Positions 1-22,249 of a stretch of DNA of 22,249 nt are shown here, one piece after another. The DNA is from a virus. How positions within the stretch are numbered: the first letter of the stretch is position 1; each line of letters opens with the position of its first letter. The DNA is taken from positions 1-22,249 of the IMG/VR virus record IMGVR_UViG_3300020442_002932, one strand, 5' to 3'. Made by a program: the position numbers and the translations under genes. A model generated the notes under the pieces. It worked only from the letters and a program-made list of their open reading frames with translations. It had not been told where the DNA came from and searched no databases.

Positions 1-1
1 T

Positions 2-109
2 AGAGCGGGTTTAAATAAAATGTGGGACACTATAGAACCTGTACTTAAAAAGATAGGTAAAAAGTTTCCATCAAAAAGTAATCGTTTGATTTTCCTAGAA
101 AGTGTATAA
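2..109 (+). CDS. C-terminal end of an unidentified protein (5' truncated)
   Basis: An open frame enters from the left edge and ends at the TAA at 107-109, leaving 35 codons (residues include KMWDTIEPVLKKIGKKF). An internal ATG at 20 could start a 29-residue peptide, but the frame is open to the window edge, so a truncated longer gene is more likely. The stop overlaps the next start as TAATG, the tight coupling seen throughout the window. I do not recognise a family. Confidence 0.5.
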   Translation, partial: RAGLNKMWDTIEPVLKKIGKKFPSKSNRLIFLESV

Positions 110-372
110 TGAATTGGACTAATATAAAAAAATGGGCTAAGGATAAAGGCTACAAGGTTGATAGAGAAAAATCTGGTGATGAACTTAATCCATATAATTA
201 CGAATGGTATGCCGAAAACAATACTGAAAATAAAGGAACCGTTAATAGCCTAAGTAAATTGGCTATGGATATTTACAATGACATAACCGATAATAAACAT
301 TTAGAACATCAAGAAAGATATAAGCAACAGCAATTACAACAGGAAATTGATTATGCCTACAAAGCATGGTGA
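109..372 (+). CDS. Small phage hypothetical protein, 87 aa
   Basis: The ATG overlaps the preceding stop (TAATG), suggesting translational coupling. The protein starts MNWTNIKKWAKDKGYKV, has a central 'VNSLSKLAMDIYNDITDNKHLEHQERY' type region (about residues 45-71) and a Gln-rich, probably helical C-terminus. Short proteins with this 'NWxNIKKWAK ... SKLAxxIYN' look are, as I remember them, frequent in tailed-phage genomes without assigned function. There is no signal peptide or membrane segment. Its 3' end overlaps the next small gene by 20 bases. Function unknown. Confidence 0.7.
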   Translation: MNWTNIKKWAKDKGYKVDREKSGDELNPYNYEWYAENNTENKGTVNSLSKLAMDIYNDITDNKHLEHQERYKQQQLQQEIDYAYKAW

Positions 373-523
373 AGATAATAAAATTAAAAAACAATCTATT
401 ACTATGAGTACAATTATAGGTAAAGCAATAGAAGCGGTGGTCGCTTATATCGTGTTGTGGTTTTTTGAACCAATATGGAAAAAGATAGTAAAGTGGTGGA
501 ATAAAAATGACGAAGATTCATAG
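353..523 (+). CDS. Small single-pass membrane protein, 56 aa
   Basis: The frame begins MPTKHGEDNKIKKQS and has one hydrophobic stretch at about residues 20-39 (TIIGKAIEAVVAYIVLWFF), followed by a basic, Trp-rich tail (PIWKKIVKWWNKNDEDS). It fills the gap between its neighbours, overlapping the upstream gene by 20 bases and the thyX start by 17. This dense overlap is the usual packing here and supports a real gene. A basic stretch before and a Trp/Lys-rich stretch after the hydrophobic segment suggest inner-membrane insertion. I recognise no family; holin-like size is not enough to call it a holin. Confidence 0.5.
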   Translation: MPTKHGEDNKIKKQSITMSTIIGKAIEAVVAYIVLWFFEPIWKKIVKWWNKNDEDS

Positions 524-1172
524 TGCTAAATTAGTAAACTCTACTCCAGATGCAGAGAAAAATATAGCATATTGTGCTAGAGTATCCAATCCTAATAATC
601 AACAAAGCGAAAGTATATCAGGCTTGCTTAATTATTGTATTAAACATAAGCATTGGTCTATTTTTGAAATGGCATTTATGACTCTTGAGATTAATACGAA
701 TAGAGGTATTGCTGCGCAAATATTAAGACATAGAAGTTTTACATTTCAAGAATTTAGCCAAAGATATGCTGATGCTAGTTTATTGGATGATGAAATACCT
801 ATTCCTGATCTACGACGACAAGATACTAAGAATAGACAAAATAGTATTGATGATATTAGTGGAAACAAAAGAAAAATGTATGAAGCATCAATTAGAGAAT
901 TATTCGCTAAATCAAAATACTTATATGATCTTATGCTCAAAGATGGTGTTGCAAAAGAATGTGCTAGATTTATATTACCATTAGCAACTCCTACCCGAAT
1001 ATATATGAGTGGTAGTGTTCGTAGTTGGATTCATTATATAGATTTAAGAAGTGCTAACGGCACTCAAAAAGAACACATGGATATTGCATTAAGTTGTAAG
1101 GATATTTTTAAGTCTCAATTTCCTATTATATCTGAAGCATTAAGTTGGAACAATGAATGTCTAGATCAGTAG
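507..1172 (+). CDS. thyX: Flavin-dependent thymidylate synthase ThyX
   Basis: ThyX methylates dUMP to dTMP using methylene-tetrahydrofolate, FAD and NADPH, and supplies thymidine for phage DNA synthesis in the host cytoplasm. The signature RHR-x7-S is present at residues 74-84 (RHRSFTFQEFS), followed by QRY at 85-87, matching the ThyX motif that binds FAD and dUMP. The C-terminal 'YMSGSVRSWIHYIDLR' region (about 164-179) with later 'AQKEH'-like NGTQKEH is also typical. At 221 aa it is of normal length for the family. It overlaps genes on both sides (17 bases upstream, 16 downstream), consistent with one operon. An AT-rich phage has a high demand for dTTP. Family assignment is firm; which ThyX subgroup it belongs to is not determined. 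Confidence 0.95.
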   Translation: MTKIHSAKLVNSTPDAEKNIAYCARVSNPNNQQSESISGLLNYCIKHKHWSIFEMAFMTLEINTNRGIAAQILRHRSFTFQEFSQRYADASLLDDEIPIPDLRRQDTKNRQNSIDDISGNKRKMYEASIRELFAKSKYLYDLMLKDGVAKECARFILPLATPTRIYMSGSVRSWIHYIDLRSANGTQKEHMDIALSCKDIFKSQFPIISEALSWNNECLDQ

Positions 1173-1825
1173 GTGTTTACAACTATAGAATACAACGCAA
1201 AACAAATCCCGGCGATAAAAGATTTATAGTTAATACTTTTGACTTTACTTTAAAAGACAGAAGAGTGTTTTTCCATAGCGATTATTGTTATAAAAAAAAA
1301 TATGACTATGTTTTATTAGATAATGGAAAAATAAAGATAGGATTACAACATCAACATATAGCTAAAAATATTATGGACTCAGTAATAGCTGCTGGTTCAT
1401 TAATTGTTAATAATACTGGATTTGTCGAATATTTAGACAATCAATCTGGTACTTTTCAATTCTCAGGAGAAGAACAACAAAATTATATAGGCAAACTACA
1501 CACTGTATTGAATTTACAAAATGCAGAAATTTATAATGTAGATTATACTACCCCAAATTATGACCCCCAAAATCCTGTGCGACAACAAGTAGATAATAAA
1601 TTTTACAGTGAAATTGGAGGAACTACTATTGATAAACTTGAATTTATAAAAGATATAGAAATGTCTAAATGGAAATGGTTATTAACAGAAAATAAGTTTG
1701 ACCATGAATTATATGCCATATTAAATGAAGACCTTAGTAAAATGTTTAATAACAAAGCATTACTTTATCAGCATTTCTATTTATATGGACAATACGAAAT
1801 GGGAAGATGTATTGGGTTTTATTAA
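1157..1825 (+). CDS. Unidentified protein, 222 aa
   Basis: Starts at an ATG inside the end of thyX (16-base overlap), which suggests coupled translation. The N-terminal half is rich in alternating beta-like segments (VGVYNYRIQRKTNPGDKRF, DYVLLDNGKIKIGLQHQHI). A central stretch, 'SVIAAGSLIVNNTGFVEYLDNQSGTF' at about residues 75-100, resembles the 'AAG-x-L-x-V-x-(D/N)G-x-(V/I)-x-x-(I/L)-D/N-N-x-SG-(H/T)(Y/F)' beta-hairpin module that I recall from varied bacterial effector and toxin-like proteins. That comparison is from memory and is weak evidence. The C-terminal part is helical and aromatic. No signal peptide or membrane segment is seen. Function unknown. Confidence 0.75.
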   Translation: MSRSVGVYNYRIQRKTNPGDKRFIVNTFDFTLKDRRVFFHSDYCYKKKYDYVLLDNGKIKIGLQHQHIAKNIMDSVIAAGSLIVNNTGFVEYLDNQSGTFQFSGEEQQNYIGKLHTVLNLQNAEIYNVDYTTPNYDPQNPVRQQVDNKFYSEIGGTTIDKLEFIKDIEMSKWKWLLTENKFDHELYAILNEDLSKMFNNKALLYQHFYLYGQYEMGRCIGFY

Positions 1826-1855
1826 TGTGTGACAAGTAAACAGTAAGGATTGAAT

Positions 1856-2386
1856 ATGATAATCGAAGTAGATATAACATCAGATATATTTAATGAAGCT
1901 AAAGCTAGAAATGAAGAATATTATAATCGTTTTGGTAATCAAGGAACTCATCGTACAAACAAAGAACGACAGAGAATGACAGGCTATTTAGCTGAATCAT
2001 GCATACATAATACTTTTCCATCAATTAAATATAGTGATGATTATTCTGTAGACTTCATATTAGATAATAAAACAATAGATTCAAAGGCGCAAGGTTGTAA
2101 TAGTAAACCATTAGATTTTTACAGTGCTACACTATACGAAGAACAGAGAAATAGAGATACAGACTATTATATATTCAGTAGAATAAAAAATGATTTTTCT
2201 AAAGGATGGATATGCGGCATAGCATCTAAGCAGAAATTTTTTCAATTAGCTACGCTAAAACCTGCTGGTACTAAAACAAATAATTTTACTTACGATCAAA
2301 GTAGATATGAACTTCAATATAAGAATTTAGGAGATATGTATAAATTTATGGAATGGCATCAAAAAAATCATCAAGTAACGCATTGA
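1856..2386 (+). CDS. PD-(D/E)XK-like nuclease-fold protein, 176 aa
   Basis: The start is chosen at the ATG at 1856 because AAGGA at 1845-1849 lies six bases upstream; a TTG at 1850 is possible but has poor spacing. The middle holds a plausible PD-(D/E)XK core: a helix with Glu (GYLAESCIHNTF), then Asp in 'YSVDFILDN', then 'TIDSKAQG', giving the E...D...(D)xK arrangement of this nuclease fold. The C-terminal third (YYIFSRIKNDFSKGWICGIASKQKFF) continues in beta-strand style as in restriction-endonuclease-like cores. This suggests a DNA- or RNA-cleaving enzyme, perhaps for host DNA breakdown or recombination, but the substrate cannot be read from the sequence. It ends inside the -35 box of the next promoter. 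Confidence 0.6.
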   Translation: MIIEVDITSDIFNEAKARNEEYYNRFGNQGTHRTNKERQRMTGYLAESCIHNTFPSIKYSDDYSVDFILDNKTIDSKAQGCNSKPLDFYSATLYEEQRNRDTDYYIFSRIKNDFSKGWICGIASKQKFFQLATLKPAGTKTNNFTYDQSRYELQYKNLGDMYKFMEWHQKNHQVTH

Positions 2387-2410
2387 CAATACCGATATAT
2401 CAGATATAAT
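2383..2410 (+). promoter_or_regulatory. Sigma70-like promoter with CGATA spacer element (before the UVDE gene)
   Basis: TTGACA at 2383-2388, a 16-base spacer containing CGATAT at 2393-2398, and TATAAT at 2405-2410 give consensus -35 and -10 boxes. The TGA stop of the upstream nuclease-like gene lies inside the -35 box. The predicted start precedes a GAGG ribosome-binding site (2421-2424) and the ATG at 2432. The box sequence and the CGATA element recur at several other genes in the window. Confidence 0.75.
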
Positions 2411-2431
2411 CTTTTGTAAAGAGGTGTAATT

Positions 2432-3346
2432 ATGCGATTTGGATTGTGCTGCATATCGTTAGATTTGCAAGAATTAGAAGAACCATACAAGTTCCAGACT
2501 ATGACCTATAAGCGTTTTAGTTCTCTCCCACGCGATGAAGCTATAAATATTTTAGGTTCTCGTATACTCAATAACATGAAAGTAACACATGCTCATATCA
2601 AGCACTGTGCAGACAATGACTACTGCTATCGTATTAGTAGTGATTTATTTCCTCTTATTACCTATATTGCTGCCGATGTTATACTTACTGATTTACCTCA
2701 ATACAATGAGATCGAACAAGAAATAGAAGCAATAAGACAAACTATACAAAATACAGGTGTTCGTATTTCTTGTCACCCTTCAGAGTTTAATGTTCTTGCA
2801 TCCACTAATCAAGATGCTGTTGACAGAACAATCAGAGAATTAAATTTCTATTCAGAATTTCTTGACAACTTAGGATGTCCTGCCGATTATAATTCGCCTA
2901 TGAATTTACACATTAATAATCGACAAGGAAGTAACGATGAGATTGTGGATAGGTTTATCGAAAATTATAACAGACTTGATGATAATTGTCGTCGTCGTAT
3001 TGTTATTGAAAATGACGATAAACTTAATTGCTGGTCTGTAAAACAGCTTATAGAAGATTTTTATCCTAAAACAAGAATACCAATAACATTCGATTATTTA
3101 CATCATTCTTGTCATCCTGACGGTTGGACAGAAGAATTTGCTGTTTTAGCTTGCGTAAACACATGGCAAGGTTATAGACCGCTTTTTCATTACAGTGAAT
3201 CTGCACCGGGAAATAACCCAAGAAAACATGCAGATTATGCAGAAAAAGACTTTTATCAATATGGCGAAATAGACTATGATGTAGATATGGAATTAAAAAT
3301 GAAAGACAAAGCAATCGCTAAATTTATGGAAGGTGTATCTATATGA
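2432..3346 (+). CDS. uvsE: UV-damage endonuclease (UVDE/UvsE family)
   Basis: UVDE nicks DNA directly 5' of UV photoproducts (and other lesions), starting an alternative excision repair route. The protein has the TIM-barrel metal-site pattern of the family: HPSEF (His115), MNLHI (His160), IEND (Glu193), TFDYLHH (Asp221, His224), LFHYSES (His253) and KHADY (His266). The N-terminus 'MRFGLCCISLDL' is also typical. At 304 aa it matches the normal length of bacterial members. It sits directly behind a strong promoter and is followed by a small membrane gene overlapping by ATGA. A phage copy would repair genomes damaged by sunlight, suggesting a host in an illuminated aquatic habitat (inference). 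Confidence 0.93.
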   Translation: MRFGLCCISLDLQELEEPYKFQTMTYKRFSSLPRDEAINILGSRILNNMKVTHAHIKHCADNDYCYRISSDLFPLITYIAADVILTDLPQYNEIEQEIEAIRQTIQNTGVRISCHPSEFNVLASTNQDAVDRTIRELNFYSEFLDNLGCPADYNSPMNLHINNRQGSNDEIVDRFIENYNRLDDNCRRRIVIENDDKLNCWSVKQLIEDFYPKTRIPITFDYLHHSCHPDGWTEEFAVLACVNTWQGYRPLFHYSESAPGNNPRKHADYAEKDFYQYGEIDYDVDMELKMKDKAIAKFMEGVSI

Positions 3347-3489
3347 GTGGATGGTTAATTGTACTAACTGGTTTAATATATTTATATGTAAGTATTGAAC
3401 AGTTATGGAAGGGTAATCCCGGTATGGGTATTGCCTATTTTGGATATGCTTTCTCAAATATTGGACTGTATTTATTAGCATCTAAATAA
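3343..3489 (+). CDS. Small two-segment membrane protein, 48 aa
   Basis: The ATG overlaps the UVDE stop as ATGA, so it is probably translated by coupling. The product has hydrophobic segments at about residues 3-16 (GWLIVLTGLIYLYV) and 29-46 (GIAYFGYAFSNIGLYLLA), joined by 'SIEQLWKGNPGM'. Very short proteins with this 'WLxxLxGxIYL...xxKGN...GYxFxNIGL' look are, from memory, common in aquatic phage genomes; their job is unknown. An AAGGAG sequence starts at its stop and serves the next gene. Confidence 0.65.
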   Translation: MSGWLIVLTGLIYLYVSIEQLWKGNPGMGIAYFGYAFSNIGLYLLASK

Positions 3490-3498
3490 GGAGCGATT

Positions 3499-3699
3499 AT
3501 GAAAGAACCAACAAAATATAATATGTCCACAGGCTTACCAGTAGATAAAGATGCAGAAGTTAAGCGTTATCCTCTTAGTTCAGATGATGGTGGCGCAGAA
3601 AAATCTTTTTTAAAATTTATTGAAGATCAAAAAGAGAGTAGACGACTTTATCAAGAAAGATTAGAAAAAATTAGAAAAGAAAATAAAGATTCTAGTTGA
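3499..3699 (+). CDS. Small charged hypothetical protein, 66 aa
   Basis: A good ribosome-binding site (AAGGAG, 3488-3493) lies just before the ATG. The protein is soluble and highly charged. Its N-terminal half is polar and probably disordered (up to about residue 35). The C-terminal half (KSFLKFIEDQKESRRLYQERLEKIRKEN) is predicted helical and could form a coiled coil. No known motif is visible. The stop codon TGA is part of the -35 box of the promoter that follows. Confidence 0.6.
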   Translation: MKEPTKYNMSTGLPVDKDAEVKRYPLSSDDGGAEKSFLKFIEDQKESRRLYQERLEKIRKENKDSS

Positions 3700-3724
3700 C
3701 AAGTGACGATAAGTATGTTATACT
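3696..3724 (+). promoter_or_regulatory. Sigma70-like promoter with CGATA spacer element (before the zinc-ribbon gene)
   Basis: TTGACA at 3696-3701, a 17-base spacer with CGATA at 3707-3711, and TATACT at 3719-3724. The stop codon TGA of the preceding gene (3697-3699) lies inside the -35 box. It argues that the real start of the next gene is the downstream ATG at 3759, behind AGGAGA (3745-3750), and not the in-frame codons within the promoter. Confidence 0.75.
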
Positions 3725-3758
3725 AGAAGGAAATCAATTTTCACAGGAGACAGACGAG

Positions 3759-4166
3759 ATGCCTAAAGGTAAAAAGACTTGCGAGAAATGTGGACATCAA
3801 TGTGGCCCAAGAGCATATATGTGTCCAGAGTGCCAACATCCTTTTATGTTTGCTCCGCAGAGCAAAGAAAAGAAAAGCACTAGAATGATTAGAAAGTTTA
3901 ATTGGAGAGAATTGGAAAAGGGAGATAAAATTAAAGCTACTGGAGGCCCATACTCTGTAGTAGAAGGTGAATTTATCCCTATGGGATGTAGAGGTAAGTT
4001 TACTGTAATAGGCGTTGATAAGAATGGTATCATAGCTTATGGAGTAAAAGAAGGTGGTTTCTGCCATATTTGGATGGGAGAAGATTCACAATGTCCTGTG
4101 ACTAAAATTTGGAGAACTAAACATAGGCTAGTAAAATTAAAGCAAAAGAATTTACAACAGGTGTAA
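3759..4166 (+). CDS. Zinc-ribbon protein, 135 aa
   Basis: The start is set at 3759 because a promoter and a ribosome-binding site (AGGAGA, eight bases upstream) precede it; an open frame extends further upstream only because it reads through the promoter. The N-terminus carries two CxxC pairs (Cys8, Cys11, Cys22, Cys25; CEKCGHQCG ... CPECQHPF), a typical zinc ribbon. After a basic linker (KSTRMIRKFNWRELEKGDKI, about 36-55) comes a beta-rich domain (IKATGGPYSVVEGEFIPMGCRGKFTVIGVDKNGIIAYGV) ending in a second patch with Cys/His (GGFCHIWMGEDSQCP). The arrangement suggests a nucleic-acid or protein binder. No specific family is recognised. Confidence 0.75.
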   Translation: MPKGKKTCEKCGHQCGPRAYMCPECQHPFMFAPQSKEKKSTRMIRKFNWRELEKGDKIKATGGPYSVVEGEFIPMGCRGKFTVIGVDKNGIIAYGVKEGGFCHIWMGEDSQCPVTKIWRTKHRLVKLKQKNLQQV

Positions 4167-4204
4167 TACAATATAGCAAATAATAGTTTACATTGGAGTT
4201 GTAA

Positions 4205-4498
4205 ATGCCTAATCCAAAAAGTCCAAAAAACAAAAACAATGTTCGTACTATTACGACCCCATCACCTTATGGTAGTCATTCTAGTATGATCGTTAACATC
4301 GAGGATGAAGCAAAAGGACATAACGTTCCTAAAGACAAAGTTATATGTGAAGATGAAAATGGTTATTATGTTACATATAAATCTAGAATAGATAGTGGGC
4401 TTGCAGACCCAAGTAGATATGCATGTCCATTATGTAGATTTAATAATCTCAATATAATTTTCTCTGATTGGGGCATAGTTGATAAGAAAACAAAATAA
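4205..4498 (+). CDS. Hypothetical protein with one CPLC motif, 97 aa
   Basis: ATG preceded by TTGGAG at 4194-4199. The N-terminal 25 residues are basic and polar (MPNPKSPKNKNNVRTITTPS) and probably disordered. The body contains 'DKVICEDENGYYVTYKSRID' followed by 'YACPLCRFNN' near residues 72-81. Only one CxxC pair is present, so a full zinc site would need other ligands (Cys48 or the His residues) or a dimer. Function unknown. Confidence 0.65.
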   Translation: MPNPKSPKNKNNVRTITTPSPYGSHSSMIVNIEDEAKGHNVPKDKVICEDENGYYVTYKSRIDSGLADPSRYACPLCRFNNLNIIFSDWGIVDKKTK

Positions 4499-4505
4499 AT
4501 GCCTC

Positions 4506-4533
4506 TTGACGAGATCGGCATAAAAAATATTAT
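4506..4533 (+). promoter_or_regulatory. Probable sigma70-like promoter before the pseudoknot leader
   Basis: TTGACG at 4506-4511, 16-base spacer with CGGCATA (a variant of the CGATA element at the same offset), and TATTAT at 4528-4533. Transcription would start near 4540, a few bases before the pseudoknot-like leader, so the RNA 5' end and the structure fit together. Confidence 0.55.
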
Positions 4534-4544
4534 TAATTAACAGT

Positions 4545-4594
4545 TTAAGTTTTAACGGGGTGGTAGTTAAAAACTTAATAGGATATTAACCACC
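4545..4594 (+). promoter_or_regulatory. Candidate H-type RNA pseudoknot in a 5' leader
   Basis: Stem 1 pairs 4545-4556 with 4566-4578 (12 base pairs with one bulged A at 4573). Its 9-base loop contains GGTGGT (4559-4564), which is perfectly complementary to ACCACC (4589-4594), giving stem 2. Connecting loops are 2, 1 and 10 bases, which suits classic H-type geometry. The Shine-Dalgarno GAGG (4602-4605) follows eight bases later. By analogy with the phage T4 gene 32 leader pseudoknot, a protein-bound or translation-regulating element is plausible; this role is inferred. Confidence 0.55.
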
Positions 4595-4611
4595 AGTTTG
4601 TGAGGTATATA

Positions 4612-4842
4612 ATGACTAAACAAGATCGTGTTTTGAACTATCTTCGTCGAGGAAGAACTCTTAGCCAAGATAGTGCTTACAGTATGTTTGAGGTAGGAAA
4701 TCTTCGTGCTACTATTAGCGACATTAAGCCTACTCTAAAGTCTGAAGGATATGAAGTAGTTCGCAGTACAGGACGTAACGGCGAAACCAGATATGGTGCT
4801 TCAAGTAAACGAAAGAGTAGACGTAGAACATGCTCTAAGTAA
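4612..4842 (+). CDS. Small winged-helix/HTH DNA-binding protein with basic tail, 76 aa
   Basis: The ATG at 4612 is six bases after GAGG; a GTG at 4600 overlaps that site and is less likely. The sequence (MTKQDRVLNYLRRGRTLSQ, residues 1-19, then 'LRATISDIKPTLKSEGYEVV' about 31-50) matches the short phage helix-turn-helix type in which a 'QxRVLxxLxxG' helix precedes a recognition helix and a wing (RSTGRNGETRYG). The last dozen residues (SSKRKSRRRTCSK) are strongly basic, suggesting extra nucleic-acid contact. It follows a leader that can fold as a pseudoknot, so it may regulate its own mRNA or a promoter. HTH assignment is good; the target is unknown. Confidence 0.75.
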   Translation: MTKQDRVLNYLRRGRTLSQDSAYSMFEVGNLRATISDIKPTLKSEGYEVVRSTGRNGETRYGASSKRKSRRRTCSK

Positions 4843-4877
4843 TGAGCAATTAGAATAATGGCCCAGTAAAAGCCCAA

Positions 4878-4927
4878 GGGTATATCTAATATATCAAACA
4901 GATATAGATAGTTCGGCTTGCTATCCC
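4878..4927 (+). other. Possible structured RNA element or weak terminator
   Basis: In the gap 4843-4967 two adjacent hairpins can form: TATATCT (4881-4887) with AGATATA (4900-4906), and GATAG (4907-4911) with CTATC (4921-4925). GG (4879-4880) and CC (4926-4927) can close them into a three-way junction. A T-rich stretch (ATTATTTTTATAT) follows, so an inefficient terminator or processing site after the winged-helix gene is possible. I see no coding frame here. Confidence 0.3.
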
Positions 4928-4967
4928 ATTATTTTTATATCTATAGAAATTCATCTACGGTATTTAT

Positions 4968-5156
4968 ATGGAAAAAATACACCCTGCTACATGGATTTTA
5001 TGGGGTTTGCTTATGATTAGCATAGCAACAAATTGGGTTCAATGGTCGCAAATAAAAAGACTTGAAAAAGAGATCGCACCTGTTATAATAAGACAAAACA
5101 TTGAAGTGTTTACTAAACCACCAGAAGGTATCAGATACATTAGGCATGGGTTTTGA
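4968..5156 (+). CDS. Small membrane-anchored protein, 62 aa
   Basis: One membrane segment is visible at about residues 7-23 (ATWILWGLLMISIATNW), followed by a short amphipathic or coiled helix (QWSQIKRLEKEIAPVII) and a polar tail ending RYIRHGF. The layout resembles small inner-membrane phage proteins that place a short helix against the membrane. No Shine-Dalgarno sequence is obvious upstream (CGGTATTTATATG). Its stop overlaps the beginning of the next frame. Function unknown. Confidence 0.55.
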   Translation: MEKIHPATWILWGLLMISIATNWVQWSQIKRLEKEIAPVIIRQNIEVFTKPPEGIRYIRHGF

Positions 5157-5158
5157 AA

Positions 5159-5335
5159 ATGCAACGAAAAAAACTAACTCAAGAACAGAGAAGAATTAAT
5201 CGCCTAAGATTTAGAGGGCGACAAAAAATTGGTCAGATGTTAGCCGATAATCCAAATATGACTTCTTATGAGGCTAAAAAGATTGTAACATCTGAAATAA
5301 AAAAGAAACATAAACTTGGTAAGTTTAGACTATAA
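5159..5335 (+). CDS. Small very basic protein, 58 aa
   Basis: The start is taken as the ATG at 5159, three bases after the upstream stop; an in-frame TTG at 5153 is an alternative. The protein is dominated by Lys and Arg (MQRKKLTQEQRRINRLRFRG, then 'KIGQMLADNPNMTSYEAKKIV' and 'KKKHKLGKFRL'), suggesting nucleic-acid binding. The middle looks like a short helix pair. Its TAA ends at the base before the first base of the tmRNA, so both probably share a transcript. Confidence 0.55.
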   Translation: MQRKKLTQEQRRINRLRFRGRQKIGQMLADNPNMTSYEAKKIVTSEIKKKHKLGKFRL

Positions 5336-5685
5336 GGGGGCGTAAAGGTTTCGACAGGTTTGGAAGATTTATATTTAGCAAGTAGTAGTTGATCTGGAGG
5401 CTACTTTAAAACCAGATTAAAACGCTTAACTGGCGAAACTCAGTTAGCACTCGCCGCTTAGTAGCGGTGACGATCTTAGGAAGCGATGAAGGGAGCGTCC
5501 AAAAGATCGACGTAAAATCCTTCGGCAATCATAATCGCCAACTGATTGTGGTCTGAGTTTTAGTTGGAAGAAACGTATGCTGGTTTGTCCTTTGTCTGCA
5601 TAATGTTTCTATTAACAATGGACTAAACTTGTAGAAGATATAATGAACTAAATACTGGACAGGGGTTCGACTCCCCTCGCCTCCA
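5336..5685 (+). ncRNA. ssrA: Transfer-messenger RNA (tmRNA), one-piece
   Basis: tmRNA frees stalled ribosomes and adds a degradation tag. The 5' GGGGGCG (5336-5342) pairs with CGCCTCC (5678-5684, one G-U) to form the acceptor stem, with A5685 as discriminator; CCA is not encoded. The 5' 'GGTTTCGACAGG' and the T-arm 'AGGGGTTCGACTCCCCT' are diagnostic. Pseudoknot PK1 is visible: AGTAG/CTACT and ATCTGG (5392-5397) with CCAGAT (5412-5417). Eleven bases after it an open frame begins: the predicted tag is TGETQLALAA (5429-5458), or GETQLALAA, followed by tandem stops TAG TAG (5459-5464). The exact resume codon is inferred by spacing as in E. coli. The RNA abuts the upstream stop codon and needs 5' processing if co-transcribed. 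A tmRNA in a phage-like context is uncommon. Confidence 0.95.
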
Positions 5686-5688
5686 CTT

Positions 5689-5970
5689 ATGAAAACTAAA
5701 GCAATTCTATTATCATTATTATTACTTCTAAATGCCGTTGAAATAGTTCGGCATAATGAGGTATTCAGATTTTTAATGGATGGCAGACCGAAGCAGGTAA
5801 CATACTTCCACACTACGTTTTTATTTACACATATTGAAATCGAAGTTATTGAACCTGATATAAGAAAAGATTGTGCCGCTTTTAGATGCATGAATCTATA
5901 TATATTTTGTGAAAACTTTCACATACATCATACATTTCATTGGAGATATATAAAATTTCTTGAAACATAA
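5689..5970 (+). CDS. Hypothetical protein with N-terminal hydrophobic segment, 93 aa
   Basis: The ATG lies three bases after the tmRNA 3' end, with no clear ribosome-binding site, since the upstream bases are tmRNA acceptor stem. The N-terminus (MKTKAILLSLLLLLNAVE) looks like a signal peptide or membrane anchor. The remainder is rich in Phe, His and Cys (RCMNLYIFCENFHIHHTFHW), with two Cys that could be disulfide-bonded outside the cytoplasm. No family recognised. The close fit between tmRNA and the next Shine-Dalgarno supports a real but perhaps weakly translated gene. Confidence 0.5.
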   Translation: MKTKAILLSLLLLLNAVEIVRHNEVFRFLMDGRPKQVTYFHTTFLFTHIEIEVIEPDIRKDCAAFRCMNLYIFCENFHIHHTFHWRYIKFLET

Positions 5971-5997
5971 GGTGTATATTATCATAGAGGTATAACT

Positions 5998-6237
5998 ATG
6001 ATAAAAAAATCTATTCAACATTTAAAAGAAAATAATATGTCTTACTATCAGCACATAGAATTTGCTGGTAAACATGGTTTGAGTTGTATAAAAGCTGGAA
6101 TACTCCTTATTCTTCATGGGTTTATCCCAGCAGTATTTCCAAGAGCAGGTTCTAAACTAGTAAATAAATTGAATAAAAATTTTACAGAGCATAACGAGAT
6201 GCTTAAAAAATGTAAAAAATGCATGAAAGATTTATAA
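5998..6237 (+). CDS. DUF6356-like small membrane protein, 79 aa
   Basis: AGAGG at 5986-5990 precedes the ATG. The sequence has 'QHLKENNMSYYQHIEFA' (about 7-23), then a hydrophobic stretch 'CIKAGILLILHGFIPAVFP' (about 31-49) and 'AGSKLVNKLNKNF'. This 'HLKE...SYxxHxxFA...aG..LxxHxxxPxxF...GS..v..L' pattern is what I recall for DUF6356, a family of small membrane proteins of unknown function that often occurs near polysaccharide or sulfotransferase genes and in phages. The C-terminus (KKCKKCMKDL) has a CxxC. It lies directly before the first sulfotransferase. Confidence 0.65.
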   Translation: MIKKSIQHLKENNMSYYQHIEFAGKHGLSCIKAGILLILHGFIPAVFPRAGSKLVNKLNKNFTEHNEMLKKCKKCMKDL

Positions 6238-6240
6238 ATA

Positions 6241-6807
6241 ATGATCCGATATTATGCTAGTGACACGCATAGATATATTTGGTATGTTGTTCCTAAATGT
6301 GGACGCACAAGTTTATTGTATTGGTTAAAAAAACATAATCTTATTGAGCAAGAAAAAGTGGGTCTTTCAACAGGAGAGCCTCTTTTTGTCAAACATAATG
6401 AATACTTCACATTCTCCTTTTGTAGAAATCCTTATGATAGACTGGTTTCTACATACTTCGATAAAGTTCCGAAACAAGAACTACCTTTTTATAAAAGGTG
6501 GAAAGATAAGGGTTTTGCAGAATTTGCTAATGATATTTGTGATATGCGTACAAAAAAGATGGACGGTCATGTAGTACCTCAAGTGTTTTTAATACCTAAA
6601 AATTTAGATTTTTTAGGCAGATTTGAGACTCTCAATCAAGATATTCAAACTGTAACTAATAAATTATTTAATATAAAATTTGACGATAGACATTACAACA
6701 AAAGCAAACATAAACACTATTCAAAGTATTACGATAAAGCATTGAGAGATAAAGTATACGAAAAATATAAACAAGACTTTGAAAGATTCGGATATGATCC
6801 TGAGTAA
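6241..6807 (+). CDS. Sulfotransferase (Sulfotransfer_2-like), 188 aa
   Basis: This protein would move sulfate from PAPS to a hydroxyl of a sugar or other acceptor. It has the two PAPS-binding signatures of the fold: the 5'-phosphosulfate loop VPKCGRTS (residues 17-24) and the 3'-phosphate motif CRNPYDRLVSTY (61-72). The C-terminus carries 'HKHYSKYYD', also seen in the next gene. At 188 aa it is shorter than many relatives, so it is a minimal catalytic domain. No signal peptide or membrane anchor is seen, so it acts in the cytoplasm. It is the first of five sulfotransferases here and overlaps the next. Acceptor cannot be inferred. Confidence 0.85.
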   Translation: MIRYYASDTHRYIWYVVPKCGRTSLLYWLKKHNLIEQEKVGLSTGEPLFVKHNEYFTFSFCRNPYDRLVSTYFDKVPKQELPFYKRWKDKGFAEFANDICDMRTKKMDGHVVPQVFLIPKNLDFLGRFETLNQDIQTVTNKLFNIKFDDRHYNKSKHKHYSKYYDKALRDKVYEKYKQDFERFGYDPE

Positions 6808-7396
6808 AAAATATTCTGTATTATTTATAGCAATACAAAAAACAGGAACAACCAGTGTGGAAAAAGTATTACAAGAGTATTTATATCCGCATGTTGCGTC
6901 TAGTACAGTTAAAATCAAAAAAAGACCAAACTTTAAGTATAAACATAATTCAGCAGAAATACTTGCTGGTTGTCCAGAAATCAAATCTATTTGGTATGAA
7001 TTATTTAAATTCTCTTTTGTTAGAAATCCTTGGGACTTATGTGTTTCTCATTATTTTTACAGACAGAGGGAGGGACATGAGGAAGCAGTCGGCACTCCTT
7101 TTAGAGAATGGTTGATGAATGATAAAAAACGAGAACCTATTATGTGGCAAGCATCTACCCAATATGACTGCTTAACTGTAAATGGTAAATTAGCAGTGGA
7201 TTTCATAGGTAGATTTGAAAATTTGCAAGCAGATTTTGATAAAATTTGTAAACATATACAAATACCATCTATACAACTAGATAAACACAATACCACCGAG
7301 CATGAACATTATTCAAAATATTATGACCAAGAAACGAAAGAATATGTTTTTAATTTATTTAAAAAAGACATAGACTACTTCAACTATGAATTTTAA
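6794..7396 (+). CDS. Sulfotransferase, 200 aa, tandem relative of the preceding gene
   Basis: The ATG at 6794 is chosen over an upstream TTG at 6779; translation would be coupled to the previous gene, whose stop lies 14 bases inside. PAPS-binding signatures are IQKTGTTS (residues 14-21) and VRNPWDLCVSHY (76-87). 'GRFENLQADFDKI' and the final 'HEHYSKYYDQETKEYVFNLF' parallel the same positions in the upstream gene (GRFETLNQDIQTV, HKHYSKYYDKALRDKVYEKY), so the two probably arose by duplication and diverged. It overlaps the following glycosyltransferase by 11 bases. Likely sulfates a glycan; acceptor unknown. Confidence 0.87.
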   Translation: MILSKKYSVLFIAIQKTGTTSVEKVLQEYLYPHVASSTVKIKKRPNFKYKHNSAEILAGCPEIKSIWYELFKFSFVRNPWDLCVSHYFYRQREGHEEAVGTPFREWLMNDKKREPIMWQASTQYDCLTVNGKLAVDFIGRFENLQADFDKICKHIQIPSIQLDKHNTTEHEHYSKYYDQETKEYVFNLFKKDIDYFNYEF

Positions 7397-8147
7397 TTTT
7401 GTATTCATAATACCTTCTTACAATAATCAAGATTGGTATAAATATAATATCAAATCAATACATAAACAATCTTATAATAATTGGAGAGCTATTTATATTG
7501 ATGATAATTCTACAGACAATACGCTTGAATTAGTTAAGAAATATAATAAAGAATTAAATATAAGTTCAAAATTTACATACATTAAAAATTCAAGAAAATT
7601 AGGCCCAGCAGGATCAAGGTATCAAGGCTATAGTAAGACGCATGATAAAGAAATTTGTTGTCTTTTAGATGGAGATGATTGGCTATATGGAGATAATGTA
7701 TTAGTAACACTTAATGCATATTATAATCGTGGCTATAATTGTACTTATGGTTCGTATATAAACGCAGCACGAAAAAACAATATTATACCCAATAAAGATT
7801 TTGCAGAAAATGTACACAGAGACAAATCTTATAGACAATATTGTAAGGGGCCAAACATTTGTTCTCATTTACGCACTATGAAAAGCTCATTAATAAAAAA
7901 TATTGATATTGATAAGTATTTAAAAATAGATAATGAATGGATACAAGTTTGCACAGATTTAGCTGAAATGTGTTATGTATTAGAGCAGAAGAATTGCTTA
8001 CCCAAATTTATTAATCAGCCATTATATGTATATAATTATTATAATTCTATAAGATATAATACCTCTCATTATTTCATTAAACAGCCAGATAATAAACATA
8101 TGGCAGAATATAGAGAGCGTATACTGGAGAAAATACAAAATGATTAA
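7386..8147 (+). CDS. Family 2 glycosyltransferase (GT-A fold), 253 aa
   Basis: GT2 enzymes transfer a sugar from a nucleotide-sugar donor with inversion. The GT-A signs are clear: IIPSYNN (residues 8-14), DDNSTD (39-44) in the nucleotide-binding region, GPAGSRYQGY (73-82) and the metal-binding DGDDW (95-99). The domain occupies most of the 253 aa, and no membrane segment is visible, so it is a soluble single-domain enzyme. It overlaps both neighbours (a sulfotransferase before, a GT25 after), implying coordinated expression. Donor and acceptor cannot be told. Confidence 0.9.
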   Translation: MNFNFVFIIPSYNNQDWYKYNIKSIHKQSYNNWRAIYIDDNSTDNTLELVKKYNKELNISSKFTYIKNSRKLGPAGSRYQGYSKTHDKEICCLLDGDDWLYGDNVLVTLNAYYNRGYNCTYGSYINAARKNNIIPNKDFAENVHRDKSYRQYCKGPNICSHLRTMKSSLIKNIDIDKYLKIDNEWIQVCTDLAEMCYVLEQKNCLPKFINQPLYVYNYYNSIRYNTSHYFIKQPDNKHMAEYRERILEKIQND

Positions 8148-8874
8148 CAATACAATCGTACTATCTTTACCTCAAAGTATTAAAAGAAGAGAGTTTATGG
8201 AGTTAAAGCTGGATTCAGTTTCAGATACAATTCTAGAATATAAATTTTTCAATGCTTTGGATGGAAACAAAATACCAGAATATGATAACTATGCAAACTA
8301 TTGCTATAAAAATAAGAAGAAGATTTTAGTTGGAGAGCATGGTGCTTATGGATGTTTAATGAGTTACAAAAAATTATTTTCTGAACAATGGCAACCATCA
8401 TTTGTTATTGAAGATGATGTTTACTTTCATAAAAATTATAAAAACATTATAAGTCAAGCATACAAAGAAAATATTTTTGATGAATATGATATAATATACT
8501 TTGGCTATAATAATTATAGACTATCCGATCAACAACTAAGTGCTATTAAAAATAATGAATTTATTATACCAGTATCAAAAGAACGTAAATATATAACTTG
8601 CGGAACATATGCAATCTGGTATTCTACTAAAGCAATATCTTATTTAAATATTATTTTACAAAATATGCAATATGGTGAAATCAAACCGATAGATCATATT
8701 GTATGGAAGTTAACTAATAGATTAAAATCTGGAATTATCAATCCTCCTTTATGCATTAGTGAGGTTCGTGATAGTAATATTAGGCCATCGAGAGATACTG
8801 CTTCGTTTTATAACCAAAGAGGCATGGATTTAAATAATTATATGCATTTAGGTAAATATGAAAAGTTTAGGTAA
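8140..8874 (+). CDS. Family 25 glycosyltransferase (LPS-type), 244 aa
   Basis: GT25 enzymes include lipooligosaccharide galactosyltransferases and collagen glucosyltransferases. The start 'IVLSLPQSIKRREFM' (residues 6-20), 'FNALDGNKIPEYD' (37-49), 'GEHGAYGCLMSYKKLF' (65-80) and the acidic VIEDDVYF (89-96) are the family hallmarks in order. 'YITCGTYAIWYSTKAI' and 'PIDHIVW' further on also match. It begins eight bases inside the previous GT2 gene. It ends five bases before the ligase promoter, so it is the last gene of that transcription block. A related GT25 domain is found in the fusion protein at 10991-12865. Confidence 0.88.
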   Translation: MINNTIVLSLPQSIKRREFMELKLDSVSDTILEYKFFNALDGNKIPEYDNYANYCYKNKKKILVGEHGAYGCLMSYKKLFSEQWQPSFVIEDDVYFHKNYKNIISQAYKENIFDEYDIIYFGYNNYRLSDQQLSAIKNNEFIIPVSKERKYITCGTYAIWYSTKAISYLNIILQNMQYGEIKPIDHIVWKLTNRLKSGIINPPLCISEVRDSNIRPSRDTASFYNQRGMDLNNYMHLGKYEKFR

Positions 8875-8878
8875 AGAC

Positions 8879-8907
8879 TTGACGCTTTGATGTCGATAAT
8901 GTATACT
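8879..8907 (+). promoter_or_regulatory. Sigma70-like promoter with CGATA element (before DNA ligase)
   Basis: TTGACG at 8879-8884, 17-base spacer and TATACT at 8902-8907. CGATAATG (8894-8901) sits directly before the -10, closer to it than at the other promoters. It gives the ligase its own start of transcription inside the glycan region. Confidence 0.7.
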
Positions 8908-8944
8908 ATAGAAGGGAATCAATCACAAGACACAGGAATATATA

Positions 8945-10264
8945 ATGAACAGCACAGAATATGTTATGGCTATGATCGACGAACTGCGTAATAATAGCGG
9001 TACGATTGCCAAGCAAGAAATTATTGCAAAGTATTGTAAAGCAGGTAAAGAGGAGGATAACGGAGATCAACTTCATGCTAGAAATGTGCTGAATTTAGCA
9101 CATAATGACTATCTTATGTATGGTTTAACAAGTAGCCAAGTTAAGAAGCGACCAGATTTATCTTTCGGAGATTGCGAACCGGGATATGGCTTGTGTCAAA
9201 TGTTCAGTGATTTGAATAACAGAAGGTTTACAGGACATGATGCTATTAGAATTGTAAATGCTTATATTAACAAACATCCAGAACAAGAAGAACTTGTCTA
9301 TTGTATTTTAGACAAAGACCTGAAAACTAAGGTTGGTGTAAAACTTATTAATAAAGTTATTCCTGATTTTATTCCAGAGTTCAGCGTTGCTCTTGCAGAA
9401 AAATATGAACCTAAATTAGTGGAGTGGAAAGATGAGTGGTTTGTTTCAAGGAAACTGGATGGTGTTAGATGTCTCGCTATTGTTGATAATTTTGGCAACA
9501 CTACCTTCTATTCCCGCACAGGAAAAGAGTTCCTTACTCTTGGTGTGGTTTCTGATGGGATTAGTGCTTTGGGGATTACTGACGTAGTATTTGATGGTGA
9601 ACTATGCTTAGTTGATGAAGATGGTAATGAAGATTTTCAAGGTATTATGAAGCAACTTCGTAAAAAAGATCATACTATCGAGAATCCTTCTTATAAAATC
9701 TTTGATATGATGACTCAAGATGAATTTAAAGCAAAGAAGAGCGATGAGAATCTCTATGAAAGATATAAGCAGTTATTGTTCACTATGGAGAATAACGAAT
9801 GTCCCTGCTTATCTGTATTAGAAATGGATATAGTAGAAGATGATGAACATTTCCAAGAATGGGTATCTAAAGCAGATGAGAATGGTTGGGAAGGCGTAAT
9901 GTTGCGTAAAAATGTAGTATATAAAGGCAAGCGTAGTAAAGACCTATTGAAAGTAAAGACCTTCCACGATGCTGAATATAAAGTGCTAGACACAGAAATG
10001 GGAATGTTTCCCTTAACAATAGATGGTAAAGAATGCGAAGAAGAAATGCTATCTTGTGTTTACATTAAACATAAAGATCATACCGTAAGAGTGGGGAGTG
10101 GATTTTCTATAGAACAAAGACAAGACTTTTATAAAAACCCTACTAGTATCTTGGGTAAGGTTATAACCGTACAATATTTTGAAGAAACTAAAAATCAAGA
10201 AGGTGGAATTAGTTTAAGATTTCCAACATTTAAAATACTACATGGAGATTCTAGAGTGCTATGA
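8945..10264 (+). CDS. ATP-dependent DNA ligase
   Basis: Seals nicks during phage replication and repair, through a lysyl-AMP intermediate. Nucleotidyltransferase motifs appear in order: motif I RKLDGVR with catalytic Lys170, SRTGKE (190-195), motif III FDGEL (216-220), motif IV WEGVMLRK (315-322), motif V LLKVKTF (334-340). An N-terminal helical region of about 160 residues precedes, as in phage ligases that contact DNA with an extra domain. The last 100 residues fit the OB fold (EGGISLRFPTF near the end). 439 aa is in the usual range for phage ligases. It has its own promoter, and by eye less extreme AT content than the sugar genes around it. Its stop overlaps the next gene by four bases (ATGA). 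Confidence 0.93.
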   Translation: MNSTEYVMAMIDELRNNSGTIAKQEIIAKYCKAGKEEDNGDQLHARNVLNLAHNDYLMYGLTSSQVKKRPDLSFGDCEPGYGLCQMFSDLNNRRFTGHDAIRIVNAYINKHPEQEELVYCILDKDLKTKVGVKLINKVIPDFIPEFSVALAEKYEPKLVEWKDEWFVSRKLDGVRCLAIVDNFGNTTFYSRTGKEFLTLGVVSDGISALGITDVVFDGELCLVDEDGNEDFQGIMKQLRKKDHTIENPSYKIFDMMTQDEFKAKKSDENLYERYKQLLFTMENNECPCLSVLEMDIVEDDEHFQEWVSKADENGWEGVMLRKNVVYKGKRSKDLLKVKTFHDAEYKVLDTEMGMFPLTIDGKECEEEMLSCVYIKHKDHTVRVGSGFSIEQRQDFYKNPTSILGKVITVQYFEETKNQEGGISLRFPTFKILHGDSRVL

Positions 10265-10938
10265 TTAAAGATTTCACTATTTATGGAGAAAGATGTAGCG
10301 GCACAAATTTTTTGTACTCCATATTTACCGGAGATGTTCATCATGCAGGAGTCATAGACCCTTCTGAAGCTAAAAGAAATAAGATAAGCAATATACCTTG
10401 GGTAAATACTTATGGCTGGAAACATTTTTTTGGCTTTCATAATACTGAAATACAAAGACATGGAGATAATACATTATTCTTAGGTATAGTTAGAAATCCT
10501 TATGATTGGATACATTCTTTTTATGGTAATCTCTATCATGTACCTGATGAAAATCGTAAGATGTATAAGTTTTTATTATCAGAATGGTATTCTGTTAAGA
10601 AGCATAATGTAGAGAATTTACACGATAGGGACTTATCAAATACAGATAAAAGATATAAGAATATTTTTGATCTAAGATCAAAGAAACTAAATTATCTATA
10701 TAATACTATGCCTACGTTAGCTAAAAATTATTATTTTTTAAAGTATGAAGATTTATGTCAAAATCCACATAAAATATTTGATGAAATATCTAAAAAATTC
10801 AATTTAAATTTTGAAAATGTTTCTAAAATTAAAGTTAAAAAACCTAATCCACATAAATTAGATAACAGAATGAAGCAAATTATAGATGATAATATTGATT
10901 GGGATATGGAAAATTCTGTAGGTTACGAAAAAAGGTAG
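10261..10938 (+). CDS. Sulfotransferase, 225 aa
   Basis: The start overlaps the ligase stop as ATGA, so ligase and sulfotransferase are translationally coupled despite different roles. The 5'-phosphosulfate loop is GERCSGTNFL (residues 9-18), a form with Arg-Cys in place of the common Lys-Thr. The 3'-phosphate motif is VRNPYDWIHSFY (77-88). 'YYFLKYEDLCQNPHKIFDEI' (about 162-181) is the usual C-terminal PAPS-site segment of the fold. No membrane segment is visible. It resembles the phage/bacterial sulfotransferases of uncertain acceptor, and is not closely like the tandem pair upstream. Confidence 0.85.
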   Translation: MIKDFTIYGERCSGTNFLYSIFTGDVHHAGVIDPSEAKRNKISNIPWVNTYGWKHFFGFHNTEIQRHGDNTLFLGIVRNPYDWIHSFYGNLYHVPDENRKMYKFLLSEWYSVKKHNVENLHDRDLSNTDKRYKNIFDLRSKKLNYLYNTMPTLAKNYYFLKYEDLCQNPHKIFDEISKKFNLNFENVSKIKVKKPNPHKLDNRMKQIIDDNIDWDMENSVGYEKR

Positions 10939-10990
10939 CTGGTGTAATTTATGGTATCAGGCTTAATAAGGAATCGGACGATACAAAATT

Positions 10991-12865
10991 ATGGCAATTT
11001 CTATAGAGGAATTTTATCGCACTGCAATAGTAGACTCAGCATTTGATGAAAAATATTATCTAGAACATAATCCAGAAGCGAGAGATTTTTATCTTTCATA
11101 CTGCCAAAGTAATGGCATAGATGATAAACATAGATTATTTTTTCATAGTTTTTTAAAACAAAAAGGGGAGGCGATTAGTAATTATAGCACAGAAGCTAAT
11201 ATTTTAATCCCGCCAGTAAAAACCACCCCTGAATATCAGCTTACATTATCAGAATTTTATAAACATCATAAAGTAGATAAAATTTTTGATGAAGAATTTT
11301 ATGAAAATCAATGTCCAGATGTTATAAATTTTTATGAACCACATGCTACTGAAATAGGTATTAGTAAAAAAGAAAAATATTATTACCATTATATAATGCA
11401 TGGCAAGGCTATGGGTTTTCTGAAATCAGATAACCCCGTAGATAAGTCGGTATCAGTAATAATAGCCGTTAAAAATAGAACAGAGAATTTATTTAAAATT
11501 TTAAATTCTTGGCATGATGTAGATTTAATTGATGAAATTATTGTCGTAGACTATAGTTCAGACGAACCTGTGATAATTACAGATTATAACAAGGTAAAAG
11601 TGATAAGAGTAGAAAATGAAAAATATTTTAATTTAGGCAAGGCTTACAATTTAGCATTTGACTTTTCTAAGAGTGATATTGTAATTAAAGTTGATGCAGA
11701 TTATCAGCTTTTAGATAGTAATTGGCTTGAACTATATTTAAGAAATGGTTTATGTCACAAATATTTCATAAGATCAGATTATACTTTTTCTAGATATACT
11801 TCTGGGTTCTTTGTTGTACATAAAGAAGATTATAAATATTTTAGAGAAGACTTAAATGGATATGGTTATGACGAGATAGATTTGTATACGAGAATTAAAA
11901 AATCTAATCCTGATATCACTGAAGTAATCTGGTTTGATATAGACAATTCTATATATCATATTCCTCATACTCACGAATCTAGAACAACAAACTATATCAC
12001 ACAAAATACTGGATCATCAGAAATTAATAATAGATTTATGTGCGATAGGTATTCCCCTATAAAACCTAGAAGAAATCCCTATCTTATAAAAGATGATAAT
12101 ACTATCACATATCATAAACTAAAAATTGACAGGATGTTCTGTATAAATTTAGATGATAGGGTGGATAGATGGGAATTATTATCTAAACATAATTTAGAAA
12201 GATTTTCTGCTATAGATACCAGAAAAAATACTTTAAGACACAAGGAATATGGCTTAGAGATCAATCCTTGCAATATATCTTCTGATGTTTACTTTAAAAA
12301 GTCTAATGGTGCTGTAGGAGTATATTTAAGCCATTATTTATTATGGCAAAAGATAGTTAATGAAAATATTAAAAATGCATTAATTTTAGAAGATGATGTA
12401 GCAGAACAAACCGTAGAAGATATATTAAATTCTAATTTAATCATACGTGATAATGATGATATTATTAATTTATCAAAAAGAATACGATGGGAAAATAGTA
12501 GATTATTATTTGATGGCGCAGAGTCTTATATTATAAGTTATAATGGAGCAAAAAAATTACTTCAAGCTACAGCAAATAATTATTTACTTAACAATATAAA
12601 GCCTCAAAATTATGTACCTATACGACATAAAGAGTTTATTGATTGGAATTTTAAAAACTCAATTACCTGCCCTGTGGATAAATTTATGGGATATTGTTGT
12701 GAAAAAGAAGCTGACTCAAGCATTAGATTAAAATATTATATATATCCTATCGTTAACATGAATGATGGAGTAAGTGAAAAATCTGATATAAATACAGGAA
12801 ATACTTTTGTTTGGGATATGAATGAATCTGAACTTATGAATATATACAATCAAGAAAATAAATAA
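10991..12865 (+). CDS. Two-headed glycosyltransferase: two N-terminal repeats, GT2 domain, GT25 domain, 624 aa
   Basis: Residues about 5-58 and 86-142 are a diverged repeat with 'FDE(K/E)(Y/F)Y' near its start, 'P(E/D)xxxFY' and a terminal '(F)HSFLKQKGEA' / 'YHYIMHGKAMGF'; such modules are known at the N-termini of bacterial glycosyltransferases. A GT2 domain follows: VSVIIAVKNR (154-163), VVDYSSDE (185-192), the DAD metal motif (235-237) and a C-terminal part 'RSDYTFSRYTSGFFVVHKED' with 'GYGYDEIDLYTRI', like the galactosyltransferase/chondroitin-polymerase type. Residues from about 378 form a GT25 domain: KIDRMFCINLDDRVDRW, GAVGVYLSHYLLW (440-452) and LILEDDV (464-470). The two active sites could add two sugars in sequence. 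No frameshift is seen. Confidence 0.85.
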   Translation: MAISIEEFYRTAIVDSAFDEKYYLEHNPEARDFYLSYCQSNGIDDKHRLFFHSFLKQKGEAISNYSTEANILIPPVKTTPEYQLTLSEFYKHHKVDKIFDEEFYENQCPDVINFYEPHATEIGISKKEKYYYHYIMHGKAMGFLKSDNPVDKSVSVIIAVKNRTENLFKILNSWHDVDLIDEIIVVDYSSDEPVIITDYNKVKVIRVENEKYFNLGKAYNLAFDFSKSDIVIKVDADYQLLDSNWLELYLRNGLCHKYFIRSDYTFSRYTSGFFVVHKEDYKYFREDLNGYGYDEIDLYTRIKKSNPDITEVIWFDIDNSIYHIPHTHESRTTNYITQNTGSSEINNRFMCDRYSPIKPRRNPYLIKDDNTITYHKLKIDRMFCINLDDRVDRWELLSKHNLERFSAIDTRKNTLRHKEYGLEINPCNISSDVYFKKSNGAVGVYLSHYLLWQKIVNENIKNALILEDDVAEQTVEDILNSNLIIRDNDDIINLSKRIRWENSRLLFDGAESYIISYNGAKKLLQATANNYLLNNIKPQNYVPIRHKEFIDWNFKNSITCPVDKFMGYCCEKEADSSIRLKYYIYPIVNMNDGVSEKSDINTGNTFVWDMNESELMNIYNQENK

Positions 12866-12866
12866 T

Positions 12867-13673
12867 ATGAGTAAAGCAAAATGTAATTTATTTCTAATGT
12901 CTCCACCAAAAACAGGTAGTAGTTCGTTATTTTATCTATTAAAGCAACATCCATTTATATCTGGCTGTTCTTTAAAAGAACCACAGTTTTTTTCCAATAA
13001 CTTTACTAAAGGACTTGATTATTATAACGACTTATTCCCTGTTGATGACTGCCTCTATCGTATGGAAGCATCTACTACATATTTTAGTGATGAGTGGGCA
13101 GTACCTAAAATGCAAAAAACTTGTGACAAAAATATAAAAATAATTTGTGTGCTTAGAAATCCAGTAGAAAGATTTATATCACAATATAAACATTTTCGTG
13201 CTATTAACATTATTCTCAACAATAAAGAACTGCACGAAGAATTTCAACAATCTATAAACTGGGTAGATACATGGAGAAGAAATATTCAAAATTGGAATGG
13301 CTGTCCAAGGATATACACAAACATATTTGAAGCACATGAAAGCAAGAAAAACTTATATAATTATTTGAATAATGGAAACTATGCAAAAAGTATAAAAAGA
13401 ATATGGCATCATTTCGATAAAGATAATGTATTATTTATTAAATATGATGATTTTAAAGCAGACTATAATAAAACTATAAGTTTAATATGTAAATTCTTGA
13501 ATATAGAGCAGTTAATTGTAGATAATGTATCTTATAATCGTACTGCAAATTGGGAAAAATTTGCTAGTGTGGAAGATGAAATAACAGATACTATGTTAAA
13601 TGAACTAAAAATATATTATATGGAATCTAATAATGAGTTGAAAAGTATGTTAGGAGATCATTTCCTATGGTAA
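12867..13673 (+). CDS. Sulfotransferase of the Sulfotransfer_1/heparan-sulfate type, 268 aa
   Basis: Begins immediately after the glycosyltransferase stop (one base between them). The 5'-phosphosulfate loop is PPKTGSSSL (residues 13-21), with KEPQFF (37-42) next, and the 3'-phosphate motif VLRNPVERFISQY (95-107). 'LKEPQFFS...GLDYYNDLF...EASTTYF' is the arrangement found in heparan-sulfate N-/3-O-sulfotransferase-like enzymes and their bacterial homologues, so a polysaccharide acceptor is the best guess. It is the most canonical of the five. It overlaps the next gene by seven bases. The substrate itself is not determined. Confidence 0.9.
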   Translation: MSKAKCNLFLMSPPKTGSSSLFYLLKQHPFISGCSLKEPQFFSNNFTKGLDYYNDLFPVDDCLYRMEASTTYFSDEWAVPKMQKTCDKNIKIICVLRNPVERFISQYKHFRAINIILNNKELHEEFQQSINWVDTWRRNIQNWNGCPRIYTNIFEAHESKKNLYNYLNNGNYAKSIKRIWHHFDKDNVLFIKYDDFKADYNKTISLICKFLNIEQLIVDNVSYNRTANWEKFASVEDEITDTMLNELKIYYMESNNELKSMLGDHFLW

Positions 13674-14491
13674 ATAGTATAGGAGCATATCTATGTAACA
13701 CTTATCAAAATGAAGCGTGGGCTTCATTAGCTAACAATAATATTGAAAAGTATTTTAATTTTCATGATATAAAACTATCTGTTGTAAATTTAGATAATCC
13801 TTATGTTAAAATTTTGTCTCAGTATCCCAATATTTGTCCGACAATAAGAAAGATGCTTAGATATTATTCTTTTCTAGAATCTGATAATGAATATGGAATT
13901 TTTATTGATCTAGACACAGTAATTATCAATCCCTTAAAAAATGTAGCAGACTGTATTGATAGTGGCACAAATCTTTTGAAAACTTGGAAATTTTCTAAAG
14001 AAAAAAGTGCAAACCAAGATTATTTGTTAAGGAAATCTGTTTTTGTAAATAAATTTTTTAATTTTGAAATAGAGTTTAAGTGTAGTACGGCTTTTAGTAT
14101 TTTAAACAAACAATTCTGTTCTGACTACATTAAATTCAATGAAGATACTCTTGGAATAAATATAACTTCTGAACAATCAATTAAACAATTATCAAAACTC
14201 GTATCTAATAAAAATTATGTTGTTAATGACGAATCAATATTAGAAATATTTCTTTCTCAGCCAATGCACTTCAAAAAACACAAAAAACCAAATAATTATT
14301 GGTGGTTTGGATTATGGAAAAAATATAATATTATAGACCCTATGCTGAAAAATAAAATTTGTTACAGTAATTTTGAGACAAACCTAGACTTATTGGAATT
14401 ATTAAATAATGATTATATATTTTGGCATTTATCGAATTTAAATTATAAAAAACATCTTTTAAAATTTACAGAAATGTTTGCATTACTATGA
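13667..14491 (+). CDS. Glycosyltransferase with DXD motif (GT8/GT32-like), 274 aa
   Basis: Overlaps the sulfotransferase genes on both sides (7 and 4 bases). 'RKMLRYYSFLESDNEYGIFIDLDTVIINPL' spans residues 61-90 and contains the DLD metal motif at 81-83 within the 'fiDlDtvi' context typical of retaining GT-A enzymes that read donor sugar nucleotides. Further on, 'NDESILEIFLSQP' and 'FWHLSNLNYKKH' fit the rest of such a fold. The exact CAZy family cannot be fixed by eye. Its position between two sulfotransferases supports a role in building the sulfated product. Confidence 0.75.
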   Translation: MVNSIGAYLCNTYQNEAWASLANNNIEKYFNFHDIKLSVVNLDNPYVKILSQYPNICPTIRKMLRYYSFLESDNEYGIFIDLDTVIINPLKNVADCIDSGTNLLKTWKFSKEKSANQDYLLRKSVFVNKFFNFEIEFKCSTAFSILNKQFCSDYIKFNEDTLGINITSEQSIKQLSKLVSNKNYVVNDESILEIFLSQPMHFKKHKKPNNYWWFGLWKKYNIIDPMLKNKICYSNFETNLDLLELLNNDYIFWHLSNLNYKKHLLKFTEMFALL

Positions 14492-15336
14492 AAACAATTT
14501 CCATATTAGCAAGTGCTAGAACAGGATCGACTTTTTTATCTAGACATTTTAAATCGTTACAAGGCTATTGCTATAGTGCTGGAGAAATTTTTAATGCCTA
14601 TTTACCAAAGCAAATAAAAATTATCCATGATATTTTTTATCAAAACAATATACCTTTGTCAACAGAATATATGAATTTTTTACTGAAAAGCAAACCAGTA
14701 TTACTCAATGTTAAACAAAACCAAACAAGGAAACTTTATAACTATAAAAACACAAACCCATATTGCATAGAAATGTTTTTTGATATTCAGAAACAATTAA
14801 ATAATTTACATTACAGATACTTTATAAATAAAAATGTACTTAATGAATACTTCGATCATTCGTGGATTTGTAAAATTGTTGAAGCGTCTGATGTTATTAT
14901 TATTAATTATAGAAAATCAATACTAGACTCATATATTAGTTTGAAAAAAGCTAAAAATATTGGACAATGGATGCTGACATATGATAAAGATTATAATCCT
15001 AAATACGATGAATTAATTACTTGGAATAAAGAAGAGTATATGGATTTTGTGAAGGAATATAAAGAAAATTATACTATGTTTGCTAATTGCACATTAGATT
15101 ACAAAAAGCCATACCATATTATTAATTATGAAGAACTTTGTAGTTTTGATAGTCTGTCTTTTATTGAAAAAACAATGGGGAGTGGTTACGCATTAGAAAA
15201 ACCAAATATTAAAAAACAATCTCGTACTTTAAATAGAGTTGATAATTTCTGTAATAAAAATACATTTGAAAAAGATATGTTAGATATAGATGAATTAGAC
15301 AAAAATTTTAGCATAGAAACGCTAAAACTAAATTAA
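14488..15336 (+). CDS. Sulfotransferase of Stf0/NodH-like type, 282 aa
   Basis: Coupled by ATGA overlap to the previous glycosyltransferase. The N-terminal 'ISILASARTGSTFLSRH' (phosphosulfate loop at residues 8-15) is the hallmark of the Stf0/NodH-like sulfotransferase group, distinct from the 'PKTG' type. The 3'-phosphate motif is YRKSILDSYISL (141-152), and 'YHIINYEELC' follows at about 206-215. Stf0 enzymes sulfate trehalose and NodH sulfates Nod-factor glycans, so a glycan acceptor is likely here. It is the last gene before the next promoter and ends this block. Confidence 0.85.
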   Translation: MKTISILASARTGSTFLSRHFKSLQGYCYSAGEIFNAYLPKQIKIIHDIFYQNNIPLSTEYMNFLLKSKPVLLNVKQNQTRKLYNYKNTNPYCIEMFFDIQKQLNNLHYRYFINKNVLNEYFDHSWICKIVEASDVIIINYRKSILDSYISLKKAKNIGQWMLTYDKDYNPKYDELITWNKEEYMDFVKEYKENYTMFANCTLDYKKPYHIINYEELCSFDSLSFIEKTMGSGYALEKPNIKKQSRTLNRVDNFCNKNTFEKDMLDIDELDKNFSIETLKLN

Positions 15337-15346
15337 AGAAAGGCAC

Positions 15347-15375
15347 TTGACAAGTCGATATCTATAGTATAGAAT
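15347..15375 (+). promoter_or_regulatory. Sigma70-like promoter with CGATA element (before the HhH gene)
   Basis: TTGACA at 15347-15352, CGATAT at 15356-15361, and a -10 as TAGAAT at 15370-15375 (17-base spacer) or TATAGA at 15368-15373 (15-base spacer). It starts ten bases after the upstream stop. The next gene has GGAG at 15403-15406 and ATG at 15413. Confidence 0.65.
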
Positions 15376-15412
15376 TGTTAGTATCACAGGATTTAACTTT
15401 TTGGAGACTACT

Positions 15413-16111
15413 ATGGAAACTACTACAGAAAAACCAGTAAAGCAAACCACTTACTGTCGGAGTCGGGCTGATGACTTTTTTAAAACATTTCCTAGAGAAA
15501 AAATTCAAGCATATAAGGAGTACTGGGAGAGTGTACGACCACAGAATCATGGCGATATTTTTAGGCGTTATCTGTTTGCTTATTGCTCTGTTCATACAAG
15601 TTGGCAAGGGAATTGCCGTGGTTACGAGGCCATTAAGCAATACGACGAATGGATCGACGATAAAGAAAAACTCCTAGACAAACTAAAAAATTCTGGAGTT
15701 GGATTGTATAACAATAGAACAAAGTATATCTGGGACTTTGCGACACAGTTCTGGAATAATCCAAAAGATTTTTACCTTACAACAAAAAAGTATCATGTCA
15801 AAAAGCGTGATGAGATTGTTAATCGCATTACTGGTCTTGGTATGGCAAAAGTTTCATTTGCATTAGAAATGATTCATCCAAATTTTGCTAGGGTTTTGTG
15901 TGGAGATGTTCATCAACTTAGATTATATGGTATGCAAGACCTTACATACAAAAGCAAGACAGGATTTGAAAAATACAAAAGAATGGAACAACATTGGAGT
16001 GTAAATTGCGGCAAAATTAAAGTACCATCTTATATTGCTCGATGTGTATACTGGGATAAACTGCAAGATAAAACAGATAGTAGGTATTGGAGTTATGTTT
16101 TAGAGGCTTAA
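15413..16111 (+). CDS. Helix-hairpin-helix DNA-glycosylase-like protein, 232 aa
   Basis: Start at ATG 15413; an in-frame TTG at 15401 overlaps the ribosome-binding site. The C-terminal half has 'ITGLGMAKVSFAL' (residues 139-151), matching the LPGVGxxTA hairpin of HhH-GPD base-excision glycosylases, and 'VLCGDVHQLRLYG' (161-173), where Asp165 would be the conserved catalytic Asp of the 'VDxH' position. The lysine used by bifunctional glycosylases is not at its usual place (Lys146 is one residue off), so a monofunctional enzyme or a binding-only protein is possible. Expected role is removal of damaged or non-canonical bases. It has its own promoter, like the UVDE and ligase genes. Confidence 0.7.
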   Translation: METTTEKPVKQTTYCRSRADDFFKTFPREKIQAYKEYWESVRPQNHGDIFRRYLFAYCSVHTSWQGNCRGYEAIKQYDEWIDDKEKLLDKLKNSGVGLYNNRTKYIWDFATQFWNNPKDFYLTTKKYHVKKRDEIVNRITGLGMAKVSFALEMIHPNFARVLCGDVHQLRLYGMQDLTYKSKTGFEKYKRMEQHWSVNCGKIKVPSYIARCVYWDKLQDKTDSRYWSYVLEA

Positions 16112-16135
16112 TTTTTTAAGAAAGGAGTTTACAAA

Positions 16136-16261
16136 ATGTCAAACGGAAAGGGAGATGTTAATAGACCTAAAACTGTAGACAATAAAACATGGGAAAAAAA
16201 CTACGAACGTATTTTTAAAAAGTCTAAACCTAAATCCGATAAGAAGAAGAAGAATGAATAA
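16136..16261 (+). CDS. Small conserved phage protein of the 'MSNGKGD' type, 41 aa
   Basis: A strong AAGGAG (16121-16126) precedes the ATG. The product begins MSNGKGDVNRPKTVDNKTWE and ends in a run of Lys (KPKSDKKKKNE). From memory, tiny proteins with the form 'MS(N)GKGDxxRP...xxNxxRIF' recur in many tailed phages without known function; here 'NYERIF' at residues 22-27 fits. It overlaps the following glycosyltransferase gene by eight bases. Confidence 0.75.
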   Translation: MSNGKGDVNRPKTVDNKTWEKNYERIFKKSKPKSDKKKKNE

Positions 16262-17084
16262 ATATATAGTTATGTCTGCTATATGCAAAGACGAAAACTT
16301 GTATATTAAAGAATGGTTAGACTATCATAGTGCTATTGGTGTCGAGTATTTTATACTGTATGACAATAATAGTGAAGTATCTTTAAAAAAAACTTTACGA
16401 TCTTATAATAATGTTCGCGTTATAGATTGGAAAGACTCCCAAGATTTTACACAGATAAGGGCGCAAAGAGATTGTATTGAAAAATATAAAAATGTTAGAT
16501 GGATAGGTTTTTTAGATATAGATGAATTTGTGGTTTTATTAAATGACTCTATAGATATAAAAGACTATTTGCAAAAATACGAAGCATATGATGGTGTGGG
16601 TTTATATTGGTTAGCTTTTGGTTCTAATCAGCACCTTACTAAACAACCTGACACAATATATTCCTATACTCAATCATCTCCAAATTTATTAAATTTCAAC
16701 AAGCATATCAAATGCTTTATTAATCCTTCAACATATAATTTTAAAAAAACACACTGGACATCCCATTGGTTTCCAACTAAAAATAATATAGTTGATGTAG
16801 ATTGTAATTCTATTTCTGAATATTGGGATTCTGCGTATAATTTTGCAAAATATATGGCAGACGAAAGCATAAAACCAATTACAGATAAAACTATGAGAAT
16901 CAATCACTACTACACTAGAAGTTTAGAAGATTTTAAACATAAAATGAAAAGAGGTGGTGGAGTAAAAACAAATAGGGTGTATAGTATGAAGAAGTACAAG
17001 CGTATTAATAAAGAAAATATTTTTAATGACGATATTATTAAAACTTATAATAAGATAAAGGATAAAAGATGCAACATGGATTGA
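16254..17084 (+). CDS. Glycosyltransferase of the GT92/Glyco_tranf_2_4 type, 276 aa
   Basis: The order of motifs is characteristic: 'SAICKDENLYIKEWLDYHSAIGVE' (CKDE at residues 11-14), 'FILYDNNSE' (33-41), then 'WIGFLDIDEFVVL' (83-95) with the DIDEF metal motif, and 'INHYYTRSLEDFKHKMKRG' near the C-terminus. These define the GT92 and related families, whose members add galactose and other sugars to glycans. It starts inside the small MSNGKGD gene and overlaps the next small gene by 16 bases. It is the last glycan gene of the main cluster and shares a transcript with the HhH glycosylase-like gene. Confidence 0.87.
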   Translation: MNKYIVMSAICKDENLYIKEWLDYHSAIGVEYFILYDNNSEVSLKKTLRSYNNVRVIDWKDSQDFTQIRAQRDCIEKYKNVRWIGFLDIDEFVVLLNDSIDIKDYLQKYEAYDGVGLYWLAFGSNQHLTKQPDTIYSYTQSSPNLLNFNKHIKCFINPSTYNFKKTHWTSHWFPTKNNIVDVDCNSISEYWDSAYNFAKYMADESIKPITDKTMRINHYYTRSLEDFKHKMKRGGGVKTNRVYSMKKYKRINKENIFNDDIIKTYNKIKDKRCNMD

Positions 17085-17173
17085 TCGACATATTAAGCGT
17101 AGTATGGATTAAGTATTTAATTGACATTAGTGTGATTGCTGCTTTTATTTATATTTCTAGAAAAAAACACTAA
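17069..17173 (+). CDS. Very small membrane peptide, 34 aa
   Basis: The ATG overlaps the end of the GT92 gene by 16 bases. The peptide (MQHGLIDILSVVWIKYLIDI and a basic end SRKKH) has one hydrophobic segment at about residues 17-30. The overlap pattern supports translation, but at this length a chance frame cannot be excluded. No ribosome-binding site is obvious. Confidence 0.35.
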   Translation: MQHGLIDILSVVWIKYLIDISVIAAFIYISRKKH

Positions 17174-17224
17174 TATTTGGTGTATTTAAATTTAACTATT
17201 AATATTCATTTTATGGAGAACAAT

Positions 17225-17347
17225 ATGTCCAACGTATCGAGTGTCTCTGTGCAAAATATAAAAGTTCAAATTAGTAAGATTGAAAAATTAGTATACGAAC
17301 ATATAAAAAGAAATAATCAGGCCATAAAGGAAGTTAGAGATGATTAA
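17225..17347 (+). CDS. Small helical protein, 40 aa
   Basis: TGGAGAA at 17214-17220 is a good ribosome-binding site for this ATG. The product (MSNVSSVSVQNIKVQISKIE, then KLVYEHIKRNNQAIKEVRDD) is a single predicted amphipathic helix with charged residues. It overlaps the following small frame by eight bases. Unknown function. Confidence 0.5.
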   Translation: MSNVSSVSVQNIKVQISKIEKLVYEHIKRNNQAIKEVRDD

Positions 17348-17453
17348 GGAAATTGAATTAGTAGTTGGGAAAGATTACGCATTGATTTTATACGGCTATA
17401 TGAACCATATGATAGGTGGTAGTAATGAGCAAACTGTACAAAAACAAGACTAA
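17340..17453 (+). CDS. Very small hypothetical protein, 37 aa
   Basis: Starts inside the previous small gene and overlaps the PspC-domain gene by 29 bases. Sequence begins MIKEIELVVGKDYALILYG and ends polar. Support comes only from the continuous chain of overlaps in this part; the peptide has no recognisable motif and may not be expressed. Confidence 0.35.
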   Translation: MIKEIELVVGKDYALILYGYMNHMIGGSNEQTVQKQD

Positions 17454-17613
17454 AGGTATGATCTTTGGAGTCTGTGCTGGTATATCTGACTTTCTGGGTA
17501 TTGACGTAAGATTAATTAGAATATTATTTATTGTTGCGGCAATCACTACAGCAAGTGCTATGTTTTGGGTTTATTTACTGTTGGGGGTATTTTTACCTAA
17601 TAAAGATGACTAG
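17425..17613 (+). CDS. PspC-domain membrane protein, 62 aa
   Basis: The start at ATG 17425 follows GGTGG (17415-17419); a GTG at 17416 is a weaker option. The product is a nearly complete stand-alone PspC domain: 'KTKGMIFGVCAGISDFLGID' (about residues 8-27), 'VRLIRILFIVAAITT' and a second hydrophobic stretch 'FWVYLLLGVFLPNKDD'. PspC proteins sit in the inner membrane and respond to or protect from membrane stress. A phage copy might protect the infected cell membrane or block the host stress response; this is inference. It is followed two bases later by a membrane-anchored thioredoxin. Confidence 0.88.
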   Translation: MSKLYKNKTKGMIFGVCAGISDFLGIDVRLIRILFIVAAITTASAMFWVYLLLGVFLPNKDD

Positions 17614-17615
17614 AT

Positions 17616-18119
17616 ATGGATATCAAAAATAAAACCCTACCTGTTGTATTATTATTTATCCTCATTACTATTCTAGTTATAAGATCAAAGTCTAATGGTT
17701 CTGATAACGCCACACCTAATATAGACAACAAACCAAATCCCAAAGTAATTATACCTAAGCCAGAAATTCCAAAATTAGATACTAATATTGTATATGATGA
17801 TTTAGAAAAAGCTATTGCTTTAGGCAAAGTACACCACATGAATGTTGTGTTGGTATTCGGTGCTGATTGGTGTCCGTACTGCAAAGAATTAAAAAAAGAT
17901 AGTAAAAACATAAAAGAATTGGAAAAATATATTGTATGTTTTCTTGATACAGATAATCGTGAGGTTAATCAGTCTGCTATAAATAAATTTAAGCCTAGAA
18001 GTTTGCCAACATCCTTGTTGCTAGATACTACTAATAATAGAGAAGTATCTAGAAAAGTTGGATATAGAAACAAGGATTATAAAAAATGGTTAAACTCTTT
18101 AGGGGAATCTTCACAGTAA
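17616..18119 (+). CDS. Membrane-anchored thioredoxin-like protein, 167 aa
   Basis: An N-terminal membrane segment (LPVVLLFILITILVI, residues 8-22) is followed by a Pro-rich linker (about 33-55) and a thioredoxin domain. The active site is FGADWCPYCKEL, with Cys86 and Cys89, and the loop with cis-Pro is seen in 'RSLPTSLLL'. The domain would face the periplasm and reduce or exchange disulfides there. The CPYC centre and 'VVLVFGADWCPYC' beginning resemble thioredoxin-like/DsbD-type soluble domains. The next two genes encode likely exported or Cys-bearing proteins, which could be its clients. It overlaps the next gene by 34 bases. Confidence 0.9.
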   Translation: MDIKNKTLPVVLLFILITILVIRSKSNGSDNATPNIDNKPNPKVIIPKPEIPKLDTNIVYDDLEKAIALGKVHHMNVVLVFGADWCPYCKELKKDSKNIKELEKYIVCFLDTDNREVNQSAINKFKPRSLPTSLLLDTTNNREVSRKVGYRNKDYKKWLNSLGESSQ

Positions 18120-18994
18120 TACTTGTATTAAGTTTTACACATCTTTATGGACAAGAAGCACCAGATTTAGGTAAAATTTTAGAAAATGTTTTACAAAAGC
18201 ATTACGGAAATACCTCTCTAGACACTTTAGAAAGCATGAACGCTAGATCAGTGCCTATCGAGTTAGAAGCATTTGAATTAGAGGATAAAAGGAATTTAGA
18301 TAAAAATTGCATTTTTAATAATGTTATGTCTTATACTACTAAGCCTTTTAGTGGTAAATGGGGTAGACCAACAGATGTTCACGAAACTGTACATGGTATT
18401 AATAATGCATTAAGTAATATTAAAAGTGGATATAGAGCATTCTATGTAGGTGAAGGTAAAGCTATTTGGATTCAAGAACCTAATGTAACAATGGATGATA
18501 TTGTGCCTTTAATACCAGAAGAACTAAGAGGTTATAGATTTCCCTTATATTTTTTAGAACAAAAAAAACACTGGAATGATGTAGCATTATATCCCCTAGA
18601 AGAGTGGTGCGCATACATAGCTGGCGCTGAATGCGCTGTAGACGATTATAGTAGATATAATATTGATCCCACAAAATATAAGTCACATCCATATGATAGT
18701 GCTACTGCTATTAGAACAGATGAAGTTTCAGGATCATTAGAGTTTGCAATATACTGTACTGCATTAGCTATGGCTGTAAGCAGAAAAGATAAAGAATATT
18801 GGAAGAACCATACTCAATTTAAAAGAGCTATGAAATTCTTTTTAGTAAAAGCAGAGAAGATATTTTTTGAAGGTAAAGACATATTTAAATCTGAAAAACA
18901 AGATAAATTATTAAATGCACTACAAAATTCTTCAGAAGGTGTAAATATAAGAAATTTTTTACGCACATCTTTTGATGGAGTTTTTCTAGAATGA
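18086..18994 (+). CDS. Secreted HExxH metalloprotease-like protein, 302 aa
   Basis: The ATG lies inside the end of the thioredoxin gene. A classic signal peptide is visible (MVKLFRGIFTVILVLSFTHL, then YGQ at about 21-23). The zinc-binding motif HETVH is at residues 99-103 ('DVHETVHGINNAL'), and a downstream helix 'LEEWCAYIAGAE' (171-182) offers the Glu expected as third ligand in gluzincin-like peptidases. 'SGSLEFAIYCTALAMAVS' is a further conserved-looking helix. I do not recognise a named family, and proteolytic activity is inferred from the motif only. Exported position and neighbours suggest action on the host envelope or outside the cell. Confidence 0.65.
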   Translation: MVKLFRGIFTVILVLSFTHLYGQEAPDLGKILENVLQKHYGNTSLDTLESMNARSVPIELEAFELEDKRNLDKNCIFNNVMSYTTKPFSGKWGRPTDVHETVHGINNALSNIKSGYRAFYVGEGKAIWIQEPNVTMDDIVPLIPEELRGYRFPLYFLEQKKHWNDVALYPLEEWCAYIAGAECAVDDYSRYNIDPTKYKSHPYDSATAIRTDEVSGSLEFAIYCTALAMAVSRKDKEYWKNHTQFKRAMKFFLVKAEKIFFEGKDIFKSEKQDKLLNALQNSSEGVNIRNFLRTSFDGVFLE

Positions 18995-19404
18995 ATAATA
19001 AAAATGATAGTGTTTGGCGGATACCTAATCTGTCAGAATTAATAGACCTGCATAATAAAGCTAGGGCTGATAATTCTTGGATGTGGTCTATGAATCCACT
19101 AGTTATGAATAACGCATTAATGAATTTTGCTCAAGATTGGGCAGAAACTATGGCTACACAAAATAGATTAAAGCATAGTGATATGCAAGACATAATGCAA
19201 CTAGGCTTTTCTAGGGTCGCAGAAAATATAGCTTATGGTCAAATGGATGTTAAATCAGTAATGAGTACTTGGTTATCAAGTCCTCGTCATCGAAGAAATA
19301 TATTAAGTAAATCAGTTGATAGTATAGGTTGTGGTTTTTCCTATAGCAGTAAAGACATTATCTATTGGTGTGTATGTTTTGGAAAATCTAAAGATAATGC
19401 TTGA
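18991..19404 (+). CDS. CAP-domain (SCP/PR-1/YkwD-like) protein, 137 aa
   Basis: Coupled by ATGA overlap to the preceding gene. The CAP core is complete in outline: 'ELIDLHNKARADNSWMWSMN' (16-35), 'AQDWAETMATQNRLKHSDM' with His62, 'GFSRVAENIAYG' with Glu78, and 'MSTWLSSPRHRRNIL' with His100 of the CAP cavity, then 'IGCGFSYS...YWCVCFGK'. Such His/Glu tetrads bind metal or lipids. Bacterial CAP proteins are usually exported, but no signal peptide is seen here. Its role is unknown; sharing an operon with an exported HExxH protein suggests an envelope or host-interaction function. Its stop TGA is inside the -35 of the next promoter. Confidence 0.88.
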   Translation: MNNKNDSVWRIPNLSELIDLHNKARADNSWMWSMNPLVMNNALMNFAQDWAETMATQNRLKHSDMQDIMQLGFSRVAENIAYGQMDVKSVMSTWLSSPRHRRNILSKSVDSIGCGFSYSSKDIIYWCVCFGKSKDNA

Positions 19405-19428
19405 CAAGACCGATATATACTGTATACT
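19401..19428 (+). promoter_or_regulatory. Sigma70-like promoter with CGATA element (before 19460 gene and tRNA)
   Basis: TTGACA at 19401-19406, a 16-base spacer with CGATAT at 19411-19416, and TATACT at 19423-19428. The stop TGA of the CAP gene lies within the -35 box. The first 18 bases differ from the UVDE promoter only at position 8, so they are probably read by the same polymerase form. Confidence 0.75.
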
Positions 19429-19459
19429 GAAGTGATATACTTAATAGGAGGACTTTCAA

Positions 19460-19744
19460 ATGGGAAAAGTAGTAATGGTTGAAAAGCAACAAAGAGTACG
19501 TTGCAGCGATGAAAAATTTTTAGAAGCAATTTATTCAAGCAAAACTTATGCTGAAATTGCAGAAAAAACAGGTCAAAAGGTCGCGTCTACTATAGCAAGA
19601 TATGGTAGGGTTAAAAAACTTTTGGCAGACAAGGGTATCGAAATTCCTGAAATGGAGAGAAAGAAAACCATCAGGAGTGTTGATAATATAGAAAATATGG
19701 TAAAAATTGTTAAGAGATTAAAAGAGCATCACAATAATATGTAA
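19460..19744 (+). CDS. Small HTH-like DNA-binding protein, 94 aa
   Basis: AGGAGG at 19446-19451, eight bases before the ATG, is the strongest ribosome-binding site in the region. The sequence 'CSDEKFLEAIYSSKTYAEIAEKTGQKVASTIARYGRVKKLL' (about residues 14-54) suggests a helix-turn-helix: a 'TYAEIAEKTGQ' turn followed by a recognition-like helix 'VASTIARYGRVK'. The N- and C-termini are basic or charged helices. It probably regulates transcription or binds DNA, but no named family is recognised. The tRNA gene begins two bases after its stop, so both likely share a transcript. Confidence 0.65.
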   Translation: MGKVVMVEKQQRVRCSDEKFLEAIYSSKTYAEIAEKTGQKVASTIARYGRVKKLLADKGIEIPEMERKKTIRSVDNIENMVKIVKRLKEHHNNM

Positions 19745-19746
19745 AG

Positions 19747-19819
19747 GGGGTTGTAGTCCAAAGGCAGAGACAACGGACTTAAAATCCGTACAGTGCGGGT
19801 TCGACTCCCGCCAACCCTA
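19747..19819 (+). tRNA. tRNA-Leu (anticodon UAA), short variable loop
   Basis: All arms are visible: acceptor GGGGTTG (19747-19753) with CAACCCT (19812-19818, one G-U); D-arm GTC...GAC; anticodon stem ACGGA/TCCGT around loop CTTAAAA with anticodon TAA at 19780-19782; T-arm GCGGG TTCGACT CCCGC. Discriminator is A19819; CCA is not encoded. The anticodon reads UUA, the main Leu codon of this AT-rich genome. The variable region is only five bases (ACAGT), unlike the long arm normal for bacterial tRNA-Leu, so the identity is assigned by anticodon only. Confidence 0.88.
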
Positions 19820-19853
19820 CTACTTTATTCATCACAAAAAGAGAATATCAAAT

Positions 19854-20501
19854 ATGAATTTAAACGAAAGTTTCGCAGATTGGCAGAATAATATACCAAA
19901 AATCAATTTAAACACAACCATAGATTATGTGCTTACTGGAAAAAATATAAATAGTATAGAGCCTTCTAAAGAATTATTAAATTATATTCATAAAGAAACG
20001 GAAGGCGATAATTTAAATATACTAGATTTTGGTTGTGGTGTTTGTAGAAATGTTATATTTTTATCTGAATCATTACCAAAAAGCAATATCTATGGATACG
20101 ATAATGACCCTATGTTAGATCGAGGTAGAGAACTAACTATAACAAAATATAATAAAAACCTTGATAACATTCCCAATGTTCATTTGAGTAGTAATTGGAA
20201 TTGGGTAAAACAACAAAAATTTGATTTAATATATGCTACATTAGTATTTCAACATATACCAGAACCAATATTGACACAATATTTAACAGATATTAAAAGC
20301 ATGACAAATACCTTGCTGGTGGCAGGGAGAAGATTTAATGATGAAATAAATGCAAACCTTATTAATAACGATTACCCATATAATCAAAAAAACACTTGGC
20401 AAATTTTAGAAAACAATGGACTCAAACCCTACTTTTGTAACAAAGAATATAGTGTAGATGGCGATCCTCATGGTGACTTTCTCTGCCTATATAAAATATA
20501 A
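19854..20501 (+). CDS. Class I SAM-dependent methyltransferase, 215 aa
   Basis: The Rossmann-fold SAM site is visible: 'LNILDFGCGVCRNVIFL' (motif I GCG near residues 59-61), then the acidic 'IYGYDNDPML' that binds the ribose of SAM, and 'FDLIYATLVFQHIPEP' (motif IV region). The C-terminus (NTLLVAGRRF ... DGDPHGDFLCLYKI) completes the fold. No membrane segment is seen. The acceptor is unknown; the position near a sugar dehydratase makes a sugar or glycan possible, but a small-molecule target is equally open. It follows the tRNA after 34 bases. Confidence 0.87.
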   Translation: MNLNESFADWQNNIPKINLNTTIDYVLTGKNINSIEPSKELLNYIHKETEGDNLNILDFGCGVCRNVIFLSESLPKSNIYGYDNDPMLDRGRELTITKYNKNLDNIPNVHLSSNWNWVKQQKFDLIYATLVFQHIPEPILTQYLTDIKSMTNTLLVAGRRFNDEINANLINNDYPYNQKNTWQILENNGLKPYFCNKEYSVDGDPHGDFLCLYKI

Positions 20502-20510
20502 GGATATATT

Positions 20511-20831
20511 ATGAATCGAGCAAATAGATTATGTAATGCATTTACTCTAAACACAAATGCTAATTCTGTTATCAAAGCATTTGAATTAACTACCTGTAGA
20601 GAATTAAATGATTATAATGGTGGCACAATTATAGAACAAATAAAAACCGCAGAAGATTTTTTGGCTACTGAAGAAGAAAGTCTTGATGAACCTTTCTATA
20701 GAATCTTTGCTGTATATAAAAAAGATTATTGCAAAAGCAGAAAAGCCATAGCAGATTTTTATGATATAGCAGAAGCTATGCTTTTTGTAGAAGAATTAAC
20801 AGGAAATCCCGTACATATTTACTCTTTTTAA
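20511..20831 (+). CDS. Hypothetical protein, 106 aa
   Basis: AAGGA (20500-20504) lies seven bases before the ATG. The protein has a basic N-terminus (MNRANRLCNAFTLNTNANSV) and a mixed alpha/beta body with 'FYRIFAVYKKDYCKSRKAIADFYDIAEAMLFVEELTG' (about 62-98), in which the second half looks like an amphipathic helix. No catalytic motif is recognised. It lies between the methyltransferase and the sugar dehydratase and is probably co-transcribed with both. Confidence 0.6.
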   Translation: MNRANRLCNAFTLNTNANSVIKAFELTTCRELNDYNGGTIIEQIKTAEDFLATEEESLDEPFYRIFAVYKKDYCKSRKAIADFYDIAEAMLFVEELTGNPVHIYSF

Positions 20832-20842
20832 AAAACATAATA

Positions 20843-21886
20843 ATGAATAAAAAAATATTGTTAACTGGTGGTGCAGGATTTATCGGTCATCATTTTGTAG
20901 ATTATATATTATTAAATACTGACTATGATATTATTACTTTAGATAGACTTGATTATAGCGGTAATCTTAATAGACTATCTGAAGTTACATCTACATTAAA
21001 AGGTTCTGAAAGAAAACGTGTTAAAACAATTTTCCATGATTTAAAAGCAGAAATTAATTCTCAATTAGTATCTTCTATCGGAGATAATGTAGAATATATT
21101 GTCCATATGGCAGCGGGAAGTCATGTGGATCGCAGTATTACTAATCCTATGGAATTTGTTTTAGATAATGTTGTAGGAACAACCAATATCTTAAATTATG
21201 CCAGAGGTTGCGATAATCTAAAAAGATTTATATATTTTTCTACTGATGAAATATTTGGCCCAGCACCAAAAGGCATTAAATATAAAGAAAACGATAGATA
21301 TAATTCTACTAATCCTTATAGCGCATCTAAAGCTGGTGGAGAAGAATTAGTTGTAGCGTATGAAAATACATATGATCTTCCATGCTACATTACACACACA
21401 ATGAATGTTTACGGAGAAAGACAACATCCAGAAAAGTTTATTCCAATGTGTATTCAAAGAATAAAAAATGGAGAAAAAGTTTCTATACATAGTAATAAAG
21501 AAAAAACAAAAGCAGGATCAAGACATTATATTCATGCTAAAGATGTAGCGGACGCTGTATTATTTTTAATGAATTATGATGATAAAAAATTACAAGTAAC
21601 AGACTACGGTGGCGCTAAATGTCAAAAATTCAATATCGTAGGAGCAAAAGAACTTGATAATTTACAATTAGCACAAATGATTGCTGATTTTCAAGGTAAA
21701 GAATTAATTTATGAAATGGTAGATTTCCATAGTGCAAGACCGGGGCATGACTTGCGTTATGCTTTAGATGGTGGTAAAATGGCAACAATGGGATGGAATC
21801 CACAGTCAATAGAAGAGAGGCTAGAAGAAACGGTAAATTGGACTTTAGCTAATTCTAGATGGTTATTTGAAGCAAATAAATTTTAA
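20843..21886 (+). CDS. NAD-dependent sugar dehydratase, dTDP-glucose 4,6-dehydratase (RmlB)-like, 347 aa
   Basis: Extended short-chain dehydrogenase of the type that makes 4-keto-6-deoxy nucleotide sugars. Visible are the NAD-binding GGAGFIG (residues 9-15), 'HMAAGSHVDRSI' (88-99), the catalytic STDE (133-136) with the Asp-Glu pair of 4,6-dehydratases, and YSASK (Tyr159, Lys163). The C-terminal 'DFHSARPGHDLRYALDGGKM' is the nucleotide-binding region typical of RmlB. Length and motif order match RmlB closely, though related CDP- or UDP-sugar enzymes cannot be excluded. Its product could feed the phage glycosyltransferases as a 6-deoxysugar donor. RmlA, C and D are not in the window. Confidence 0.88.
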   Translation: MNKKILLTGGAGFIGHHFVDYILLNTDYDIITLDRLDYSGNLNRLSEVTSTLKGSERKRVKTIFHDLKAEINSQLVSSIGDNVEYIVHMAAGSHVDRSITNPMEFVLDNVVGTTNILNYARGCDNLKRFIYFSTDEIFGPAPKGIKYKENDRYNSTNPYSASKAGGEELVVAYENTYDLPCYITHTMNVYGERQHPEKFIPMCIQRIKNGEKVSIHSNKEKTKAGSRHYIHAKDVADAVLFLMNYDDKKLQVTDYGGAKCQKFNIVGAKELDNLQLAQMIADFQGKELIYEMVDFHSARPGHDLRYALDGGKMATMGWNPQSIEERLEETVNWTLANSRWLFEANKF

Positions 21887-21916
21887 CAAACTTCTAACAT
21901 TTTTAGACTGCCGGAA

Positions 21917-21954
21917 TGAGTATAATAAAATATTAAATGTACTCACTGTGAGTA
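21917..21954 (+). repeat. Alternating TGAGTA/TACTCA repeats before the prepilin-like gene
   Basis: TGAGTAT at 21917-21923 and TGAGTAT at 21949-21955 flank TACTCA (21940-21945). The central copy can pair with either side, and TACTCAC-T-GTGAGTA (21940-21954) is a perfect 15-base palindrome. This could be an operator or a simple RNA switch in the leader; no function is shown. The gap 21887-21996 holds no gene. Confidence 0.4.
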
Positions 21955-21996
21955 TCCCGCCTATTATATTACCTTTACCTATTATAAGGAAAAATT

Positions 21997-22249
21997 ATGA
22001 ATAAAAGAACCGGCTTTACTCTTATCGAATTACTAGTAGTTATTGCAATCATTGGTGTTTTAGTTGGATTATTGCTACCTGCTGTACAATCTGCTAGAGA
22101 AGCAGCAAGACGAGCATCTTGTTCTAATAATTTAAAGCAACAAGGTTTGGCTATGCACATGAGTTTAGATCAAAAAAGATACTTCCCTGCTGCTGCATGG
22201 ACTATTGAAGCTAAAGATTTATCTGAAACTCCTAGTTCTCTCGGCAATC
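21997..22249 (+). CDS. Prepilin-type DUF1559 protein (3' truncated by the window)
   Basis: Preceded by TAAGGA (21985-21990). The N-terminus is a type IV prepilin/pseudopilin leader: [20 protein letters not shown], with cleavage expected between Gly6 and Phe7 and the hydrophobic helix after it. The next part ([19 protein letters not shown], about 24-42, then [10 protein letters not shown]) is the signature of DUF1559, a family largely restricted to Planctomycetes and other PVC bacteria, where genomes carry many copies. 84 codons are visible and the frame runs off the end; full members are about 200-400 aa. In a phage context it is either an acquired host surface/pilus-like protein or evidence for a host border. 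I infer the former because the gene follows continuous phage-like genes on the same strand. Confidence 0.9.

Follow-up and report, generated by a model that had tools for sequence, protein, structure and literature searches.

A covarying H-type pseudoknot before phage winged-helix genes: a probable new RNA control element

The leader of a small winged-helix (wHTH) gene in a 22,249-base virus record, the whole of which is here called the window, carries an H-type pseudoknot for whose reality the comparative evidence is decisive. Leaders of wHTH genes in many uncultured phages share this knotted fold despite differing in their letters, and the genes usually neighbour phage tRNA or tmRNA genes; such a pattern marks a probable new RNA control element. 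Its tentative role is to govern how translation begins, by way of a fold-recognising protein, with the wHTH protein as first candidate.

Architecture of the leader

All features described in this section lie on the plus strand, and all leader coordinates agree with the sequence, base for base. A sigma-70-type promoter (TTGACG, 16 nt, TATTAT; 4506..4533) matches the consensus at 10 of 12 positions, with the -35 element at 4506-4511 and the -10 element at 4528-4533. RNA polymerase would start near 4540, and the first ~55 nt of the transcript would fold into the pseudoknot. Stem S1 comprises 12 pairs, its 5' arm (4545..4556) pairing with 4566-4568 and 4570-4578 and leaving A4569 bulged in the 3' arm (4566..4578). 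Loop L1 has two nucleotides (4557..4558; 1-5 nt across the 48 accepted leaders defined below) and leads into the 5' arm of stem S2, GGTGGT (4559..4564), while a single nucleotide at the S2/S1 junction forms L2 (4565..4565; 0-3 nt across the same leaders). The 10-nt loop L3 (4579..4588) includes AGGA, a motif present in L3 of 21 of the 48 accepted leaders, which come from both groups of relatives, and is followed by the 3' arm of S2, ACCACC (4589..4594). The columns homologous to S1 covary, as do those of S2. The predicted S1 helix of ~11-12 bp may stack coaxially on S2 (5-8 bp). Crossing helices, a short L1, an L2 of zero to a few nucleotides, a longer L3 and covariation in both stems are together the features of the H-type class.

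The 3' edge of the pseudoknot lies 17 nt ahead of the start codon, and a Shine-Dalgarno sequence, GAGG (4602..4605), is found 7 nt 3' of the knot. The wHTH gene (4612..4842) begins at ATG 4612 and encodes 76 amino acids with a basic tail; GTG 4600 is an alternative start, and relatives start at ATG 4612. A first-pass annotation, made from the letters of the window, had proposed a promoter, then an H-type pseudoknot, then a winged-helix gene. This order is borne out by the coordinates and by comparison, and S1, S2 (GGTGGT/ACCACC), loop sizes of 2, 1 and 10 and the Shine-Dalgarno sequence were all confirmed in the sequence.

Relatives and their two groups

Viral contigs were searched with four queries: the window protein, the alignment A2 of its relatives, and each of two divergent members. 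These returned 43, 59, 34 and 57 loci, mostly overlapping. One further locus, L104, comes from a contig binned with a metagenome-assembled 'Flavobacteriales' genome. Its leader and gene are nearly identical to those of L014, and it is probably misbinned phage DNA. With identical copies dropped, 56 distinct leaders remained, the window included. Comparison with phage isolates found no DNA similarity, and no protein similarity for the window, L042 and L193 proteins at the thresholds used; the L186 protein, searched at E up to 10, gave just weak matches to Rhizobium, Pseudomonas, Gordonia and Helicobacter phages. No isolated relative of the element-bearing phages emerged from the searches made.

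The leaders fall into two groups. In group 1 (the window and L001-L103), S2 is mostly GTGGC/GCCAC or a variant of it and L3 often carries UUUUAGGA. The distant group (L186-L200) keeps the pseudoknot architecture with wholly different letters in S1 and S2; its S2 is, for example, GGATGC/GCATCC, and its S1 is split by an internal loop of the AA/AA type. The wHTH protein of the window is 48% identical to that of a distant member over 61 residues, with the core VGNLRATISDI in common. The terminase of a group-2 record shows 61% identity to that of Synechococcus phage S-H38, of the family Kyanoviridae (a T4-like cyanophage), whereas that of a 231-kb group-1 record shows merely ~25% identity to isolates; with terminases this unlike, the phages that share the element must be very different. 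A Portal_T4 search gave no match anywhere, controls included, and is uninformative.

Two sets of leaders show other pairings by eye and are excluded from the support counts. L196-L198 have an S1 of GTGCG/CGCAC and an S2 of GACTGG/CCAGTC. In L075, L091 and L096, the loop of a short hairpin may pair between the Shine-Dalgarno sequence and the ATG (e.g. AGCGGT with ATTGCT), a pairing that would block initiation directly and that carries no statistical support.

Evidence for the fold

Ordinary nested folding of the window leader is unremarkable (z = 0.02) because the program cannot form crossing stems. A custom-written pseudoknot finder was used in a form that tolerates a single small bulge or internal loop, an earlier bulge-free version having missed L001, L002, L003, L005 and L006. 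With this finder, none of 200 dinucleotide shuffles matched the score of the window leader. At most one of 200 shuffles reached the score in 43 of the 56 distinct leaders, and at most 10 of 200, the 5% level, in 48. The 48 accepted leaders are the 56 minus eight removed by hand after failing the shuffle test (L031, L033, L038, L075, L091, L096, L196 and L197). Scores of -22 or lower were obtained for 22 of 34 wHTH leaders versus 3 of 314 regions upstream of the loci's other ORFs, one of these three being a misfiled wHTH leader, L082.

A model trained on the first-scan leaders, when applied to 17 loci from the second scan or from genomes, gave eight matches at E < 0.01, one of which, L104, has a leader near-identical to training row L014. 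Weaker matches were returned for L092, L079, L081 and L090 (E 0.16-1.4) and none for L075, L080, L091, L096 and L098, although the finder detects a strong knot in L080. In three divergent relatives, L031, L033 and L038, the wHTH gene is kept but no pseudoknot can be recognised before it, so the knot is dispensable in some phages.

Pair counts rest on A1, a MAFFT alignment, cut around S2, of the 29 distinct first-scan leaders with a finder-detected knot, from which L031, L033, L038 and identical copies were excluded before counting; the distant-group MAFFT alignment, A3, misaligns several rows. In A1, whose rows are related and include near copies (L002/L003/L005 and L010/L013/L014/L015/L043), 84.2% of cells are paired versus a shuffled mean of 69.0 (sd 1.3), and the paired cells fall to 43.0-56.2% when the 3' partners are slid by 1-3 columns. 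Two-sided changes occur in 81 cells versus a shuffled mean of 30.3, and the covariation score of 0.498 was reached by none of 500 shuffles. These changes affect all 11 S1 pairs and three of the five S2 pairs across the 29 aligned leaders. The first-pass annotation had named an absence of compensatory changes from either stem as the result that would count against it; they are present in both. RNAalifold recovered S1 unprompted, with 10 pairs and two-sided changes in each. The sole invariant column of A1 (C51 of the window row) lies within S2, and no unpaired position is invariant.

The mismatches tolerated in the stems have a bias of their own. Over 15 pairs of A1, the outermost S1 pair being omitted, there are 35 G-U and 6 A-C cells (shuffled means 56.7 and 33.5), a ratio reached by none of 2000 shuffles; the difference between G-U and A-C over 16 pairs is not significant (44 of 500 shuffles). 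Because duplex DNA would treat G-U and A-C alike, the bias of G-U over A-C favours an element that acts as RNA over a DNA palindrome.

Position, copy number and neighbouring genes

Promoter-like matches are about as frequent in the stretch as expected (11 found, 9.4 expected), and the window promoter alone is unremarkable. It is supported because 54 of the 56 distinct leaders match at 9 or more of the 12 positions. From the end of S2 to the start codon the distance is 12-25 nt (median 18; n = 48 accepted leaders), and this spacing is kept in L024, L025 and L036, which have an N-terminal extension and a start codon several codons upstream. The gap between the -10 element and S1 is looser, at 1-26 nt (median 11; n = 46).

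The element is confidently present once per record. Of 25 records, 22 had a confident match, one each, and the best match always stood before the wHTH gene; the records of L033, L034 and L039 had none. Weak extra matches (E 0.1-0.7) were refolded as candidate second copies and rejected, L105 and L106 lying inside genes and L107-L109 forming no comparable knot. A further weak match, L110 (G025:C1:11597-11663, minus strand; E 0.7), has GTGGT/ACCAC arms before another small ORF and is possibly a degenerate leader copy.

Downstream of the wHTH gene, the window encodes a tmRNA with the tag GETQLALAA (5336..5686, plus strand). Two small ORFs lie between them, and the tmRNA probably shares a transcription unit with the wHTH gene. 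Of the 54 loci scanned, several of which are near copies, 41 have a tRNA or tmRNA gene downstream on the strand of the wHTH gene (22/31 and 19/23). Such genes lie only upstream in L187 and L192, and 9 of the 31 loci of the first set have none downstream within the DNA scanned. In L024 the gene begins 36 nt past the wHTH stop codon. Tags encoded near the wHTH gene in relatives are ADTSVLALAA, GETQLALAA, GSHQLALAA and GTTPFALAA. For L024 (5559-5591) ARAGORN gives an odd tag of 26 amino acids, as it does for L025 and L037, with a near copy of this tag in L061; the L024 tmRNA sequence read in frame gives ADTSVLALAA and a stop, and the longer tag is probably a misreading by the tool.

The winged-helix protein

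AlphaFold2 predicts a winged helix of the order H-b-H-H-b-b for the window protein (mean pLDDT 86.7), with a basic tail of low confidence. The protein matches Pfam HTH_39 (PF14090) at 22.8 bits, above the gathering cut-off of 21.3, and 25 of 29 members match this family at E <= 0.01. It also matches PHROG 4973, annotated 'unknown function', and among viral proteins it mainly matches phage HTH proteins with no name or a generic one. The GNLRATIS helix forms invariant or nearly invariant columns in the wHTH alignment. Winged helices usually bind DNA, and in structure comparison the best solved matches were MarR-like and Nse1/MAGE-type winged helices, which are DNA-binding regulators or complex subunits; none reached E <= 0.001. 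A sequence search of solved structures gave no match, and an NCBIfam search nothing useful.

Function of the leader

The knot keeps a fixed seat behind the Shine-Dalgarno sequence, lacks any unpaired base that is invariant and has a single partner gene; together with the type of protein encoded, this argues for a structural platform that affects translation initiation. The 3' edge of the knot, ~18 nt upstream of the start codon, would fall at the rear edge of the area bound by the 30S subunit. A protein that recognises the fold, most likely the wHTH protein itself, might bind there and hinder the ribosome, and binding of the wHTH protein to its own leader would close a feedback loop. Modelled accessibility gives no clear on/off picture and does not decide the mechanism because it is just moderate: with the pseudoknot imposed, the ribosome-binding region has a mean unpaired value of 0.54 and reaches at least 0.7 in 2 of 42 leaders, and with the loops also blocked the Shine-Dalgarno window has a mean of 0.54 and reaches at least 0.7 in 11 of 42. 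The modelled loss of accessibility is mostly due to weak pairing with the early ORF. An alternative structure, shared across leaders, in which L3 would hide the Shine-Dalgarno sequence was sought and not found.

The controlled wHTH cistron would lead a region bearing tRNA and tmRNA genes, which raises the question of how a phage controls its own tRNA/tmRNA genes. A more elaborate proposal, and a rather doubtful one, is that the wHTH protein recognises the pseudoknot by its shape rather than its letters and that its own mRNA leader serves as the sensor setting how much a tRNA/tmRNA operon of the phage yields. If true, this would be a previously unknown RNA-based circuit for the supply by a phage of its own translation and ribosome-rescue RNAs.

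The strongest rival to translational control holds that the pseudoknot stabilises or insulates the 5' end, guarding the mRNA from 5'-end-dependent decay and leaving the ribosome-binding site free with no need of a regulator. This is possible, if somewhat doubtful. S1 begins 1-26 nt (median 11) past the -10 element, close to the transcription start, a purely physical barrier would be expected to keep its architecture while its letters drift, as here, and no common structure hides the Shine-Dalgarno sequence. However, a plain hairpin would suffice for such a role, which leaves unexplained why a crossing S2 is retained at a set spacing from the start codon, and the spacing is tighter to the start codon than to the promoter. 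Stabilisation is compatible with translational control, and the two are not exclusive.

It is unlikely that the leader works as a put-like antiterminator, in which the nascent RNA would bind RNA polymerase and allow read-through of the untranslated tRNA/tmRNA region. The element does resemble put of phage HK022 in being a structured RNA directly 3' of a phage promoter, as putL lies just downstream of its own (excerpted text of PMC9378689), and its transcription unit often runs into tRNA or tmRNA genes. According to the same excerpts, however, putRNA consists of two adjacent stem-loops of ~70 nt, binds RNA polymerase and is present in two copies per genome, and they mention no pseudoknot (PMC9378689); the helices here cross, and the leader has no such pair of stem-loops. 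A promoter-linked antiterminator also sits poorly with a spacing that is tighter from S2 to the start codon than from the promoter, and with the nine first-set loci that have no tRNA or tmRNA gene downstream.

Sensing of a small molecule, which the first-pass annotation had offered as an option, is weakened by the comparison, and a riboswitch of the H-type pseudoknot kind is improbable. PreQ1 and SAM-II riboswitches have the same topology in a compact pseudoknot and the same place before the Shine-Dalgarno sequence, and the AGGA of L3 recurs in the leaders. Here, though, no conserved core of the type that binds a ligand is seen: A1 contains no invariant unpaired position, stem and loop letters change wholesale between the two groups, and no conserved alternative hides the Shine-Dalgarno sequence. 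No Rfam riboswitch was matched, and the partner gene is of a regulator type rather than a metabolic one.

Still less probable is a DNA operator, in which the wHTH protein would bind S1 as an inverted repeat in the DNA immediately past its own promoter. The site does lie at the transcription start and the fold is of a DNA-binding type, but the GNLRATIS helix is kept across groups while the letters of S1 vary freely, G-U is tolerated and A-C avoided, unlike in a palindrome of duplex DNA, and S2 is a second, interleaved pairing. Chance pairing, for which the z of 0.02 in single-sequence folding might speak, is ruled out by covariation, the finder against shuffles, the upstream-region controls and the G-U/A-C ratio.

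Relation to known systems

Searches of Rfam 15 found no family over its gathering cut-off in the whole window, in 4380-4960 at E up to 10 or in the leaders of L017, L024, L061 and L080. The element was not found described in a literature search in which subscription journals were thinly covered, so a prior description is possible. Pseudoknots in the mRNAs of the ribosomal proteins S15 (rpsO) and S4 (alpha operon) lie beside the ribosome-binding site and serve autogenous control. The leader resembles them in this position, but those knots, unlike the one here, overlap the start region, and they mimic rRNA sites.

Gene 32 of T4, T2 and RB69 offers the nearest likeness. There too a phage mRNA for a nucleic-acid-binding protein carries an H-type pseudoknot close to its 5' end and ahead of the Shine-Dalgarno sequence, and the structure of the knot is kept while its sequence diverges (PMC3014915; PMC535899). 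Like gene 32, the wHTH gene has a leader pseudoknot upstream of its ribosome-binding site, and L031, L033 and L038 lack it as RB49 lacks that of gene 32 (PMC3014915). The T4 pseudoknot is given there as ~28 nt long and 67 nt upstream of the start, with an unstructured UUAA(A) region after the knot that is bound cooperatively by the single-stranded DNA-binding protein (PMC3014915). In contrast, the element here spans ~50 nt with a long S1 and ends ~18 nt before the start of a winged-helix gene. A stretch of UUAA(A) repeats is absent, there being only 12-25 nt from S2 to the start codon, and the product is an HTH_39 winged helix rather than the gp32 single-stranded DNA-binding protein. Autoregulation like that of T4 gene 32 fits the leader as an analogy, not as membership of that class. 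The element would add a second case, one that is broader and of independent construction, and it offers dozens of naturally compensated variants for assay.

Other genes in the window

The window encodes several further recognisable genes. A ThyX thymidylate synthase gene lies at 507-1172 and a UvdE-type UV endonuclease gene at 2432-3346. Between 6241 and 16111, sulfotransferase-like and glycosyltransferase-like ORFs are densely packed around a DNA ligase gene and an 8-oxoguanine-glycosylase-like gene; one of these ORFs matches Pfam Sulfotransfer_1 (E 1e-24), and the remaining ones were judged by eye. A PspC-domain membrane protein (17416-17613) and a CAP-domain protein (18991-19404) are both unusual phage cargo.

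Follow-up and report, generated by a model that had tools for sequence, protein, structure and literature searches.

Gene content of the window

The window, by which we mean the whole 22,249-nt (22 kb) stretch analysed here, carries between positions 6241 and 17084 five sulfotransferase genes of four sequence types together with five glycosyltransferase genes. An ATP-dependent DNA ligase and an Ogg-HhH glycosylase (OGG), both missing from the first-pass annotation's description, also lie inside this cluster and divide it into cargo islands A, B and C. All open reading frames lie at the coordinates below.

5336-5686, + strand: tmRNA gene (ARAGORN), conserved core element, left edge of island A
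6241-6807, + strand: ST1, short Sulfotransfer_2-type sulfotransferase, island A (PF03567, 1.9e-15)
6794-7396, + strand: ST2, short Sulfotransfer_2-type sulfotransferase, island A (PF03567, 2.4e-13; phrog_3347, 2.6e-20)
7386-8147, + strand: GT2 glycosyltransferase, island A (PF00535, 4.9e-23)
8140-8874, + strand: GT25 glycosyltransferase, island A (PF01755, 5.3e-15)
8945-10264, + strand: ATP-dependent DNA ligase, core gene dividing islands A and B (PF01068, 2.1e-18; phrog_114)
10261-10938, + strand: ST3, GERxSGTN-type sulfotransferase, island B (predicted model and matches to PAP/PAPS sulfotransferases)
10991-12865, + strand: GT2-GT25 fusion glycosyltransferase, island B (PF00535, 9.1e-10; PF01755, 7e-15)
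12867-13673, + strand: ST4, heparan-sulfate 3-O-/N-sulfotransferase-like, island B (PF00685, Sulfotransfer_1, 1.1e-24)
13667-14491, + strand: GTx, putative DXD glycosyltransferase, island B (motif FIDLDTVI only)
14488-15336, + strand: ST5, Stf0/NodH-like sulfotransferase, island B (family profile match and predicted model)
15347-15375, + strand: conserved sigma70-like promoter closing island B, TTGACAAGTCGATATCTATAGTATAGAAT (one copy in the window, 0 expected)
15401-16111, + strand: OGG, 8-oxoguanine-DNA-glycosylase-like, core gene dividing islands B and C (PF22175, 1.2e-8)
16254-17084, + strand: GT92 glycosyltransferase, island C (PF01697, 5.8e-25)
20843-21886, + strand: dTDP-glucose 4,6-dehydratase-like (RmlB) gene (PF16363, 1.2e-52; TIGR01181 at 252 bits, short of the 365-bit cut-off)
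21997-22249, + strand, cut by the window end: DUF1559-type prepilin-like core gene, host marker (73-97% in relatives)

The genes had been described as mostly overlapping by 1-14 bases; overlaps of 4-14 nt were indeed found at 6 of the 11 junctions between adjacent genes in the interval, whereas at the remaining junctions the genes are 1-142 nt apart.

Five sulfotransferases of four types

The first-pass annotation had proposed five sulfotransferases with PAPS-binding signatures and at least three sequence types among them, and both proposals were borne out. All five proteins have a sulfotransferase fold, as seen from Pfam for ST1, ST2 and ST4 and from models and structure matches for ST3 and ST5. 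Each carries a 5'-PSB-like loop (PKCGRTS, QKTGTTS, ERCSGTN, PKTGSSS and ARTGSTF in ST1 to ST5, respectively) and a 3'-PSB-like Arg...Ser stretch, and the PSB motifs are kept in relatives. Counterparts of ST1 were found at 53% and 48% in two relatives (L086 and L007), and one of ST2 at 82% in a third (L004).

ST3 and the ligase gene share 4 nt at the ligase stop, and ST3 adjoins the ligase in many relatives. Its Pfam match fell below threshold (0.0064); the predicted model (pLDDT 91) matched PAP/PAPS sulfotransferases (Foldseek 2.2e-4; Z 12.8, rmsd 3.1, 174 aligned residues) and was similar to cytosolic SULT, to tyrosylprotein sulfotransferases and also to StaL. ST3 was found in only 1 of 199 genomes of the putative hosts (Pirellulaceae), and the GERxSGTN type may represent a sulfotransferase family largely restricted to viruses. 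The closest PDB matches of ST4 (phmmer) were heparan sulfate 3-OST-3 (4e-13) and NDST1 (1.7e-12). The Glu of the KEP.FF stretch is catalytic in heparan sulfate 3-O-/N-sulfotransferases, and in the phmmer alignment the Glu of the ST4 stretch KEPQFF is aligned with that of 3-OST-3.

ST5 had no Pfam match, and Foldseek searches with its model (pLDDT 81) placed adenylate kinases at the top, a result that is ambiguous taken alone; ST5 was therefore assessed with a second aligner and a family profile. The profile matched the LPS sulfotransferase NodH (9vki; E 0.0033), and the model aligned with the sulfotransferase domain 4gox (Z 13.0, rmsd 4.3, 213 aligned residues) and with Stf0 (1tex; Z 10.3, rmsd 4.1, 196 aligned residues), the latter tied with other sulfotransferases. 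Structure prediction, which had been suggested as a check, gave sulfotransferase matches for ST3 and, beside the ambiguous Foldseek result, for ST5.

Glycosyltransferases and sugar genes

The interleaved glycosyltransferases were family-confirmed for four of the five genes (GT2, GT25, GT2-GT25 and GT92), whereas the DXD enzyme proposed at 13667 has the motif FIDLDTVI as its sole support, from which a glycosyltransferase is plausible. GTx had no Pfam, NCBIfam or PDB match, and no homologue was found in viral contigs or in 199 Pirellulaceae, which is weak evidence, as that scan had no positive control. The GT2 gene at 7386 has a GtrB-like match to phrog_841. The RmlB-like gene possibly contributes to nucleotide-sugar supply, and sugar modules also occur elsewhere in relatives, with NeuB, SIS and GT11, with epimerases, aminotransferases and five sulfotransferases, or with GlmS.

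Core genes delimit slots with exchangeable cargo

A search for the same gene order in other viral contigs, also suggested by the first-pass annotation, showed that the core order tmRNA - ligase - glycosylase - thioredoxin is kept across related contigs, while the genes in between change. The tmRNA was detected in 13 of 14 relatives scanned, the ligase is 88-91% identical to its nearest relatives and OGG is 77-90% identical in close relatives. Of the 45 distinct intervals between ligase and glycosylase, 15 are without cargo (38-70 bp), 23 contain one or more sulfotransferases and the remaining 7 have cargo of other kinds. Most rich islands combine sulfotransferases with glycosyltransferases, and ST3 occurs in many relatives as lone cargo next to the ligase, with no glycosyltransferase.

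The sigma70-like promoter precedes OGG in 41 of 46 distinct junctions, with three further near-matches. In empty slots the ligase stop lies in TAAAGAA(A/T/C), 10-11 nt 5' of the promoter; in the window the ST5 stop (TAAAGAAA) lies 10 nt before it and resembles the end of the empty intervals. The ligase-OGG slot thus exists in empty and filled states and is closed by a constant promoter. No terminator-like stem-loop was reported at 15336-15401.

At this site, relatives whose ligase is 88-91% identical have a different gene complement, a smaller one or no cargo at all, which means that the sulfotransferase and glycosyltransferase genes are exchangeable cargo around core genes and not a fixed biosynthetic order. 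The stepwise synthesis of one multiply sulfated glycan, as first proposed, is therefore not upheld, and a fixed operon making one glycan was rejected. The cargo is more A+T-rich than the core (GC 24-30% vs 30-37%) and is under purifying yet relaxed selection (dN/dS about 0.23 for ST2 and about 0.40 for ST4 vs 0.07 for the ligase and 0.06 for OGG).

Virus lineage and host

The 22 kb window itself contains no phage hallmark gene and no terminase. Its proposed phage origin was supported because syntenic relatives carry a terminase of about 678 aa, as do most long relatives, which places the lineage among large tailed phages (Caudoviricetes). A cellular origin was rejected since terminase-bearing contigs share the core order of the window. 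Among the matches listed, this terminase is at most about 30% identical to that of any catalogued phage. Relatives of 160-195 kb carry 6-8 sulfotransferases apiece as well as sugar-nucleotide genes, and a sulfotransferase lies two genes upstream of the terminase in one relative (G003) and, by synteny, in another (G019). The planctomycete-like host suggested at first was supported by the DUF1559-type gene, whose closest cellular relatives are nearly all Planctomycetota when an alignment is used as query (a single-sequence query matched nothing). The hosts are probably marine, Pirellulaceae-like planctomycetes, judging from this one gene family at 30-39% identity. PADLOC gave no convincing match to defence genes, and a defence-gene reading was set aside.

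PAPS supply and site of action

No APS kinase was found in 20 phage records, the phage records being linear and possibly incomplete contigs; the enzyme is present in 59 of 60 Pirellulaceae. PAPS self-sufficiency of the phage was rejected on the basis of these 20 records. By Kyte-Doolittle count, a crude predictor, none of the cluster proteins has a transmembrane segment, and neither the window nor three relatives of 160-195 kb encode a polytopic flippase. This lack of membrane-anchored and flippase genes favours cytosolic acceptors, and hence virion glycosylation among the roles proposed at first, over a remodelling of the host surface that the phage would carry out by itself. As a counterpoint to virion decoration, the glycosyltransferases and sulfotransferases could modify host glycans ahead of export by the host.

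Possible function of the cargo

The reading that we favour, to which we give about an even chance, is that the window is a mosaic of hypervariable cargo islands in planctomycete phages, whose enzymes use host PAPS to glycosylate and sulfate acceptors in the cytosol, with virion proteins as the most likely targets. The tmRNA, DNA ligase, OGG and thioredoxin genes mark the ends of fixed slots, and the sulfotransferase and glycosyltransferase genes lodged in these slots are acquired, lost or swapped. In the host cytosol, the enzymes would draw on host PAPS and nucleotide sugars, with the acceptor being glycosylated first and sulfated after. The product would be a coat of negatively charged glycans, varying from one related phage to another, that may alter adsorption to the host surface or protect particles from host defences or degradation, so that a swap of cargo would change the coat in a serotype-like manner. 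More tentatively, and with somewhat less than an even chance, the core-bounded slots and their constant promoter may load varying sulfotransferase and glycosyltransferase sets as an exchangeable sulfated-glycan 'serotype' system that provides every phage with an individual sulfated coat, for which host PAPS is used. If true, this would to our knowledge be the first case of a bacteriophage particle decorated with sulfated glycans. It would extend the known repertoire of phage products to sulfated glycans and lend a recognisable signature to planctomycete phages, a group with few known members. Genomes with 6-8 sulfotransferases in empty-or-full slots offer a setting to test the role of phage sulfotransferases, and since related phages differ mainly by cargo, their coat chemistry, adsorption and host range could be compared.

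An alternative explanation, which we consider rather unlikely, is host-surface remodelling: the enzymes would act in the cytosol on precursors of the planctomycete's exopolysaccharide or LPS, and once the host had exported the modified material, rival phages would be kept out of infected cells. O-antigen conversion by phage glycosyltransferases is a known phenomenon, the GT2 gene has its GtrB-like match and fast cargo turnover would suit a receptor arms race. Marine relatives of planctomycetes also make sulfated polysaccharides (PMC7356697). However, the window and three long relatives have neither a flippase-like polytopic protein nor a cluster protein anchored in the membrane, and 6-8 sulfotransferases per genome would seem more than exclusion needs. 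Sulfation of targets other than glycans (nucleotides, small molecules, or tyrosines of virion or host proteins) for counter-defence or signalling, with the glycosyltransferases as separate cargo, is improbable. The likeness of the ST3 model to SULT, tyrosylprotein sulfotransferases and StaL and the many slots with ST3 alone would fit it, but ST4 is nearest to glycan (heparan) sulfotransferases and ST5 to the glycan enzymes Stf0 and NodH (with the tie noted above for Stf0), most rich islands mix both enzyme classes and PADLOC gave no convincing match. That the genes are ordinary morons, recently captured from the host and drifting with little function in a tolerant region, is very improbable: the A+T-rich, rapidly changing cargo would fit, but no open reading frame is broken, every cargo gene measured has a dN/dS below 1, 23 of the 45 slots contain sulfotransferases and the rarity of ST3 in putative hosts argues against recent host capture.

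Comparison with known systems

We compared the islands with known systems. Mycobacteriophage glycosyltransferases are reported as likely modifiers of virion proteins (Freeman, in 2023); the transferases are phage-encoded there too, virion proteins are a presumed acceptor in our case, and we know of no sulfation in that system. Gtr-type O-antigen conversion relies on a membrane flippase (GtrA) and a membrane Gtr transferase, unlike the cluster proteins, which have no predicted transmembrane segment. The hyperplastic regions and mobile regulatory cassettes (PeSL) of T4-type phages, reportedly described by Arbiol in 2010 and Comeau in 2014, are similar in having variable cargo between core genes and a conserved promoter as boundary. 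However, PeSL combine a promoter with a stem-loop terminator, whereas the islands have the promoter and no stem-loop reported at the boundary, and T4-type phages are a different lineage. Pontiella sulfatireligans, a marine bacterium of the PVC group, has a putative sulfated-glycosaminoglycan cluster of glycosyltransferases and one sulfotransferase (PMC7356697), which is cellular and makes an exported polymer, whereas the cluster in the window is viral and without export genes.

Single phage sulfotransferases, whose role was described as unclear, have been reported in OM43 phage contigs and Synechococcus phage S-SRM01 (PMC10580990). Together with PHROG 3347 and AAY80_051 of Stenotrophomonas phage DLP6, these are likewise PAPS-type sulfotransferase genes of tailed phages. 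They are single genes, in contrast to the five sulfotransferases of four types and five glycosyltransferase genes found here, in slots that vary among relatives. In DLP6 the gene is surrounded by replication genes and has no annotated glycosyltransferase in its vicinity, and its product is 28.8% identical to ST2.

Sulfotransferases and glycosyltransferases of the cluster

The 22,249-nt window is the complete IMG/VR record, and all ORFs named in the first-pass annotation, which had proposed a phage pathway for sulfated glycans, were present in it. The sulfotransferases (ST) and glycosyltransferases (GT) were assigned as follows (start positions):

6241, ST1, confirmed by Pfam
6794, ST2, confirmed by Pfam
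7386, GT2, confirmed by Pfam
8140, GT25, confirmed by Pfam
10261, ST3, structure model and structural matches
10991, GT2-GT25, confirmed by Pfam
12867, ST4, confirmed by Pfam
14488, ST5, family profile and structure model
16254, GT92, confirmed by Pfam

All five sulfotransferases claimed were thereby upheld, as were the glycosyltransferases with Pfam matches, while the claimed DXD-type enzyme (GTx, 13667) has the motif FIDLDTVI as its sole glycosyltransferase sign. The ST3 model, built from an alignment of 18 relatives, reached a pLDDT of 91; its top Foldseek matches were PAPS- or PAP-bound sulfotransferases (E 2.2e-4), and it aligned with SULT1C3 over 174 residues (Z 12.8). ST4 matched heparan sulfate 3-O-sulfotransferase 3 (4e-13) in an alignment that places the KEPQFF Glu in register, and aligned also with an N-sulfotransferase. 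The profile of nine ST5 relatives retrieved the LPS sulfotransferase NodH (E 0.0033), and the ST5 model (pLDDT 81) aligned with the sulfotransferase domain 4gox (Z 13.0, 213 residues) and with Stf0 (Z 10.3). The ST5 assignment is somewhat less certain than the others because Foldseek alone ranked adenylate kinases first.

Conserved core and variable islands

The cluster is organised by two genes that the first-pass annotation did not mention, an ATP-dependent DNA ligase (8945-10264) and an 8-oxoguanine-glycosylase-like gene (OGG, 15401-16111). A search with the window ligase yielded 80 related viral contigs, the closer of which keep the order g0 - ThyX - UvdE - Zn-ribbon - tmRNA - [A] - ligase - [B] - OGG - [C] - thioredoxin - u18086 - CAP - ... 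- DUF1559, with identities of mostly 70-91% in ligase, OGG, UvdE and ThyX. The content of islands A, B and C differs among them. The nearest relative, the 195-kb contig L086, carries ST1, GT2, GT25, GT2-GT25, ST4, ST5 and GT92 and lacks ST2, ST3 and GTx at the corresponding places; L004 shares ST2 (82%), GT2 and GT25 with the window and has different island B genes. The L086 ligase frame is in pieces (6760-8046), perhaps through sequencing errors, and its ST5 is split too.

The tmRNA gene (window 5336-5686) is part of the core (also L002, L004, L005, L009, L011, L012, L016, L034, L038, L065, L086 and L213), with a GETQLALAA-like tag in the window, L034, L038, L065 and L213 and ADTSVLALAA in L002, L004, L086 and others; an overlapping 120-aa ORF (5529-5891, minus strand) is probably not a gene. 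Island A of relatives repeatedly holds a ~385-aa gene lacking a Pfam match (L005 7949-9106; similar-sized in L009, L012, L016 and L017). Three consecutive proteins (window 17616-19404), kept in relatives, are probably secreted or anchored in the membrane: one is thioredoxin-like with an N-terminal anchor, one has 302 aa, a signal-like start and a HETVH motif but matches no family convincingly, and one is CAP-like.

The ligase-OGG slot

Among 45 loci with distinct ligase ends, the ligase-OGG interval (island B) was empty in 15 (38-70 nt), held at least one sulfotransferase in 23 and other cargo in 7; at 5.1 kb, the window slot is one of the longest. Where the slot is empty, the ligase ends in TAAAGAA(A/T/C), and a sigma70-like promoter for OGG (TTGACAAGnCGATAnnnnTAGTRTAnAAT) lies 10-11 nt past this end. 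In the window, ST5, the last cargo gene, ends in TAAAGAAA, 10 nt ahead of the same promoter (15347-15375); filled slots vary more in tail and in distance to the promoter. This promoter occurs once in the window, where none is expected by chance, and at 41 of 46 distinct junctions within a set tolerance, with three more near-matches by eye. At the left edge there is a 4-nt overlap between ST3 and the ligase stop. Cargo thus occupies the space from the end of the ligase coding sequence to a constant promoter, in a position to be co-transcribed with the ligase. A putative exchange by homologous recombination in the conserved sequences on either side would account for this arrangement.

Selection on cargo and core

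Pairwise Nei-Gojobori comparisons gave dN/dS of ~0.23 for ST2 and 0.07 for the ligase (window against L004), and ~0.40 for ST4 and 0.06 for OGG (window against L086); in another ST2-type pair (L010/L011) the values were ~0.7 and, for the ligase, 0.07. Cargo is maintained by purifying selection, weaker than that on the core. Neighbouring genes of one pair differed in dS (ST2 0.40, GT2 1.5, ligase 0.67, OGG 1.7; several near saturation), which fits mosaic exchange.

Phage identity and host

The window belongs to a phage. It has no hallmark structural gene itself, but several syntenic contigs of 96-224 kb encode a terminase large subunit (~678 aa), at most ~30% identical to the matches listed from 50,697 catalogued phages. 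The suggested planctomycete-like host is supported by one family, the conserved DUF1559 prepilin-like gene, whose nearest cellular relatives, mostly at 29-39% identity, come almost only from Planctomycetota and in many cases from Pirellulaceae.

By profile, the related contigs G003, G019 and G011 have ~7, 8 and 6 sulfotransferase genes; for comparison, Sulfotransfer_2 genes occur in 79 of 199 Pirellulaceae genomes, mostly 1-4 and at most 8. One of the G003 sulfotransferase genes lies two genes upstream of the terminase, and one of G019 is at the matching place; these divergent genes (89454-90056 and 27356-27988) are outside the islands, and the Pfam match of the G003 copy is weak (0.00027). 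Between g0 and ThyX, relatives have a ~215-220-aa gene absent from the window (L013 3461, L005 2790-3452, G019 183414-184058); the G019 product may represent a further type of sulfotransferase, as it begins with a PAPS-loop-like stretch (FPKTAGTTT) and matches a profile weakly (3e-6).

PAPS supply and putative acceptors

Relatives also have sugar-nucleotide and modification genes. G003 encodes NeuB, SIS, GT11 and two PF03407 transferases, and a 26-kb block of G011 combines five sulfotransferases with four epimerase/dehydratase genes, two DegT aminotransferases, GT2, GT15 and PhyH. In L016, GlmS adjoins the tmRNA. APS kinase was found in none of 20 viral records examined and in 59 of 60 Pirellulaceae, and PAPS should therefore be host-derived. 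Simple hydropathy counts predicted no transmembrane segments in the cluster proteins and no flippase-type polytopic protein in G003, G019 or G011. Because the pathway looks cytosolic and without export, modification of virion proteins, the putative acceptors, fits best; the main rival is that the enzymes modify host glycans ahead of export by the host.

Relation to known systems

Single sulfotransferases have been reported in phages, with function described as unclear (PMC10580990), and in glacier viruses (PMC8290583). In the phage collection, ST2 matched three records (best DLP6, 28.8% identity), and ST3 and ST4 matched none. The ST3 type (GERxSGTN) looks largely virus-restricted within the collections searched, since it matched 1 of 199 Pirellulaceae genomes, weakly, and adjoins the ligase in many viral contigs. 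The variable-slot arrangement resembles the hyperplastic regions of T4-type phages, although the stem-loop of their PeSL elements was not found here. Cargo regions are already known in phages, and so are sulfotransferases; for their combination, a sulfation-centred cargo slot, we found no precedent in the literature searched. Sulfotransferase arrays may also occur in other phage lineages, as L085, a 120-kb viral contig without these core genes, has four Sulfotransfer_2-like genes in 9 kb (3704-12641).

What the first reader, a model, noticed from the sequence alone, without database searches (positions are those of the whole stretch)
17425..19404. Envelope-directed gene run: PspC, anchored thioredoxin, secreted HExxH protein, CAP protein
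Four consecutive overlapping or nearly touching genes encode membrane or probable exported proteins with distinct folds. This combination is unusual for a phage. A joint role in keeping the envelope intact (PspC), folding disulfide proteins (thioredoxin) and altering an external target (HExxH, CAP) is plausible, for example superinfection exclusion or an attack on competitors.
Basis: inference. Interest (0 to 1): 0.7.

Follow-up and report, generated by a model that had tools for sequence, protein, structure and literature searches.

The report
Phage module of exported protease genes
A group of uncultured large phages, which probably infect planctomycete bacteria, carry a small gene cluster that sends a thioredoxin and a previously undescribed zinc-protease-like protein out of the cell's cytoplasm, probably to attack or remodel the host's unusual protein-rich envelope.

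Summary
The four genes are real and sit where described: PspC (17425-17613), membrane-anchored thioredoxin (17616-18119), secreted HExxH protein (18086-18994), CAP (18991-19404). Three of the four carry an export or membrane signal; CAP has none, in any of ten homologs.

The run is conserved. It occupies a variable slot between a DNA-glycosylase gene and a small putative DNA-binding gene in a large family of uncultured phages. Thioredoxin and HExxH genes overlap in 16 of 17 main-clade sister sequences. In sister phages the slot also holds secreted trypsin-like proteases, an anchored M28 peptidase or a subtilase. The four genes associate but are separable; many phages carry PspC alone.

HExxH belongs to an undescribed family: no Pfam, NCBIfam, PHROG, PDB or fold match. 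Its HExxH plus a downstream Glu are invariant in 35 phage and bacterial sequences, so it is probably an active zinc peptidase.

Host evidence points to Planctomycetota: the window itself carries a DUF1559 pseudopilin gene, and sister contigs carry DUF1559 and DUF1501. Planctomycete walls contain cysteine-rich, disulfide-bonded proteins. Best reading: an extracytoplasmic thiol-reductase/protease module acting on the host envelope. Substrate and timing (lysis, superinfection exclusion, maturation) are untested.

The parts
17425..17613 (+). PspC-domain small inner-membrane protein, 62 aa
   Evidence: PF04024 E 2.8e-17; 14 phage homologs 50-62% identical
17616..18119 (+). membrane-anchored thioredoxin-like protein, 167 aa: TM segment, Pro-rich linker, CPYC active site
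   Evidence: PF13098/PF00085; CxxC invariant in 14 sequences, several homologs with cleavable signal peptides
18086..18994 (+). secreted HExxH..E predicted zinc peptidase of an undescribed family, 302 aa
   Evidence: signal-peptide-like N-terminus; invariant H99, E100, H103, E173 in 35 sequences; AF2 model pLDDT 84.7
18380..18394 (+). HETVH motif (residues 99-103)
   Evidence: sequence; lies on model helix 94-110
18599..18616 (+). EEWCAY motif (residues 172-177) holding the candidate third zinc ligand E173
   Evidence: E173, Y177 and G180 invariant in 35 sequences; model helix 169-191
18991..19404 (+). CAP-domain protein without export signal, 137 aa
   Evidence: PF00188 E 3.9e-20; no hydrophobic N-terminus in 10 sequences
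15401..16111 (+). OGG-type DNA glycosylase: conserved left border of the slot
   Evidence: PF22175 E 1.2e-8; 330 candidate stretches in IMG/VR encode a relative
19460..19744 (+). 94-aa putative HTH/DNA-binding protein: conserved right border of the slot
   Evidence: weak PHROG regulator hits; conserved position in sister contigs
21997..22249 (+). start of a DUF1559 / N-methyl pseudopilin-like gene, cut by the record's end (host marker)
   Evidence: PF07596 3.5e-13 and PF07963 3.3e-9
5336..5686 (+). tmRNA with tag GETQLALAA (host hint)
   Evidence: ARAGORN; Rfam RF00023, 123.9 bits

Best explanation
The run is the local form of a modular slot in a family of large uncultured phages that probably infect Planctomycetota. 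Much of what the slot encodes works outside the cytoplasm. Shown by sequence: PspC is a small membrane protein; the thioredoxin is anchored with its CxxC domain probably facing outward; the HExxH protein has a signal peptide and an invariant HExxH + Glu site; thioredoxin and HExxH genes overlap and travel together. Inferred: the anchored thioredoxin breaks disulfide bonds in host wall or surface proteins so that the zinc peptidase (or, in sister phages, trypsin-like or M28 peptidases) can cut them, most likely to weaken the disulfide-rich planctomycete envelope for lysis or spread. Also inferred: PspC keeps the inner membrane intact until then, and CAP, having no signal, acts only after membrane failure or from the virion.
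For: Trx-HExxH overlap in the window and 16 distinct sister sequences. Unrelated peptidases with catalytic motifs in the same slot: trypsin, S8, M28. Myxococcota relative L159 begins with a trypsin-like segment in the same protein as HExxH (seen by eye). HExxH and E173 invariant in 35 sequences. Separate Trx homologs with cleavable signals. Host: DUF1559 gene in the window, DUF1501 in 12/23 and DUF1559 in 10/25 phage contigs against 2/14 and 0/14 control genomes; HExxH homolog in a Phycisphaerales MAG contig. [quoted passage not shown]
Against: No substrate, localisation or timing data. CAP and the S8 subtilase lack export signals, so not everything in the slot is exported. HExxH occurs without the thioredoxin in L030, in the L186/L206 clade and in unrelated phages. 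YTV wall proteins are reported only from Planctomycetales (PMC8567305), and the host order is unknown. Some planctomycetes also have peptidoglycan (PMC5814848). Presence of ordinary endolysins in these phages was not tested. No enzyme activity is demonstrated.
Confidence: 0.4

Rival explanations
1. Superinfection exclusion or receptor removal: exported peptidases and thioredoxin trim host surface proteins so that related phages can no longer adsorb, while PspC protects the membrane.
For: Several interchangeable peptidase families in one slot fit an arms race; glycosyltransferase and sulfotransferase-like genes nearby could also alter the surface.
Against: No receptor known; no precedent found in the papers searched; CAP has no export signal.
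Confidence: 0.2
2. A mosaic cargo slot: PspC, Trx, HExxH and CAP are independent morons that share a site but not a function.
For: In 40 slots PspC alone 15, none 10, HExxH alone 2; HExxH and CAP also occur in unrelated phages without the others.
Against: Trx-HExxH overlap is near constant in the main clade; all 5 CAP-bearing slots also have Trx (p 0.002) and HExxH-CAP associate (p 0.009), although these tests ignore shared ancestry.
Confidence: 0.25
3. The module folds or matures the phage's own exported proteins, such as the DUF1559 pseudopilin-like and DUF1501 proteins encoded elsewhere in these genomes.
For: DUF1559 gene lies just downstream in the window and in sister contigs; an exported thioredoxin suits disulfide folding.
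Against: HExxH occurs in contigs where no DUF1559 was found, such as G004 and G006, though these may be incomplete; N-methyl pilins are normally cut by a membrane aspartyl peptidase, not a zincin (general knowledge).
Confidence: 0.12

Closest known systems
Gluzincin-type zinc metallopeptidases (HExxH + downstream Glu)
   Same: HExxH on a helix, invariant Glu on a later helix, invariant tyrosines, signal peptide
   Different: no sequence match in Pfam, NCBIfam, PHROGs or PDB and no clear Foldseek match; metal binding and activity untested
PspC domain (PF04024)
   Same: membrane domain, E 2.8e-17
   Different: 62 aa, domain only; below the NCBIfam cut-off for full PspC (57.4 against 104 bits); no PspA recognised in the window
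Periplasmic thioredoxin-like proteins (DsbD C-terminal domain)
   Same: N-terminal anchor or signal, CxxC, cis-Pro region
   Different: stand-alone, overlapping a peptidase gene; far below the DsbD cut-off
CAP / YkwD proteins, incl. Bacillus phages Slash, Staley, Stills, Stahl
   Same: CAP domain; a terminase of this phage family is also distantly related to theirs (about 25% identity)
   Different: no signal peptide or LysM; different gene context

Membership tests
Zinc metallopeptidase (gluzincin-like) | HExxH motif conserved across homologs | tested here: met
   invariant in 35 phage and bacterial sequences
Zinc metallopeptidase (gluzincin-like) | downstream Glu as third zinc ligand | tested here: inconclusive
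   E173 invariant and helical; site geometry not available
Zinc metallopeptidase (gluzincin-like) | fold shared with known zincins | tested here: inconclusive
   no Foldseek match at E<=0.001 in PDB or BFVD; best VIA Z 4.7
Zinc metallopeptidase (gluzincin-like) | zinc binding and proteolysis | not testable with these tools
   needs purified protein
PspC domain family | PF04024 above gathering score | tested here: met
   62.7 bits against 25
Full-length envelope-stress PspC (TIGR02978) | score above curated cut-off | tested here: not met
   57.4 against 104 bits; only the domain is present
CAP superfamily | PF00188 above gathering score | tested here: met
   73.3 bits against 21.1
Exported CAP protein | signal peptide or anchor | tested here: not met
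   none in the window copy or nine homologs
Thioredoxin-like | CxxC and thioredoxin profile above cut-off | tested here: met
   PF13098, PF13899, PF00085 above cut-off; C86 and C89 invariant
Shiga-toxin B subunit (weak profile hit) | significant match and B-subunit fold | tested here: not met
   PDB-profile E 0.07 or worse, Pfam best 0.0091 among 21 members, PHROG best 0.0012; the region is helical in the model; treated as chance
Known anti-phage defence system (PADLOC) | convincing profile match | tested here: not met
   only marginal hits, 13-14 bits

The most novel reading that the evidence does not exclude
Phages of protein-walled bacteria carry a dedicated exported thiol-reductase plus protease module, with a new zinc-peptidase family at its core, that dismantles the disulfide-bonded protein layer of the planctomycete envelope in the way endolysins dismantle peptidoglycan.
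Probability: 0.18. Interest if true: 0.85.

Novelty: new variant of a known kind. Interest (0 to 1): 0.55.

Why it matters
No paper on planctomycete phages was found in the library searched, and how such phages get through an envelope with a cysteine-rich protein layer is open. The module gives concrete candidate enzymes, adds an undescribed family of exported HExxH..E proteins shared with Myxococcota and Planctomycetota, and marks a variable slot where exported peptidases can be mined.

Tried and rejected
Searches for the HExxH protein in cultured phages, and with a single-sequence query in IMG/VR or the 4-row alignment in GTDB, found nothing; the 4-row alignment worked in IMG/VR and the 21-row alignment in GTDB. 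Shiga-toxin B, Cas10 and other sub-threshold profile hits rejected as chance. Foldseek and VIA gave only weak helical-bundle rows. The DNA glycosylase was sought in 392 Planctomycetota and 189 Myxococcota genomes to place the host: no match, uninformative. Enrichment of hydrophobic N-termini in the slot is weak: 20% against 12%, p about 0.03, on ORFs that include spurious ones. The tmRNA tag (GETQLALAA, like ANTQLALAA in one planctomycete) is only a hint because ALAA ends are widespread. Searches for papers on planctomycete phages or viruses and on DUF1559 with phage returned nothing.

Full report
OBSERVATION. The four ORFs are present at the stated coordinates. Domain calls hold for PspC, thioredoxin and CAP. 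The HExxH protein matches no Pfam, PHROG or NCBIfam family. Gaps are 2 bp, a 34-bp overlap and a 4-bp overlap, consistent with one translationally coupled unit. PspC, thioredoxin and HExxH have hydrophobic N-terminal segments; CAP has none, nor do nine homologs. The window is a whole 22,249-bp IMG/VR record, with no near relative among cultured phages.

CONSERVATION. Searches with CAP, PspC and HExxH found the same neighbourhood in many IMG/VR contigs: ligase, OGG-type glycosylase, then the slot, then a 94-aa putative DNA-binding gene, a 106-aa gene and in some an epimerase. To avoid bait bias the glycosylase was used as an independent bait: 330 candidate stretches encoded a relative and the best 80 loci were taken. 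These are the 80 closest to the window by glycosylase, not a random draw. Sixty-six had a complete slot and collapsed to 40 at 98% glycosylase identity. Contents: PspC only 15, none 10, PspC+Trx 7, all four 3, CAP+PspC+Trx 2, HExxH only 2, Trx only 1. Fisher tests: Trx-CAP p 0.002, HExxH-CAP p 0.009, PspC-Trx p 0.02; PspC-CAP, PspC-HExxH and Trx-HExxH were not significant in this sample. The tests ignore shared ancestry and were not corrected for six comparisons.

THE TRX-HExxH PAIR. Among HExxH genes found by their own searches, thioredoxin overlaps the HExxH start by 4-55 bp in the window and in 16 distinct sister sequences. It is absent upstream in L030, in the L186/L206 clade and in unrelated phages. 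The thioredoxins differ in build: anchored with a Pro-rich linker next to HExxH, or short with a cleavable signal when on their own.

OTHER PEPTIDASES IN THE SLOT. Sister phages carry signal-bearing trypsin-like proteases (L030, L032, L043, L029, L036; also L008, L053, L060 in another lineage), S8 subtilases (L029, L036, L037) and M28 peptidases on the opposite strand (L040, L041). Catalytic motifs are mostly intact; my simple patterns missed one motif in the L029 subtilase and one in the L041 M28 protein. The S8 proteins show no evident signal peptide. Trypsin-like genes also occur outside the slot, upstream of the ligase, in L010, L215 and L229.

THE HExxH FAMILY. Relatives occur in 2 of 392 Planctomycetota and 9 of 189 Myxococcota genomes. 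Several myxococcal copies look like secreted or lipid-anchored proteins, and L159 begins with a trypsin-like segment in the same ORF (read by eye, not profile-tested). In 35 sequences H99, E100, H103, P144, Y155, Y169, E173, Y177, G180 and Y223 are invariant. The AlphaFold2 model (pLDDT 84.7, pTM 0.77) puts HExxH on helix 94-110 and E173 on helix 169-191. No solved or viral structure matched at E<=0.001, best VIA Z 4.7.

HOST. The window ends inside a DUF1559 / N-methyl gene that recurs downstream of the slot in sister contigs. DUF1559 is in 10 of 25 contigs examined and 0 of 14 control genomes; DUF1501 in 12 of 23 contigs, 2 of 14 controls and 29 of 40 Planctomycetota genomes. That DUF1559 is characteristic of Planctomycetota is general knowledge; its frequency there was not measured here. 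tmRNA is found in 12 of 20 contigs over the cut-off. An HExxH relative lies on a contig of a Phycisphaerales MAG. Planctomycetota is therefore the likely host, unproven.

MECHANISM. Extracytoplasmic action of HExxH and thioredoxin is well supported by their N-termini. The target is inferred. [quoted passage not shown] A reductase plus peptidase suits such a substrate. Superinfection exclusion, maturation of the phage's own exported proteins, and unlinked cargo remain open.

VERDICT. A real, conserved and partly modular gene run; a new HExxH..E family; a plausible but untested envelope-directed role.

Noticed in passing
window 21997-22249: Start of a DUF1559 / N-methyl pseudopilin-like gene cut by the record's end; conserved downstream of the epimerase in sister phages.
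   Followed up: partly
G002, G004-G006, G008-G010, G016, G018, G020, G603, G607: DUF1501 proteins encoded in 12 of 23 phage contigs, three copies in one (G010); unusual for phages.
   Followed up: partly
window 5336-5686: Phage-borne tmRNA, tag GETQLALAA; sister phages have ADTSVLALAA and others.
   Followed up: partly
L159 1-2184: Myxococcota protein with a trypsin-like N-terminus and an HExxH-family C-terminus in one ORF.
   Followed up: partly
L061 7980-9154; L065 5704-7919: HExxH and CAP genes near each other in phage lineages lacking the glycosylase neighbourhood.
   Followed up: no
window 6241-15336: Run of sulfotransferase-like and glycosyltransferase genes (GT25, GT2) on either side of the DNA ligase, suggesting surface modification.
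   Followed up: no
window 2432-3346: UvdE-type UV endonuclease (PF03851, E 3e-41).
   Followed up: no
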